Source: Desulfoscipio geothermicus
GTDB lineage: Bacteria; Bacillota; Desulfotomaculia; Desulfotomaculales; Desulfallaceae
Reading direction: 5' to 3'
Length of the DNA: 57,510 nt
Assembly: GCA_016841205.1 (NCBI GenBank)
Contig: JAENZP010000018.1
Coordinates: 1-57,510 of the forward strand
Under the pieces are notes generated by a model. It ran no database searches. It was given only the letters and a program-made list of their open reading frames with translations, and was not told where the DNA came from. Below, one piece after another: positions 1-57,510 of the stretch. Within the stretch, counting starts at the first letter, position 1; the number at the start of each line of letters is the position of its first letter. The translations under genes and the position numbers were made by a program.

Positions 1-18
1 AAGAAGAAAGAAGCGTAA
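1..18 (+). CDS. possible 3' end of an upstream gene
   Basis: The first 18 bases read Lys-Lys-Lys-Glu-Ala-stop in frame 1, a common lysine-rich C-terminus, and a strong hairpin follows at 73-125. The rest of the gene lies outside the window, so nothing can be said about its product. Confidence 0.2.
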   Translation, partial: KKKEA

Positions 19-72
19 TAGTGCTATGGTAACTGAAAATAAGTTGTGAACGTAAGCTAACGGTTGATAATT

Positions 73-125
73 TTAGGGGCAGCATAAAATGTCGGAAAAA
101 TCCCGACATTTTATGCTGCCCCTAA
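73..125. terminator. perfect 23-bp inverted repeat, terminator-like
   Basis: Arms 73-95 and 103-125 are perfectly complementary over 23 bp around a 7-nt loop (AAAAATC). There is no long T-run after either arm, so it may be a processed or bidirectional terminator. It separates whatever ends at the left edge from the small gene at 244. Confidence 0.6.
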
Positions 126-158
126 TGCTTTACGTAGACAGTCACATGAAAAAAAGCA

Positions 159-189
159 TTTACCCTGCTGAGTTAATTTGTAGTATAAT
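159..189 (+). promoter_or_regulatory. possible sigma-A promoter of the 244-507 gene
   Basis: A perfect -10 hexamer TATAAT lies at 184-189, about 55 nt before the start codon. The best -35 candidate (TTTACC at 159-164) is weak, with 19-bp spacing. Confidence 0.4.
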
Positions 190-243
190 GATTCAGGTCA
201 ATATGCTGAAATTATTCTGCCTACCGTGAGGAGGAATTGGCTT

Positions 244-507
244 ATGATGGAATACCTGGACGACGAACAAGCCACCTTTTTTAAATGGTGCGATGAAATT
301 GTACGTGAGTATATTTCCCAGGAAGGCATGACCCTGAGACAATGGCACCCCCGCAAAAACCGCGACGGGGAATACGAACTTATCTTTGAATTGACCCAAC
401 CCGGGGGTGTGCCCTTCAGACAGGTGGTTGCAATACCGGAGCAGTTTCACCAGCTTTTGGAGAGGGAATATTTTATCTGTCACCCTGATGACGAGGACGA
501 GTTTTAA
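244..507 (+). CDS. small acidic hypothetical protein (87 aa)
   Basis: I do not recognise a family. The frame is open from a GTG at 226, but an AGGAGG at about 229-235 lies inside that extension, so the ATG at 244 (next codon also ATG) is the likely start, with about 8-nt spacing. The product is soluble and rich in Asp, Glu and aromatic residues, with an acidic tail (HPDDEDEF). It has no Cys motif, signal peptide or membrane segment. It stands alone between two hairpins (73-125 and 569-629) and has its own -10 box, so it is probably monocistronic. Its place next to the aromatic locus is the only functional hint. Confidence 0.6.
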   Translation: MMEYLDDEQATFFKWCDEIVREYISQEGMTLRQWHPRKNRDGEYELIFELTQPGGVPFRQVVAIPEQFHQLLEREYFICHPDDEDEF

Positions 508-568
508 ACTCAGCCTTCATCGCTAAAATTCTTTAACATGCTTATAACGGACAGGGATGCTAAATCCC

Positions 569-629
569 CTGCTTGTTCAACAAATAAACCATGCCTGTTA
601 ACGGCATGGTTTATTTGTTGAACAAGCAG
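569..629. terminator. perfect 27-bp hairpin after the small gene
   Basis: Arms 569-595 and 603-629 are perfectly complementary, with a 7-nt loop. It ends the 244-507 transcript and insulates the sigma-54 promoter region downstream. Its apical core (TAAACCATGCC and complement) recurs in the hairpin at 2956-2997. Confidence 0.65.
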
Positions 630-640
630 TTTCGTTGTCC

Positions 641-676
641 ACTGTCAGTCATTTGAACATGTATGTTTTTATGACA
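641..676 (+). promoter_or_regulatory. upstream activator sequence (copy 1) for a sigma-54 activator
   Basis: This 36-bp element is closely repeated at 3033-3068; they share ACTGTC, ATTTGAACATGT, TGTT and GACA blocks in order. It contains a perfect dyad, AACAT-GT-ATGTT (656-667), inside outer TGTCA/TGACA arms. It lies about 110-140 bp upstream of a -24/-12 promoter, a usual distance for enhancer sites of NtrC-family activators. Binding by the regulator encoded at 14776-16596 is inferred. Confidence 0.65.
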
Positions 677-782
677 TATTTTTTATCATGAATAAAAATT
701 CTATTAATTTATCACTGTAAGAGTTCTCGTAAAATAAGGGTTTTATTTTTCATTTAACAACAAATTATTATAATTTTTTTGC

Positions 783-798
783 TGGTACAGAAGTTGCT
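783..798 (+). promoter_or_regulatory. sigma-54 (-24/-12) promoter of the Mo/W oxidoreductase gene
   Basis: The site reads TGGTAC-AGAAG-TTGCT, close to the consensus TGGCAC-N5-TTGCW, with GG (784-785) and GC (796-797) exactly 10 bp apart. Expected transcription start is near 809, leaving about 65 nt of leader. The same AGAAG-TTGCT core occurs in the bamB promoter at 3185-3200. Confidence 0.8.
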
Positions 799-874
799 AA
801 TATTAAATATAATGACAGCTATAATCTGTGTATTAAATAGCTGGTATATGAATTGTGTTAAGGAGTGAGTAATA

Positions 875-2929
875 GTGGTGGAACGCAAGACCGTGGTAAG
901 CGACTGCATGTCATGTGTGTGGGACTGTGGCATTAAAGTTACGCTGGAAGACGGCAAGATGGTAAAAGTAGAAGGATTACCTGAACACCCGGTAAGCAAA
1001 GGGTATATCTGCCCACGCGGAGAGTTTCTCCCTGAATTTGTTTATTCGCCAGACCGCATTAAATATCCTATGCGTCGTGTAGGTAATACTTGGGAGCGGA
1101 TGAGCTGGGATGATGCGCTGGACTATGCTGCCGATGAACTTGGCAAAATTAGAGACAAGTATGGCGCCAAAGCCCTGGCTATTTTCTGTGGCTCAATGGG
1201 TGTGGAAAATATTGAAGTAGCCGGGTTTGCCCAGCGGTTCAAATCGGCCTATGGCACGCCAAACCTGTTATCAGTGGAAAACATTTGTTATCGTGCCCGT
1301 ATCATGGCCCGTCAGTTGACCTTTGGCCGGTATCCGATGGATTACCCGGCTGATGCACATTGTATCGTTCTCTGGGGTCATAACCCGGACGGCTCCAAGG
1401 GTATGCTGGCCGAAGATATTAGGAAAAAAGCAGAAAATAGAGTACTTGACCTGATTACTATTGACCCCAAGCGGACAGAGTTATCCGAACTGGGTCTGCA
1501 CCTGGCAATCCGTCCAGGAACTGACGGAGCACTAGGGTTGGCCATGCTCAACGTAATTATCAACGAAGGTCTCTATGATAAAGAGTTTGTAGAAGGCTAC
1601 TGTATTGGTTTTGAAGAGCTGAAGGCGCATGTCCAGCAGTATACACCTGAGTGGGCGGCAGAAATTACCTGGTTGTCCGCATCCGATATTAAATCAGTAG
1701 CCCGTATTTATGCCCAGTCCAAGCCAGCGTGTATCGTGCAGGGTATCAATACACTGGATCAACACGTTAACGGGCTGCAGCTGTCCAGGTTGCTGAACAT
1801 CCTGCAGATTGTTACCGGCAATATCGACAAGCCGGGTACATGGGTAACCATTCCCTTCCTTCGCATGACCGACCTGCGTTTACCGATGGATGAAGTGCCT
1901 ATCGGTGCAGATCAATACCCTCTGTTCTATGAATTCTGGGGCAGAAAATCGCCTTACGGCATTGCTACTTTGTTCCCGCAGGCAGCCCTGGAAAGCAAGC
2001 CTTATCCGGTCCGTGGCGCTATTGTTGCTGCAGCTAACCCGGTGGTTTCTTTCCCGGAAGCGAACAAGTTTATCGATGCCTTTAAGTCAATGGACTTTAT
2101 GATGGCTATTGATCTCTTTATGACAGAAAGTGCTGAGCTGGCTGATTTAGTATTGCCTGCTTGCACCTTCATGGAAAAGGATGCTCTGGCTTACGTTTAT
2201 GGCGTAGTGCACGGCGAACCATATGCCATGTATCACCGGAGAGTTATTGAACCGGTAGGTGAGTCCAAGCCTGACTGGTGGATTTGGACCCAACTGGCAC
2301 ACCGTCTGGGATTTGGAGAATTATTCCCCTGGAAATCAGACGAAGAAGTGATGGACACTCTACTGGAACCCAGCGGTATTACTGAACAGCTAAAAGCAAC
2401 CGAAATGGGCATTTATTTTGCTGAGCAAGACTACTATGCTTATAAGAATAAGAAGATCGGCACACCTAGCGGCAAAATTGAAATATATTCCAAGACCCTG
2501 GAAGATGCCGGCTATGATCCGCTGCCTAAATATTATGAACCGGCACAAAGCCCGGTAAGCACACCTGAACTGGCCAAGGAATTTCCGATAATTCTAATCA
2601 GCGGGGCCCGGCGGCAAGCGTTTACCCACACCCAGATGCGGCATGTCCCGCAACTCAGAGCGCAAGAGCCGGAGCCATTTGCCGAGATGCATCCGGCAAC
2701 CGCTAGCCGTTACAACGTTAAGGACGGGGAGCGTATTCGTCTTTCCACCCGCAATGGCAGTATCATTATGCGGGTTAAGGAAGAGCCAAGGTTGATGCCT
2801 GGAATAGTGTCGGTACCGCATGGCTGGTCTAATGCTAACGTTAACTTCCTGACCGATATGGACGTGCGTGATCCCATTACCGGTTATCCCGATTTTAAAT
2901 CCCTGCTGTGTAAGGTTGAAGCGATATAG
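875..2929 (+). CDS. molybdopterin (Mo/W-bis-PGD) oxidoreductase, DMSO-reductase family (684 aa)
   Basis: The N-terminus carries a [4Fe-4S] site, C11-x2-C14-x3-C18-x27-C46, followed by the molybdopterin oxidoreductase core. The C-terminal molydopterin-dinucleotide-binding domain begins near the TPSGKIEIYS motif. A Cys at about residue 138 (ENICYRAR) sits where acetylene hydratase and related enzymes carry the metal ligand. General layout resembles acetylene hydratase-like and other stand-alone members of the family; there is no Tat signal, so it should be cytoplasmic. It is monocistronic, from the sigma-54 promoter at 783 to the hairpin at 2956. The shared promoter design ties it to benzoyl-CoA reduction, but substrate and partner are unknown. 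The GTG start has AGGAG 9 nt upstream. Confidence 0.85.
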   Translation: MVERKTVVSDCMSCVWDCGIKVTLEDGKMVKVEGLPEHPVSKGYICPRGEFLPEFVYSPDRIKYPMRRVGNTWERMSWDDALDYAADELGKIRDKYGAKALAIFCGSMGVENIEVAGFAQRFKSAYGTPNLLSVENICYRARIMARQLTFGRYPMDYPADAHCIVLWGHNPDGSKGMLAEDIRKKAENRVLDLITIDPKRTELSELGLHLAIRPGTDGALGLAMLNVIINEGLYDKEFVEGYCIGFEELKAHVQQYTPEWAAEITWLSASDIKSVARIYAQSKPACIVQGINTLDQHVNGLQLSRLLNILQIVTGNIDKPGTWVTIPFLRMTDLRLPMDEVPIGADQYPLFYEFWGRKSPYGIATLFPQAALESKPYPVRGAIVAAANPVVSFPEANKFIDAFKSMDFMMAIDLFMTESAELADLVLPACTFMEKDALAYVYGVVHGEPYAMYHRRVIEPVGESKPDWWIWTQLAHRLGFGELFPWKSDEEVMDTLLEPSGITEQLKATEMGIYFAEQDYYAYKNKKIGTPSGKIEIYSKTLEDAGYDPLPKYYEPAQSPVSTPELAKEFPIILISGARRQAFTHTQMRHVPQLRAQEPEPFAEMHPATASRYNVKDGERIRLSTRNGSIIMRVKEEPRLMPGIVSVPHGWSNANVNFLTDMDVRDPITGYPDFKSLLCKVEAI

Positions 2930-2955
2930 AATTGCAGTAAACTAAAGGCAAACAA

Positions 2956-2997
2956 AAGAATTAAACCATGCCCCGCAAGTGGCATGGTTTAATTCTT
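2956..2997 (+). terminator. terminator of the oxidoreductase gene
   Basis: Arms 2956-2972 and 2981-2997 form a perfect 17-bp stem with an 8-nt loop, 27 nt after the stop codon. The right arm ends in CTT and a short T-rich stretch. Its core matches the hairpin at 569-629. Confidence 0.65.
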
Positions 2998-3032
2998 GTA
3001 AGTTCTTACTCTCTGTTTGAAATGCCAACGAG

Positions 3033-3068
3033 ACTGTCTGTAATTTGAACATGTCTGTTATTTCGACA
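3033..3068 (+). promoter_or_regulatory. upstream activator sequence (copy 2), bam operon
   Basis: This is a second copy of the 641-676 element, identical at most positions, with AACA-N4-TGTT inner and TGTC/GACA outer dyads. The distance from its first base to the promoter GG is 153 bp, against 143 bp in copy 1, a difference of about one helical turn. An activator bound here would therefore face the promoter the same way in both cases. Confidence 0.65.
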
Positions 3069-3184
3069 ATATAATTTGTTGAAGTTTGACTGATTTTAGT
3101 TTTTTAACTTTTTTTAATAAATAAATTATAGATAAAACGCCTGGATTAAATAAAGACTTGTGTTTATCTATAAATTTTCTCTGC

Positions 3185-3200
3185 AGGTATAGAAGTTGCT
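3185..3200 (+). promoter_or_regulatory. sigma-54 promoter of the bamBCDEFGHI operon
   Basis: The site reads AGGTAT-AGAAG-TTGCT, with GG at 3186-3187 and GC at 3198-3199 and exactly 10 bp between. Compared with the 783 promoter, the N5 spacer and the -12 box are identical. Transcription would start near 3211, giving an untranslated leader of about 360 nt before bamB. Confidence 0.8.
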
Positions 3201-3568
3201 TATATACTTTTCAAGATTTTAAAAAGATTTTTATAAGATTCTGAAAAAGACGCGGATATTGGACAAGCTAAAAACCATCTAAAAAACATGTAATTTAATT
3301 AACAAGGATTCCATCAATAAAACCAATAAAAAGGGGGAGGTAATGTTACTGAAACCGCCTTACTAAAGATAGTGGTTGTTGGGATGGTTCAGATCAAGGA
3401 GGGGTGACAATCCAGCATTATTACACCAAGCAATAGAAACGAAAAATCTGCGGTAAGTAATAGGCTGTTTTTGCTCCTATGTGCCGGGAATAATGTAGCG
3501 CAGTTCCAAGACTATGGTTGCGCGGATACCCCGAAAGATGCTAAAAAAATATGTAGAGGTGTTGAAAA
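3201..3568 (+). other. long leader of the bam operon
   Basis: No convincing gene lies in these 368 bases. There is a G-rich AGGAGGGG stretch near 3395-3405 and a small hairpin (GCGCA 3498-3502 with TGCGC 3519-3523). The last 35 bases (ATGTAGAGG, then GTTGAAAAATGAG) are nearly identical to the leader of the second bamB at 53636. Very short start-stop frames with Shine-Dalgarno-like sequences exist (for example ATG at 3343, 7 codons), but I cannot support them as leader peptides. No riboswitch consensus was recognised. Confidence 0.4.
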
Positions 3569-5536
3569 ATGAGGTACGCAGAGGCAGGGTATAATTTAGA
3601 AGTCGATTTATCAACTGGAAACATTGAGCGGGTAGAAACCGACCCCAAATTAATGGAGACTCATCTAGGGGGTCAGGGTGTTAACGCCAAGATAATCTGG
3701 GATAGGGTTAAACCCGACACTAAACCCTTTAGTGAAGATAATTTGCTGATCTTCGGCGCCGGTCTTTTGCATGCCACACCTGTTGTCGGATGCAACCGTA
3801 CCAGTGTGAATACCATTAATCCCATGACAGGCATATTTGGACATTCATGTATGGGAGGACATTTCGGTCCGGAACTGAAACATGCCGGTTACGACAGAAT
3901 AATCATTCGCGGCAGAGCCCCCAAACTGGTTTATTTGTATATACACAATGAGAGAGTGGAAATACGTGATGCCTCCCATCTCGCGGGGAAAGGCCCTGGG
4001 GAAACTACAAGTCTCGTTAGAGAAGAGTTAAATGAACCCTTCGCCCAGGTGGCCTGTATCGGTTTGGCCGGTGAAAACAAGGTCTTAACGGCTAGCGTCG
4101 AACACGGTTATTCCAGTGCGTCTCGCGGACCTGGCCCAATCATGGGCGACAAAAGGTTAAAGGCAATTGTTGTTCGTGGAACAAAGGACATTAATATCGC
4201 CCACCCGCAAGAACTCTTTGAGTTATGCCTCAGAATGAAGAAGTGGATTAATGATAGCAATGGCTGCGGGGACTGGATGGCGGTCGATGAGGATGATAGT
4301 TTCCACCACAATAACTTTGCTTGGGGTTATTCGCGTACGCGTATTAAAAATTATTGGAGTGAAGAACTTCAAGACAGATGGACTCACTGGAAATATGACA
4401 ATATGGACAGACAAGCAGGTTGCTATAACTGTCCCAAGGGATGCATTAACGTGATTTCCTGGCCGGGCACGAAGAGATTTGGTTATAAATGCTACGGCAA
4501 AGATACCTATCATATGGCAGCCTTTAAAGAACTGGACTATACTTATGGAATGCTTGGTCAATGTTTGGATTGGGGAGTGGATTCATACTCTACGCCACAA
4601 GCTATTTCCCTTGGCATTGAACTCTACGATAGCGGCGTTTTAACTGACCAGGACATTCCTAATTTCCCGACTGATCCTGGGGAGAGAGTTAAGTTTTTGT
4701 TAGAAAAAATTGTTCACCGGGAAGGGATTGGCGATATACTGGCCAATGGCTCTTGGTGGGCGTCCCGCATGATTCCCGGAGCAGAATCATTTGAACATAA
4801 TACCGTGAAAAAAATGGAACAGTTACCCATCAAGCTGGGCAAACTGAACCCCGCCTATTACCTCATGATAGCTACCGGTGAGAAAATGGCCATCACCCAG
4901 ATTGAAGGTTCATTCCCTCAGGATCCGATTAGGGATCCGGTAAAGAGGAAGGAGTTTGTCGATAATTGGGATGCTGCCCCATATCAAAAATTTAAAGATA
5001 TGTTTATGAACTGGGAAAAGCGTGATCAGATATCTATTGAAGATACTTGCGCACTTACTGACTGGAATGAGGCCATGCACTATATTGATGACTCCACCGG
5101 ACTTTGCGGTTTTGTGTCATCATTTAGGGGGCAGTTTGGCGGTCAGGTTGCATATTCCTTCAATAATGTGCCAGAGCTAATTACACTTGCAACCGGTATG
5201 GAAATGGATAAAGAGGGACTTTGGGAAATCTGCCGCAGGAACCGTGATTTGGTCAGATGCATTAATAATAGATTGGGCATGAGAAGAGTCGATGATGATC
5301 CGCCTAAGGATCACTGGGCGGTAAGAGACCCTGAGCTTGAAGAAAAGTTGCTTGACGCCTACTATGACTTTAGGGGATGGACTAAGGATGCAGTTCCTAC
5401 TAAAGCAGAGTTGCATAGAGTCGGCTTGGACTATGTAGCAGACGAATTGATTCAGTTAGGGATTTTGGATCCTAATGAAGGTACTCCAGCCCAAGAAGCG
5501 GCAAAAGCCGAAGAACAAAAGTCAGGGGGGTGCTAA
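3569..5536 (+). CDS. bamB: BamB-like catalytic subunit of class II benzoyl-CoA reductase (655 aa), divergent copy
   Basis: This is a tungsten aldehyde:ferredoxin oxidoreductase family protein; in the class II reductase this subunit holds W-bis-pterin and a [4Fe-4S] cluster and reduces the aromatic ring of benzoyl-CoA. Cluster ligands are visible at C285-x2-C288-x3-C292 and in the distal LCGF motif. A Cys at about 308 (GYKCYG) aligns with the expected W-ligand Cys. It is the first gene of the complete operon and stops 2 nt before bamC. Compared with the second copy at 53636, it lacks about 13 residues around 230-245, where that copy has SPQEMK, but it keeps a His before FAWG. Substrate could therefore be benzoyl-CoA or a substituted analogue. 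Start: ATG, identical context in both copies. Confidence 0.88.
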   Translation: MRYAEAGYNLEVDLSTGNIERVETDPKLMETHLGGQGVNAKIIWDRVKPDTKPFSEDNLLIFGAGLLHATPVVGCNRTSVNTINPMTGIFGHSCMGGHFGPELKHAGYDRIIIRGRAPKLVYLYIHNERVEIRDASHLAGKGPGETTSLVREELNEPFAQVACIGLAGENKVLTASVEHGYSSASRGPGPIMGDKRLKAIVVRGTKDINIAHPQELFELCLRMKKWINDSNGCGDWMAVDEDDSFHHNNFAWGYSRTRIKNYWSEELQDRWTHWKYDNMDRQAGCYNCPKGCINVISWPGTKRFGYKCYGKDTYHMAAFKELDYTYGMLGQCLDWGVDSYSTPQAISLGIELYDSGVLTDQDIPNFPTDPGERVKFLLEKIVHREGIGDILANGSWWASRMIPGAESFEHNTVKKMEQLPIKLGKLNPAYYLMIATGEKMAITQIEGSFPQDPIRDPVKRKEFVDNWDAAPYQKFKDMFMNWEKRDQISIEDTCALTDWNEAMHYIDDSTGLCGFVSSFRGQFGGQVAYSFNNVPELITLATGMEMDKEGLWEICRRNRDLVRCINNRLGMRRVDDDPPKDHWAVRDPELEEKLLDAYYDFRGWTKDAVPTKAELHRVGLDYVADELIQLGILDPNEGTPAQEAAKAEEQKSGGC

Positions 5537-5538
5537 TT

Positions 5539-6078
5539 GTGGGTGAAAAAGTGAAGAAAATAGTTAAAACAATAAGGGTTGACCTTGATAAATGCAATGG
5601 TTGCCGTGGCTGTGAGATAGCCTGCTCTGCATATCATGCTACGCCGAAATACAGCGCAATGAATCCCTCAAGGTCTCGGATTCGCGTGGTTATGGATCAA
5701 TTTAATGATGAATATGTTCCCATTCGTGCCACTGATTATGCTAAAGCCGGATGTGACGGCAGACGCATTTATACTATTAAAGGGAAGCAATACAGCGAGT
5801 GCAGCTTCTGTGGGACTATCTGCCCGACTAGGGAAATGTTTTTCGATCCCGATTCCGGTCTTCCTCTCCAATGCGATTTGTGTGCGGACGAAAAAGAACC
5901 CTTGTGTACTCAGGCATGTCCACAAGGCTGTCTGACATACGTAGAGATGGAAGTGGAAGAGGAAGACAAGGAAGAAGTAAAGATGGACGAGATGGAATTA
6001 GGAATGAAGGCACTTTTAGATAAATTTGGAGTACAGAAGGTAGCGGATACTTTTAACCGTATAGCACAGAAGGGCTAA
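5539..6078 (+). CDS. bamC: BamC, ferredoxin-like electron-transfer subunit (179 aa)
   Basis: The protein carries four Cys clusters typical of polyferredoxin subunits: CNGCRGCEIAC near residue 20, CSFCGTICP in the middle, then CDLC and CTQACPQGC. In the characterised enzyme BamC pairs with BamB and passes electrons to its cluster. I choose the GTG at 5539, 2 nt after the bamB stop and behind GGGGG, instead of the GTG at 5530, because it gives the same 179-residue length and N-terminus as the second copy at 55608. The C-terminus is unusually rich in Glu and Lys. Confidence 0.88.
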   Translation: MGEKVKKIVKTIRVDLDKCNGCRGCEIACSAYHATPKYSAMNPSRSRIRVVMDQFNDEYVPIRATDYAKAGCDGRRIYTIKGKQYSECSFCGTICPTREMFFDPDSGLPLQCDLCADEKEPLCTQACPQGCLTYVEMEVEEEDKEEVKMDEMELGMKALLDKFGVQKVADTFNRIAQKG

Positions 6079-6109
6079 AACACAATGTGAAAGGAGGGAT
6101 TAAAAAGTC

Positions 6110-7261
6110 GTGCAGACTGAAACCCCCATCAAAGATATTATCCTAGAGATAAAAGAGTACGGCGGAGACCCGGTCAAGTATTGCTTTCAATGCGGCAAAT
6201 GCGATTCTGTCTGTCCCTGGAATAGGGTAAGAAATTTCAGTATGCGCAAGCTAATTCGACAGGCCACCTTTGGCTTGACTGAAATTGAAAATGAAGAGAT
6301 CTGGCGTTGCACTACCTGCGGCAGGTGCGCTGAAGTATGCCCCAGGGAAGTAAAACAGATCCAGGATATGATGGCCGTGCGTCGGATGGCCACGGGGTAT
6401 GGCGTTTTCCCCGAACATATCAAACCTGTGCGTGCCGTAACCGCTGGTCTAGGCGCAGAAGGTAACCCCTTTGGCGAGCCGAGAGCCAACCGGGCAGACT
6501 GGGCCAAGGGCCTGAATGTGAAAACCTTCGAAGAAGGTATGGAAGCCTTATATTTCCCCGGCTGCTACTTGTGCTATGACCCACGGTTAAAGAAGGTCGC
6601 AGCCGCTACAGCCAAAGTCCTCAACGCGGCAGGCGTGGATTACGGTATCCTGGGCGAAGAGGAAAACTGCTGCGGGGAAAGCATTCGCAAGACCGGTAAC
6701 GAAGAAATGTTTAAGGAGCTGGCCAAGGCCAACATTAAAAGCTGGATCGGTCACGGGGTCAAGAAAATAGTGGTTTCTTCCCCGCACTGCTACCATACCT
6801 TTAAGAACGAGTATCCTGAGTTTAATGTGAACTTTGAGATAGTGCATATCTCTGAGTTTATCTGCCAACTGATTAAAGAAGGCAGGCTTCAGATCAATAA
6901 AGAATATGCGAAGAAAATTATCTATCATGACCCCTGTTACCTGGGCCGGCACAATCACATCTATGACGAGCCGCGTGACGTGTTAAAGAATATAGCGGGA
7001 CTAGAACTGGTTGAGTTTGAGGAAAATCGGGTAAACAGTCTCTGCTGCGGCATGGGTGGCGGCAGGATTTGGGTGGATACTCTTATGGCTGATCGCTTCG
7101 TTAACATTAGAATGGAACAAGCCGTTGCCCTTGGGGCCCAGGAGCTTGTTACCACCTGCCCGTACTGCGTCACTAACTTTGAGGATGCAAGAGTAAATAT
7201 GAACTTTGATAACGTCATTGAGATCAAGGACCTTACGGAGGTTCTTGCGGAAGTTATCTAA
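6110..7261 (+). CDS. bamD: BamD, HdrD-like iron-sulfur subunit (383 aa)
   Basis: Two ferredoxin-type motifs near the N-terminus (CFQCGKCDSVCP and CTTCGRCAEVCP) are followed by two CCG domains with NCCGES and SLCCGMGG, the signature of heterodisulfide-reductase HdrD/GlpC-type subunits. It probably links BamBC to the flavin-containing BamE in electron bifurcation or confurcation. The GTG start sits behind AGGAGGG, and the same start is used by the second copy at 56177. The two BamD proteins are nearly identical over most of their length, far more alike than the two BamBs. Confidence 0.9.
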   Translation: MQTETPIKDIILEIKEYGGDPVKYCFQCGKCDSVCPWNRVRNFSMRKLIRQATFGLTEIENEEIWRCTTCGRCAEVCPREVKQIQDMMAVRRMATGYGVFPEHIKPVRAVTAGLGAEGNPFGEPRANRADWAKGLNVKTFEEGMEALYFPGCYLCYDPRLKKVAAATAKVLNAAGVDYGILGEEENCCGESIRKTGNEEMFKELAKANIKSWIGHGVKKIVVSSPHCYHTFKNEYPEFNVNFEIVHISEFICQLIKEGRLQINKEYAKKIIYHDPCYLGRHNHIYDEPRDVLKNIAGLELVEFEENRVNSLCCGMGGGRIWVDTLMADRFVNIRMEQAVALGAQELVTTCPYCVTNFEDARVNMNFDNVIEIKDLTEVLAEVI

Positions 7262-7271
7262 TGGCGGGAAA

Positions 7272-7303
7272 GCTAGACTCGCATAGGATCAATCCTGTCT
7301 AGC
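7272..7303 (+). terminator. hairpin directly after bamD
   Basis: GCTAGAC (7272-7278) pairs with GTCTAGC (7297-7303), and an inner AGGAT/ATCCT pair strengthens it. There is no T-run. It may tune expression between bamD and bamE; the second operon has only 64 nt at this junction. Confidence 0.35.
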
Positions 7304-7485
7304 GATATGTATTCATAATTCATGTAATTTAAGGGCGCTAGTCACCATCCTGTGTACACCAGCCAAATTTGATTATCTAGTCTTCGGAGCTATATGGACA
7401 TTGGCTACGTGGCGGGCATACGGATGAGTGAGGAGGAGTTGCTGGCCGATGTGAGGCTGAACAGAGCCTTAAAGTTGAACTACTG

Positions 7486-7702
7486 CTGATCATCGGTCGC
7501 ATATCGTCCGAGATGCTGCGCAAAGCAGCAAAAATGCAGGTCCCAGGTCCCGATCGATGGTCCGCGGCATGCGCTGGCGAAGAACGCCATTTTGCCAGCC
7601 TGTGATACGGGCATTGCCATGGTTGGACAGGTGCGCGGTGAACGCTTGGCGGTGTTACCCACCCGGAGCGGCTTGGCTGCTCAACAGATTAAGTTTGGCT
7701 GA
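7486..7702 (+). pseudogene. decayed 3' fragment of fdhD
   Basis: One frame gives IIGRISSEMLRKAAKMQVP, and after a +1 shift another gives LAKNA, then TGIAMVGQVRGERLAV and a stop at 7702. These match in order the C-terminal FdhD segments (SGRxSSEMVxKAA and LVGFxRGxRMNVY). FdhD is the sulfurtransferase needed for formate dehydrogenase maturation. The conserved N-terminal part, including the active Cys loop, is absent and the frame is broken, so it is non-functional. A further open stretch at about 7394-7485 is not identifiable. The fragment explains the 495-nt bamD-bamE gap. Confidence 0.65.
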
Positions 7703-7756
7703 CCCGGCCAACCCCGGACAGTACGGGTAAATAAAAACTGATGAGGATTGATAGAT

Positions 7757-10700
7757 ATGGAAAAAGAAATTGAAAGCATTGGGGGAAAGCTTGTTAATTG
7801 TGCAGATAGTAATTTAGGAGATGTCATGATTGTCGGTGGAGGGATTAGTGGTATTCAGGGTGCTCTAGATCTTGCCACTGCGGGATTTAAAGTTTACCTG
7901 GTTGACAAATCGCCCAGCATTGGCGGCCACATGGCCCAGCTGGACAAGACCTTTCCCACTAATGACTGCTCCATGTGTATTGAATCGCCTAAGTTTGTTG
8001 AATGTAACAGGCATCCCAACATAGATATTTTGACCTATACAGAAGTTAAAGATGTAGAAGGGGAAGCAGGAGACTTCACGGTAACACTAATTAAAAAGCC
8101 GAGGTATATTGATGAAACCATATGCACGGGTTGTTCTACCTGTGTAGAATACTGCCCGGTAGAGTACCCTGATCAATTTAACCAAGAGATATCGAAGAAA
8201 AAAGCCGTTCATATATACTTTTCTCAGGCAGTACCATTGATTACTTATATAGATCAAAGCTGTCGTTACCTTAAAGATAAGACATGTACTGTTTGTCAGG
8301 GAGTTTGTAAGAACGGTGCTATAAACTTTAATCAAACACCTGAAAAAGTAGAAGTAAAAGTAGGTACGATAATTCTGGCTCCTGGCTTTGAGCCATATGA
8401 TCCCAAGCTGCGAGAGGAATATCGCTACGGAGAGTTTGAGAACGTAGTTACTAGTCTGGACTATGAACGGTTATTATGTTCCACAGGTCCTTACGAAGGT
8501 GAAATATTACGTGCTACTGACAAGAAGCATCCCCATAAAATCGCTTGGATTCAATGCGTTGGTTCCAGACAGGTTATTCCCGGCGGTAACAGCTATTGTT
8601 CAGCCGTATGCTGCACCTATGCCCAGAAACATGTGATTTTGACTAAAGACCATGATGCAGATGCCGAATGTACGATATTCCATAACGATATTCGTTCCTA
8701 TGGTAAAGATTTTGAGCGCTTTTTCCAGAGAACAGAGAAGCTTCCCGGTGTTCGGTTTGTCAGGGGCTATGCATCAATAATGAAGGAAGACCCGGTTACT
8801 AAGAATGTCACGATAAGATATGCTACCAATGATGAAGGAGTAAAAGAGGAAGAATTTGATATGGTAGTATTATCTATAGGTTTAACCCCGCCTGTTGATG
8901 CCAAGAGTATGGCTGATATATTTGGCATCGAGCTTAATGCGCACGGGTTCTGTAAAAACAATCCGGTTAACCCAATGGAGACCACTCGCAAGGGTATCTT
9001 AATTAGTGGAGCCTTCCAGGGGCCTTTAGACATTCCCGAGTCGGTTGTTACCGCCAGCGGAGCCGGTTCTCAATGTGGTGAAATGCTTGACTTCCGGAGA
9101 GGGGACTTAGCCAAAGAAAGGGTATATCCGTCGGAAAAGGATGTCTCCCAAGAGGAGCCAAGAATTGGCGTATTTGTGTGCCATTGCGGTGCTAATATCG
9201 GCAGGATAGTAAATGTTCCTTCTGCAGTTGAATATGCCTTGACCTTACCTAACGTTGTGCACTCTGAAGATAACCTTTTTATATGTTCTACAGATGCGGC
9301 CAAGCATATAACAAGTTCGATTCTGGAAAAGGGGCTCAATCGCGTGGTTGTCGCGGCCTGCACCCCCAGGACACACGAGCCGCTATTCCGGGACACCCTC
9401 AGAGAAGCTGGAATTAATCAATACTACTTTGAATTTGCCAACATTAGAGAACATTGCTCCTGGGTACACTCTAAGGAACAAGAATCGGCAACCCAAAAGG
9501 CCAAGGATTTAATCCGCATGGCGGTGGCCAGAGTTTCCCATTTGGAGCCCCTGGAAGAATTCGATCTGCCCCTCAACAAGGCAACGTTAGTAGTCGGTGG
9601 TGGCGTGGCTGGTATGACCAGTGCTCTTTCCATCGCTAAACAGGGACACCATGTATACCTGTTGGAAAAGGAACAAGAATTAGGCGGAATCGCACGGAAA
9701 CTTCACTATACCTTAGAAGGACTCGATGTTCAAGCCTATTTGAACGAACTGATTCAAAAGGTATATAAAAACCCCTTAGTCCATATATATACCGATGCCA
9801 AGGTTATCAACGCTGCTGGTTATATAGGTAATTTTGTGACCAAGGTTGAGTCAAAAGGAATGGTCAGCGAAATAAAACATGGAGCGACTGTTATCGCTAC
9901 TGGTGCTGAAGTATATAAACCAACTGAATACCTATATGGCGAAGATGACCGGGTAATGACCCAACTGGAGTTGGAGGAGCAAATTGCTAAAGCAGATGAA
10001 AAGCTGCTTAACTCAGATAATTTAGTGATGATTCAATGTGTAGGCTGCAGAAATGAAGACAGAAATTACTGCAGCCGTGTATGCTGCAGCGATGCGATCA
10101 AGAATGCTCTGAAACTTAAAGAAATAAACCCGGAAATGGATATCTACATTCTCTTTAGAGATATCAGAACCTATGGCTACAAAGAGGATTATTACCGGGA
10201 GGCTGCCGATAAGGATGTCAAGTTCATTCGCTATGAGCCGGAAGATCTGCCTGTGGTAGAACCTGGTGAGGATGATGACGGTAAGGAAGTCTTAAAAGTT
10301 ACCGTGACCGATCCTATTTTAGGTGAAAAGCTTGAACTTGATGCTGATGCAGTAGCTTTGGCTGCCGCCGTTATTCCTGCTGCAAGCAGCACAGACGTAG
10401 CCGCAATGTTCAAGGTATCCTTGAGCCCGGATGGTTTCTTCTCGGAAGCCCACGTCAAATTAAGACCTGTAGATTTTGCTGCGGATGGTGTCTACCTGTG
10501 TGGGATAGCGCATTATCCCAAGCTTCTTTCAGAAACGATTAGCCAGGCATATGGAGCAGCCGGTCGGGTCGTAACGCTTCTCTCAAATGATACGGTTACC
10601 GCGTCCGGTTCTGTTGCAGGAGTGAATGGGGATATTTGTATTTCGTGTGGAGCTTGTATTGCCGCCTGTGCATATGGTGCTATAGAATTTCGTGAGACAC

Positions 10701-10852
10701 CACATGGCAAAAAAGCCACGGTTAATGCTGTGCTCTGTAAAGGAGACGGTCTCTGTAACTCCAAGTGCCCAACAGGGGCTATTTCACTAAAACATTATAC
10801 GTTCGAACAGGTTTATAGCCAAATTGACGCGGCGACTTCTGATACCCTGTAG
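7757..10852 (+). CDS. bamE: BamE, double HdrA-type flavoprotein (1031 aa)
   Basis: The protein contains two HdrA-like halves. The first has an FAD-binding GGGISGIQGALDLA motif near residue 30 and cluster motifs NDCSMC, CTGCSTCVEYCP and CTVCQGVC. The second has VFVCHCGANIG, a second dinucleotide fold (VVGGGVAGMTSALS), and ends with two [4Fe-4S] motifs (CISCGACIAAC and CKGDGLCNSKCP). It is the presumed bifurcating flavin subunit joining BamD, BamF and the NADH module. The ATG at 7757 matches the start context of the second copy at 57393 (MEKE), so the TTG at 7748 is less likely. Length is about twice a single HdrA. Confidence 0.9.
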   Translation: MEKEIESIGGKLVNCADSNLGDVMIVGGGISGIQGALDLATAGFKVYLVDKSPSIGGHMAQLDKTFPTNDCSMCIESPKFVECNRHPNIDILTYTEVKDVEGEAGDFTVTLIKKPRYIDETICTGCSTCVEYCPVEYPDQFNQEISKKKAVHIYFSQAVPLITYIDQSCRYLKDKTCTVCQGVCKNGAINFNQTPEKVEVKVGTIILAPGFEPYDPKLREEYRYGEFENVVTSLDYERLLCSTGPYEGEILRATDKKHPHKIAWIQCVGSRQVIPGGNSYCSAVCCTYAQKHVILTKDHDADAECTIFHNDIRSYGKDFERFFQRTEKLPGVRFVRGYASIMKEDPVTKNVTIRYATNDEGVKEEEFDMVVLSIGLTPPVDAKSMADIFGIELNAHGFCKNNPVNPMETTRKGILISGAFQGPLDIPESVVTASGAGSQCGEMLDFRRGDLAKERVYPSEKDVSQEEPRIGVFVCHCGANIGRIVNVPSAVEYALTLPNVVHSEDNLFICSTDAAKHITSSILEKGLNRVVVAACTPRTHEPLFRDTLREAGINQYYFEFANIREHCSWVHSKEQESATQKAKDLIRMAVARVSHLEPLEEFDLPLNKATLVVGGGVAGMTSALSIAKQGHHVYLLEKEQELGGIARKLHYTLEGLDVQAYLNELIQKVYKNPLVHIYTDAKVINAAGYIGNFVTKVESKGMVSEIKHGATVIATGAEVYKPTEYLYGEDDRVMTQLELEEQIAKADEKLLNSDNLVMIQCVGCRNEDRNYCSRVCCSDAIKNALKLKEINPEMDIYILFRDIRTYGYKEDYYREAADKDVKFIRYEPEDLPVVEPGEDDDGKEVLKVTVTDPILGEKLELDADAVALAAAVIPAASSTDVAAMFKVSLSPDGFFSEAHVKLRPVDFAADGVYLCGIAHYPKLLSETISQAYGAAGRVVTLLSNDTVTASGSVAGVNGDICISCGACIAACAYGAIEFRETPHGKKATVNAVLCKGDGLCNSKCPTGAISLKHYTFEQVYSQIDAATSDTL

Positions 10853-10881
10853 AGGTTGATCTATAGAAGTTTAACTAAAAA

Positions 10882-10913
10882 GGGGACAGACCTCCTTTTG
10901 GAGGAATGTCCCC
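10882..10913 (+). terminator. intercistronic hairpin between bamE and bamF
   Basis: GGGGACA (10882-10888) pairs with TGTCCCC (10907-10913), and an inner CCTCC/GGAGG pair closes a TTTT loop. There is no T-run, so it more likely stabilises an mRNA end or attenuates than fully terminates. Confidence 0.45.
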
Positions 10914-10960
10914 AATGAAAGAGCCATGCCGAGATTACTAACTAAAGAGGTGGGATAAGA

Positions 10961-11728
10961 GTGGCTACAGGAACTGATTCTAAACCAAGAATTCTAGGTT
11001 TCGTATGCAACTGGTGAGCATACGGTGCTGCTGATTTGTCTGGAGTTTCCAGGCAACAATATGCTACTTACATTAGGCTTATCCGTATGATGTGCTCTGG
11101 CCGGGTTGACATGTCCTTTATATTCCGTGCTTTTGCCAACGGAAATGACGGGGTGTTTGTCGGCACTTGCCATCTTGGTGACTGCCATTATGTTACGCAT
11201 GGAAATTACGATGCACTAAATATGGTGATGCTGAGTAAAAAAATACTTGCGCACCTGGGTCTAAATCCCGAGAGAATAAAATTAGAACATGTATCTGCCG
11301 GTGAAGGACTACGTTTTGCTGAAGCTATGAATGAATTCAGCCAGACGATGAAAAACTTGGGACTACTTGGCCAATCTGAGGGAATAGACCAAGATGTACT
11401 TAAGTTGAAACTTCAAACAGTTAATGAATTAATCCCTTACATCAGAGTAGTGCAAAATGAGAGACTGAAAGTGCGTTTTGATACTGTAGAACAATATGAA
11501 GAATTCTATGCTAGTAAAGAATTAGAAAAAATATTTAATGAATTAATTGGAGACAAACTAACCCTAGGTCAAATTATTTCACTGCTACGTGAAAAACCGC
11601 TTGCCCCGGGAGAAATGGCGGCGATTTTAGGTCTAACCTCGTCTGAAGTTTCAAGACAACTTAATAGTTCAGCAATGCAAGGATTAGTTAAATACGAGGA
11701 AAGCCAAAAGTGCTTCGCTCTCGCCTAA
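10961..11728 (+). CDS. bamF: BamF, MvhD-like selenoprotein subunit (255 aa, UGA = Sec)
   Basis: From the GTG at 10961 the frame reads into CNW, then UGA at 11015-11017, then AYGAADLSGVSR. MvhD/HdrF-type proteins have CNWCSYxxAD at this place, so the UGA replaces a conserved Cys and must be selenocysteine; no plausible start lies downstream that keeps the motif. Further ligands are visible at MCSGRVD, and TCHLGDCHY (a [2Fe-2S] site in the family). With Sec the length is 255 residues, normal for a BamF with its C-terminal extension. AAAGAGGTGGG precedes the GTG. It would pass electrons between BamE and the NADH module. A conventional gene caller will truncate it to start at 11036. Confidence 0.88.
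11015..11056 (+). promoter_or_regulatory. selenocysteine UGA codon and SECIS-like hairpin
   Basis: The UGA is at 11015-11017. Starting 18 nt later, TTGTCTGG (11036-11043) pairs with CCAGGCAA (11049-11056), 8 bp including one G-U, around a 5-nt loop AGTTT. This is the distance and form expected of a bacterial SECIS bound by SelB: a stem closed by G-C pairs and a small loop containing G and U. selA, selB and selC are not in the window. Confidence 0.75.
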
Positions 11729-11781
11729 GGTGAAAGGTTAGACGGTGGATTAGGGGAAAGAAGGAGGTCAGAACAGTCGCT

Positions 11782-12234
11782 ATGAATAACGATAAAATCG
11801 AGCAGATTTTAAATGAACACCAGGGACAAGCCGGTGCACTGATTAAAGTATTAATGGAGATACAGGAAGAGAATAAATGGCTGCCGAGAGAAGTACTAGT
11901 ACAGGTTAGCGAGAAATTAGAGGTGCCCTTAAGCCGGGTACTGCGCATAGCTACCATTTATAAAACATTTAGTTTAACTCCTAAAGGGCGTTATCAAGTT
12001 AATATATGTACGGGTACTGCCTGTCAGGTTCGAGGCTCGCAGCAGGTTCTCGAAGAGGTGCAAAAACTGACTGGAATTAAACCCGGCGAAACGGACCCGG
12101 ATATGAAGTTCAGCCTGGAAACCGTAAACTGCCAGGGTTGCTGTTCTTTAGGTCCGCTAGTAGAAATCGATGGAAAGACTCACGGTAAGACGGCGCCTGC
12201 CGAGATAGCAGACGCGTTAAAAAAATATGAGTGA
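11782..12234 (+). CDS. bamG: BamG, NuoE-like [2Fe-2S] subunit (150 aa)
   Basis: This is a thioredoxin-like [2Fe-2S] protein of the NuoE/HydC family. The cluster Cys are in CTGTACQVRGS and, about 35 residues later, CQGCCSLGP. It should pair with BamH in the NADH-oxidising or NAD+-reducing module. The ATG at 11782 follows AAGGAGG at a longish spacing of 14 nt. bamH begins 9 nt after its stop. Confidence 0.88.
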   Translation: MNNDKIEQILNEHQGQAGALIKVLMEIQEENKWLPREVLVQVSEKLEVPLSRVLRIATIYKTFSLTPKGRYQVNICTGTACQVRGSQQVLEEVQKLTGIKPGETDPDMKFSLETVNCQGCCSLGPLVEIDGKTHGKTAPAEIADALKKYE

Positions 12235-12243
12235 GGGAACGTT

Positions 12244-13929
12244 ATGCCACGTATAAATTCAACTGCGGAGTTGGAAGAACTCAGGAAAGGTATCTTAGCA
12301 CAAAAAGATCCCAATAAGCCTTGTATTTCCGTATGTGCGGGAATCGCCTGTCTTGGTTCCGGCAATGCTCAAGTGATCAGCGCTTTTGAAGAAGAAATAA
12401 AAAAACAGTCGTTGGATGCAAAAGTTGATCTTATAGCAACCGGCTGTCATGGATTTTGTGAAAAAGGGCCGATCGTTGTTATCTATCCTGAGGAAATTTG
12501 TTATTTGGAAGTAACACCGGAAGATGTACCGGAAATTGTCTCTCAGACTGTAGTTGGTAAGCAAGTGATTGACCGATTAATTTATACCGATCCCAACACC
12601 GGTACAAAAGCAGCGCATCAATCTGAAATACCTTTCTACAAGAACCAGTCGCGATTGCTGATTGGTAATAGCCAGAAGATTAATCCCAAGAGTATTGATG
12701 ATTACCTGGCGATGGGCGGTTATTCAGCGTTATCCAAAGCGCTTTTTGAAATGAGCCCCGAAGGTGTTCTGGATGAAATAAAGAAAGCCAACTTGCGCGG
12801 CCGGGGCGGCGGTGGATTTCCTGCCGGCTCGAAGTGGGAAACCACTCGCAATGCACAGCCCGGAGTAGAAAAGTATGTTATCGTAAACGCTCACGAAGGT
12901 GAGCCTGGGGCGTTTATGGACAGAGCCCTATTTACAGGGAATCCGCATCTTATATTGGAAGGCTTGATCATCGGTGCCTATGCCATCGGCTCTCATCAGG
13001 GGTTTATTTACACCCGACATGATACTCCCGTTCTAAGAAAGAATCTTGATCTTGCCCTTACCCAGGCGAAGGAATACGGGCTTTTAGGTGACAATATACT
13101 TGGTTCCGGATTCAGCTTTAATGTTGAGGTACATCTTGATGTAGGGATATTCGTTTCCGGCGAATCAAGCGCATTAATGAGGTCCATAGAAGGGATGCCA
13201 CCGGAGCCAAGGCCCAAATATATCCGCACTTCTGTAACTGGTATTTGGGATCGACCCAGTAACCTGAACAACGTGGAAACCTGGGCCAACGTGCCTCAGA
13301 TAATTAATCAGGGGTACGAGTGGTACAGCAGTATCGGGACCGAGCGGAGCAAGGGAACAAAACTCATATCCCTATCAGGTAATATAGTAAACTCCGGAGT
13401 CGTAGAAGTTCCCATGGGTACTTCGCTCAGAGAGATTGTCTTCGACTTTGGCGGTGGAATTCCAAACGGAAAGAAACTTAAAGCGATACACTTTGGAGGA
13501 CCAATGGGAGGTACTATCCCCGAAAGTCTTATCGACACCCCACTTGATTTTGATGAACTGTCAAAACTAGGTGCTTCACTGGGTGCAGGCGACATGCTGG
13601 TATTGGATGAAGATACCTGTATGGTTGAAATGGACAGGTTATTCCTTGACTTTTTAGCTGGTGAATCCTGCGGCAAATGTGTGCCCTGCCGTGAAGGCAT
13701 GAGGCAAATGCTTAAGATTCTCACCAATATGACCCAAGGTGAAGGAAAAGAGGGGGACATCGAGCTTTTGGAGGAAATATCCGGGGTAGTTGGCGAAGCG
13801 GCCCTTTGTTCGCTGGGCAGGAGTATCCACAAACCGTTAATTAGCATGTTAAAATATTTTAGAGATGAGTTTGAGGCTCACATCAAGGAGAAGCGCTGCC
13901 CGGCTAATGTCTGCAAAGAGCTGAACTAG
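12244..13929 (+). CDS. bamH: BamH, NuoF-like NADH/FMN subunit (561 aa)
   Basis: An N-terminal [2Fe-2S] thioredoxin-like domain (CAGIACLGSG and TGCHGFCEKGP, within residues 20-90) is fused to the NuoF core. The core has the Gly-rich NADH-binding segment (LRGRGGGGFPAGSKW), the FMN region (NAHEGEPGAF), and a [4Fe-4S] site SCGKCVPCREG near residue 475. It is expected to exchange electrons with NAD(H). Start: ATG with GAGGGAA upstream. Confidence 0.9.
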   Translation: MPRINSTAELEELRKGILAQKDPNKPCISVCAGIACLGSGNAQVISAFEEEIKKQSLDAKVDLIATGCHGFCEKGPIVVIYPEEICYLEVTPEDVPEIVSQTVVGKQVIDRLIYTDPNTGTKAAHQSEIPFYKNQSRLLIGNSQKINPKSIDDYLAMGGYSALSKALFEMSPEGVLDEIKKANLRGRGGGGFPAGSKWETTRNAQPGVEKYVIVNAHEGEPGAFMDRALFTGNPHLILEGLIIGAYAIGSHQGFIYTRHDTPVLRKNLDLALTQAKEYGLLGDNILGSGFSFNVEVHLDVGIFVSGESSALMRSIEGMPPEPRPKYIRTSVTGIWDRPSNLNNVETWANVPQIINQGYEWYSSIGTERSKGTKLISLSGNIVNSGVVEVPMGTSLREIVFDFGGGIPNGKKLKAIHFGGPMGGTIPESLIDTPLDFDELSKLGASLGAGDMLVLDEDTCMVEMDRLFLDFLAGESCGKCVPCREGMRQMLKILTNMTQGEGKEGDIELLEEISGVVGEAALCSLGRSIHKPLISMLKYFRDEFEAHIKEKRCPANVCKELN

Positions 13930-13961
13930 CGAGAACTATAACCTAAAGGGAGCAAAGAAAA

Positions 13962-14579
13962 ATGAGTGAAATTATTATACAGATTGACGGAAGAGAAATT
14001 GCAGCAGATGAAGGGATGACCGTTTTAGAAGCAGCGCAAAAGGCTGGTATATCGATTCCGACACTGTGCTACCTTGAGACATTAGAGCCTTATGGTGCTT
14101 GCCGCCTTTGCTCAGTGGAAGTAGAAGTGCGCGGTCGGACCAATCTCGTTGCTGCCTGCCTTTATCCGGTGGAAAAGGATTTGATCGTCAGAACCAGGAC
14201 GGAGAAGGTAGATAGAATTCGTAAAGTGATTTTGGAGCTACTGCTGGCTCATGCTCCAGAGGCCAGGGGATTGAAGATGCAGGAATATGCTGAAGAATAT
14301 GGAGCAGACAAAAACCGTTATGAAAAAGAACCTTCATTTTGCATTCAATGTGGTCTATGTGTAAGATACTGTGCTGAGATCAAAAAGAAGAGCGCTATTT
14401 GTTTTGTTAACAAAGGGCCATCGCGTGAAATACAATTTATTCCTGAAATAGCCTCAAAGGAGTGCTGGAACTGTACTGAATGTTTCCCGCTTTGTCCGAC
14501 AGAGTATCTACAAGGCGTTTTTGTTTTAACTAAAGCCCTGGCGTTCCCCTCAACTCCTATGGGGCCATCAGCAGAGTAA
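13962..14579 (+). CDS. bamI: BamI, NuoG-N-terminus-like iron-sulfur subunit (205 aa)
   Basis: A [2Fe-2S] ferredoxin domain (CYLETLEPYGACRLC near residues 35-50) is followed by two [4Fe-4S] motifs (CIQCGLCVRYC and CWNCTECFPLCP). This matches the N-terminal part of NuoG/HydA-type subunits, without the molybdopterin domain. It completes the NuoEFG-like module and is the last gene of the operon; a strong terminator follows at 14648. Confidence 0.88.
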   Translation: MSEIIIQIDGREIAADEGMTVLEAAQKAGISIPTLCYLETLEPYGACRLCSVEVEVRGRTNLVAACLYPVEKDLIVRTRTEKVDRIRKVILELLLAHAPEARGLKMQEYAEEYGADKNRYEKEPSFCIQCGLCVRYCAEIKKKSAICFVNKGPSREIQFIPEIASKECWNCTECFPLCPTEYLQGVFVLTKALAFPSTPMGPSAE

Positions 14580-14647
14580 TAAGCAAAGATTAATAGTCTT
14601 GTTAGATCGAAACCTATTTTACATGAAGCAAATGAAAGTAAGAAAAA

Positions 14648-14688
14648 GTACTGGGAGCAGCATATTATGATGCTCCCAGTACTTTTTT
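14648..14688. terminator. bidirectional terminator between bamI and the sigma-54 activator
   Basis: GTACTGGGAGCA (14648-14659) pairs perfectly with TGCTCCCAGTAC (14671-14682) and a T6 run follows on the + strand. The A-rich sequence before the left arm gives a T-rich tail on the minus strand, so it can serve both convergent genes. Confidence 0.85.
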
Positions 14689-14775
14689 AGTGCTTTTAGG
14701 CTTGTGAATTGCACTATCAACAAAACGTCGATATACAGTTAAAGGGATATATCTATCACCTTTATAAGGAAAATA

Positions 14776-16596
14776 TTAACTATCTAGATATGTGGTCCAT
14801 AGCTGTACCGCTTTTATATCGTGCCGGGCTAGTTTGCGTACCACGCTTGAATGGGCGATGCCAAGCGCCTGAGCTGCTTTTCTGGTGGTCTTGTATTTGT
14901 CCAATGCCTTCTGGAGGAGATCCCTTTCCAACATCTCCTGGGCATCTTTAAGAGGGAGCAAGCCATTCACAACTATTGGCTTTGTCGTTGGCTTTGCGTT
15001 GCGATTGAGCTGCTCTGCCACTAGTTGGTGGGAAATTACATTGCTTTCGCACAATATAACCAACCGTTCAATAACATTTTTTAATTCTCTGACATTTCCA
15101 GGCCAATGGTACGCTTTTAGTAAGGCTAAAGCCTCTTGATCGAAACATTTATCAACGTGGTATTTCTCCTTAAAATAGTTAAAAAAATACATTACAAGTG
15201 GAATAATATCCTCTCGGCGTTGCCGCAGAGGCGGTACATTGATAGGAACCACGTTAATTCGGTAAAAAAGATCCTCACGGAAAGTCCCAAGTTCTACGCA
15301 CTCCCATAAATCCTTATTTGTAGCGGCTATTAATCTGGCATTAAGCTTTATGGTTGTGGTGCCGCCTAGACGATAAGTTTCTTGCTCCTGTAGTACCCTG
15401 AGCAATTTCACTTGCAAATTAATGGGCATCTCAGCAATTTCGTCCAGTAATATGGAACCATTATTAGCTAGTTCAAACAAACCGGCCTTCCCCTGACGCC
15501 TGGCGCCGGTAAAAGCGCCTGCCTCATATCCAAAAAGCTCAGCTTCCAATAGATTTTCAGGTATTGCGCCGCAGTTGATCTGAATAAAGTTACCTTTTGA
15601 TCTTTCACTTACGTTATGAATGATTCGAGCTACAATTTCTTTCCCTGCACCAGATTCGCCTGTTATTAGTATTGTACTGTCTGTTTGAGCAACTCTTACC
15701 GACATGTTTAGAATTTTAATCATTTCTTTGCTTTCGGCAATAATTTCATCATGTCGTAATTTGCCTTTTAGCACATGCGGTATCTCTGTATGACGAAGTG
15801 CAGTCACCACCTGCGACTTTTTTAACCTTTCATTGAGCTGGTTTAACTCGGTGATATCCCGCAAATTGGTTATCGCCCCGGCAATGCTGCCGTCATCTTT
15901 ATAGACTGGATTAGCAGTTACCATTAGTTCTTTTTTAGTAGGAATAATATATTGTAAACCGGTAACTGTACGACCTTCATTGAGTGCTTTGGCGGTTATT
16001 GATTCATACTTTATAATTCCATTTCTAAATAAGTCATCTATGGACTTACCTACAAAATTAGATTTGTCCAAACCGGTCAAACGGGTATGTGCTTTATTTA
16101 ATCTAAGAACAATGCCCTGGGCATCGGTTGCCATAATACCGTCAAAGGAGGCTCCAATAAAAATTTCAAGTTGATTATAAAGATGGCGCAAGCATTCTAG
16201 TTCTGAAGTAACGCGTTCCATTTCAGTTATGTCCTGGAATACCGCAACCGCTCCTGTTATCTTATTTTCTGTAAACAAAGGCATGTGATTATAAAGCATG
16301 TTTCGCCCGTTAACATTAATTTTCAAACTGTATTCTGGCTGGCCGGTATCGATTACACGGAATAGAGGAAAAAACACCGTGTCAAAAACTTCCGGCAATG
16401 TTTTGCCGATTATATCCTTCTGATTTTTACCTAGTAAGCGTCCGGCTGCTTTATTGCAAACTGTAATAACTCTATTTGTATCAATAGCCAGTACGCCATT
16501 GTGTGTGCAATCCAGTATTTCTTCGGTATGGCCACAGAACTTTATCACCTGTATTTCCACCTTTTTCAGATATATTTCAAGCGCTGGCGGAATCAT
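14776..16596 (-). CDS. PAS-PAS sigma-54-dependent transcriptional activator (606 aa)
   Basis: Order of domains: PAS 1 (about residues 25-130), PAS 2 (about 145-255), a charged linker, an AAA+ domain with Walker A GESGAGKE, the sigma-54-contacting GAFTGA and Walker B LLDEIAEM, then a Fis-type HTH ending (TTRKAAQALGIAHSSVVRKL). There is no receiver domain, so the signal is likely sensed directly by the PAS domains. It lies convergent to bamI, and several sigma-54 promoters occur in the window, so it is the best candidate for their activator. The ATG at 16596 has no good Shine-Dalgarno; a GTG about 12 codons further in is an alternative. Confidence 0.9.
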   Translation of the reverse strand: MIPPALEIYLKKVEIQVIKFCGHTEEILDCTHNGVLAIDTNRVITVCNKAAGRLLGKNQKDIIGKTLPEVFDTVFFPLFRVIDTGQPEYSLKINVNGRNMLYNHMPLFTENKITGAVAVFQDITEMERVTSELECLRHLYNQLEIFIGASFDGIMATDAQGIVLRLNKAHTRLTGLDKSNFVGKSIDDLFRNGIIKYESITAKALNEGRTVTGLQYIIPTKKELMVTANPVYKDDGSIAGAITNLRDITELNQLNERLKKSQVVTALRHTEIPHVLKGKLRHDEIIAESKEMIKILNMSVRVAQTDSTILITGESGAGKEIVARIIHNVSERSKGNFIQINCGAIPENLLEAELFGYEAGAFTGARRQGKAGLFELANNGSILLDEIAEMPINLQVKLLRVLQEQETYRLGGTTTIKLNARLIAATNKDLWECVELGTFREDLFYRINVVPINVPPLRQRREDIIPLVMYFFNYFKEKYHVDKCFDQEALALLKAYHWPGNVRELKNVIERLVILCESNVISHQLVAEQLNRNAKPTTKPIVVNGLLPLKDAQEMLERDLLQKALDKYKTTRKAAQALGIAHSSVVRKLARHDIKAVQLWTTYLDS

Positions 16597-16813
16597 GTAT
16601 TAAGCCGTCTTGTATTATGGGTGCTAAAATAATTTTAAAACTTATTGCCTTGTTTGTCATTGTATTAATAAATCCAGGTTAACAATATAAAAAGATTCGA
16701 TTAACAAATTTATTAAATAATTAAAAAACATGCCTTGCAATTAAACGTTTTGGATAATATAATAATTATGTCGTATTTAATCAATTAATGCAAGATAATG
16801 TTGACTTTCAACT

Positions 16814-16845
16814 AAAAAAATAATCTCTTTTCTAACAAAGAGATT
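16814..16845 (-). terminator. terminator of the response regulator gene
   Basis: AATCTCTTT (16822-16830) and AAAGAGATT (16837-16845) form a perfect 9-bp stem. Read on the minus strand it is followed by a T-run (A-run at 16814-16820 on the + strand), 15 nt after the regulator stop. Confidence 0.75.
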
Positions 16846-16859
16846 TGTTTAGATTTCTT

Positions 16860-17525
16860 TTAAATGTGGGAATTAAAGTATTTTATACCATGATTAATAG
16901 CCTGAGAACGGTTCTTAACGGCCATTTTACGGAAGATGTTGCGCAGGTGAGTTTTTATTGTGTCAACAGCCAGATGTGTAGTCGCTGATATTTCTTTGTT
17001 GGTCATACCCATAGTGAGGTGATAAAGTATTTCTTTTTCCCTCGGTGTAAATTCTAATTGTTGGGATTTGTCTTCTTCTGGTTCCTCGGCTAAATGAGAC
17101 AGCTTAATATAATCATCTACTATAGTGTTAAATACTGTAGGATCAATGATTGTTTCCCCCCGATGTGCCCGGCGGATGGATTCAATTAATTTTTCTTTGG
17201 TAACATTTTTTAAAATATATCCTACTGCGCCGACCTGTAAAGCTTGGCGCATAAATTCAGCGTCTTCAAAAACTGTGAGGAAGATAATTTTCATTTCCGG
17301 GCAGGCTTTAAATATCTGTCTGGCAGCGTCAATACCATTGGTGCCTTTCATTTTTATATCCATAAGGATAATATCTGGGTTTATTAATGGTGCCTGTTGA
17401 TGGGCTTCATCCCCGTTTTGGCATGCACCCACTATGCTTATATCTTCACACGTTCCAAGCATGGTGGCTAGACCTTCTCGTATCATCGGGTGGTCATCTA
17501 CGATCATGAGCTTAATCTGGGACAT
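16860..17525 (-). CDS. NarL/FixJ-family response regulator (221 aa)
   Basis: A receiver domain (acidic DDH near the N-terminus, phospho-acceptor Asp in IILMDIKMKG, conserved Lys in YILKNVT) is joined to a LuxR-type HTH (TPREKEILYHLTMGMTNKEIS). No histidine kinase gene is in the window, so it is an orphan here. It may regulate the lower-pathway genes across the 1.4-kb gap, where repeated GGTTAA-containing motifs occur. A good AGGAGG precedes the ATG on the minus strand. Confidence 0.9.
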   Translation of the reverse strand: MSQIKLMIVDDHPMIREGLATMLGTCEDISIVGACQNGDEAHQQAPLINPDIILMDIKMKGTNGIDAARQIFKACPEMKIIFLTVFEDAEFMRQALQVGAVGYILKNVTKEKLIESIRRAHRGETIIDPTVFNTIVDDYIKLSHLAEEPEEDKSQQLEFTPREKEILYHLTMGMTNKEISATTHLAVDTIKTHLRNIFRKMAVKNRSQAINHGIKYFNSHI

Positions 17526-17909
17526 GATATGATTCCTCCTTTTTAACTGTAAGGTTGTAGTATTATTGATTAAACAGTTGCGTAGTGACTATCACCTCTA
17601 TAGCTTTATTGAGGATAAATAATACATATAGACTGCTATTTTGCCTTGTATCGATTTGTACCATACTTGTACTTGCGCCAGGCAAGGAATTCCAATAAAG
17701 GTATAAGCTTACTAGAACTGTATAAGTAACTTGCATTCATAGTAGGTGACAACTTGTCTCACATAATTAATGTGCCTTATTTATATGATTGATAACAATC
17801 ACTGCTGGGTGATGTTTTTTTATGTTTTTAAAATAAATTGAGAAAACCACCTTACATATAGATTTTAATTCTTGTTGGTAATGCTGTCAACATTTAAATA
17901 GCCTAAAAA

Positions 17910-17933
17910 GGTTAATCCTTGGTTCACCCTTTA
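17910..17933 (+). repeat. GGTTAATCC...TTCACCCT direct repeat, copy A
   Basis: The 24-bp sequence matches 18417-18440 at 18 of 24 positions (shared GG-TAA-CCT and TTCACCCT blocks). It may be a binding site for the nearby NarL-type regulator; this is inference. Confidence 0.4.
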
Positions 17934-18087
17934 TGATAAGCAGGTTGATGGGGCAGAGGTTAACATGAGACAATGAGGTCAGTAAAATAAAAACATTAAC
18001 AAAAGGAAAAATATAGGAAAAATTTGATATTTCGGGGTAAGATAATCATATTTATTGGATACCCTGCAGGGAATGGACAAGACGTAG

Positions 18088-18210
18088 TGCAGATACAGGG
18101 AAGGGGAGTTTCCACAATTGGAAGGTGGGACTATTGATCAAGTACCTGAGGCTCAACTCATGGCACAATTTTTCAACCGCCGTCCATTATTTGGCCCTAA
18201 GCTGTTGTAG
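18088..18210 (+). other. possible gene remnant
   Basis: A 40-codon frame ending at a TAG (18208-18210) reads GEFPQLEGGTIDQVPEAQL and continues with FFNRRPLFGPKLL. It looks protein-like but has no start or Shine-Dalgarno and I cannot identify it. It may be the C-terminus of a lost gene. Confidence 0.2.
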
Positions 18211-18398
18211 GGGTAGTTCGAGCATCTTGCAGTTATTCTTTAATCTTACCTGTAGTGTTAAAGAAAAACCTCGTTTTGAATCTCCAACAAGATGACTGAG
18301 GTGAATAACCTTTGTTATTGTTTGAGTAAAAATTAATGGATTGTAAAATTAAGGATAAAAAGTTTTAGGTGGATTAAAGAGAAATAAAGAAGTATTTA

Positions 18399-18412
18399 AT
18401 AGGTTAACCTAT
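18399..18412. promoter_or_regulatory. 14-bp perfect palindrome, possible operator
   Basis: ATAGGTTAACCTAT is a perfect palindrome, directly followed by copy B of the GGTTAA-type direct repeat (18417-18440). The GTTAAC core also occurs near 17958. Confidence 0.35.
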
Positions 18413-18416
18413 ATGG

Positions 18417-18440
18417 GCTAACCCTCGTTTCACCCTCAAG
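18417..18440 (+). repeat. GGTTAATCC...TTCACCCT direct repeat, copy B
   Basis: Partner of 17910-17933. It lies about 385 bp upstream of the sigma-54 promoter at 18823. Confidence 0.4.
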
Positions 18441-18822
18441 TAACCTGGTATCCATTCTTTTTAGTGATTTTGGAAAATTCCTAATTGCCTTATAGTATAT
18501 TCATGGACAAACACTATAGGTATGCCGGTAATTAGAAATCTACGAAATTGGTGAGTACACAGGCGGGTAGAAAACTGGTAGAAAAATATAAATAAATATC
18601 TGCCATTGGCGGACTTGTCGTGGTCTTTTAGATAAGTTGGGCACATCTTCTTATGCTTTAGACTTTGCTAGGGAGTTCGGGTAATGTTCCGGTGCTTACC
18701 GTCTTCTATGTTAATCTTAATTCCGGCATGTTGGCTTGGTCTACTGGATGTGCGGATGAATTTGTGAATTGAAACTCATGATGATTAATGGCATCCAGGT
18801 AATATCCAGGTTTTATGTTCAT

Positions 18823-18838
18823 TGGTAAAAATGTTGCG
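18823..18838 (+). promoter_or_regulatory. sigma-54 promoter of the SDR-thiolase-DUF35 operon
   Basis: The site reads TGGTAA-AAATG-TTGCG with GG (18824-18825) and GC (18836-18837) exactly 10 bp apart. It lies about 90 nt before the dehydrogenase start. Unlike the two promoters in the bam region, I see no copy of the 36-bp activator element upstream. Confidence 0.6.
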
Positions 18839-18927
18839 GCAGACTTTTTGCAGTTTGTTTTCCCACCGGTTCAGTTGGGTGGTGTGTGTCGCATATTCCA
18901 ATTCTTAAAGGGGGGGATGTATTAGAA

Positions 18928-19674
18928 ATGAGACTGCAGGGGAAAGTTGCCATTGTGACGGGTGCTCGCCAGGGGATTGGCGAAGGTGTGGCTTTGGGCC
19001 TGGCCAAGGAAGGTGCGAAGGTAGTTGTAGTTAGCCGTAGCATCAACGAGGATAGTGAAATTTGTCAGAACCTGAGGGACGCTGGAGCTGAGTATCTAGC
19101 TCTGGCCGTAGATGTGGGCGATCGTGACGCAGTGCAGAAGATGGTAGATGACACCATGGCTAAATTCGGAAGAGTTGATTTTCTCTTCAACAACGCTGGG
19201 GTAAGCATACCCGCCATGTTGTGGAAAATGAGTCCCCAACAATGGGATGATGTAATTAGGATTAATCTTACCGGTACATTTAACTGCATCCAGGCTGTTT
19301 CCGGGCCGATGATGGAGCAGAAGAGCGGTTCGATACTTAACGTTACCTCTTCCGCGGGTCTGATTGGCACCATCGGGCAGGTTAACTATACTGCCTCCAA
19401 GGGCGGGGTTACTGCATTATCTAAATCCTGTGCAAAAGAACTGGCGAAATATAATATCAGGGTTAATGTAATTGCACCTATGGTCGTAACGCCAATGACC
19501 AGGAAAATTACCACTGATCCTAAGTTAGCTCCTAAATATTTAGAACGCATACCGCTGGGTAGGTTCTGCGAACCTGAAGAGGTTGCCCCGACGGTAGTAT
19601 TCTTTGCATCTGAAGATTCATCTTATATAACCGGCCAGATCCTCTGTGTGGACGGCGGCATGGTTATGCTATAA
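18928..19674 (+). CDS. SDR-family dehydrogenase (248 aa)
   Basis: This is a short-chain dehydrogenase with the N-terminal TGARQGIGEG cofactor loop, the NNAG motif, catalytic Ser (NVTSSAG), the YTASK catalytic Tyr/Lys pair and the C-terminal VDGG. The closest functional guess is an NAD(P)-dependent 3-hydroxyacyl-CoA dehydrogenase, perhaps for 3-hydroxypimeloyl-CoA made by BamA, or a BbsC/BbsD-like enzyme. I use the ATG at 18928 behind a run of G; the frame is open from a GTG at 18886, but that start has no ribosome site. The thiolase gene follows 41 nt later. Confidence 0.88.
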   Translation: MRLQGKVAIVTGARQGIGEGVALGLAKEGAKVVVVSRSINEDSEICQNLRDAGAEYLALAVDVGDRDAVQKMVDDTMAKFGRVDFLFNNAGVSIPAMLWKMSPQQWDDVIRINLTGTFNCIQAVSGPMMEQKSGSILNVTSSAGLIGTIGQVNYTASKGGVTALSKSCAKELAKYNIRVNVIAPMVVTPMTRKITTDPKLAPKYLERIPLGRFCEPEEVAPTVVFFASEDSSYITGQILCVDGGMVML

Positions 19675-19715
19675 TATGCGAACCGAAAAAGTATCTATCG
19701 CGGGGAGGTTCATTT

Positions 19716-20873
19716 ATGTCCAAAGATGTAGCCATAATTGGCGTTGGTCAAAGTTATTTTACTAGGGAATATCCGGGCTCGATCAGAGAGCTGGCTTTTG
19801 ATGCATGGAGAGAAGCCGCACAAGACGCCGGCATAACCGCTAAAGATATTAGTGCCTCGGTTATTTGCTCAGCTCCGGAATACGATGCACAGCGTAGTCC
19901 CGCCGGAGTAATTTCCGAGTACCTCGGATTTGTTCCCGCACCGACATTTGCCATCGAATCAGTGTGCTCCTCCAGCACCTCTGGCCTGAGAGCGGCCTAT
20001 AGTATGGTCAAAGCAGGTTTACACGATATCGTTGCCGTTGTCGGTTTTCAAAAAATGTCGGAAATTACTTCCGCTGATTCTCAGGAGAGAATGGGCCGCG
20101 GTTCCGACATTCAGTGGGAATCCCCATTTGGTACCATGATGCCTGGTTATTACGCTTCGCACGCGCAGGCGCATTTTAAACAGTACGGCTCTACTGAAAG
20201 AGATCTGGCCATGATCAGGGCTAAGTCCACCAAATATGGCGCACTGAATGATAGAGCGGTATACAGGAAAGTTGTTACCGTGGAAGAATGTTTAGCAAAA
20301 CCGGTTGTGACCAGCCCGCTGAAAGTGTTTGATTGCTGCGGCAATGCCGATGGCTCTTCCTGTGTAATTGTTGCTAATGCGGACAGGGCTAAGGAATTAT
20401 GCAAGAAACCGGTTTGGTTTATGGGATTAGGTTCCGGTTCAGCCAGCGTAACGCTGACCGGCCGCAGCAATTGTTACGGTTTAACAGCCGCTATGAAGGC
20501 TGCTCAAGATGCCTATGCCATGGCTGGTATTACTGCCCAGGATGTTAAGGTAGCGGAAGTACACGACTGCTTTACTATCGCTGAATTGATGGCTTACGAA
20601 GCTCTTGGCTTTGCCGAGCTAGGTAAAGGCGTAGAACTGGTACGCGAAGGGCAAAATGAGATAGGCGGCAAAATACCTGTGAACGTGGATGGCGGTTTGC
20701 TGTCCAAGGGTCATCCCATCGGCGCTACCGGTGGTTCGCAGGTGCGTACCATTGTCCTTCAGCTGCGTGATGAAGCCGGTCCCATGCAGGTGCCGGGACA
20801 ACCTGAAATCGGGCTAGTTCATAATGTTGGCGGCGTAGGGCTTTACGCTAACGTAACCATTCTGGGGAGGTAG
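19716..20873 (+). CDS. SCP2/BbsB-type thiolase (385 aa)
   Basis: This is a thiolase of the SCP-x type: nucleophile Cys in ESVCSSSTSG (about residue 87), an HDCF motif and a GHPIGATGGSQ motif near the C-terminus. Partners of this type need a DUF35 zinc-ribbon protein, which is the next gene, 5 nt away. Two roles fit: cleavage of 3-oxopimeloyl-CoA after BamA and the SDR, or of a benzoylsuccinyl-CoA-like substrate as in BbsAB of toluene degraders. The sequence alone does not decide. Start: ATG with GGGGAGG upstream. Confidence 0.88.
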   Translation: MSKDVAIIGVGQSYFTREYPGSIRELAFDAWREAAQDAGITAKDISASVICSAPEYDAQRSPAGVISEYLGFVPAPTFAIESVCSSSTSGLRAAYSMVKAGLHDIVAVVGFQKMSEITSADSQERMGRGSDIQWESPFGTMMPGYYASHAQAHFKQYGSTERDLAMIRAKSTKYGALNDRAVYRKVVTVEECLAKPVVTSPLKVFDCCGNADGSSCVIVANADRAKELCKKPVWFMGLGSGSASVTLTGRSNCYGLTAAMKAAQDAYAMAGITAQDVKVAEVHDCFTIAELMAYEALGFAELGKGVELVREGQNEIGGKIPVNVDGGLLSKGHPIGATGGSQVRTIVLQLRDEAGPMQVPGQPEIGLVHNVGGVGLYANVTILGR

Positions 20874-20878
20874 AAAAT

Positions 20879-21289
20879 ATGAGTTTTAAAAAATTCGGAC
20901 GTAAAAGTTTTGCTTCCCAGACCAAGGTTGATGCTTTTATTGATTACCTTGAAAAGGGCGAAGTAAGGGGCACACAATGCAAATCCTGTGGGACAAAGTT
21001 CTTTCCTCCCCGGGCAGATTGTGATCAATGCTTAAGTAACGATATGGATTGGTTCAAAATCGAAGGAGTCGGAACTCTGGTAACTTATACCAAACAAGGT
21101 TTTGCTCCTACCGGCTTTGAGAAGGATGTACCATACACCACCGCCATGGCAATTTTTGACGGCGTGCAAATATTTGGCCGGCTTGACGGCAGCATTCCTG
21201 ATGACGAAGTTGCCATTGGCATGAATGTGGGCGTCAGAACACTGCAATACGACGACGGTCAGTTGTCTTATGAATTCATAAAAGCATAA
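20879..21289 (+). CDS. DUF35 OB-fold zinc-ribbon protein, thiolase partner (136 aa)
   Basis: A rubredoxin-like zinc ribbon (CKSCG, then CDQC about 14 residues later) precedes an OB-fold domain, the DUF35 layout. Such proteins form complexes with SCP2-type thiolases, shown for BbsA-BbsB. It starts 5 nt after the thiolase stop and GGGGAGG of the thiolase tail serves as ribosome site, so the two are translationally coupled. Confidence 0.88.
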   Translation: MSFKKFGRKSFASQTKVDAFIDYLEKGEVRGTQCKSCGTKFFPPRADCDQCLSNDMDWFKIEGVGTLVTYTKQGFAPTGFEKDVPYTTAMAIFDGVQIFGRLDGSIPDDEVAIGMNVGVRTLQYDDGQLSYEFIKA

Positions 21290-21417
21290 CAACGATTTTT
21301 TACTACCTTAAACAGGGGGGTGGTAAAAGCTGGCATGACTAATACCAGCACAATGTTGGAATAATGCTTACTAGAGGTAAAAAATTAAAAAAAAATTATT
21401 TAATAGGAGGATGACTA

Positions 21418-22551
21418 ATGGATCTGAATAAATGGCCCCGCCAAACCGATGTAAAGAATCATGAAATATTTGGTGATGAACATTTTGGTACCGAAGCACC
21501 GTGCGTTATTTATGAAAAAAGACCTATCATTGACCCCAAAACCAAACAAGAAGTTCCTGGGCTGTATACCGCATGGCTGATCCTGAATAACCCCGCTCAG
21601 TTTGGTTCCTATACCACCGAAATGACTAAAGGCGTTATCGCCGGTTGCGCAAAAGCTTCCTCAGACCGCTCCGTAGTAGCCCTAATCTTTACCGGCACAG
21701 GCGACAAAGCGTTCTGTACTGGTGGTAACACTGTAGAATACGCTGAATACTACAGCAGCAACCCCAGTGAATACATGCAGTACATGGACCTGTTCAACGG
21801 CATGGTTGACGGTCTGCTGGATTGCAAAAAGCCGGTTATCTGCCGCGTAAACGGCATGCGCGTAGCCGGTGGCCAGGAAATTGGTATGGCTTGTGACCTC
21901 GCTATTTCTTCTGACCTCGCTATTTATGGCCAGGCTGGTCCCAGACACGGTTCCGCACCGGTTGGCGGCAGCGCTGACTTTATCCACTGGAACATCGGTA
22001 TGGAAAGAGGCATGTGGAACTGCATTTCCTGCGAAATGTGGAGTGCCTATAAAATGCAGATGGTTGGTATGATTACAAAAGCCATTCCCGTACTCAAAGT
22101 CGATGGCAAATTTATCCCCAACCCGGCAGTTATTACCGATAAAATGGTTGATGAAAACGGCCAGATCTGTTACGGTGAAAATAAGACCGGCGAAGAAGCA
22201 GCTGCAGCCAAAGCATTAATCAAGACTGCTGAAGTTGACTTCTCAATGCTGGATGCTGAAGTAGAAAAACTAGTCTGGACTTTCACCAACCTGTTCCCCA
22301 ACTGCTTACAGATGTCCATCGATATGATGAGACAGAAGAAGAAATTCTTCTGGGATATGAACAAACTGGCATATCGTCATTGGCTCGGCACCAACATGAG
22401 CAGTGAAGCTTATCTCGGCTTCAACGCTTTCGCCACCAAGAAACTGACCGGTAAAGACACCATTGACTTTATTAAGTATCGCCAGCTGCTGGCTGAGGCT
22501 CATGTGTTCGATCAAGAACTGATCGACGCAGTTTTGGGGCCCCGTAAATAA
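21418..22551 (+). CDS. bamA: 6-oxocyclohex-1-ene-1-carbonyl-CoA hydrolase (377 aa)
   Basis: This is a crotonase-family protein of the size and sequence type of BamA/Oah, the ring-opening hydrolase that forms 3-hydroxypimeloyl-CoA and serves as marker of anaerobic aromatic degradation. Oxyanion-hole regions are visible (FCTGGN near residue 103 and the GMRVAGGQEIGMACDLA segment). Length is normal for BamA. It has a strong Shine-Dalgarno (AATAGGAGG, 7-8 nt before ATG), a separate leader of 128 nt and a hairpin after it, so it may be expressed on its own as well as with neighbours. Confidence 0.93.
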   Translation: MDLNKWPRQTDVKNHEIFGDEHFGTEAPCVIYEKRPIIDPKTKQEVPGLYTAWLILNNPAQFGSYTTEMTKGVIAGCAKASSDRSVVALIFTGTGDKAFCTGGNTVEYAEYYSSNPSEYMQYMDLFNGMVDGLLDCKKPVICRVNGMRVAGGQEIGMACDLAISSDLAIYGQAGPRHGSAPVGGSADFIHWNIGMERGMWNCISCEMWSAYKMQMVGMITKAIPVLKVDGKFIPNPAVITDKMVDENGQICYGENKTGEEAAAAKALIKTAEVDFSMLDAEVEKLVWTFTNLFPNCLQMSIDMMRQKKKFFWDMNKLAYRHWLGTNMSSEAYLGFNAFATKKLTGKDTIDFIKYRQLLAEAHVFDQELIDAVLGPRK

Positions 22552-22600
22552 TCATATAACTTTAAGCAGATGCTTTAATATTTGCCAAATTAATATAGGT

Positions 22601-22624
22601 GGAGAGGCGGGGCTTAGCCTCTCC
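22601..22624 (+). terminator. hairpin after bamA
   Basis: GGAGAGGC (22601-22608) pairs with GCCTCTCC (22617-22624); a T-rich, A-interrupted tail follows at 22630-22641. Confidence 0.6.
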
Positions 22625-22644
22625 GCCTGTTATTATTTATTGTG

Positions 22645-22660
22645 CGGTTGTTACTTTGCA
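22645..22660 (+). promoter_or_regulatory. weak candidate sigma-54 promoter of the first bamR
   Basis: The site reads CGGTTG-TTACT-TTGCA, with GG (22646-22647) and GC (22658-22659) 10 bp apart and a good -12 box, but a poor -24 box. It lies just after the bamA hairpin and about 33 nt before the start codon. Confidence 0.35.
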
Positions 22661-22692
22661 GCGTAGTCTGCGATTGAACATGGGGGTATAGT

Positions 22693-23457
22693 ATGAGTTA
22701 TAAATTTATCAAAACAAATAACGCGGATGGATTAATTACCATAACCCTGGACAGCCCGCCACTTAATGTTTTGACTATTCCTATGATGGAGGAATTAGCT
22801 GACGCATTTGTGTGGGCCAAAGGGCAAGCCGGAAATATTATCCTCTTAGATGCAGCAGGGAAAGCCTTTTCAGCCGGTGTAGACGTTGCTGATCATACAC
22901 CTGATAAAGTAAACAAAATGATTGAGGTTTTCGATAGTATCTTCCATAGCATGTATGACAACGAGAAGCCTATTGTGTGCGCCGTTAATGGCGCGGCTCT
23001 GGGTGGCGGCTATGAACTAGTGCTTTTTGCCGACATGGTAGTGGCTTCGGAAAAAGCAAAGCTGGGGCAGCCGGAAATTCAGGTTGGCGTATTCCCACCC
23101 TTGGCTTCATACATGCTTCCCAGGCTAACCTCTTTACCCCATGCATATGAATTGATTTTAAGCGGTGATGTCATCAATGCTGCCAGGGCTGATAAGCTAG
23201 GGTTGGTGAACGCTGTTTTGCCTGCTGATAACTTTGCTGAAGGCGTTAAGGAATTTTGTAAAAAGTTCATGTCTCTGAGTCCGGTAGTGCTGGCGTACAC
23301 CAAAAAGGCCATAAAGGCAGGATTAAATAAGGGCTTTATTGAAGGACTTAAGGCAATTGATGATGTATACCTGAATGAATTAATGCCTACCGCTGACGCC
23401 AAGGAAGGCTTAAGTGCCTTTATGGAAAAACGCAAACCGGTATGGCAGGGTAAATAA
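22693..23457 (+). CDS. bamR: cyclohexa-1,5-diene-1-carbonyl-CoA hydratase (254 aa), copy 1
   Basis: This crotonase-family protein is of the Dch/BamR type: it adds water to the dienoyl-CoA made by benzoyl-CoA reductase. The oxyanion-hole segments are AFSAGVDVADHT and NGAALGGGYELVL. It lies between bamA and bamQ, the usual company. A paralogue of the same length and clearly similar sequence is at 26664-27428, with a near-identical translation start context (GAACATGGGGGTATA before ATGAG). The start ATG at 22693 follows GGGGG. Confidence 0.9.
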   Translation: MSYKFIKTNNADGLITITLDSPPLNVLTIPMMEELADAFVWAKGQAGNIILLDAAGKAFSAGVDVADHTPDKVNKMIEVFDSIFHSMYDNEKPIVCAVNGAALGGGYELVLFADMVVASEKAKLGQPEIQVGVFPPLASYMLPRLTSLPHAYELILSGDVINAARADKLGLVNAVLPADNFAEGVKEFCKKFMSLSPVVLAYTKKAIKAGLNKGFIEGLKAIDDVYLNELMPTADAKEGLSAFMEKRKPVWQGK

Positions 23458-23505
23458 TATTTAAAATTATTGAAATATATTAAAATTTTAAGGAGGTTTA
23501 AGAAT

Positions 23506-24636
23506 ATGACAGTACCGACCATGATAGATACCTGGCAAATGGTGGAACCCACTATACCGAAAAAACGCGGTAAAGACGGTGCACCCGATACCCCCGCCGT
23601 ACCTGGTAAACTCGTCAAAACTCAGATTCCTGTTCCGGAACTGGCTGACGGCGACGTATTGGTTGAAGTAGCCGGTTGTGGCGTATGCCATACTGACGTA
23701 GGTTACTTCTATGATGGAGTACCCACAGTACAAAAACCGCCTTTGACCTTGGGGCATGAAATCAGCGGTGTTGTTGTCAAGGCTGGGAAAGACTTCGAAA
23801 ACCTGGTTGGCAAAGAAGTTATTATCCCTGCGGTTATGCCCTGTAATAATTGTGCTATTTGCGCTTCCGGTCGCGGCAATCGCTGCTTAGCCCAAAAAAT
23901 GCCCGGCAACAGCTTGGGTATCTATGGCGGCTTTTCCAGCCATATTCCCGTTCCGGCTGCCGACCTGACCGTTGTGGATGACCGCGGTGACTTTGAATTA
24001 GCAATGTTGTCCGTAGTGGCGGATGCCGTTACTTCTCCTTACCAGGCTGCTATTAAGGCTGAAGTAAAAGAGGGAGATCTGTGCATTGTTACCGGCGCTA
24101 CCGGTGGTATCGGCGTTTACATGACTCAGATTTGTAAAGTATTGGGAGCAAAAGCCGTTGTAGCTATCGCTCGGAATCAGGAAAAATTAGAGCGTTCCCT
24201 AAATTATGGCGCTACCAAGGCTATCAGCACCCTTGACAAGTCCAATAAAGAAGTCGTGGGCGAATTTAAAGCATATTGCAAAGAGAATAAATTACCGTCC
24301 GCAGGCTGGAAGATCTTCGAGTGCACCGGCAGCAAAGCTGGCCAGGAAATTGCCCTTGACATGCTCTCCTTCGTAGGCCGCATGATGGTAGTTGGTTTCG
24401 GTATGGCTAAAGTTGAGTATATGCTTTCCAAATTAATGGCTTTTGACGCTGAGATTATGGGCACCTGGGGCTGCCTGCCAAAGTATTACAAGGAAGTTAT
24501 GGATTATGTCCTTTCAGGCCAAATTAAAGTTAAGGAATTCGTGGAATATCGCCCGATGAGTCAAATTGAAACCGCATTCCAAGATTCCCATGCCGGCAAA
24601 CTGACTCAGAGAATCGTACTGAGACCAGATTTTTAA
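23506..24636 (+). CDS. bamQ: 6-hydroxycyclohex-1-ene-1-carbonyl-CoA dehydrogenase (376 aa)
   Basis: This is a zinc-dependent medium-chain alcohol dehydrogenase. The catalytic zinc region is GCGVCHTDVGYFYDG followed by GHE, the structural zinc loop is CNNCAICASGRGNRC, and the NAD-binding fold has GATGGIGVY. It oxidises the hydroxy group made by BamR, giving the BamA substrate. I choose the ATG at 23506 because AAGGAGG lies 8-9 nt upstream; the longer frame from 23470 has no ribosome site. Confidence 0.92.
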   Translation: MTVPTMIDTWQMVEPTIPKKRGKDGAPDTPAVPGKLVKTQIPVPELADGDVLVEVAGCGVCHTDVGYFYDGVPTVQKPPLTLGHEISGVVVKAGKDFENLVGKEVIIPAVMPCNNCAICASGRGNRCLAQKMPGNSLGIYGGFSSHIPVPAADLTVVDDRGDFELAMLSVVADAVTSPYQAAIKAEVKEGDLCIVTGATGGIGVYMTQICKVLGAKAVVAIARNQEKLERSLNYGATKAISTLDKSNKEVVGEFKAYCKENKLPSAGWKIFECTGSKAGQEIALDMLSFVGRMMVVGFGMAKVEYMLSKLMAFDAEIMGTWGCLPKYYKEVMDYVLSGQIKVKEFVEYRPMSQIETAFQDSHAGKLTQRIVLRPDF

Positions 24637-24689
24637 TTAGATAGAGTATATTTTTTATTGGTTATGTAAATATTTATAGTTAGGAGCAG

Positions 24690-24717
24690 GCCCCCGATAT
24701 TATATTATAACGGGGGC
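24690..24717 (+). terminator. terminator after bamQ
   Basis: GCCCCCG (24690-24696) pairs with CGGGGGC (24711-24717) and TTGTTTATT follows. A very similar hairpin ends the second bamR at 27463. Confidence 0.75.
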
Positions 24718-24788
24718 TTGTTTATTATAAGAATAATTAATTAAAAATATAAGAATAGTGAATATATTAGGAAATTAGGTGATTGCTG

Positions 24789-26573
24789 GTGGTTGCTAAG
24801 GGTGATTTATTTGACATCAATATGGAAGAGTATAAGCGTTTAATTCAAGTGCCCCTGGGCAAAGCACAAGCCGATAAATTCATAACCAACGCTAAAATAA
24901 TTAATGTTTATACCGGAAAAATACAGTCCGGGCTTAATGTGGCTATCAAGGGCAGTCGAATTGCTTATGTGGGTACATCAAATAATATGGTGGGTGAGGC
25001 TACAGAAGTTATAGACGCCACAGGTTTGTTTTTGGCACCGGGCTATATTGGCCCTCACGAACACACCGATTTTGGCGCTAACCCAATAGCTTTGGCAAAT
25101 GAAATATTACCTCATGGCACAACGGCAATTTTGACGGACACCACGTCAATAACGGGTGCCTTGAGGGCGAAGGGTGTTCAGGGCATGATGGATATGACTG
25201 AACATTTGCCATTGAAATTTTTTTATTGTGTTTGTGCATCCAATCCCATTCTACCCGAAGTAGAGGGTGAAGAATGCCTTACTATGGAGGAGTTCACCAG
25301 TTTTCTTAAGCATCCCAGGGTAATTACAGTGAGTGAGATAGTGGCCTGGGTAAGGGCACTGGACCTTGACGAAGCTTTGTTAAGTAGGCTGGAGTACGCT
25401 CATAGTATCAATAAGCGCATTGAAGGCCACGGGGCAGGCTGCTCGCCGGATACACTAAATGCATTGGTAAATGTTGGTATAACATCCTGTCATGAAGCCA
25501 TTACCGCTGAAGAGGTACATCTGCGGGTTAGTCTCGGCCTGCACGCTATGCTTAGGCATGGGTCTATTCTTAGCGATATGGAAACCCTCTCGCGTGTAAC
25601 CACCCAGGATCCGGAATTTGATACCAGGTGGTTGATGATGACCCCGGACTGGTTTAGTGCGAGTGATATACTAACCAAGGGGTACATGAAATCCCTAGTT
25701 GAAGATGCCATTAAGTACGGTGTTCCTCCGGTAACGGCGATCCAAATGGCCACTATCAATGCTGCCCAGTACATAGGGGTAGATCGGATAATCGGGGGGA
25801 TTGGGCCATCACGGTTTGCTGATATTTTATTTTTGGAAAGCCCATCTTTGCCTGATCCGGTAAAAGTTATGGTTAATGGTGAGATAATAGCGGAGAATGG
25901 CAAGCTACTCCAAAAATTACCCTTAAATTTACCGCATCTTACTATTGAAGACTGGCGCCCCGGGAGGGTACCTATCTTTAAGGCTACTGCGGAGCACTTT
26001 GCTGTTAAAGCGACCGCAGCTGATGGAGAATATGAGCGGGTTCCGGTGGCTAAAATTGTCAATCGCACTATTACTAAGTTGGATTACGCCAATCTACCGG
26101 TCAAATCCGGCCAGTTAACCGTTGATGGTGAGGATATGCTAAAAATTAGCATGTTGCATATAAGTAGAAACAGGCTTGTCTCAGCCTTTATAAAAGGTTA
26201 TGGAGCTTCCATTGGCGGCCTGGCCACCAGCACTGCTCATGACCATCATGCACCATTTGTAATTGGCAATAACGATGCTGATATGGCACTAGCCTTTAAC
26301 AGGATGATAGAAATAGGCGGAGGGCTTGTCCTTGTGGATGGTGGTGAAATCAAGGCGGAATGCCCAATGGTGATCGGAGGAATTATGTCCGACCAGGACG
26401 TAGCCAGTTTGGATAGACAATTTAAGGTGATTGAACAGTATCTGATGGATAAGGGCTGCCGCTCCGGTTCAATAATAACGTTGGATTTCATGTCCCATAC
26501 CGGGGTTCCTTTTGTCAGAATGACTCCCTCGGGACTTTATGATGTGCGCAGTAAGAAGCTATTGTTCTCATAA
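24789..26573 (+). CDS. divergent adenine-deaminase-like amidohydrolase (594 aa)
   Basis: The whole length matches adenine deaminase architecture: the ITNAKIINVYTG start, the metal-site strand APGYIGPHEHTD, PHGTTAILTDTT, the QMATINAAQYIG segment and an Ade-type C-terminal domain ending in MSHTGVPFVRMT. Key residues differ from the canonical enzyme: PHEHTD replaces DxHxHIES, and MTPDWF replaces the TDDR segment with the catalytic Asp. The substrate may therefore not be adenine. It sits between bamQ and the second bamR, each closed by similar terminators. I use the GTG at 24789 (AGGTGA 6 nt upstream); ATG at 24822 is an alternative. Confidence 0.75.
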   Translation: MVAKGDLFDINMEEYKRLIQVPLGKAQADKFITNAKIINVYTGKIQSGLNVAIKGSRIAYVGTSNNMVGEATEVIDATGLFLAPGYIGPHEHTDFGANPIALANEILPHGTTAILTDTTSITGALRAKGVQGMMDMTEHLPLKFFYCVCASNPILPEVEGEECLTMEEFTSFLKHPRVITVSEIVAWVRALDLDEALLSRLEYAHSINKRIEGHGAGCSPDTLNALVNVGITSCHEAITAEEVHLRVSLGLHAMLRHGSILSDMETLSRVTTQDPEFDTRWLMMTPDWFSASDILTKGYMKSLVEDAIKYGVPPVTAIQMATINAAQYIGVDRIIGGIGPSRFADILFLESPSLPDPVKVMVNGEIIAENGKLLQKLPLNLPHLTIEDWRPGRVPIFKATAEHFAVKATAADGEYERVPVAKIVNRTITKLDYANLPVKSGQLTVDGEDMLKISMLHISRNRLVSAFIKGYGASIGGLATSTAHDHHAPFVIGNNDADMALAFNRMIEIGGGLVLVDGGEIKAECPMVIGGIMSDQDVASLDRQFKVIEQYLMDKGCRSGSIITLDFMSHTGVPFVRMTPSGLYDVRSKKLLFS

Positions 26574-26663
26574 TCTAAGGGTGGTTAGTCTTTCCGAATT
26601 TTTAAGGTATACAAATTACTAAACCAATGTTATAAATCAATCCTGAACATGGGGGTATATCTT

Positions 26664-27428
26664 ATGAGTTTTAATTTTATTAAGGTGAATAATACGGACG
26701 GATTAATTTCCATAACCCTAAACAAACCGCCACTTAATGTTCTGACAATTCCTATGCTGCAAGAAATATCCGACGCATTTGCCTGGGCCAAGCAGGAAAC
26801 AGGTAAACTTATTCTCTTAAATGCGGAAGGGAAAGCTTTTTCGGCTGGTGTAGACGTTGCTGATCACACTGCTGATAAAGTAAAAAAAATGATTGAGGTT
26901 CTGGATAGTCTCTTCATTAACATGTATGAAAATGACAAACCTATCGTGGCGGCCGTTAATGGCGTAGCTCTAGGTGGCGGCTATGAACTGGTGCTCTCCT
27001 GTGATATGGTCGTAGCTTCGGAAAAAGCCAAGTTTGGGCAGCCGGAAATAGCTGTCGGCGTATTTCCGCCCATCGCTTCCCTCGCATTTCCCCAATTAAC
27101 CTCTATTTACCATGCTATGGAAGTAGTTTTGGGAGGCGAGGTCTTCGATGCTGCCAAGGCCGATAAGTTGGGGCTGGTGAATGCTGTTTTACCTGTTGAT
27201 TCCTTTGATGAAGGCGTGCAGCAATTTTTACAAAAGTTTATGGCTATGAGCCCAGTAGTGCTTGCATACACCAAAAAGGCCGTGAAGGCCGGTCTGAATA
27301 ATGGCTTTGTCGATGGGCTAAAGTCTATTGATGATATTTATCTTAATGAATTAATGCCAACTGCGGATGCCTTGGAAGGGCTAAAAGCTTTTATGGAAAA
27401 GCGTCAACCAGTATGGCAGGGTAAATAA
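26664..27428 (+). CDS. bamR: cyclohexa-1,5-diene-1-carbonyl-CoA hydratase (254 aa), copy 2
   Basis: This is a paralogue of the protein at 22693, same length and closely similar throughout (for example identical AFSAGVDVADHT, MVVASEKAK and LNELMPTADA). It presumably hydrates a cyclic dienoyl-CoA, possibly from a substituted benzoyl-CoA. The ATG at 26664 matches the start of copy 1; the frame is open 15 nt further up. It has its own leader and its own terminator. Confidence 0.88.
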   Translation: MSFNFIKVNNTDGLISITLNKPPLNVLTIPMLQEISDAFAWAKQETGKLILLNAEGKAFSAGVDVADHTADKVKKMIEVLDSLFINMYENDKPIVAAVNGVALGGGYELVLSCDMVVASEKAKFGQPEIAVGVFPPIASLAFPQLTSIYHAMEVVLGGEVFDAAKADKLGLVNAVLPVDSFDEGVQQFLQKFMAMSPVVLAYTKKAVKAGLNNGFVDGLKSIDDIYLNELMPTADALEGLKAFMEKRQPVWQGK

Positions 27429-27462
27429 AATTATTAATATAAGGTATTAATATAAGGAAGCG

Positions 27463-27501
27463 GGCCCCCTATGTTAATCATAACGGGGGCCTGTTTATTT
27501 T
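27463..27501 (+). terminator. terminator after the second bamR
   Basis: GGCCCCC (27463-27469) pairs with GGGGGCC (27485-27491), followed by TGTTTATTTT. It resembles the bamQ terminator at 24690. Confidence 0.75.
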
Positions 27502-27661
27502 AAGCAGTTTATTAATAGTGGTATTGCTACGAACAACTGGAGAACAGGCAGGTTGACCGGTGGATATAAAGGATTATTCAAGGTCCTAATTAGGCTTGGG
27601 AATTTTGGAGCTTGGCCCGAACTGAGGAAGTAAGATTATCGGTCTGCTGTAAAGTGATTAG

Positions 27662-28408
27662 ATGAGCAAGTGGCTGTTGAATAAAAGGTATGAGATTAGT
27701 ATAGTAACTGTTGACAATAAAAAAATAAATGGTATTTTAAGAGAATATATTAAAAAATTAATGGATAGTTGGGGAATGTCTATGAATGAATACCAGATTA
27801 GTCAAAAACTAAGCAATAGTAAGCCAGATTTAATGAACAAAGATCATTACTTGGTATCGGAGGTATTACTGCCGCTTGTAGAGGGCACCGGCGGTCTGGA
27901 GCTATTGTTTGAGGTGCGCTCTATGGAACTGAACAGGCAGCCTGGAGAAATTTGTTTTCCCGGGGGACATGTCGAGGAAGACGAGCTTAGACGGCCGGGT
28001 TCCGCTGCACTTAGGGAGGCTATGGAGGAACTGGGACTGTCCACTAATGATATAGTGTCCATTGGTGCGCTGGACCGGTTAATTACTCCTATGGGCATGC
28101 TGGTATACCCCTTTGTAGGGAGGATATTGTCCCCTGGGAATATTGTTCCCAACCGGGCTGAAGTGGAAAAAATTTTTACGGTGCCATTATCCTTTCTGCG
28201 GAACTATCCTCCGCAAGTAAGTTGCGTAGAGGTAGCTACTCGCTATGGCCATAATTTTCCTTTAGGCCGGATTCCGGAAAAATACAGGGGTGGCTGGACT
28301 AAACGATGGTCTTTCCCCACTTATATTTACGAATATAAAAATTATTTTATTTTCGGTTTGACGGCTATTATTTTACATCATTTTTTATGTATTATCGAGG
28401 AAAGTTAA
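27662..28408 (+). CDS. Nudix hydrolase, CoA pyrophosphatase type (248 aa)
   Basis: A Nudix box is visible (GGHVEEDE, then REAMEELGL), preceded by the PGEICFPGG motif typical of NudL/CoA diphosphatases, which split CoA and acyl-CoAs into 4'-phosphopantetheine and ADP. About 60 extra N-terminal residues precede the domain and the ribosome site of the ATG at 27662 is weak, so the true start may be later (ATG at 27761). Its place beside CoA-thioester pathway genes suggests a role in CoA turnover; this is inference. Confidence 0.82.
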   Translation: MSKWLLNKRYEISIVTVDNKKINGILREYIKKLMDSWGMSMNEYQISQKLSNSKPDLMNKDHYLVSEVLLPLVEGTGGLELLFEVRSMELNRQPGEICFPGGHVEEDELRRPGSAALREAMEELGLSTNDIVSIGALDRLITPMGMLVYPFVGRILSPGNIVPNRAEVEKIFTVPLSFLRNYPPQVSCVEVATRYGHNFPLGRIPEKYRGGWTKRWSFPTYIYEYKNYFIFGLTAIILHHFLCIIEES

Positions 28409-28634
28409 CAAGATTGACAAAGCCATACTCAGATGGGCTATCTTAAATTCACGACCGTAATTTATACTTATTCAGTAGGGTTACCTGGCCTATTTCCACG
28501 TCTATGGCCTTATAAAATCATTCAGTAAGCCATTGGCAGTTTCACAGGAAGTACCAATGAGTTAGCCAGGTCCTAATTGGTGAGTGAAATGTCAATCACG
28601 ATTAGTTGATTTTGAGCTATGCTGTTACGGGTAT

Positions 28635-28663
28635 GAAAAAAGCCGGAACTTTTATCCGGCTTT
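28635..28663 (-). terminator. terminator of the 28652-28927 gene
   Basis: AAAGCCGGA and TCCGGCTTT form a 9-bp stem between about 28638 and 28663. On the minus strand it ends in a T-run (A-run at 28635-28640). The stop codon of the gene lies inside the hairpin. Confidence 0.8.
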
Positions 28664-28927
28664 AACCAGGTCAACAAATTCGTTGCCCAAATTGGTAGCA
28701 CTGCAAATTTTGCTTTTCCCCTCAGTAAATATTTCGACCAGGCCAAGGGCATATAGCTGCATAATAATATGATCTAGGACAGCCCTTTTGACACGGGCCG
28801 TTAGTGAAAGATCCTCTTTATTCATATTACCCTGTTCCAGCAGTGTCTGCAACACCCTCTCCGCTTCCTCGGGCAGTCTTTCATTGGCTTTACATAAAAA
28901 TTCGGCAAGGCTGGTTGTAGATAGCAT
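28652..28927 (-). CDS. small hypothetical protein, possibly winged-helix (91 aa)
   Basis: I do not recognise a named family. The predicted helical pattern (VLQTLLEQGNMNKEDLSLTA, later a segment ending LYALGLVEIF) suggests a winged-helix-like fold. There are no Cys motifs or membrane segments. It has a clear AGGAGG and its own terminator, so it is a real single gene. Confidence 0.7.
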   Translation of the reverse strand: MLSTTSLAEFLCKANERLPEEAERVLQTLLEQGNMNKEDLSLTARVKRAVLDHIIMQLYALGLVEIFTEGKSKICSATNLGNEFVDLVKAG

Positions 28928-29001
28928 TTTATTCCTTAACCTCCTGTTTAACTAGTTTTATTTAGATATAGTATGTGCACTTTTTGCTTGATTAATAAGT
29001 C

Positions 29002-29028
29002 AAAAAAACCCGGTTCAAAACGACCGGG
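29002..29028 (-). terminator. minus-strand terminator, downstream of the AcuA-like gene
   Basis: CCCGGT (29009-29014) pairs with ACCGGG (29023-29028), and the minus strand continues in seven T. It lies about 210 nt after the acetyltransferase stop. The rest of the 28928-29238 gap shows nothing recognisable. Confidence 0.6.
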
Positions 29029-29238
29029 CCGTGTTTGTTAAATCCCCTTTGTTTGAGGAAATCGTAAATTAAATAATTAAAGCATACGCAATGAAGCGCG
29101 TAACAGTTTATTTGATTATGTAAAATGTTCAAAAAATGGTAATGATTTAGCATGAGTTGTAGGGCTATGGTTCATGGATATTATAATGGACAAAATAAGC
29201 ATCACTTAATAAGCCTGAGATAAAATCTTCGTGAACTT

Positions 29239-29844
29239 TTATATCAAGATAGAATTCTGGTATGTTAACTCATCAAACATCTCTACATGGCTTTTACCTA
29301 CATTCTTACCTATGCGTACCATCAACATGTTGGCGGAATGCTCCAGTATTTCAGGGTCATCTGTGTGCCGCCGCTTAAAGCCTACCGATCCGTAAATGCG
29401 CTTAATCATATTCTGGTATTCCCACACGCCCAGTCCGCTTGTTCTCAGATTCCAATGCCAATAAAATTCAGTGCTAATTAGAATATATTCATCCAATACG
29501 GGATTTTTAAACGCTTCTTGTAAAAGCTCTTTTGCAATCCCCTTTTGCTGCCAATCCCGGCTGATCTCAATCGCACCTAATTCCAGAACGCGGGGATGCC
29601 TGACCCAACGGCTGTACTTGTTAGGATAGTGAAATAATACATAGCCAATTATTTCCGGACCAGATCGAGCAATATACACTAATCCTTCGGGATGGTTGGC
29701 TACTAGACCTAGGGCCTCCTTTTGACGCTTAGGATGTCTGAAGTTGTTTAATGCCCGGTTAATTTCCAATGAGTCCAGATACTCCGAGGAAACCGGCCCT
29801 TCAAATATTACCGGTCCTTTGTTTGTAATTATTTCTTTAGCCAT
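29239..29844 (-). CDS. acuA: AcuA-like GNAT acetyltransferase (201 aa)
   Basis: The sequence follows the AcuA pattern: FEGPVSSEYL near the start, LELGAIEISRDWQQKGIAKELL (GNAT acetyl-CoA loop), TEFYWHWNLRTSGLGVWEY and the NMLMVRIGKNV tail. AcuA acetylates a lysine of AMP-forming acetyl-CoA synthetase and switches it off. Here it could control acyl- or aryl-CoA ligases; no target or deacetylase gene is in the window. ATG at 29844 chosen, with GGTGG upstream. Confidence 0.82.
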   Translation of the reverse strand: MAKEIITNKGPVIFEGPVSSEYLDSLEINRALNNFRHPKRQKEALGLVANHPEGLVYIARSGPEIIGYVLFHYPNKYSRWVRHPRVLELGAIEISRDWQQKGIAKELLQEAFKNPVLDEYILISTEFYWHWNLRTSGLGVWEYQNMIKRIYGSVGFKRRHTDDPEILEHSANMLMVRIGKNVGKSHVEMFDELTYQNSILI

Positions 29845-30142
29845 AGACACCACCGCTTTTCGATTAATTTCTAAAATGTGCCTGACCTGATAAGTTAATG
29901 CTGTTTATCATTATCAAACGTATAATATTTAATAACAAGGTTTGTTGTCAAGAGCCATTGTAGAAAATATTCTGAATTAAATTCAAAAATCCTGCTCGCT
30001 CGTTAATTATTTTTTTAATAAAATGAATTTTAAATAATCACTTTCAATGATTAAACAGCAGTAGTGTTGATTGTTTTGAATCCTGCCACCAGCATGTGGT
30101 ATGATATATAAAATATGCCGAGTTATGCAAGGGGGTTTTTAG

Positions 30143-30667
30143 TTGTCCAGTATTATGCAGACGGTTGCTGAGCTTATGGCGGTGGCCGCCAGGACGGCTC
30201 CCAAGGGTTCGGGACAGGACTATTTGGATATTGATGTGCTGGCAGGTGATGATCTGCGCCGTTTGGCCGATGAGATGGACAAGTTCGGTCAGGAAACCGG
30301 CAAGATAAATTTTGACCGGGATGCGGAAAACATTCGTCATTCTGATGCCGTATTATTTGTGTCTTTGCGAGAAAATCAGCCGCTGGGTCTTAATTGCGGT
30401 GCCTGTGGGCAGGATAAATGCACTAAATTGGACAGCAGGCAAGGGCCGGAATTTGAAGGGCCGCTTTGTGCCTGGCGGGTAATGGACTTGGGTATTGCCA
30501 TTGGCTCTGCGGCAAAAACAGCGGGCCTATTAAATGCAGATAACCGGGTAATGTATCGCCCGGCTGCAGTGGCTAGAAAGATGGGTCTGGTCAATGGTGC
30601 CCTTGTCTGTGCCATTCCCATATCTGCCACAGGTAAAAATTTTTATTTTGATAGGCCGGTAAAATAA
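30143..30667 (+). CDS. DUF2148 ferredoxin-domain protein (174 aa)
   Basis: A Cys-rich segment CGACGQDKC plus a later Cys (GPLCAW) resembles the DUF2148/ferredoxin domain seen in many anaerobes. The product is a small soluble protein of unknown role. TTG start with AAGGGGG upstream. The IPP isomerase gene follows after 18 nt, so they probably share a transcript. Confidence 0.75.
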   Translation: MSSIMQTVAELMAVAARTAPKGSGQDYLDIDVLAGDDLRRLADEMDKFGQETGKINFDRDAENIRHSDAVLFVSLRENQPLGLNCGACGQDKCTKLDSRQGPEFEGPLCAWRVMDLGIAIGSAAKTAGLLNADNRVMYRPAAVARKMGLVNGALVCAIPISATGKNFYFDRPVK

Positions 30668-30685
30668 CTGGGGGGGCGTAAGGCT

Positions 30686-31735
30686 ATTATCAGAAAAAAG
30701 CGAAAGCTTGAACATGTTAAATACGCCGTAGAACTGCCTGAGGTATTGGGCCAATCCGGTTTTGCCGACCTTAAGCTGGTGCATAATGCATTGCCAGAAC
30801 TTAATTGGGATAAGCTGGATACTTCCTGTAGCTTTATGGGTAAAATATTACATGCGCCGCTGATGATAAATGCCATTACCGGCGGGCATGCCGATGTGCT
30901 GGTAATCAATCGGGAGCTGGCCAAAGCGGCTGCTGCCACGGGAATTGGCATGGCAGTGGGTTCGCAGCGGGCAGCGCTGGATGACCCGGCGGTGCGAGAA
31001 ACGTTTACTGTCGCCAGGGAAGAAAATCCACGGGGGCTGTTACTGGCTAACCTTAGCGCTTTTTGTACTCTGGAAGACGCGCAGGAAGCTGTTAAAATGA
31101 TTGGTGCCGACGGTATCCAGCTTTACCTTAATGTAAGCCAAGAACTGGTTATGTACGAGGGAGAAGCTAATTTCAGCGGTGGCCTGGATAATATTAGACA
31201 GCTTGCGCTTAAATTACCGGTGCCGGTGCTGGTCAAAGAAGTGGGCTGTGGCATGGCGATGGAGACCGTAACGGCCCTTGTTAACGCTGGAGTATGTTAT
31301 CTAGACATCGGTGGCTATGGCGGCACTAACTTTGCCGCCATAGAAGGAAAACGCCGTGGTAAAAACGGCGCACCTTTGGACAAATGGGGTATTCCTACTG
31401 CGATCAGTTTGCTGGAAGCGCTAAATGTCGATCAAAGGATTTCTGTGGTTGCCTCGGGGGGGGTGCGTACGGCCGAAGACGCAGCCAAGGCGCTGGCTGC
31501 CGGGGCTTCACTAGTGGCTATAGCGGGACCTTTTTTACGGGTTTTAAAGAAACAGGGACTAGATGGGCTCATAAAATTCATCAATGAATTAACAACGGGT
31601 CTTAGACGGGTTATGATGCTTACAGGAGCGCAGCATCCGGCCGATCTGGCCCAAAAGCCCCTGGTGATTACCGGGTTTGTTGCAGAATGGCTTAAACGCC
31701 GGGGTATAGATATTGATTGTTATGCAAGGCGATAA
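30686..31735 (+). CDS. fni: type 2 isopentenyl-diphosphate isomerase (349 aa), apparent AUU start
   Basis: This is the FMN-dependent IDI-2: it interconverts IPP and DMAPP. Motifs include the VHNALPEL segment, MINAITGGH, GIGMAVGSQRAA, QLYLNVSQE and the VASGGVRTAEDAAKALAAGA phosphate loop. The conserved N-terminus (RKKRKLEHVKYAVEL) is in frame but lies before the first ATG, GTG or TTG (TTG 30746). The frame is closed by the TAA of the preceding gene at 30665-30667. The ATT at 30686 is 9 nt behind GGGGGGG, so it is the best start. Without this part the enzyme would lose about 20 conserved residues. Confidence 0.85.
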   Translation: MIRKKRKLEHVKYAVELPEVLGQSGFADLKLVHNALPELNWDKLDTSCSFMGKILHAPLMINAITGGHADVLVINRELAKAAAATGIGMAVGSQRAALDDPAVRETFTVAREENPRGLLLANLSAFCTLEDAQEAVKMIGADGIQLYLNVSQELVMYEGEANFSGGLDNIRQLALKLPVPVLVKEVGCGMAMETVTALVNAGVCYLDIGGYGGTNFAAIEGKRRGKNGAPLDKWGIPTAISLLEALNVDQRISVVASGGVRTAEDAAKALAAGASLVAIAGPFLRVLKKQGLDGLIKFINELTTGLRRVMMLTGAQHPADLAQKPLVITGFVAEWLKRRGIDIDCYARR

Positions 31736-32281
31736 TTAGAATTGCCTGGGCTTGCAGATAATTTCTTTGACTTTGGTGTCAAAGAAATGGTTGGAATGGG
31801 CAGGTGTAATGACTACAGCGGTATCGGCACCTTTGGCCGATCCGCCGATGGCTACTATCTCTTCCCCAAAAGGAATAAGTCCGGCATCCAGGGCCATACC
31901 GCTGATTTCTACACATACCTTTACTCCCTGTCCCAGCATGCGTAGGGTTTGAGCCATGATTTCGGCAGGGTAAACGCCACCGAATTGGTTGCGGATAGCC
32001 CGGTCTACTCCGGCCAGCAGGTGGGTGGTAAATAATACCCGGATATCTTTTTGATTAAGCTCGGCCATAGTCTCTTCGCTCATACTCCTGCTGCCGGGGT
32101 CTTTAAAACCCACATGGTAGCTAACACATACCACCCGGTGGCCACAGTCAATTAGCTTGCGGGCTGTATCCCCACTGCTGGAGGCCACCACAATATATTG
32201 GATATTTAGTTCGGCAGCCCGGTCCAGTGCGGCTTTAATTGTTGCATCTGTGTTATCGGGACCTTTTTTTTCCCAATACAT
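31736..32281 (-). CDS. stand-alone pyruvate-kinase C-terminal-like protein (181 aa)
   Basis: The sequence matches the PK alpha/beta-domain family without the catalytic barrel (YIVVASSSGDTARKL near the start, later FGEEIVAIGGSAKGADTAVVI). Its function is not known; regulatory ligand binding is a guess. The stop codon abuts the stop of the convergent IPP isomerase gene with no gap. Confidence 0.78.
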   Translation of the reverse strand: MYWEKKGPDNTDATIKAALDRAAELNIQYIVVASSSGDTARKLIDCGHRVVCVSYHVGFKDPGSRSMSEETMAELNQKDIRVLFTTHLLAGVDRAIRNQFGGVYPAEIMAQTLRMLGQGVKVCVEISGMALDAGLIPFGEEIVAIGGSAKGADTAVVITPAHSNHFFDTKVKEIICKPRQF

Positions 32282-32391
32282 AAAAACCCTCCTGGTATTT
32301 TTCTTCCATTTTAGTCCAAGATTATTAATTTGGCAAGGATACTGGAACAGGGCAGCTGATATTATTCAATAAAATATGCTATGATGAATAT

Positions 32392-32413
32392 AAAAAAAGG
32401 CCTAAAGGCCTTT
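32392..32413 (-). terminator. terminator of tRNA-Ala
   Basis: AAAGGCC (32396-32402) pairs with GGCCTTT (32407-32413) around TAAA. On the minus strand a T-run follows. Confidence 0.8.
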
Positions 32414-32414
32414 T

Positions 32415-32489
32415 TGGTGGACGAGAGGGGATTCGAACCCCCGACCCCTGCGTTGCGAACGCAATGCTCTCCCGCTGAGCTACACGCCC
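32415..32489 (-). tRNA. tRNA-Ala (anticodon CGC)
   Basis: A full cloverleaf can be drawn on the minus strand: 7-bp acceptor, D arm, anticodon loop TTCGCAA, T arm with TTCGAAT loop and an encoded CCA. The G3-U70 pair, the identity element for alanine, is present. One oddity is a T-T mismatch at the sixth acceptor pair. Confidence 0.9.
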
Positions 32490-32514
32490 ATATATAGTTT
32501 TATGAACAAAAATT

Positions 32515-32543
32515 ATAATAACATAAAACCTATTTACAATCAA
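32515..32543 (-). promoter_or_regulatory. sigma-A promoter of tRNA-Ala
   Basis: On the minus strand TTGATT (32538-32543) and TATTAT (32515-32520) are separated by 17 bp, just upstream of the tRNA. Confidence 0.6.
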
Positions 32544-32613
32544 GGGGTAACACTTAACCATAATGCAGCCAATCCGTCGGTTAAATTGTTATGGGTTAGG
32601 GTATAAAACGTTT

Positions 32614-33471
32614 TTATATTGATCCGTTGGTTTGGTACCGATATACCAGTTCAGAAAGATGCCGGATAACTTCTCGTGCTTCACCGTAACCAGGTGTATC
32701 TTTGCTTGTAACGATCAATATATAGGGTTTTTTCGGGTGAGCAACATAAGCGGCATCGTTATATGTGTTAGTCGGGGGCCAGGTGCCTATTTTATTGGCT
32801 ACTTGAATCTCCGGCGGCAGGGGCGCGGGAATACGATCTTTTAGCTTATTGTCAAAGAGATTTCTAAGCAGCTTTTCTCCTGCCGGCTGCTCGGCAAAAT
32901 GCAGCACTTCTTGCATATATAAAGCTAAGTCATAAGGGCAGGTAATATTTTGCTCATTATCCACCACCCGACCACCCAGGGAACGCATATATCCCTTTAC
33001 GTTTTTCTTGCCCAGGCGGTCCAGTAATATATTGGTGGCTACATTATCGCTGTACAATATAGAGTAGTCGGCCAGTTGGGCTATAGTATAGCTGCTCCCT
33101 GGTGATTGGTTCTTTAATATGCCGGTGCCTCCTTCCATGTGCTTGTCTGTGAAGATCAGCTGCTCCGTAAGGTCTATTTGGTTGTGCTCAGCCGCACGGT
33201 AAAGGTACAGGTTCATAGGCACTTTAAATGTGCTGGCGGCATAGAAGGCCACATTGGAGTTATAGCCAAATTCCTGGCCGGATTGTATATCAATAAAGTA
33301 AAGTCCGTAAACACCCGGTTGACCATCTAAGTAGGCGGTGATTTGTCTTTGCAGTGCTGAATAATTAGGGGTTGACTGAATAGTTTTCTTTAACGGTTCA
33401 CTAATACCTGCAGCGCTGGATAATAAAAAAACCGCTAACAATGCGTAGAAAATAACTTTTTTCAAGCGCAT
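32614..33471 (-). CDS. class A beta-lactamase-like serine hydrolase, exported (285 aa)
   Basis: A signal peptide or anchor (VIFYALLAVFLLSSAAG) is followed by the three active-site elements of the penicillin-binding fold: STFK (S-x-x-K), SDN and KIGT (K-T-G type). It may be a true beta-lactamase or a peptidoglycan-related hydrolase; the variant KIGT leaves this open. AGGAGG precedes the ATG. Confidence 0.82.
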   Translation of the reverse strand: MRLKKVIFYALLAVFLLSSAAGISEPLKKTIQSTPNYSALQRQITAYLDGQPGVYGLYFIDIQSGQEFGYNSNVAFYAASTFKVPMNLYLYRAAEHNQIDLTEQLIFTDKHMEGGTGILKNQSPGSSYTIAQLADYSILYSDNVATNILLDRLGKKNVKGYMRSLGGRVVDNEQNITCPYDLALYMQEVLHFAEQPAGEKLLRNLFDNKLKDRIPAPLPPEIQVANKIGTWPPTNTYNDAAYVAHPKKPYILIVTSKDTPGYGEAREVIRHLSELVYRYQTNGSI

Positions 33472-33626
33472 TTAAGACCTCCTGGGATTAGTGTTGGTAT
33501 AATATAAATAAATTACCACATAATGTAAAATATGTCCAGCTGCTAAATTGTCATAGAGCGGTAAGTTCTTGGATATCAAAGACTGGGGTCCTTAAAAACT
33601 TATACGATAAAGCATGGTGCTAATAG

Positions 33627-34253
33627 ATGATATTTAATCCCTTGACTATGGTAAATAAAGAAGAAGTGCGCCGCAGGGTGGAAAAACTGCGCAAACAGCA
33701 CCCGGACTTAACCAACCGGGAACTATGTGAGCTGATTATTACCCGGAAAAGCCGGTTTTGTGCGGCTAGCGGAGCAGTTACTGCTCTGCCGGCTGCAATG
33801 CCGGTTATTGGTACGCTGGTTACGCTGGTGGGCGGCACATTGCTGGATATGACGGCTGTGGGGTATTTCACAGCTGAAATGGTTCTGGAAATGTCCACTG
33901 TATACGGGCGTGATTTGTATTTGCCCGGAGTATCCCGGGAGGCGTTATGGGTTATGGCTTCCGCTGTTGGCGCAGATGCGGCTAACAAGACCATTGGCAA
34001 GCTGGCGATGCGGCAGATGCAAAACCAGTTTTTTACACGCATGGCTCGCGAGCTGTTGGTATCACTGGGTATTCGGGTCTCCCAGCGTACAGTATTGAAA
34101 CTGATACCTTTTTTAGGGGTGATTATCTCGGGTTCAGTTAATTATTTTATATGCCGTCAGATTGGACGCATGGCCGCTGACTATTATGAAGAAAATAATT
34201 ATGAAAATTGGATGGGGGATACCATAGATATTGAAGGGGAGATTATTGATTAG
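33627..34253 (+). CDS. EcsC-like membrane-associated protein (208 aa)
   Basis: Two hydrophobic Gly-rich segments (SGAVTALPAAMPVIGTLVTL and IPFLGVIISGSVNYFI) frame an amphipathic middle, the general look of EcsC-family proteins. Function unknown. The ribosome site is weak; ATG at 33648 is an alternative start. It stands alone between two minus-strand genes. Confidence 0.6.
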   Translation: MIFNPLTMVNKEEVRRRVEKLRKQHPDLTNRELCELIITRKSRFCAASGAVTALPAAMPVIGTLVTLVGGTLLDMTAVGYFTAEMVLEMSTVYGRDLYLPGVSREALWVMASAVGADAANKTIGKLAMRQMQNQFFTRMARELLVSLGIRVSQRTVLKLIPFLGVIISGSVNYFICRQIGRMAADYYEENNYENWMGDTIDIEGEIID

Positions 34254-34293
34254 CAGGTAAGCATAAATAAAGCCCTGGTTTAAAAAACTGGGC

Positions 34294-35094
34294 TTATAGT
34301 TCTATGTACTCCACTGTTATATTCGGTTGATCCCATAAATTCTTGATAACCTGCCTAACATAGCTAGCGCTGCCGCTGGTATAAAAATTTTCAGTGGCGT
34401 ACTCGGGAGCCCTATTTGCCAGAAGGTCTTCCTCCTGCAATACTTGGTGCACCCTTTTGGCTACTGCGCAGCCGGTATCAATTACCTTTACTCCGGGGCC
34501 CATTATGGACTCCACCAGAGGGCGAAGGAAGGGATAATGGGTGCAACCCAGTACCACAGTATCCACGCCGCATTTTATGAGCGGGCTCAAATATTTGCGC
34601 AGCAGGGCCGCCGTTTCCGGGGTGTCCAGCAGGCCCATTTCCACCTGTTCCACCAGACCAGCGCAGGGCACATTGATGACCTCTATGTCGCATGCAAAAC
34701 GTGTTAAAAGGGAGTTGAACCGGTCACCGTTGATAGTGACACCTGTGGCCAGCACACCTACTTTGCCATTGCTGGTTATTTGGGCGGCCGGTTTAATAGC
34801 AGGCTCCATGCCCACAATGGGTATCTGAAACTCTTGGCGCAGGTAATCCAAGCCTGCTATAGATGCAGTATTGCACGCCGCAACAATTATTTTAGCCCCG
34901 GCATTTATTAAAAACTTGGTTATTTTAATTGTCCGCCTTCGAATGCTTTCCGGCGGTTGTGTTCCATATGGACAATGGGCGGAATCGGCATAGTAAAGAA
35001 TGTTTTCACCCGGCATTAAGAGGCGAATTTCCTTAAATACCGATATACCTCCCACACCCGAATCAAAAATCCCAATGGGATTCGGGTTGGGCAA
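34294..35094 (-). CDS. murI: glutamate racemase (266 aa)
   Basis: It makes D-glutamate for peptidoglycan. The catalytic Cys residues are in AACNTAS and GCTHYP, and the substrate loop IGIFDSGVGG is at the N-terminus; length is typical. The start is TTG (35092-35094) with GGTGAGG upstream. It is probably a single gene. Confidence 0.95.
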   Translation of the reverse strand: MPNPNPIGIFDSGVGGISVFKEIRLLMPGENILYYADSAHCPYGTQPPESIRRRTIKITKFLINAGAKIIVAACNTASIAGLDYLRQEFQIPIVGMEPAIKPAAQITSNGKVGVLATGVTINGDRFNSLLTRFACDIEVINVPCAGLVEQVEMGLLDTPETAALLRKYLSPLIKCGVDTVVLGCTHYPFLRPLVESIMGPGVKVIDTGCAVAKRVHQVLQEEDLLANRAPEYATENFYTSGSASYVRQVIKNLWDQPNITVEYIEL

Positions 35095-35180
35095 GGCTGC
35101 CTCACCTTCATTTCTTTAATATATTCTATGTCAGAATATCATTTTAACAAGCGGTATGCAATATCCGGCGTTTTTTGGTT

Positions 35181-35363
35181 CTATTTTCTATCCATCTTTC
35201 CGTGATATAGCTGGTGTGTGGCGGCCAGTACCGCTGCCAGGGTCAGCAGGCCTGCGATCAGGTGGTATTTAGCTGCGTTCTCAACGCCCAGGTAAGCAGC
35301 CAGCCCTAGTACAGCGGTGATAATAGTAATAATGGCCGTAACGGCGGCCAGGAATTTTGCCAT
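35181..35363 (-). CDS. small membrane protein (60 aa)
   Basis: Two hydrophobic helices (about residues 5-25 and 35-50) with a short loop and a basic tail (HGKMDRK). I do not recognise a family. AAAAGGAGTG lies before the ATG, so translation is likely. Confidence 0.65.
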   Translation of the reverse strand: MAKFLAAVTAIITIITAVLGLAAYLGVENAAKYHLIAGLLTLAAVLAATHQLYHGKMDRK

Positions 35364-35483
35364 AAGCGATTCACTCCTTTTAGTTCAATCTTTATTGATA
35401 TTTATATTTAACATTTGACGGGGACTTTCCTTCTATAGTATTTTTATTTGGGTAAAAAGACATGCTCCGGAGCAATATTCTAA

Positions 35484-35512
35484 TTGACATACGGTTGCAA
35501 TTAAAATATAAT
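35484..35512 (+). promoter_or_regulatory. consensus sigma-A promoter of tRNA-Leu
   Basis: TTGACA (35484-35489) and TATAAT (35507-35512) are both perfect and separated by exactly 17 bp. Confidence 0.9.
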
Positions 35513-35533
35513 TATATTTGCTTAAATTGAGTT

Positions 35534-35621
35534 GCCGGAGTGGCGGAACTGGCAGACGCAAGGGACTTAAAATCCCTCGTTCGTTAAGAACGTACCGGTT
35601 CGAGTCCGGTTTCCGGCACCA
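35534..35621 (+). tRNA. tRNA-Leu (anticodon TAA)
   Basis: A class II tRNA with long variable arm. The anticodon stem AGGGA/TCCCT encloses CTTAAAA, with TAA at 35568-35570. T loop TTCGAGT is present and CCA is encoded (35619-35621). Confidence 0.93.
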
Positions 35622-35632
35622 TTAGATATGCC

Positions 35633-35675
35633 AGTTAATGCATCCCCGTTTTCGGTGGGTGCATTAACTTTTTTT
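35633..35675 (+). terminator. terminator of tRNA-Leu
   Basis: AGTTAATGCA (35633-35642) pairs with TGCATTAACT (35660-35669) and is followed by seven T. Confidence 0.88.
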
Positions 35676-35970
35676 ATGCCCACCGACTGGCTGCGCATTA
35701 GATCTGCAGTTCGAGATTGTAAATAGAACTTGCTGAAAAATTCTAAACAGTATATTGCCTCCGGTCTCAACTAATTCTTATTTCAACTAAAACACCATAA
35801 TGACTGTCTAAAAAAAGCCCCAGATTAGACGAAATAGATGATGATTATCGGCTCTAAACTTACCTTCATGGGGGAGTAAATAGGTTAAATATAAAAAAGT
35901 CAAAATTCCTGTGTGTTAAAGGATCCTGACTATTATTTATGGGGATTTAAATAGAGTGGGAGTTCATGAA

Positions 35971-36009
35971 GAAAAGAAAGATCGGATATTACAACCGACC
36001 TTTCTTTTC
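35971..36009 (+). terminator. hairpin in the 35.7-36.0 kb gap
   Basis: GAAAAGAAAG-A-TCGG pairs with CCGA-C-CTTTCTTTTC, one mismatch, 9-nt loop. The right arm itself is T-rich. No gene is evident in the 35680-35970 stretch it closes. Confidence 0.5.
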
Positions 36010-36044
36010 AATGTTATCTGTTTGTTTAAAGGAGGCGCTTTGAA

Positions 36045-36152
36045 ATGACCCCCTTTACTTATTTAGTTCGAGTGAGGTCTAGTACTAAAAAAACATGGGG
36101 TTTTTGCCCTACAAATATAACCTTGAAACCAAACGAGTCGACTGTTTTTTAA
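36045..36152 (+). CDS. possible 35-aa small protein
   Basis: A strong AAAGGAGG lies 7-8 nt before an ATG that opens a 35-codon frame (start MTPFTYLVRVRSS, end NESTVF). The stop overlaps by four bases the end of the convergent superoxide dismutase gene. No family is recognised and there is no other support than the ribosome site. Confidence 0.35.
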   Translation: MTPFTYLVRVRSSTKKTWGFCPTNITLKPNESTVF

Positions 36153-36820
36153 ATTATCCCCAGCATTATCGATAAATTACCCTGTATGGCCAAGAGAAGC
36201 CTTCTTTCTACTTCAGTCCAGTTAACTAGATTCCACCAAGCCCTAACGTAGTCTTCCCGCCGGTTTTGGTAATCCAGGTAATAGGCATGCTCCCAAGTGT
36301 CCACCACCAGAATGGGTATCCCTCCCCACTGGGTCAGGTCCTGGTGTTTTTCGGCCATCAAAATCTCCAGTCGGCCCCAGGCCGGGTGCCAAACCAGCAC
36401 CGCCCAGCCGGATGCTTCGACCTTTATTGCGGCCTCGCTGAATTGCTCTATAAAAACCGGGACGCTGCCAAAGTAGCTGAGGATCTGGTTTTGTGTTTGA
36501 GGACCAAGCTGCCCGCCGGTTCCGGGGGAAGTCATCACTGTCCAGTAGATGCTGTGCAGAATGTGACCAGAACCGTTAAAGGCCAACTCTCGCTCCCAGT
36601 GTTTAATCAGGCTGAAATCTCTGTTGCACCGTGCTTCGACCAATTCCAGTTCCGCTTTATTCAAGCCTTCTACGTAGGACTTGTGGTGGCGATCATGGTG
36701 GATAGTCAGGGTGGTGGTGCTAATGACCGGTTCCAGGGCGTTATAGGGATATGGCAGCGGCGGCAAACGATGGCCGCCCGGAGGTACCGCCGGTTGTAAC
36801 CAGTAATTTTTTGTGTTCAT
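36149..36820 (-). CDS. Fe/Mn superoxide dismutase (223 aa)
   Basis: The family signature is clear: LTIHHDRHHKSYV near residue 45 and DTWEHAYYLDYQNRR toward the C-terminus supply the metal ligands (His, His, Asp, His). It detoxifies superoxide in this anaerobe. Metal choice cannot be told from sequence alone. An extra N-terminal stretch of about 20 residues is Pro-rich, without a clear signal peptide. Confidence 0.92.
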   Translation of the reverse strand: MNTKNYWLQPAVPPGGHRLPPLPYPYNALEPVISTTTLTIHHDRHHKSYVEGLNKAELELVEARCNRDFSLIKHWERELAFNGSGHILHSIYWTVMTSPGTGGQLGPQTQNQILSYFGSVPVFIEQFSEAAIKVEASGWAVLVWHPAWGRLEILMAEKHQDLTQWGGIPILVVDTWEHAYYLDYQNRREDYVRAWWNLVNWTEVERRLLLAIQGNLSIMLGII

Positions 36821-37312
36821 TTAAATCCTCCTCAAAAACACCCAACCTCCGGTATTTACACCAAGACCAGGGCTAAGCTTTAAGTACCACTATTATTATA
36901 TGTAGTCATTCTTTTTACTGTGCATAGTAAAAAGTAACACCCTGCGTGGCATCGTTGGCATACCGGATGTTGTATATATTCCTTAAACGCATAGCTATGA
37001 GCAATCCATATCTTGGAGATAGAACTTTACCCGCGATCCATTCATTTAACCTTCAGTTTCCATTAAGGTACAATTCAGTTTCAGGGGGTACTATTGCAAG
37101 AAACGAAACATGAGAAATCTAATATGGAATAAGACATTGCGTTTCGGGCGATGCCTGATTAAAAGCTGTCCTGATTTCTGGGTGCTTTGGCCGTGATCGG
37201 TGTCGGCGTTAATATGAAAATGCTGCAAGCATACATTGGGGAACTTTTAATCAAAGAAAAGTAGACAAACAGGAATATTGGATTGGCTTAATTTTGAAAG
37301 GAGCATTTGCTG
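36821..37312. other. intergenic region between sod and the glycosyltransferase
   Basis: No supported gene. It contains the inverted repeat 36911-36934 and otherwise nothing recognisable. Confidence 0.4.
36911..36934. promoter_or_regulatory. 9-bp inverted repeat upstream of sod
   Basis: CTTTTTACT (36911-36919) and AGTAAAAAG (36926-36934) are perfect inverted arms around GTGCAT, about 90 bp upstream of the superoxide dismutase start. It could be an operator for sod. Confidence 0.4.
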
Positions 37313-38890
37313 GTGGCTTATAAAAACCGTATCCTTAGAATAAGCTTAATAGTAGTAATGTTAGTCGCAGCATTGTTATGTGTTTATTCAATATGGAATT
37401 ATAGTAATCATGATAACAATCAATCCGCTCCAGCTCAAAGCAGTATCAGATTTCAGAATTCCTTGCACAATGAAAAGGGACGGTTGCCGGATATTCAGAA
37501 TCATCAACCAGGAGGCCAGTTTCAAAATTCCAATTCCACCCAGCACAGGCAACCTCCCAATGGTCTCACCTGGAAAGGAATGACAAGTGAGGGCGCAGGA
37601 TATGCTCCATATCTAATCACCTATGCAATAATATTTTTAGCTGCATTTATAATAATCTACTACCTGTATATCTATAAAAAATTAAAAATTAACCCTACTA
37701 ATGAGAGATTACTAATATTAACTTTACTTTGTGCCGGACTGTTGTTTCGGATTTCTGCCTCTACGTTAATAGATGGACATCCTTTTGATATTAATACCTT
37801 CAAGAGCTGGGCAACTGCTGCTGCAAATAATATTTTTCAAGTTTATTCAGGCTCCAGGCCAAGCGATTACCCGCCATTATATATGTATATTTTGTTTTTA
37901 ATTGGCAAAGTTGCGAGCTTTCCGGCGGTGAATCCCTATTTTACATTGCTTTTGAAGCTTCCATCTGAGCTAGCCGATATTGCGACGGCTCTGCTTATTT
38001 ACAAACTAGCCAGAAAATATATGTTTTTGGAAATAAGTATCCTGGCAGCTGCATTTTATATCTTCAATCCGGCCGTTATGATAAACTCTACCATTTGGGG
38101 GCAGGTGGATTCATTCTTTACCTTCCTGGTAACTCTTTCGCTATACTGGCTTTCGGAAAATAAGCTTAACTATGCAGCTATATTATTTACAGCCACCGCA
38201 CTGATGAAACCCCAGGGAATTATCTTCTTGCCTGTGCTTTTCTTTGAACTGGCAAGAGTAAGGGACTTTAAAAACATTTTAAAAGCGATAGTTTTCTCCT
38301 TGCTTACAGCCGCAGTTATTCTATTCCCATTTTCCTTGAACCAGGGAGCGCTGTGGATTTTCAAGCTCTTTTCAGGAACTGTAGCAGAGTATCCTTATGC
38401 CTCCGTGAATGCATTTAACTTCTTTAGTCTAATAGGAAAAAACTATGCCAGTGATTCTGCGACTATGCTAGGTTTCAGTTATCATAGCTGGGGACTATTC
38501 TTCATTGTTGTAATAACGGCAATTTCCTGGCTGATGTACCATAAGGCAAAAAATAATAAATTTGCTGCGGCAGCAGCCCTTGTACTGATAGCAGGTGTTT
38601 TTACCTTTTCTACCAGCATGCATGAAAGGTATTTGTTCCCTGCTGTCGCCTTGTCAGTTATAGCTTTCATATATTTGAGAGATAAAAGACTGCTGCTTTT
38701 ATCTGCCGGCTTTAGCACCACCGTATATATAAACACTCATTCTATTCTCTTTGCTACAATTATCGGTATAAATCAGGCAGCCTATAATTTTACATTAATT
38801 CTTACTTCTCTGCTTAACGTATTATTGTTTATTTATCTTTTAAAAGTTTTAATTGATATCGTTTTCAAATCGCAGAAAATATTTCCTTAG
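37313..38890 (+). CDS. multi-pass membrane glycosyltransferase-like protein (525 aa)
   Basis: About ten hydrophobic segments are spread over the length. The first loop carries the DGHPFDINTFKSWA segment and a downstream YPPLYMYILF motif, typical of polyprenol-phosphate-dependent GT-C mannosyl-type transferases. It likely moves a sugar from a lipid carrier on the outer face of the membrane. A Gln/Asn-rich segment (residues about 30-85) precedes it. The GTG at 37313, 9 nt behind AAAGGAG, is preferred to the TTG at 37307. Confidence 0.75.
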   Translation: MAYKNRILRISLIVVMLVAALLCVYSIWNYSNHDNNQSAPAQSSIRFQNSLHNEKGRLPDIQNHQPGGQFQNSNSTQHRQPPNGLTWKGMTSEGAGYAPYLITYAIIFLAAFIIIYYLYIYKKLKINPTNERLLILTLLCAGLLFRISASTLIDGHPFDINTFKSWATAAANNIFQVYSGSRPSDYPPLYMYILFLIGKVASFPAVNPYFTLLLKLPSELADIATALLIYKLARKYMFLEISILAAAFYIFNPAVMINSTIWGQVDSFFTFLVTLSLYWLSENKLNYAAILFTATALMKPQGIIFLPVLFFELARVRDFKNILKAIVFSLLTAAVILFPFSLNQGALWIFKLFSGTVAEYPYASVNAFNFFSLIGKNYASDSATMLGFSYHSWGLFFIVVITAISWLMYHKAKNNKFAAAAALVLIAGVFTFSTSMHERYLFPAVALSVIAFIYLRDKRLLLLSAGFSTTVYINTHSILFATIIGINQAAYNFTLILTSLLNVLLFIYLLKVLIDIVFKSQKIFP

Positions 38891-38925
38891 TCTATGATAA
38901 AAGATGGTGTAATGTTACTATGTTA

Positions 38926-40809
38926 CTATCCAAGCACTGTTTTTGGGGACTTTTTACTTTTTTTATATTCATACATGTTTCTATCAGCCGCCAGAAAAAG
39001 GTAATCTATATTTGCAGGTTCTTTATCACTAACTGAAAAACCAATGGACATACTTATTGGCATTTCTGGATGTTCAATATTATGTAGAGTGATCAATTTT
39101 TGAATTCTGATACATGAATCCTTAACAATACTACGAGTGCATTTGGACATAATAATTGCAAATTCATCCCCTCCAATGCGAGCTATCACATCGTTTTGTC
39201 GGAAACACCCTTTTAGTAGAGTAGCAGCAGCTTTAATTAACTTATCTCCTGTTTGATGCCCTAAAGCATCGTTAGTTTCTTTTAGTCCATCCATATCACA
39301 AACTATAATACCCACTGGTGCGTTACGTCCATCTCCAAGACGGCTTTTCTCCTCCTCAAAGTATTTACGGTTATAAAGACCAGTGAGGGAATCGTGAAGA
39401 CTTATATATTCAAGTTGTTCTTGCATCTGTTTTAACTGAGTTATATCACGACCGACCCCAACGACACCCACAATTTTGTCTTGTGAATTTTTTATCGGTG
39501 ATAATGAAATCTGATAAAATCGTATCCCTAAAGCATCTTCCGTCGACCATTCATAAACAGTATTTTCTCCTGCTATTGCGTTCTTATAGGCTTTTTCATT
39601 CAGTAAAATATTATCTACTCCTAATATGTCATGGTAATTTATACCTGTACCACTATTTTCCTGATTTATATCTTCTTTAATGCATTTCCCATAAAACCCC
39701 ATAAAACGTCCTTCACAATCTAACATAAATACAATATCATTCATTGAATCAACAAGTGATTTAAATCTTTGTTCACTATTCTGTAAATCCTCCTCTGATT
39801 TCTTTTTCAGTTCCATATTTAAAAGCTGTAGGGTATTTAGTAAAGATTTATTCTCTAATAGGGTGCTTATTTGTCTTACTATAACAAGCAATATAGTAAT
39901 TATTAAACCAAATTCAGTACTCTTAACATAAGGGCGTTGCCAAATAACTATAACTAACAATAATAATATACTTAAGTAAGGGAGCAAAAGTTTAAAACGA
40001 TCATCCTTATCAAGTATTCCTTGAGAAGAAGCAGTTATTCTCGGCTCTAAAACGTTCTGCTCATCACGATAAATACTTGCAAAACCTATCAACAGAAGGG
40101 CCAGTCCCCATAAAGGGTCAATATAGCTCCCGGAAACATAAGAGCCTAATGCTTGTAGGTATAAGTAAACGGCGTCAGCGACCATCTCAAGAAAAAAACC
40201 CATACAAATTAACATTAATACTCTGTTAGCAAAAAAATCTTTCGAGACAAGGTAAATGCAAAAAACACTAAATATAAGAGTTAAGTCTCCAACTGGATAG
40301 ACAGTCGACACCAACACATTTAGTACCGGTGTTTTCCCTGACAACAGAAGTGGTTCAATAATAACCTCCCATATTAAAGAAATAGTAACTGTCATTACAA
40401 TCAATAAGTCAAAAATAAGACGAATTAGCTGATATGTACCTTTATTTTCGTACATTTTACAAGCAAAAGCTATCAAGTAAAGCACATACACAAATGCATA
40501 AAAAAAGTCTGCATATCCTGGAAAAGGATTCTTTTTCAAAACCAATTCATAATAAGACCAAATTATATTGGCCAGCGTATAACTTAAAGCACCCAAAGAT
40601 AAAAACAGCCAAAATCTACTACCATGTTCTTTACTTTTTTTGAAGGCATAGAATAGTAAAATAGCACTAACTGCAGAAGATATTATTAGTAATATATCGC
40701 TACCTAAAGCCATCTTATACGGTACATTATGCCAAAAGTATAGCCATGCAAAATAAATAATCATGTACCCTAAAAAGATGAAAATACTATATTGTCTTAA
40801 AATATTCAA
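38926..40809 (-). CDS. membrane-bound PAS-GGDEF diguanylate cyclase (627 aa)
   Basis: About nine to ten transmembrane helices (residues 1-320) lead into a PAS domain and a GGDEF domain with intact RIGGDEFAII and the upstream RQND inhibitory site. It should make c-di-GMP under feedback control. TTG start with GAGGTGATAG upstream. No c-di-GMP target is evident next to it. Confidence 0.88.
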   Translation of the reverse strand: MNILRQYSIFIFLGYMIIYFAWLYFWHNVPYKMALGSDILLIISSAVSAILLFYAFKKSKEHGSRFWLFLSLGALSYTLANIIWSYYELVLKKNPFPGYADFFYAFVYVLYLIAFACKMYENKGTYQLIRLIFDLLIVMTVTISLIWEVIIEPLLLSGKTPVLNVLVSTVYPVGDLTLIFSVFCIYLVSKDFFANRVLMLICMGFFLEMVADAVYLYLQALGSYVSGSYIDPLWGLALLLIGFASIYRDEQNVLEPRITASSQGILDKDDRFKLLLPYLSILLLLVIVIWQRPYVKSTEFGLIITILLVIVRQISTLLENKSLLNTLQLLNMELKKKSEEDLQNSEQRFKSLVDSMNDIVFMLDCEGRFMGFYGKCIKEDINQENSGTGINYHDILGVDNILLNEKAYKNAIAGENTVYEWSTEDALGIRFYQISLSPIKNSQDKIVGVVGVGRDITQLKQMQEQLEYISLHDSLTGLYNRKYFEEEKSRLGDGRNAPVGIIVCDMDGLKETNDALGHQTGDKLIKAAATLLKGCFRQNDVIARIGGDEFAIIMSKCTRSIVKDSCIRIQKLITLHNIEHPEMPISMSIGFSVSDKEPANIDYLFLAADRNMYEYKKSKKSPKTVLG

Positions 40810-41265
40810 ACTATCACCTCGTACTTATTCTAAATTTATCATATAAATATTCAGGCTTTTCCGTTACACAAACAAGGTAATATTTGCTAATCTTCTGAAT
40901 ATCCTGATTAGGTCTAAATAATTAATTCAGTAGTTCCAATTAAAAATAATATCACAAAATTATAATACATACAGCGAGAATTTTGGACATAAATTTTTTC
41001 TTTATAGCGGTGGCATGTACGTCAAAAGTTTTTAGGTTTGAAAATGCCATCACCATTCTAATTGCAAATCAAGCCTTAATAATGTGGTGTAATCTCTGCA
41101 TGTAATTATTCTGATGATGCATCCTTGATCGTATCGTCTATAATTCATACAAAATGAACATCGCGGGTATTCCCATGCTAATATTTCATAAATAGTTCAG
41201 CTAGTAATATAAATAGATAAGAACGCTAAAATAGGCCGGTGACAATTAGTATTGGGTGGTTGGCA
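40810..41265. other. intergenic region before hypA
   Basis: No gene is supported. A GG-N10-GC pair at 41165-41178 resembles a sigma-54 site, but its -12 box is poor. No sigma-A promoter stands out. Confidence 0.35.
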
Positions 41266-41607
41266 ATGCATGAATTATCTTTAATTCAAGCTCTGATTGA
41301 AATGGTCGTCAAAAGCGCTATGGAAAACAATATTAAAAAAGTGAGCAAAGTTCAGTTGGTTGTGGGTGAAAGCCACGGAGTACTTCCTGATGCGCTGGGA
41401 CTCGCTTTTGAGATATTGACTCAAGGCACCGTTTGCGCCGGCGCGGTACTTACCATAGAAAAAAGTACCCTGCTTTTAAAGTGCCGGGAATGCGCTCAAG
41501 AGTTCTGCCCTGAGGGTTACCTGTACCGCTGTCCCAACTGTGGTGCGGTAAATGCCGCTCTTATCAAGGGCAGGGAATTATATGTGGATTATTACGAAGG
41601 TGACTGA
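41266..41607 (+). CDS. hypA: hydrogenase nickel-insertion protein HypA (113 aa)
   Basis: It begins MHELSL, the family start including the nickel-binding His2, so the ATG at 41266 is chosen over the upstream frame start. The zinc site is CRECAQEFC followed by CPNCGA. With HypB it delivers nickel to the hydrogenase large subunit. First gene of the hypABCDEF cluster. Confidence 0.93.
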   Translation: MHELSLIQALIEMVVKSAMENNIKKVSKVQLVVGESHGVLPDALGLAFEILTQGTVCAGAVLTIEKSTLLLKCRECAQEFCPEGYLYRCPNCGAVNAALIKGRELYVDYYEGD

Positions 41608-41662
41608 CTAGCTTGGTTTTGATAAAACAGTTTTGACTGTTAAGAAGGGAAAGATTGTAAAT

Positions 41663-42343
41663 TTGAAGGTAATTGTTGGTAAAGATTTATTATACGTAAA
41701 TGCGGGTCAGGCCGTGGAAAACCGGGTTTTGTTTGATAATAATAAAGTAGCCGCAATCAATCTAATCAGTTCCCCTGGTTCAGGTAAAACTGCTCTGCTG
41801 GAAAAAACCGCGGAGTTATTGAAAGGTAAGTTGAAACTAGGCGTAGTTGTGGGGGATTTATACACGACTCGGGACGCCGAGCGGATCGAGAGGGCCGGTA
41901 TGACAGTTGTACAAATTAATACCGAGGGGGTGTGCCACCTTACTGCTGACATGGTAGCCCGGGCGTTGCGGGAATTACTGCTTTCCCAACTGGATCTGTT
42001 ATTTATTGAAAACGTGGGTAATTTAGTATGTCCGGTCTCCTTCGATTTAGGGGAAAATGCCAAAGTGGCTCTGTTGAGTGTTGTCGAGGGCAATGACAAA
42101 CCGGCCAAATACCCCGGTATATTCAGGGAGGCTGTGGCCACAGTCATCAGTAAAGTTGATTTATTGCCGCATACTGATTTTGACCTGCCCGCCTGCCTGG
42201 CCGAAATACAGCAGATTAACGGTGAGCAGCAGGTCTTTGTAACTTCGGCCCGTTCCGGGCAGGGTCTGAGCCAGTGGTGCGCCTGGTTGGAGCAATTGGC
42301 CGCAGGGAAAGCCGGCGGTAACCATACAGCAGACAATTGTTAA
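41663..42343 (+). CDS. hypB: hydrogenase nickel-insertion GTPase HypB (226 aa)
   Basis: The GTPase P-loop SSPGSGKT, the ENVGNLVCP metal-site segment and the SKVDLLP motif are present. There is no His-rich nickel-storage stretch at the N-terminus. The start is uncertain: the TTG at 41663 behind AAGGGAAAG gives a normal N-terminus, but the frame is open back to a TTG at 41633. Confidence 0.92.
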   Translation: MKVIVGKDLLYVNAGQAVENRVLFDNNKVAAINLISSPGSGKTALLEKTAELLKGKLKLGVVVGDLYTTRDAERIERAGMTVVQINTEGVCHLTADMVARALRELLLSQLDLLFIENVGNLVCPVSFDLGENAKVALLSVVEGNDKPAKYPGIFREAVATVISKVDLLPHTDFDLPACLAEIQQINGEQQVFVTSARSGQGLSQWCAWLEQLAAGKAGGNHTADNC

Positions 42344-42361
42344 GAAAGGAACTGTACAACG

Positions 42362-42598
42362 ATGTGCCTTGGTATTCCTGCACTGGTAGTAGAAGTGCCC
42401 GAAAAACAGTGGGCTGTAATTGAGGTGGAGGGCATCAGGCGTAAAGTGGGGGTGCATCTGGTGGGAGAAGTGGTACCAGGGGATTACTTGTTGGTACATG
42501 CCGGTTTTGCGGTGGAAAAGCTGGAATTGGCGGAAGCTGAAGCCAGGCTTGCTATATGGAAGGAGTTACTAGCTTTTGATCGTGCTGAACAAACTTAA
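42362..42598 (+). CDS. hypC: hydrogenase chaperone HypC (78 aa)
   Basis: It starts MCLGIPA, with the essential Cys2 that binds the Fe(CN)2CO precursor together with HypD. Size is normal. hypD starts inside its 3' end, so the two are translationally coupled. Confidence 0.93.
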   Translation: MCLGIPALVVEVPEKQWAVIEVEGIRRKVGVHLVGEVVPGDYLLVHAGFAVEKLELAEAEARLAIWKELLAFDRAEQT

Positions 42599-43781
42599 CG
42601 ATCCGCAATTGGGCCGGGAAATGTTTAGGATAGTCAAGGAGCAAGCGGGCCAGGTAGCCGAGCGCCTGGGGCGGGCGGTTACGTTGATGGAAGTTTGCGG
42701 CACCCATACTATGAATATCACCAGCACCGGTCTGCACGGTTTACTGTCGGGGTTGGTGGAATTGCGCAGCGGCCCGGGCTGTCCGGTGTGCGTAACCGCG
42801 GCCGGGGAAATTGAGCAAATGCTGGCCTTTACCCGGGTACCCCGGGTGACGGTAGCTACCTTTGGTGATATGGTGCGAGTACCTGGCTTGGTGTCCTCGC
42901 TGGAAATGGAGCGGGCCAGGGGTGCCAGGGTGCAGATTGTTTATTCCCCGGCAGATGCTGTGGCATTGGCTCGGGATAATCCTACCCGGGAGGTGGTCTT
43001 CCTGGGAGTGGGTTTTGAAACGACTGCGCCTTTGGTGGCCCTCAGTATTAACCAGGCGGCTAACCTGGGCCTGGCTAATTTCAGTGTTTATTCTGTACAT
43101 AAACTGGTGCCGCCGGTGATGAGGGCGTTGCTTAATGCGGGAGAGGTCAGGGTGGATGGGTTTCTTCTACCGGGGCATGTTTGCGCTGTAACCGGCAGCC
43201 ATGCGTTTGCCTTTATCGGGGAAGATTATGGCATACCGGCGGTGGTTACGGGTTTTACCACGGTAGATATATTGGATGCCCTTTATGTTTTGCTGAAAAA
43301 AATACACACCGGGGATAACCGGGTGGTTAACGGCTACCGCTGGGTGGTCCGGGACGAGGGTAATCTACAGGCCCAGGAGGCGATGAAAGATTATTTTTAC
43401 ACCGGTGATGCCTTCTGGCGGGGTTTTGGTGTTGTTAACTGCAGCGGGTTGTTTATCAAGGAGAAGTTTGCCAGGTACGACGCCATGCGCAAGTTTGTGT
43501 TAGGTGAGCCGGATAGTACCGGCGGTCTTGATTTAGTGGTGCAGCCAGCGAATATTGCCGCTAGTAAAGCAGGCGCAAGCGGTGACTGTTTCACAATAAA
43601 TAATGCCGCTGAGCCGCGTGGATGTCGCTGCGGCGAACTGCTAAGAGGCCTTATTACCCCTGAAGGCTGCGCCCTGTTTGGGCGCAAATGCACCCCGGCT
43701 ACCCCTGTAGGTCCCTGCATGGTTTCAGCGGAAGGGGCCTGCGCTGCCTACTACCGTTATGGCGCTGCCATAACAAACTAG
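42576..43781 (+). CDS. hypD: hydrogenase maturation protein HypD (401 aa)
   Basis: The conserved segments MEVCGTHT, the GPGCPVCVT motif, GFETTAP and the C-terminal [4Fe-4S] Cys set (CRCGELLRG, GRKCTP) are all visible. HypD is the scaffold on which the Fe(CN)2CO unit is built. The TTG start at 42576 overlaps hypC by 23 nt and follows AAGGAG. Confidence 0.93.
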   Translation: MIVLNKLNDPQLGREMFRIVKEQAGQVAERLGRAVTLMEVCGTHTMNITSTGLHGLLSGLVELRSGPGCPVCVTAAGEIEQMLAFTRVPRVTVATFGDMVRVPGLVSSLEMERARGARVQIVYSPADAVALARDNPTREVVFLGVGFETTAPLVALSINQAANLGLANFSVYSVHKLVPPVMRALLNAGEVRVDGFLLPGHVCAVTGSHAFAFIGEDYGIPAVVTGFTTVDILDALYVLLKKIHTGDNRVVNGYRWVVRDEGNLQAQEAMKDYFYTGDAFWRGFGVVNCSGLFIKEKFARYDAMRKFVLGEPDSTGGLDLVVQPANIAASKAGASGDCFTINNAAEPRGCRCGELLRGLITPEGCALFGRKCTPATPVGPCMVSAEGACAAYYRYGAAITN

Positions 43782-43856
43782 GAGGACTCTTCCTGTGCGG
43801 TGTGCAGGGAGTGGTATCGAAAGCCAAAGTTTTGACTTGGCCAGGTTATTTGATTA

Positions 43857-43878
43857 CTGGGTTATCCGGTTAACCCAG
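43857..43878 (+). terminator. hairpin between hypD and hypE
   Basis: CTGGGTTA (43857-43864) pairs with TAACCCAG (43871-43878); no T-run. It may partly attenuate or protect the message. Confidence 0.35.
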
Positions 43879-43917
43879 TTACTTTAAGAAAGTTAAGTCT
43901 AACCCCGAGGTGATGGT

Positions 43918-44919
43918 ATGTCAGTTGTTTTATTGGCTCACGGGGACGGGGGGCTTTTAACCAGGAAACTGGTAAAGGGGCTATTTATCAAGTATTTTGA
44001 TAACCCGCTGCTACGACAGCTTTCTGACGCCGCGGTCTTTAATTCGCCGGGGAGCCGGATGGCCATTACTACCGATGCCTTTGTTGTGGACCCTATCTTT
44101 TTTCCCGGCGGGGACATTGGTAAATTAGCGGTATGCGGCACAGTAAATGATCTAGCGGTGAGCGGCGCGCAGCCACTATATATTACTGCATCTTTTACTA
44201 TTGAAGAGGGCTTTGCCTTGGTTGATTTGGAAAAAGTGGTGGACTCTATGGCGGCAGCCTGTACTGAGGCCGGGGTGGACGTGGTAGCAGGGGATACCAA
44301 AGTGGTGCCCCGGGGACACCTGGATAAACTGTTTGTTACTACGACGGGAGTGGGCATAGTGCCGGAAAAACTGGACTGGGGCTATCACCGCGTGGTGCCC
44401 GGGGATGTTGTGCTGGTAAATGGAAGTTTGGGCAATCATGGTTTAACTATACTTACGGCCCGGGAAAATTTGGGCCTTACTGGTGCTTTGGCCAGTGATT
44501 GTGCGCCGCTGAACAATACTATCAATTTGCTGAGGGACCAGTGCCCCGGTGTTAAAATGATGCGCGATTTGACCAGGGGCGGGCTGGCCACCGCCGCCAA
44601 AGAAATAGCCGAAGCCTGCGGGCTGGATATACGCTTGCAGGAGGCTGAGCTGCCACTGGACCCCGCGGTGCGGGGGGCGGTGGATATACTGGGCTTGGAC
44701 CCGCTGTACCTGGCTAATGAAGGAAAGTTCTTAGCTATTATCGACCCGGCCCAGGCTACAAAGGCAGTGGATATTTTAAAACAAAATGCTTATGGGCGTG
44801 ATACACGGGTAATTGGTGAAGTATGTGCGGGCAATGGCAATTTATATTTACAAACCCCTTTAGGTGGCAGTAAAATTTTAGGCTTGCTAGCTGGTCAGCC
44901 TATGCCAAGGATCTGCTGA
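43918..44919 (+). CDS. hypE: hydrogenase maturation protein HypE (333 aa)
   Basis: This is a PurM-fold ATPase with the GDTKVV motif and the C-terminal PRIC, whose Cys is carbamoylated by HypF and dehydrated to the cyanide ligand. GAGGTGATGG precedes the ATG. Length is normal. Confidence 0.93.
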   Translation: MSVVLLAHGDGGLLTRKLVKGLFIKYFDNPLLRQLSDAAVFNSPGSRMAITTDAFVVDPIFFPGGDIGKLAVCGTVNDLAVSGAQPLYITASFTIEEGFALVDLEKVVDSMAAACTEAGVDVVAGDTKVVPRGHLDKLFVTTTGVGIVPEKLDWGYHRVVPGDVVLVNGSLGNHGLTILTARENLGLTGALASDCAPLNNTINLLRDQCPGVKMMRDLTRGGLATAAKEIAEACGLDIRLQEAELPLDPAVRGAVDILGLDPLYLANEGKFLAIIDPAQATKAVDILKQNAYGRDTRVIGEVCAGNGNLYLQTPLGGSKILGLLAGQPMPRIC

Positions 44920-45080
44920 ATACGATCAAGCAATGCGCATACTGAAAGCATTTTTTACAAAGGAGCAAATATTGTGGCATTTGTATATTGGTCATCTATA
45001 TAATCTGATCTTATATCTTTATGTGACGCTTTGAAGAAATTCCATACTATAGTTTTGGGGGGAAGGGAGAAGCTGTACCC

Positions 45081-47402
45081 GTGGGTCAAATTGTAGCCAG
45101 ACAGATTTCCATAACCGGTATTGTACAGGGCGTGGGCTTCAGACCTTTTGTGTATAATTTGGCCCAATCTTTTAATTTAGCCGGGATGGTATGCAACACG
45201 GGCTGGGGTGTGCTGGTGGAGGTGGAGGGGCAAAAAGCTAGCGTGGAATGTTTTACTAATTTACTCCGGGCCAACCCTCCATTTTTAGCCCGGGTTGATA
45301 ATTACGAAATAACTAGCCACCCTCCCCGGGGATTGGCCGGTTTCACCATTATACATACCCGGGGCGATGCCACGGGGGAGTCGGTGGTGCCTCCGGATGT
45401 AGCCACCTGCCCGGATTGCCGCCGGGAAGTTATGGACCCCTCTAACCGGCATTACGGTTACCCCTTTACAAACTGTACTAACTGTGGTCCCCGGTTCACT
45501 ATAGTAAAAAGTTTGCCCTATGACCGGCCCGGCACGGCTATGTCTGATTTTGTTATGTGCACTGCTTGTGCAGCCGAATATAATGACCCGGTGAACAGGC
45601 GTTATTATGCCCAGCCCGTAGCTTGCCCGGACTGCGGTCCTCGGGTGAGGCTGGTGGACCGGTATGGCAAGGCTATAGATGGTAGTTGGCTTGATGTAAC
45701 CAGGCGAGTGTTGATAGCGGGTAAAATAGTCGCTATAAAGGGGCTTGGGGGGTTCCACTTGGCCTGTAGCGGGGTGGATACCGCCGCTGTACAGCGCTTG
45801 CGCCGCTGCAAGCAGCGGCCGGCCAGGCCGCTGGCGGTGATGTGCCGGGATATGGCGGTGGCGCGTGAGCACTGCCGGGTATTGCCGGGGGAAGAGGCGC
45901 TACTGTGTTCTCCGGCAGCCCCGATTGTTGTGCTGGAAAGAAAAACTTCCTCTACTTTGCCCCAGGTATTGGCCCCAAACCTGAAAACTATTGGGGTGAT
46001 GTTGCCTTATACCCCACTGCACCTTTTGCTTATGCAAAACGGCCCGGCAGTACTGGTCATGACCAGCGGCAATCGGAGCGGTTTGCCGCTGGTTAAGGAC
46101 AACCGGGAAGCGCTTAGTGAACTGGGCGATGTGGCTGATTATTTTCTGCTGCATGACCGGGATATTATCAACCGGTGCGATGATTCGGTAGTTTGGCTGG
46201 TCGACGGGCAAATGCAGTTTTTGCGGCGTTCCCGTGGTTATGTGCCGCAGCCTTTGGTGGTTTTGCCGAGTGTTGAAGGGGTGGTTGGGCGGGAGATAGC
46301 TGTCCTGGGGGTAGGAGGGGATATGAAAAATACCTTCTGCCTGTTAAAAGCAGGCCGGGCATATCTCAGCCAGCATATCGGTTCGGTGGATGTACAGGAA
46401 GGGGCGAAAGATTATCAGGTCAGTTTGGCCAGTTTTAGCTGTGTACTTAATGTGCAGCCGCTAGTTGCGGGTTATGATTTGCACCCGAATTTTCACAGCT
46501 CCAGGATGGCCCGGGCACTAGTGCCCACCGCCATCGCCGTGCAGCACCAGCATGCTCATATGGCCGCGTGCATGGCCGAGCACGGGTTGGAGGGACAGGT
46601 TATCGGCGTTATTTTGGACGGCACAGGGTACGGAACAGACGGCTGCATCTGGGGCTTTGAGGTGCTGCAGGGTGATTATTTGGATTATTCCAGGGAGTGG
46701 CACCTGAACTATATTCCTCTGCCCGGCGGAGAGCGAGCCGTACGCAACCCGTGGATGACTGCCGTTAGCTACCTGGTGACAATGCTGGGGGAGCGGGGCC
46801 GTGCAATAGCGGAAAAAATATTTCCCGCCCGGCTAAGTGAAATAGTCATTATCGATAAAATGCTGCGGGCTGGTATTAACTCCTCGCTTGCTTCTAGCTG
46901 TGGCCGGCTCTTTGACGCTGTGGCCGCATTATTAGGGGTTTGCCAGATAAATACATACGATGGCCAGGCGGCTATTGAATTGGGAGAATTAGTACCGGTC
47001 ACGTCGTTAGACAGTTGCTCCCGGCCTGCGCTCAACCCGTACCCTTTTACCTTAAGGGAGGGTATCATTGAAACCAGCGCTACTATTGCAGCGTTGGTAC
47101 AGGACATTGAACATGGCCGTGCCACGTCAGTTATCGCCCGGTGCTTTCATGATACGATAATTAGCATGGTGGTACAGGCGGTTGACCAGGTGCGGTCACA
47201 AAGCGGCCTGGAGCGGGTGGTGCTGAGTGGTGGGTGCTGGTATAACCGGTACCTGCTAACGTTGATTTGTAAAATGCTTGATGGTAAAGGCTATAAAGTA
47301 TACCGGCATACTAAAATACCCACCGGCGACGGTGGGATTAGTTTGGGGCAGGCGGTGATCGCCGGTCAGAAATACAGCCATGTTTTGTTAAAGGCTCCCT
47401 GA
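45081..47402 (+). CDS. hypF: carbamoyltransferase HypF (773 aa)
   Basis: Domains in order: acylphosphatase-like (GIVQGVGFRPFVYNLA), two zinc fingers (CPDC...CTNCGPR and CTAC...CPDCGPR), a YrdC-like domain (residues about 190-390) and the Kae1-like carbamoyltransferase domain (HQHAHMAACMAEHG). It supplies carbamoyl groups for the CN ligands. GTG start. It ends 15 nt inside the convergent protease gene. Confidence 0.93.
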   Translation: MGQIVARQISITGIVQGVGFRPFVYNLAQSFNLAGMVCNTGWGVLVEVEGQKASVECFTNLLRANPPFLARVDNYEITSHPPRGLAGFTIIHTRGDATGESVVPPDVATCPDCRREVMDPSNRHYGYPFTNCTNCGPRFTIVKSLPYDRPGTAMSDFVMCTACAAEYNDPVNRRYYAQPVACPDCGPRVRLVDRYGKAIDGSWLDVTRRVLIAGKIVAIKGLGGFHLACSGVDTAAVQRLRRCKQRPARPLAVMCRDMAVAREHCRVLPGEEALLCSPAAPIVVLERKTSSTLPQVLAPNLKTIGVMLPYTPLHLLLMQNGPAVLVMTSGNRSGLPLVKDNREALSELGDVADYFLLHDRDIINRCDDSVVWLVDGQMQFLRRSRGYVPQPLVVLPSVEGVVGREIAVLGVGGDMKNTFCLLKAGRAYLSQHIGSVDVQEGAKDYQVSLASFSCVLNVQPLVAGYDLHPNFHSSRMARALVPTAIAVQHQHAHMAACMAEHGLEGQVIGVILDGTGYGTDGCIWGFEVLQGDYLDYSREWHLNYIPLPGGERAVRNPWMTAVSYLVTMLGERGRAIAEKIFPARLSEIVIIDKMLRAGINSSLASSCGRLFDAVAALLGVCQINTYDGQAAIELGELVPVTSLDSCSRPALNPYPFTLREGIIETSATIAALVQDIEHGRATSVIARCFHDTIISMVVQAVDQVRSQSGLERVVLSGGCWYNRYLLTLICKMLDGKGYKVYRHTKIPTGDGGISLGQAVIAGQKYSHVLLKAP

Positions 47403-47870
47403 TAATAGTCTGAATATCTCAACGGTTAGTTGCTCTACAAAATGGGGCAGCTTTTTTTTAATTACAGGGGACAGTGCATGGCCAAAACTCACATCGTATG
47501 GTTCTACCCCATAAATCAATAAATTGGTGGGATACCCGCTTATTTTTCTGGCCAGCGCTATTACATCGGGAAAGGTGAAGCCGTGCGCACTCCTCCAGCA
47601 GTCCGGCAGGTGCAATATGTCACCTTCGCTCAGGCGGTAAATACTACCGGGTTTTCCCCTGGCCCGCAATGCATCTACTGCAATAACATTATAGGCACTG
47701 CTAATCTCTTCTAAAAAATAAAATGCCGCAGTCCCGGTATCCCTAACTGCCACCCCGGGTGGCCACTCCTTTTTCATCAATATATGCGCGGCCAGTACGC
47801 CAAAGCCATCGTCGGACATTAATAAGTTGCCCAGACCCAGCACTAAAACTTGATAGTTTAATTTGTCCAT
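47388..47870 (-). CDS. hydrogenase maturation protease, HyaD/HoxW family (160 aa)
   Basis: Family motifs: LGLGNLLMSDDGFGV, the conserved Asp in AVDALRARGKPG and the VEPYDVSFGHALSP segment. It cuts the C-terminal tail of the hydrogenase large subunit after nickel insertion. It is encoded antisense between hypF and the structural genes, an unusual placement. The ATG at 47870 gives a normal N-terminus, although its ribosome site is poor; the frame extends to 47939. Confidence 0.88.
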   Translation of the reverse strand: MDKLNYQVLVLGLGNLLMSDDGFGVLAAHILMKKEWPPGVAVRDTGTAAFYFLEEISSAYNVIAVDALRARGKPGSIYRLSEGDILHLPDCWRSAHGFTFPDVIALARKISGYPTNLLIYGVEPYDVSFGHALSPVIKKKLPHFVEQLTVEIFRLLSGSL

Positions 47871-47989
47871 GGTATTTAATATTCTGTTTGTGGTAAAAAA
47901 ATTCGAATCTGCACCTATTTCCAGGGCAAATGAATACAATACATTAGCAGTTTTAATCGCGGGGACATTCCTCCGAAGGGGGTTAATCC

Positions 47990-48979
47990 ATGCAGCAACA
48001 GGAATTTATTGAGCTCTGCAGGGAACTGGCGTTGGTTGATGATCACGCGCTGACCAGAGTCATCCTGCCGGTGATTAAAGAACACCTGACTAGAAGTAAC
48101 CAAAACAAGCTGCCGGTGATCTGGGTCGAAACCAACGATAGCGGCGATAACAATATAGCCTTTATGAATACTACCTTTCCTTACCTAGGCCAGGTTTTTA
48201 GCGAGATGATTGATCTTTTGTACAGTAACACTTTTATGGCCGCCCAGGGCGTAGACGCTTTAATGGTCCTGGAACAGACCGCTGTGCTATATAAAGGAAG
48301 ATTTACCTTAGTAGTTGAAGGGGCCGTACCGGTGAAAGACAACGGTATATATAACATAATTGCCCGCACGGAAAATCGCAATATCACCGCCCTGGATGCG
48401 GTAAGCCGGCTGGGCAAATTAGCTCAATATGTGGTGGCCAACGGTACCTGTGCCAGCTTTGGAGGGCCTACGGCTGCTCGGCCTAACCTCAGCGGCAGTG
48501 TCGGTGTTAGAGATGTATTGGACAGAGAGGTGATTAATGTAAGCGGCTGCCCGACTAACCCCGACTGGTTTGTGGGCACTCTCGCTCATCTGTTGCTGTA
48601 CGGCCGTCCGGAGCTTGATAATCTGGGACGTCCGACTCTGTTTTACGGTTTTACGGTACACCGGCACTGCCAGCGCCGTTCCTATTTTGACCGGGATGAT
48701 TTCGCGGAAAAGCTGGGGGACATTGAATGTATGTTTTCACAAGGATGTGTGGGGCCACGGACCTCCGCTGACTGCCCGTACCGGCAGTGGATTAATTACG
48801 TAAACTGGCCGGTTAGAGCCAACACTCCTTGTATTGGCTGCACCAATGAAGATTTTCCTGATGGATCTACGCCGTTTTTTACTCCCCTGCCGGAGAAAAG
48901 TGGCCAGGCTGCAACGCCCGGCGGAGCTCAAACGTCGCCCGGTGTGCAAATAACAGTTGGGGAGGGCCGCAATGAGTAA
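47990..48979 (+). CDS. [NiFe] hydrogenase small subunit with altered proximal-cluster motif (329 aa)
   Basis: The fold is clear: MAAQGVDAL, VVEGAVPVKDNGIYN, NGTCASFGG and VSGCPTNPDW. The distal and medial cluster ligands are intact (HRHC, CMFSQGC, then the DCPYRQW and PCIGC motifs). However, where the family has W-x5-CxGC at the start of the cluster domain, this protein has WVETNDSGDNN: both proximal-cluster Cys are Asp (bases GAT in both cases). There is no Tat signal, so it is cytoplasmic. A C-terminal tail rich in Gly, Ala and Pro follows. Overlaps the large-subunit gene by 8 nt. Confidence 0.9.
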   Translation: MQQQEFIELCRELALVDDHALTRVILPVIKEHLTRSNQNKLPVIWVETNDSGDNNIAFMNTTFPYLGQVFSEMIDLLYSNTFMAAQGVDALMVLEQTAVLYKGRFTLVVEGAVPVKDNGIYNIIARTENRNITALDAVSRLGKLAQYVVANGTCASFGGPTAARPNLSGSVGVRDVLDREVINVSGCPTNPDWFVGTLAHLLLYGRPELDNLGRPTLFYGFTVHRHCQRRSYFDRDDFAEKLGDIECMFSQGCVGPRTSADCPYRQWINYVNWPVRANTPCIGCTNEDFPDGSTPFFTPLPEKSGQAATPGGAQTSPGVQITVGEGRNE

Positions 48980-50381
48980 ACAGAAAATCATGTTTAGCCC
49001 CGTTACCCGTCTGAGCGGCCTACTGTCCGTGGAGGTAATTGTTGAGCAAGGCCGGGTGGTGGAAGCCAACGCCAGCGGCACCATGTTCCGGGGTTACGAG
49101 TGGATTATGCGGAACCGTCACGTCACTGATGCCGTCTACTTGACCCAGCGTGTTTGCGGGATCTGCTCCCTGGCCCACGGCGCTATGGCCAGTTACCTGC
49201 TTGATGAGTTATATGCTAATGAGCTGTCGGAGAACGCCCAGTTTTTGCGTAATGTGATGTACGGGGCAGATTTTCTGCAAAACCACATTCGCCATTTTTA
49301 CTTGTTCAGCCTGCCGGATTTCGTACGCATGCCTGATTACCCTCCATATCACGGGCAGAATCTTACCGATGCCAGGCTGGGTCCCATTGACAACCAGCGC
49401 CTGGTGGACAATTATTTCGAGGCAATTAAGGCCGCCCAGCGCAGCCATGAAATCCTGGCCTTATTTGGCGGCAAGGCTCCCCACCAGCACAGCTTTGTTC
49501 ACGGGGGCGTGGCAGTGGCTCCTACTGCGGATAAAATTAACCGGGCCCTGGCTTTGCTCGATAGTATTCATGAATTTGTAAAAACCTGTCTGATCCCTGA
49601 TACAGAACTTATTGCCCGGGTTTACGACGATTATTTTAAAATCGGTCTTACCTTTGGGCGTTTGCTATCCTTTGGTTTGTTTAAGTTTGGCCCTCATAAT
49701 GAACAATTGTTATGGCGAGGCGGGGTGCTGAACGATGGCCGGTTGACCGCTCCCCGGCTGGATCTAATTAAGGAGGACGTTACCAGCTCCTGGTACGCCG
49801 TACAGGCCGTTCCGGGTGCGGATGATTGGGGGGTAGAGCCTGCCCCCCAAAAGCCTGGTGCGTATACCTGGATTAAATCAGTCCGCTACGCGGGGCAGCA
49901 TTATGAAACAGGGCCGCTGGCCCGAATGATTATTAACGGTTTTTATAATGGAGGCACTTCCACGATGGACCGTATCTATGCCCGTTCCCTGGAAACGATG
50001 CTGATTACCGAGTTAATGCGGGAATGGCTTTTAAAACTGCAGCCCGGACCCGCGCCGCTTAAACAAAACCCGGAGCCGGTGAAAAGTGAGGTTGTAGTTA
50101 CCACGGACGCCATGCGTGGGGCTCTCTTGCACAGCGCTCGCATTGTTGATGAACAGGTGGAAAGGTATAACATCATCACGCCCACGGTGTGGAACTTTTC
50201 GCCTAAGGACCAGCATGGCCGGGGGCCAGTGGAAAGTGCGCTGGTAGGTACATCAATACCTAAGCTCGATATGCTGAGCACAATTTTGGGCCGTATAGTG
50301 CGATCATACGATCCGTGTATCTCCTGCGCCACCCACGTTATGGATGCCGAAGGAAATAAGCAGGATAAAATAGTATTTTAA
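48972..50381 (+). CDS. [NiFe] hydrogenase large subunit (469 aa)
   Basis: Both nickel-binding motifs are intact: RVCGICSLAH near the N-terminus and DPCISCATH at the C-terminus. The latter is followed by a 14-residue tail that the maturation protease should remove after His. The ATG at 48972 with GGGGAGG is chosen over a GTG at 48957. The active site looks complete, in contrast to the altered cluster motif of the small subunit. No cytochrome b subunit is nearby. Confidence 0.93.
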   Translation: MSKQKIMFSPVTRLSGLLSVEVIVEQGRVVEANASGTMFRGYEWIMRNRHVTDAVYLTQRVCGICSLAHGAMASYLLDELYANELSENAQFLRNVMYGADFLQNHIRHFYLFSLPDFVRMPDYPPYHGQNLTDARLGPIDNQRLVDNYFEAIKAAQRSHEILALFGGKAPHQHSFVHGGVAVAPTADKINRALALLDSIHEFVKTCLIPDTELIARVYDDYFKIGLTFGRLLSFGLFKFGPHNEQLLWRGGVLNDGRLTAPRLDLIKEDVTSSWYAVQAVPGADDWGVEPAPQKPGAYTWIKSVRYAGQHYETGPLARMIINGFYNGGTSTMDRIYARSLETMLITELMREWLLKLQPGPAPLKQNPEPVKSEVVVTTDAMRGALLHSARIVDEQVERYNIITPTVWNFSPKDQHGRGPVESALVGTSIPKLDMLSTILGRIVRSYDPCISCATHVMDAEGNKQDKIVF

Positions 50382-50389
50382 CAAGTAGA

Positions 50390-50418
50390 CCCTTTCCCAA
50401 TGCCTGTAAAGGAAAGGG
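50390..50418 (+). terminator. hairpin after the hydrogenase genes
   Basis: CCCTTTCC (50390-50397) pairs with GGAAAGGG (50411-50418), 9 nt after the large-subunit stop; no T-run. Confidence 0.5.
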
Positions 50419-50501
50419 GTGCAAAAAATGAATTTTAGTGTCAAACAATTCACAATAAACGAAACATTGACGGTTCAATGGCCCATAAGTCTTGTTGATT
50501 A

Positions 50502-51107
50502 TTATGGGTTGTTTTGCAGGTCCGGCACTGGCTTAATGTCATTTCGTTGTGGCAGTTGCGGCCAGCAATATCTTTGCATAAGCTGGTTGAAAAGGGTGAT
50601 GTGGTGCAACTCGTCCAAGATGACTCTCTCCAGTAATTCTTTTATATACAGGTCATCTATCATGTACTGGTGTTTGCGGTAGTTGGCAATAGCCGCCCAT
50701 TCGCCGGCGATATCCATAGAGATCCGGTCACAAAAATCGATACCGTAAAATACATATGAGGCGTTCCAGTATTTTTCCTCGTTGGTAACTGTAAATACTC
50801 GGTAGCAAGGGTCTACTCCGAGCATAATAATGGTTGATGCCAGCATTTCCTGGTGATGCATTTCAACTAGGGATATACACGCAAGCAAGTCGGCCGCATC
50901 TTTGTATTGGTTTTTCAATACAAAGTGGTGGTAGTTATATTGCATAATTGCACTTGTTTCACTGACCACCCCGGCGTAATCCTCCAGCAGCAGCCGGGCA
51001 TAGGATGGGTTTTGCTTAACAACCCGTATTTCCGGGTAGGGAGCTGGGTAGGCGCACCTATAAAGGGCGGGCGTAACACATCCTTTTTCTTGTGAATTTT
51101 GGTTCAT
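50502..51107 (-). CDS. diiron ferritin-like protein (201 aa)
   Basis: A four-helix diiron pattern is visible: Glu in SETSAIMQYNYHHF, EMHHQEML (E-x-x-H), later GEWAAIANY and DELHHIT (E-x-x-H). It is closest in look to manganese-catalase- or rubrerythrin-type ferritin-like proteins, without a rubredoxin domain. It may protect the hydrogenase from oxygen or peroxide, judging by location only. GGAGG lies before the ATG on the minus strand. Confidence 0.72.
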   Translation of the reverse strand: MNQNSQEKGCVTPALYRCAYPAPYPEIRVVKQNPSYARLLLEDYAGVVSETSAIMQYNYHHFVLKNQYKDAADLLACISLVEMHHQEMLASTIIMLGVDPCYRVFTVTNEEKYWNASYVFYGIDFCDRISMDIAGEWAAIANYRKHQYMIDDLYIKELLERVILDELHHITLFNQLMQRYCWPQLPQRNDIKPVPDLQNNP

Positions 51108-51428
51108 AAATAAACCTCCTTTTGAACTACAATTCTTTTTAATTGTATTGGGGTGCGGTGATGTTTATGAAAAAGAAATACTTTTCCTGGGTCGGGAGCA
51201 TATTGGGGCAAAACACTGCAATGTAGGGATGTCAGGAAAGGGATTACATATATGAGTTAGCAATAAAGTGTGAGAGATAGTAACCTAAAGGTTAATCTTT
51301 TTTTCATCCCCTGGTTAATCATTCTTCCATACTAATAAGCGATTATATTTAATTTTTATTTCCTCTACAATACAATTATAATAGTGTAATAGTTACTTCC
51401 ATTTATGAAGTAAGCTGTTAAATGACCG

Positions 51429-51456
51429 ATCGTTATGCTTAAATAAGCATAACGAT
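51429..51456. repeat. ATCGTTATGCTT hairpin repeat, copy 1
   Basis: Arms 51429-51440 and 51445-51456 are perfect over 12 bp with loop AAAT. The left flank ACCGATCGTTATGCTT is shared with copies at 51632 and 52101. Confidence 0.55.
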
Positions 51457-51631
51457 ATTAAAAGCCAATAATTAGAGTTATGCATAAAATAATTTTACCG
51501 CAATTTTTAGTTAATATTTTTTAGTTTTTAAATGCCTACTTAGAAAGCAATTAGCATCAATAAAATTAAAGGAGGTATACAGCATTTTTAATTAATAATT
51601 ACTTTCACTTACTTAAGCAACAATTGAAGCA

Positions 51632-51656
51632 ACCGATCGTTATGCTTTAAGCATAA
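51632..51656. repeat. ATCGTTATGCTT hairpin repeat, copy 2 (shortened)
   Basis: The same ACCGATCGTTATGCTT left arm, but the right arm is only AAGCATAA, directly adjoining. It may be a partial copy. Confidence 0.5.
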
Positions 51657-51693
51657 TTTGTTTGCCATAAAATATTAAATATATTCAAAAGCT

Positions 51694-51808
51694 TAGCTCC
51701 AAAGCTACTTTCCCTAAAGCTTCGGCCATGGGGACTTAGCCGACATGGTATACCGCCTGTACGGTAAATTCAGAAATGGGTTTACCTCCCTTACTTGGAA
51801 AGGAGTAA
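51694..51808 (+). promoter_or_regulatory. candidate structured regulatory RNA
   Basis: A compact series of hairpins: TAGCT/AGCTA (51694-51707), TCGGC/GCCGA (51722-51743), TACCG/CGGTA (51751-51766). A competing pair GGTAAA (51763-51768)/TTTACC (51781-51786) cannot form together with the third. CTCC (51786-51789) can pair with the GGAG Shine-Dalgarno (51802-51805) of the 50-aa frame at 51816, and TTACT/AGTAA encloses that site. No known riboswitch consensus was recognised. Confidence 0.4.
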
Positions 51809-51815
51809 CTAGCTG

Positions 51816-51968
51816 GTGAAAGCAATTTATATTGCCCGATTATTTGCCGGGGAGCTTTGGGCATTGATCTGCATTCGGCACTGTGAATTGTTTTCGGATA
51901 GGGGGAGCGTGCATTTGAAACAAAGTGACGTCCTGTTTTATCAGGAATCTAAAAAGCACCCCCTTTAA
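51816..51968 (+). CDS. possible 50-aa small protein
   Basis: GTG start 10 nt after AAAGGAG, a 50-codon frame (beginning MKAIYIARLFAGELWAL) and a terminator overlapping its end at 51958. No family is recognised. Its value is mainly as the possible target of the structured leader upstream. Confidence 0.4.
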   Translation: MKAIYIARLFAGELWALICIRHCELFSDRGSVHLKQSDVLFYQESKKHPL

Positions 51969-51983
51969 TAGGGAGGTTTTTTT
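51958..51983 (+). terminator. terminator-like hairpin
   Basis: ACCCCCTT pairs imperfectly with AGGGAGGT (one C-A mismatch, one G-U) and is followed by seven T ending at 51983. Confidence 0.6.
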
Positions 51984-52103
51984 ATTGCATGATGCGTGTA
52001 AAACATTGGGAGAGACGGCGATAATGGTACTTATCAAAATAGAATATAACGTAATGAATGTTTAACCCCGCAGGGATTACCATACTTTGATTTAAAATAA
52101 CCG

Positions 52104-52131
52104 ACCGTTATGCTTAAAAAAGCATAACGGT
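52104..52131. repeat. ACCGTTATGCTT hairpin repeat, copy 3
   Basis: Arms 52104-52115 and 52120-52131 are perfect over 12 bp with loop AAAA. One base change (ATCG to ACCG) is compensated in the other arm relative to copy 1, which argues for selection on the structure. Confidence 0.55.
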
Positions 52132-52338
52132 AGTAAGAAAATAATTAGCGTCAGCTAATAGCATTTAAAATAATATGGGTATACCAACTGTAGATTTTAA
52201 ATAAAGGTTTGGCGGAGATGCTCAAAGGCGGGGTGATAACGGATGCCACTATATACTATTCTGATTTACATGACAAACAAACATAATTACTGGTTTTATC
52301 GGTTAACTTCTGCCTGTATTCTTTCTGGAGGTGACAAC

Positions 52339-52506
52339 TTGGTAAATGTTGATAAGAATATAATTGATAAGGAGACTATTCCAGCATTATTACAGCAAAA
52401 AATAATTGCTGCAATAAAAAGTTTAAAATTTGGTTCAATCAATATTATAGTTCAGGACGGACACATTATTCAGATAGAGAAATTGGAGAAAGAGCGTTTC
52501 AAATAA
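52339..52506 (+). CDS. YezD-family (DUF2292) small protein, copy 1 (55 aa)
   Basis: The sequence IIAAIKSLKFGSINIIVQDG and the ending QIEKLEKERFK fit the DUF2292/YezD pattern. A TTG start with GGAGGTGAC 5-6 nt upstream gives the usual 55-residue size; the longer open frame upstream has no ribosome site. Such proteins are often near sulfur-metabolism genes, but the biochemical role is unknown. Confidence 0.82.
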   Translation: MVNVDKNIIDKETIPALLQQKIIAAIKSLKFGSINIIVQDGHIIQIEKLEKERFK

Positions 52507-52568
52507 TTTGTTTATGCTGAGCTAACTTGATATTTAGTTTTTTTAGCTAGTTGACCAGACAAACTGGA

Positions 52569-52609
52569 GGCTAAGGATTGTTTTTATTTAACAATTCCTT
52601 AGCCTTTTT
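52569..52609 (+). terminator. terminator of YezD copy 1
   Basis: GGCTAAGGA (52569-52577) pairs with TCCTTAGCC (52596-52604) and is followed by five T. Confidence 0.8.
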
Positions 52610-52810
52610 CAATTAATAAGGCAGGTGAGAATAGTAAATAACTGTAATCAGTTAATCGGTCCAAAACAAGTTGAACGCTATACATGTCGACTGTCGCGCG
52701 ATGGGAAACATTGGGATAAATCCCGGCAGGTTAAGACTGCAAAGATAAACAAACATAATTACTGGTTTTATCGGTTAACTTCTGCCTGTATTCTTTCTGG
52801 AGGTGACAAC

Positions 52811-52978
52811 TTGGTAAATGTTGATAAGAATATAATTGATAAGGAGACTATTCCAGCATTATTACAGCAAAAAATAATTGCTGCAATAAAAAGTTTAAAA
52901 TTTGGTTCAATCAATATTATAGTTCAGGACGGACACATTATTCAGATAGAGAAATTGGAGAAAGAGCGTTTCAAATAA
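52811..52978 (+). CDS. YezD-family (DUF2292) small protein, copy 2 (55 aa)
   Basis: Identical product to copy 1, with the same TTG start and ribosome site. An upstream in-frame extension through the 70-bp spacer exists but is not supported by a ribosome site. Confidence 0.82.
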   Translation: MVNVDKNIIDKETIPALLQQKIIAAIKSLKFGSINIIVQDGHIIQIEKLEKERFK

Positions 52979-53040
52979 TTTGTTTATGCTGAGCTAACTT
53001 GATATTTAGTTTTTTTAGCTAGTTGACCAGACAAACTGGA

Positions 53041-53081
53041 GGCTAAGGATTGTTTTTATTTAACAATTCCTTAGCCTTTTT
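53041..53081 (+). terminator. terminator of YezD copy 2
   Basis: Same hairpin and T-run as at 52569-52609, shifted by 472 bp. Confidence 0.8.
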
Positions 53082-53164
53082 CAATTAATAAGGCAGGTGA
53101 GAATAGTAAATAACTGTAATCAGTTAATCGGTCCAAAACAAGTTGAACATCTGTTAATCAAAAC

Positions 53165-53347
53165 ATGGAGCAAGTGGCCAGGAATATGGCCGGAATTGGA
53201 GCATCTCTGATGACTATCATACCGTTGATTCCGCAATATGAAATGAAGTCATATCGCCAGCCGGATTACCGGGAACTAAACGCGGCCAGAGAGAATAAGA
53301 CCCCAATGGTCGGGTCTTTTGATAAGTTTCAACCACTACGGGATTAG
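53165..53347 (+). pseudogene. NifB-like radical-SAM C-terminal fragment (60 codons)
   Basis: ARNMAGIGASLMTIIPLIPQ resembles the NifB-type segment A-x-x-GA-x-x-x-NIMPLIP that follows the radical-SAM barrel. The following Pro-Asp-Tyr-Arg-Glu-Leu-Asn stretch fits as well. The barrel and its CxxxCxxC motif are missing, there is no ribosome site before the ATG, and the frame opens at 53147, the edge of the 402-bp repeat. It is probably a truncated gene. The role as an independent peptide cannot be excluded. Confidence 0.5.
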
Positions 53348-53635
53348 TTTTGGTATCACCTAGTTAAGCAAATCTTCAGTGAACAGCTGTGATTACCGAG
53401 GAATGAAGTTCGACAGAACTTAAAAAAGTAGCGCTGGAGCAGCCGTGCTGTGAATGATACCGAGATAGCCTGAGATATTTGAGCTTCATTTAAAAATAAC
53501 TATCAAGGAGGGGTTTTATATAGTAATATAGCTAGTTCTAGCCGACCGTAATGCCTAAATGTTAGAACCGTAGTTGAACGCGGCTCCAGCCGAAAGTAAG
53601 ACAGTGACAAAAAAGTTATGTAGAGGGGTTGAAAA

Positions 53636-55621
53636 ATGAGATACGCAGAGACAGGCTATAATCTAGAAATTGATCTAGCCACAGGGAACATTGAGAAGGT
53701 AGAAACTGACCCGAAATTATTAGAAACACACTTGGGAGGTCTTGGTACCTCCGTCAAGATACACTGGGATAGGGTACCACCCGAGACTAAGCCGTTTGAT
53801 CCTGAGAATTTGCTGATAATGAGTGCAGGTCTTTTTTGCGGTACACCAGCTCATAGTGCTAATCGTACCCTTTTTACCTTCCTTTCTCCTCAGACTAATT
53901 TGCTTGCCTATCCTATGATGGGGGGGTTTCTAGCGGCGGAATTAAAGTATGCCGGTTATGACAAAGTGATCTTCCGCAACAAGGCCCCGAAGCTGGTTTA
54001 TATATGGATAAATAACGACAAAGTAGAAATACGTGATGCCTCTCATTTGAAGGGTAAAGGCGCTCTTGAAACGCAAGAACTTATTAAGGAGGAGCTAAAC
54101 GAACCAAGAGCTCAGGTGGCCGCTATCGGCCTGGCCGGTGAAAATCGGGTTTTCGTTGCTTCCATTGAACAGTCCAGGTCAAGCTCCAGTCGGGGCGGTG
54201 GGGGCGCCATTATGGGTGACAAAAACATAAAGGCGATAGCTGTACGGGGGACAAAAAACCTCTATCTTGCCAATGGTGCTAAATTCATGGAGCAATTGCA
54301 GGAAGTAACTGATTATATAAAATTCCGCAATGCCAATCCCATTCCTAAGGTAATGACCATCTTATCCGGGATTGGGTCGCCGCAGGAGATGAAACACACC
54401 GATGAAAAGTGGCATACTGAAAGTTTCGCCTGGGGAAATGCTCGCGAACGGAGAAAGAGTTTCTGGACCGAAGAAGTTGAAGAGAGTTGGACGAAGCTTC
54501 AATTAAACACGGTAAAGCGGCTCATCAGCTGCTATAACTGCCCGCAGCAATGCGGGGGCTTAATTGATTACAAGGGTGTCCCAGCATACATGATGAAATG
54601 TTTCTCGAAACTTACTTATGCTATGGGGGCTTATGTAGACGACCTGAATTTTTCATTTAAAATTTGTAAGCAAGCCTTTGAATATGGGGTGGACTCATTC
54701 TCAACCCCGCAAATTTTAGCATTTGCTGTTGAGCTTTATGAAGATGGCATCTTCACTGACAAAGACTTTGAAGGCTGTCCGACTGATAAAGAGGGAAGAT
54801 TTTTCTGGTTGCTTGATCGTTTAGCTCGTCGTGAAGGAATTGGCGATTACCTAGCCGACGGCACTTATTGGGCAGCCCGCAGGATCGCCGCCGATCGCGG
54901 CGATACCCGCACGTTGGCATACGATCATAATACTACTAAGAAGCATGAACAGATGAATATCAAGTTGGGCATGCTAGATCCCCTGTATTTCCTTATGTAT
55001 GGTACCAACGAGAAGTTAAGCATTACCCAAATTGAAGGGAACTGGCCCCAGATGCCTTTCGGAAAAATGGAGGATAGAATTGAATTCGTCAAGGACTGGC
55101 CTCAGCTTCCGGATGAAAAATTTAAACAATATTTCTTAGATTGGGAACCGCGGGGAGAGATGGGCAATCCATATTACCCAACTCCTCAAATCGCTAGTGA
55201 AATTGTGGATTGGATGGAGCAACTCCACAATATAGATGACGCCCTCGGGATTTGCGCCGGTATGTCATCATTTTGCCTGAAGCCACCTTATCATGTACAT
55301 GTTTTCCCCAAATTAATCTCGGCAGCGACCGGTATGGATGTAGATGAAGACGCGGTAAAGAAAATAGTCAATAGGAGTCGTAATTTACACAGAGCAATTA
55401 ATATCCTGAGAGGCGTAAAGAGAGAAGATGAGAGACCGCCGCAAGACCATTGGAAGCATAGATTTCCCGAGATCGAAGAAAATCTCTTAACTACTTACTA
55501 CCATTACAAGGGATGGAATTATGACGGTGTTCCTACTAAAGAGAGATTGCATGAGTTAGATTTGGATTATGTGGCAGACGAGCTTCAAAGGAGAGGGGTG
55601 CTAAAGGATGAGCAAAATTAA
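53636..55621 (+). CDS. bamB: BamB, tungsten catalytic subunit of benzoyl-CoA reductase (661 aa), second copy
   Basis: This is an AOR-family protein with cluster motif C299-x2-C302-x3-C306 and the distal ICAGMS Cys. From the start codon, Glu251 (SPQEMK), His260 (EKWHTE) and Cys322 (YMMKC) fall at positions I recall as active-site and W-ligand residues of Geobacter BamB. This copy is therefore the more typical of the two. It opens a second bamBCDE operon and overlaps bamC by 14 nt. No clear sigma-54 promoter was found directly upstream, so regulation may differ from the first operon. Confidence 0.92.
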   Translation: MRYAETGYNLEIDLATGNIEKVETDPKLLETHLGGLGTSVKIHWDRVPPETKPFDPENLLIMSAGLFCGTPAHSANRTLFTFLSPQTNLLAYPMMGGFLAAELKYAGYDKVIFRNKAPKLVYIWINNDKVEIRDASHLKGKGALETQELIKEELNEPRAQVAAIGLAGENRVFVASIEQSRSSSSRGGGGAIMGDKNIKAIAVRGTKNLYLANGAKFMEQLQEVTDYIKFRNANPIPKVMTILSGIGSPQEMKHTDEKWHTESFAWGNARERRKSFWTEEVEESWTKLQLNTVKRLISCYNCPQQCGGLIDYKGVPAYMMKCFSKLTYAMGAYVDDLNFSFKICKQAFEYGVDSFSTPQILAFAVELYEDGIFTDKDFEGCPTDKEGRFFWLLDRLARREGIGDYLADGTYWAARRIAADRGDTRTLAYDHNTTKKHEQMNIKLGMLDPLYFLMYGTNEKLSITQIEGNWPQMPFGKMEDRIEFVKDWPQLPDEKFKQYFLDWEPRGEMGNPYYPTPQIASEIVDWMEQLHNIDDALGICAGMSSFCLKPPYHVHVFPKLISAATGMDVDEDAVKKIVNRSRNLHRAINILRGVKREDERPPQDHWKHRFPEIEENLLTTYYHYKGWNYDGVPTKERLHELDLDYVADELQRRGVLKDEQN

Positions 55622-56147
55622 GAAGAAGGTCAAGACTATCAAAATTGATGCAGATAAATGCAATGGCTGCAGGGCATGTGAGATAGTTTGCGCCGGTTTT
55701 CACTCTACGCCCAAATATGACATAATTAATCCGGCGAGGTCTCGTATTCAGGTGATTACTCACCGGCTAAAAAATATATGGCTGCCGGTATTCGCTGGTG
55801 AGTATACTCCAGCCGAATGCATGGGTAGAGACATATATGTGATTGACGGAAAGGAATATGAAGAGTGCGCCTTCTGCAGGGCTACCTGTCCGTCCAGGGA
55901 TTTATTCAAAGAACCCGATTCCCATCTTCCGTTAAGATGCGATATGTGTGAAGACGATCCGCCACAAGAAAAGCCTCTCTGTGTGCAAGTCTGCTTAAAT
56001 GATGTCCTGATTTACGAGGAAAGGGAAGTGGAAGTCGGAGAAGAAGAGAGCGTAGACCTTGCTGAGGTCGGCTTAAGATCATTGATAGACAAACATGGAT
56101 TTGATACACTGGTGGACACTATGGTCCGAATTGCAGAGAAAGGTTAA
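55608..56147 (+). CDS. bamC: BamC, ferredoxin-like subunit (179 aa), second copy
   Basis: Cys motifs CNGCRACEIVC, CAFCRATCP, CDMC and CVQVC match the first copy, though the last motif has one Cys-spacing difference (CVQVCLNDV in place of CTQACPQGC). The ATG lies in the bamB 3' end behind AAAGG, so translation is coupled. Confidence 0.9.
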   Translation: MSKIKKKVKTIKIDADKCNGCRACEIVCAGFHSTPKYDIINPARSRIQVITHRLKNIWLPVFAGEYTPAECMGRDIYVIDGKEYEECAFCRATCPSRDLFKEPDSHLPLRCDMCEDDPPQEKPLCVQVCLNDVLIYEEREVEVGEEESVDLAEVGLRSLIDKHGFDTLVDTMVRIAEKG

Positions 56148-56176
56148 ACATTAGCTGAAGGGAGGGATTATAAGTC

Positions 56177-57328
56177 GTGCAGACTGAAACCCCCATCAAA
56201 GATGTAATCGAAGAAATAAAAGAGTACGGCGGAGACCCGGTTAAATATTGCTATCAATGCGGAAGATGTGATACTGTCTGTCCTTGGAACAGGGTAAGAA
56301 CCTTCAGTATGCGCAAGCTAATCCGCCAGGCTACATTTGGCTTGACAGAGATCGAGAATGAAGAGATTTGGCGCTGTACTACCTGTGGCAGGTGCGCTGA
56401 GGTATGCCCCAGGGAAGTAAAGCAGATCCAAGATATGATGGCCTTGCGCCGGATGGCCACTGGCTATGGTGTCTTCCCCGAACATATCAAGCCGGTGCGT
56501 ACCGCAACCGCAGGCCTGGGCGCAGAAGGCAACCCGTTTGGTGAACCGCAGGCTAACCGGGCAGACTGGGCCAAGGGCCTGAATGTAAAGACCTTCGAAG
56601 AAGGCATGGAAATATTGTATTTTCCCGGCTGCTACCTATGCTATGACCCGAGATTAAAGAAGGTTGCCGTAGCCACAGCTAAAATTCTCAACGCGGCAGG
56701 CGTAGACTACGGTATCCTGGGCGAAGAGGAGAACTGCTGCGGGGAAAGCATCCGCAAGACCGGTAACGAAGATTTATTTAAAGAGCTGGCCAAGGCCAAC
56801 ATCAAAACCTGGATTGATCACGGGGTCAAGAAGATAGTGGTTTCATCACCACACTGCTATCACACCTTTAAGAACGAATATCCTGAATTCAATGTAAACT
56901 TTGAGATAATGCATATCTCCCAATACATCTGCCAACTGATTAACGAAGGCAGGCTTCAAATCAATAAGGACTATACGAAAAAAATCACTTATCATGACCC
57001 CTGTTACCTGGGCCGGCATAACAGTGTATATGACGAGCCACGCGACGTATTAAAGAAGATACCCGGCTTGGAACTGGTTGAGATGGATGAAGCGCGGGTA
57101 AACAGTCTCTGCTGCGGCATGGGCGGCGGCAGGATTTGGGTGGAAACGATCAAGTCTGATCGCTTCGCCAACCTCAGAATAGAACAAGCCGTAGCGCTTG
57201 GGGCTCAGGAACTGGTTACTGCCTGCCCCTATTGCGTCACCAATTTCGAGGACAGTAGAGTGGTTATGAATTTTGATGATGTCATCGAGATTAAGGACAT
57301 TACAGAGGTCCTCCAAGAGGTGATTTAG
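56177..57328 (+). CDS. bamD: BamD, HdrD-like subunit (383 aa), second copy
   Basis: Same length as the first copy and nearly identical, including the paired ferredoxin motifs and both CCG motifs (NCCGES, SLCCGMGG). The GTG start and its AGGGAGG context are also conserved. The high identity compared with the bamB pair suggests recent duplication or gene conversion of this part. Confidence 0.92.
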   Translation: MQTETPIKDVIEEIKEYGGDPVKYCYQCGRCDTVCPWNRVRTFSMRKLIRQATFGLTEIENEEIWRCTTCGRCAEVCPREVKQIQDMMALRRMATGYGVFPEHIKPVRTATAGLGAEGNPFGEPQANRADWAKGLNVKTFEEGMEILYFPGCYLCYDPRLKKVAVATAKILNAAGVDYGILGEEENCCGESIRKTGNEDLFKELAKANIKTWIDHGVKKIVVSSPHCYHTFKNEYPEFNVNFEIMHISQYICQLINEGRLQINKDYTKKITYHDPCYLGRHNSVYDEPRDVLKKIPGLELVEMDEARVNSLCCGMGGGRIWVETIKSDRFANLRIEQAVALGAQELVTACPYCVTNFEDSRVVMNFDDVIEIKDITEVLQEVI

Positions 57329-57392
57329 GCGAAAGAAGTAACATGTCTAAAGCGTTTAGAGAAGTACCGGATATGAAATGAGGTGATAGAAA

Positions 57393-57510
57393 ATGGAAAA
57401 AGAACTAAAAGAAAAACTTCAACGCCTTTCGAAAAGTAGTCAAAAAGGTAATTTGGGCGACGTAATGGTTGTTGGCGGCGGTATCAGCGGCATTCAAGCC
57501 TCGCTTGACT
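57393..57510 (+). CDS. bamE: BamE, HdrA-type flavoprotein, second copy (partial, 5' end)
   Basis: The frame starts MEKELKEKL and reaches the FAD-binding GGGISGIQASLD motif before the window ends, matching the first copy at 7757. The bamD-bamE gap is 64 nt here against 495 nt in the first operon. GAGGTGATAG precedes the ATG. Confidence 0.9.
   Translation, partial: MEKELKEKLQRLSKSSQKGNLGDVMVVGGGISGIQASLD

Follow-up and report, generated by a model that had tools for sequence, protein, structure and literature searches.

An in-frame UGA very probably encodes selenocysteine in the bamF gene of Desulfoscipio geothermicus

We analyzed a 57,510-nucleotide stretch of the Desulfoscipio geothermicus genome (contig JAENZP010000018.1 of assembly GCA_016841205.1), here called the window, in which bamF appears, with a probability of about 95%, to be a selenoprotein gene: SelB and Sec-tRNA would act at a stem-loop to place selenocysteine (Sec) at residue 19 of a 255-residue BamF. 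We document the reading frame of bamF, the codon column among its relatives, a conserved RNA element, the Sec machinery of the genome and the gene cluster in which bamF lies. This would correct the reading of one electron-carrying subunit of benzoyl-CoA reductase, the enzyme with which Gram-positive anaerobes break the aromatic ring using neither ATP nor oxygen, and it would give the BamF family a conserved SECIS element with a probable basal stem in addition to the general apical-hairpin model. A Sec/Cys pair of BamF proteins in one genome would also offer a natural means to test why the complex uses selenium.

On the forward strand, bamF (10961-11728) runs in translation from a GTG at 10961 to a TAA at 11726-11728, and the UGA at 11015-11017 is the sole internal stop in its 255 codons. 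The UGA is residue 19, the second Cys position of a CxxC motif, and the motif in BamF reads CNW-U-AYGAAD. The earlier note had placed the GTG start and the UGA splitting CNW-x-AYGAAD at these coordinates, which translation bears out, and it had also claimed that ordinary annotation misses the first 25 residues. This is indeed the case, since the in-frame UGA is taken as a stop and the mechanical ORF starts at TTG 11036, giving 230 residues instead of 255. The protein consists of an MvhD-like domain and a C-terminal winged-helix-like domain. PF02662 (FlpD/MvhD) matches residues 11-134 with 158.1 bits against a curated cut-off of 22.3, which makes BamF a member of that family, and PF01022 (ArsR-type HTH) matches residues 204-244 with 24.7 bits, just above its cut-off of 22. 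The best solved matches of an AlphaFold2 model of BamF (pLDDT 89.8, pTM 0.89) are the MvhD chains 8rvu_F (1.0 Å, 50% identity, TM 0.96 by target length) and 5odh_D, while the C-terminal winged-helix-like part has weak fold matches to SmtB and to Z-alpha/Z-beta domains, with E about 0.05-0.07.

To follow residue 19 through the family, relatives of BamF were taken from the best 80 of 320, plus at most 30 loci each from the matches listed for the family and for the phylum. Limited to E of at most 1e-20 and cleared of identical stretches, they gave 140 rows, a sample biased towards the query's kin, in which the row label HTH means that a match reaches residue 240 and nothing more. Among the matches listed, these 140 non-identical rows have Cys at residue 19 in 115 cases, UGA in 24 and Ser (AGT) in one, and none of the 140 has UAA or UAG there; we refer to the first two groups as Cys rows and Sec rows. 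The first tblastn set, duplicates included, had 114 CxxC, 20 Cxx-stop and 1 CxxS among 135 stretches spanning residues 16 and 19, and a 38-row BamF alignment has C16, C/U19, C45, C70 and C75 invariant. The UGA at 11015-11017 (forward strand), which this codon column indicates is read as Sec at the second Cys of CxxC, had been said to coincide exactly with the Cys of MvhD-like proteins, and the Cys rows among the matches listed agree. The alignment with relatives that had been proposed as a check was run and places the UGA on a Cys/Sec column, so that bamF has its UGA at the Cys column of its homologues, as a bacterial selenoprotein test looks for.

A reading in which the UGA is a real stop, with bamF either decaying or starting at TTG 11036 to give 230 residues without the CxxC, is very improbable to us. 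The mechanical ORF does begin at that TTG, and the genome does contain decayed bamF-like pieces with internal stops (C35:82397-82600 and C35:83974-84108), but the 255 codons hold no other stop, the UGA is shared by 24 non-identical relatives among the matches listed without ever being UAA or UAG, and the TTG start would remove two of the five invariant Cys columns. The part before the UGA also argues against it. Among the matches listed, the three closest orthologues retain the start and differ there in 0-2 of 17 codons, all synonymously. The remaining 12 long Sec rows among these matches carry 3-8 synonymous and 3-8 non-synonymous changes in the same part. All 16 long Sec rows among the matches listed have a start codon at the bamF start position, GTG in 10 and ATG in 6. 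A purine-rich sequence at 10946-10954 (forward strand), AGAGGTGGG, is the probable ribosome-binding site of the GTG start, and in orthologues purine-rich stretches also lie upstream of the aligned start.

We place the SECIS element of bamF at 11018-11064 (forward strand) using published rules, folding and conservation. Its apical stem in the window, 18 nt after the UGA, has 8 pairs including one G-U (11036-11043/11049-11056, forward strand) and closes the 5-nt loop AGUUU (11044-11048, forward strand) with a G at 11045; the folding program also closes an A-U, giving 9 pairs and the loop GUU. The bSECIS model, as given in the available part of PMC13188914, has an upper stem of 4-16 bp, a loop of 3-9 nt with a G within loop positions 1-2, 16-37 nt from UGA to loop and an MFE of at most -7.5 kcal/mol. 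The bamF element lies within these bounds with either 8 bp and AGUUU or 9 bp and GUU, 26-27 nt from the UGA, and its 26-nt hairpin folds at -11.2 kcal/mol. The z of the fold is -1.35 for a 54-nt stretch, -1.64 for a 48-nt stretch and -3.36 for a 26-nt piece that was chosen after the hairpin had been seen. Across both strands of the window, 50 of 1783 UGAs satisfy the rule in a contiguous-stem form, 13 of 1783 have a hairpin as strong as that of bamF, bamF included, and under a looser rule 35 of 1783 reach at least 9 pairs. Taken alone, the single bamF hairpin is weak evidence for Sec, and since one hairpin is not rare among UGAs, the case for a SECIS element is carried by conservation.

Among the matches listed, CUGG-NGUNU-CCAG is present in 24 of 24 Sec rows. 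Literal CUGG/CCAG is found in all 24 Sec rows and in none of the 115 Cys rows, and the inner four pairs with a G at loop position 2 are found in 24/24 Sec rows, 2/60 long Cys rows and 0/55 other Cys rows (all among the matches listed), a contrast that rests on one or two changes since the Sec rows cluster on the tree. Synonymous redraws produce the hairpin in 7.6% per row. The conserved apical core of 4 bp (11040-11043/11049-11052, forward strand) is invariant across the Sec rows and therefore shows no covariation. The 8-bp stem with a 5-nt loop, 18 nt after the UGA, that the earlier note described is present in the window, but only its inner 4 bp are invariant, and the outer four pairs are complete in 6 of the 24 Sec rows among the matches listed. 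As a conserved unit the 8-bp stem was rejected, with 75.6% of cells paired and 51 of 500 shuffles as high; an apical variant with a bulged A after CCAG pairs 89.8% of cells, compared with 75.6% for the plain 8-pair stem.

The trees used 58 of the 140 rows, with identity of at least 44% and coverage to residue 190 or beyond. In a quick tree with the Sec column masked, the 24 Sec rows, labelled Bacillota, Thermodesulfobacteriota and Myxococcota, fall on one side of a branch with an SH-aLRT of 95. With the hairpin columns removed, a careful tree requires two changes, with a single change in 0% of 200 bootstrap trees, and one independent Sec/Cys pair was found on the tree.

Codon use after the UGA also differs between the groups. 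Among the matches listed, Sec rows have GCT at Ala27 in 16/16, TCC at Ser30 in 24/24, AGA or AGG at Arg31 in 24/24 and CAA at Gln33 in 24/24, while the same codons appear in 5/22, 11/34, 1/34 and 12/34 of 34 near Cys rows; over all Cys rows among these matches, AGA or AGG at Arg31 occurs in 30 of 115. Base composition explains part of these preferences. GC exceeds 0.5 in 24 of the 34 near Cys rows. The other 10, with lower GC, have CAA in 9, TCC in 5 and AGR in 1, whereas TCC, AGA and CAA each occur in all 4 Sec rows whose GC is at least 0.5.

Directly 3′ of the UGA, GCAUA can pair with UAUGC to form a probable basal stem of 5 bp (11018-11022/11060-11064, forward strand). Of the 24 Sec rows among the matches listed, 15 form all five pairs of this stem, 7 form four and 2 form three, compared with three pairs and never more in each of the 34 near Cys rows among them, and its mean of 4.5 pairs in Sec rows compares with 3.8 in synonymous redraws. 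Two basal pairs show two-sided changes (C-G to U-A and A-U to G-C) in four cells across 21 distinct rows, and one basal pair is broken in 7 of the 21. Shuffles equalled the cell count in 2 of 500 and the pair count in 124 of 500, fractions that are not probabilities because the rows are related. RNAalifold did not choose the basal stem: it pairs columns 4-6 locally with columns 15-17, plus the four apical pairs only. The folds of the window divide in the same way, with the 54-nt stretch forming a local hairpin like that of RNAalifold and the 48-nt stretch forming the basal stem. To judge from the sequences, the basal stem probably belongs to the SECIS element, in competition with the local hairpin.

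The genome of the window (3.38 Mb in 36 contigs, 99.94% complete) holds selA (C7:57026, 519.6 bits), selB (C7:59950, a SelB wing domain with 78.6 bits in a 676-codon frame), tRNA-Sec (C6:81111, 68.6 bits; called by ARAGORN as Sec with anticodon tca) and selD (C24:126799, 404 bits), the last with one UGA inside selD itself. The tRNA-Sec model matched further places, among them C21:173360 at 48.3 bits, just above the cut-off of 47. A search for selA, selB and selC had been suggested as a check, and all three were found with selD in addition, the set of four that a second bacterial selenoprotein test looks for in a genome. This complete machinery also bears on whether the UGA could be decoded as an ordinary amino acid through a changed code or a suppressor tRNA, a reading that shares the readthrough implied by the conservation. 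We give it even less credence than a real stop, since the Sec machinery is complete, the next gene, bamG, terminates with a UGA at 12232, and the hairpin accompanies the UGA rows. A sequencing or assembly error that made the UGA from a Cys or Trp codon, for which nothing was found beyond the general possibility, is negligible because the same UGA is carried by three other genomes of the genus (91-94% protein identity) and by more distant phyla.

With selenocysteine as the preferred reading of the UGA, SelB with Sec-tRNA would bind the stem-loop 3′ of the codon and Sec would be inserted as residue 19, yielding the 255-residue BamF. Sec19 would then replace the second Cys of the CxxC, at or beside a [2Fe-2S] cluster. 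In relatives, ElpC/MvhD carries a [2Fe-2S] cluster close to HdrA's bifurcating FAD (available part of PMC12350162), and by this likeness the cluster of BamF would lie near the bifurcating FAD of its HdrA-type partner BamE. Sec19 could thereby tune low-potential electron transfer towards BamB.

Sec-BamF is well supported here, and the Sec-MvhD family itself is already known. The purified Geobacter metallireducens complex reportedly contains selenocysteine. As the earlier note had stated, MvhD-like selenoproteins occur in other anaerobes: in the parts available, PMC13188914 lists PF02662 proteins with CxxU as a selenoprotein family, and PMC1794560 includes a single FrhD in its count of G. metallireducens selenoproteins and enters FrhD and HdrA for Desulfotomaculum reducens in its table of families that sister organisms have lost. 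A UGA-interrupted mvhD and an interrupted gene that is there named bamE are described for D. multivorans in the accessible portion of PMC5109826. BamF shares the CxxU motif in PF02662 with the Sec-MvhD/VhuD/FrhD family as far as these sources describe it, but it is longer by about 120 residues and ends in a winged-helix-like part; solved MvhD chains have 129-141 residues. The bamF of G. metallireducens, Gmet_2083, lies inside bamB-H and is given as 'hydrogenase, delta subunit; HTH mo' in the available part of PMC1924859. For Desulfotomaculum gibsoniae, the available part of PMC4148979 gives bamB in six copies and bamCDEFGHI in at least two; within the genus of the window, the two long bamF copies of genome G012 both carry UGA. 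The main text of PMC4148979 does not contain the word selenocysteine, and the word start 'selen' occurs in it twice, both times in names. In the open-licence literature, no paper on Sec-BamF of Sporotomaculum or Desulfoscipio was found by title.

Among the best 80 of 320 loci, the nearest named bamF loci are those of Sporotomaculum syntrophicum (94%) and two Desulfoscipio geothermicus MAGs (91-92%), with a Desulfotomaculum MAG (68%) as a further one. The 16 genomes of the family hold at least 8 long UGA copies of BamF in 7 genomes and at least 3 long Cys copies in 3. Of 398 genomes sampled from the phylum, 9, the window's own included, have a match with E of at most 1e-45. These account for 18 matches among those listed, 12 with UGA and 6 without, so distributed that each of the 9 genomes has at least one UGA copy, and all 12 UGAs occupy the CxxU column.

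A Cys form of BamF is also present in the genome of the window. The stretch of C35 at L146:5702-10863 encodes BamF in a Cys form (65%), another copy of BamE (75%) and an MvhD-ferredoxin protein that likewise has Cys (55% over 190 residues). The 19.5 kb around this module gave no bamB match, and bamG and bamH are represented there by distant relatives only (30-43%) on the other strand. Degenerate, UGA-bearing bamF pieces flank the Cys bamF, with the place of the Sec codon reading CKW-stop in one and CNL-stop in the other, and Sporotomaculum syntrophicum (L076) has a similar degenerate piece. This arrangement suggests that a Sec bamF copy is decaying next to a Cys copy. In Methanococcus maripaludis, Sec and Cys isoforms are reportedly swapped with selenium supply (available part of PMC11097638). 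That the Sec-BamF of the window and the Cys-BamF with the second BamE on C35 are likewise interchangeable electron-input modules, swapped by selenium supply, is a speculative idea that we consider unlikely. In another MvhD of this genome (C6:110175-110555, L002), the UGA falls on a conserved Cys column other than the CxxU of BamF, reading G-U-HPGDCH. Because the two columns differ, two Sec positions seem to be in use within the one family in this genome.

The bam setting claimed in the earlier note is real, with the solved benzoyl-CoA reductase 4z3w as the best match of both BamB proteins. All on the forward strand, the cluster around bamF comprises bamB1, a catalytic subunit paralogue (3569-5536, 694.5 bits to 4z3w_A); bamC1, a 4Fe-4S protein assigned by position and by an order conserved elsewhere, with Fer4 matches below the Pfam cut-offs (5530-6078); the HdrB/C-like bamD1 with CCG and Fer4_8 domains (6110-7261); bamE, an HdrA-like flavoprotein with FAD and Fer4 domains and 934.6 bits to NF040770 HdrA2, below the cut-off of 1100 (7748-10852); the NuoE-like bamG (11782-12234, PF01257); the NuoF-like bamH (12244-13929, PF01512 and PF10589); and the 2Fe-2S and 4Fe-4S protein bamI (13962-14579, PF13510 and PF12838). 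This bamB-I cluster spans 3569-14579, and a second bamB-C-D set lies at the contig end (53636-57328, forward strand; BamB2 955.2 bits to 4z3w_A). The contig thus holds two bamBCD sets and one bamEFGHI set, which distinguishes it from the bam cluster of G. metallireducens. Between the two sets, BamB is 46-47% identical, BamC 49% and BamD 88.5%. BamB1 of the bamE-I cluster is more distant than BamB2 from Geobacter BamB, a hint that the aryl-CoA substrate differs or that bamD underwent gene conversion.

The complete C-D-E-F-G-H-I order is found at three Sec loci outside Bacillota (L080, L055, L062) and at 12 Cys loci (L057, L060, L061, L063, L065, L066, L067, L070, L073, L075, L079, L087), the remaining loci being too short or showing part only. 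All of these Cys loci except L087 come from proteobacteria-labelled MAGs with complete bamC-I and Cys-BamF, under labels such as Rhodocyclaceae, Comamonadaceae, Rhodoferax and Azonexus. Proteobacteria such as Rhodocyclaceae are associated more with ATP-dependent benzoyl-CoA reductases.

The bamE-bamF gap has a strong hairpin at 10882-10913 (forward strand), GGGGACA..CCUCC-UUUU-GGAGG..UGUCCCC, with -24.8 kcal/mol and a z of -5.6, despite which the repeat finder gave none in this gap; promoter-like sites in the gap also did not exceed the number in shuffled sequence, and no terminator-like site was found there. Variants of the hairpin with paired changes stand before bamF in the three closest genomes, and L021 has such variants twice. 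The pattern GGGGACA-N8-30-TGTCCCC is present at 42 places across 7 genomes of the genus, with 2-14 in each, compared with 10 for the reversed pattern, and its second place in the window's genome is, by eye, between acsB-like and acsC-like genes, as in two relatives. The hairpin looks like a dispersed intra-operon palindrome that is unconnected to Sec. In the bamD-bamE gap, 7465-7602 is a degenerate stretch with a weak FdhD/NarQ match (E 7.8e-4, below the cut-off), and two other pieces have no such match. This stretch may be a decayed fdhD, since a proteomics table in the available part of PMC13101534 has FdhD between BamD and BamE.

Ten UGA-interrupted frames of the window pass the length filter and, by eye, only bamF has a conserved motif across the UGA. 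A formate-dehydrogenase-like frame at 875-2929 has no internal stop. Downstream of the cluster, Pfam identifies at 18886-27428 (forward strand) a short-chain dehydrogenase, a thiolase, an OB-fold protein, a zinc alcohol dehydrogenase, an adenine-deaminase-like protein and three enoyl-CoA-hydratase-family proteins, genes that probably include steps following ring reduction. At 42576-50381, hypD, an AIRS-domain (hypE-like) gene and hypF lie beside the small and large subunits of a [NiFe] hydrogenase, whose large subunit (48957-50381) is of the Cys form, with Cys and not Sec in its C-terminal DPC motif. A molybdenum/tungsten cofactor riboswitch (RF01055, 64 bits) lies at 51685-51821 on the forward strand, about 1.8 kb upstream of the second bamBCD set.
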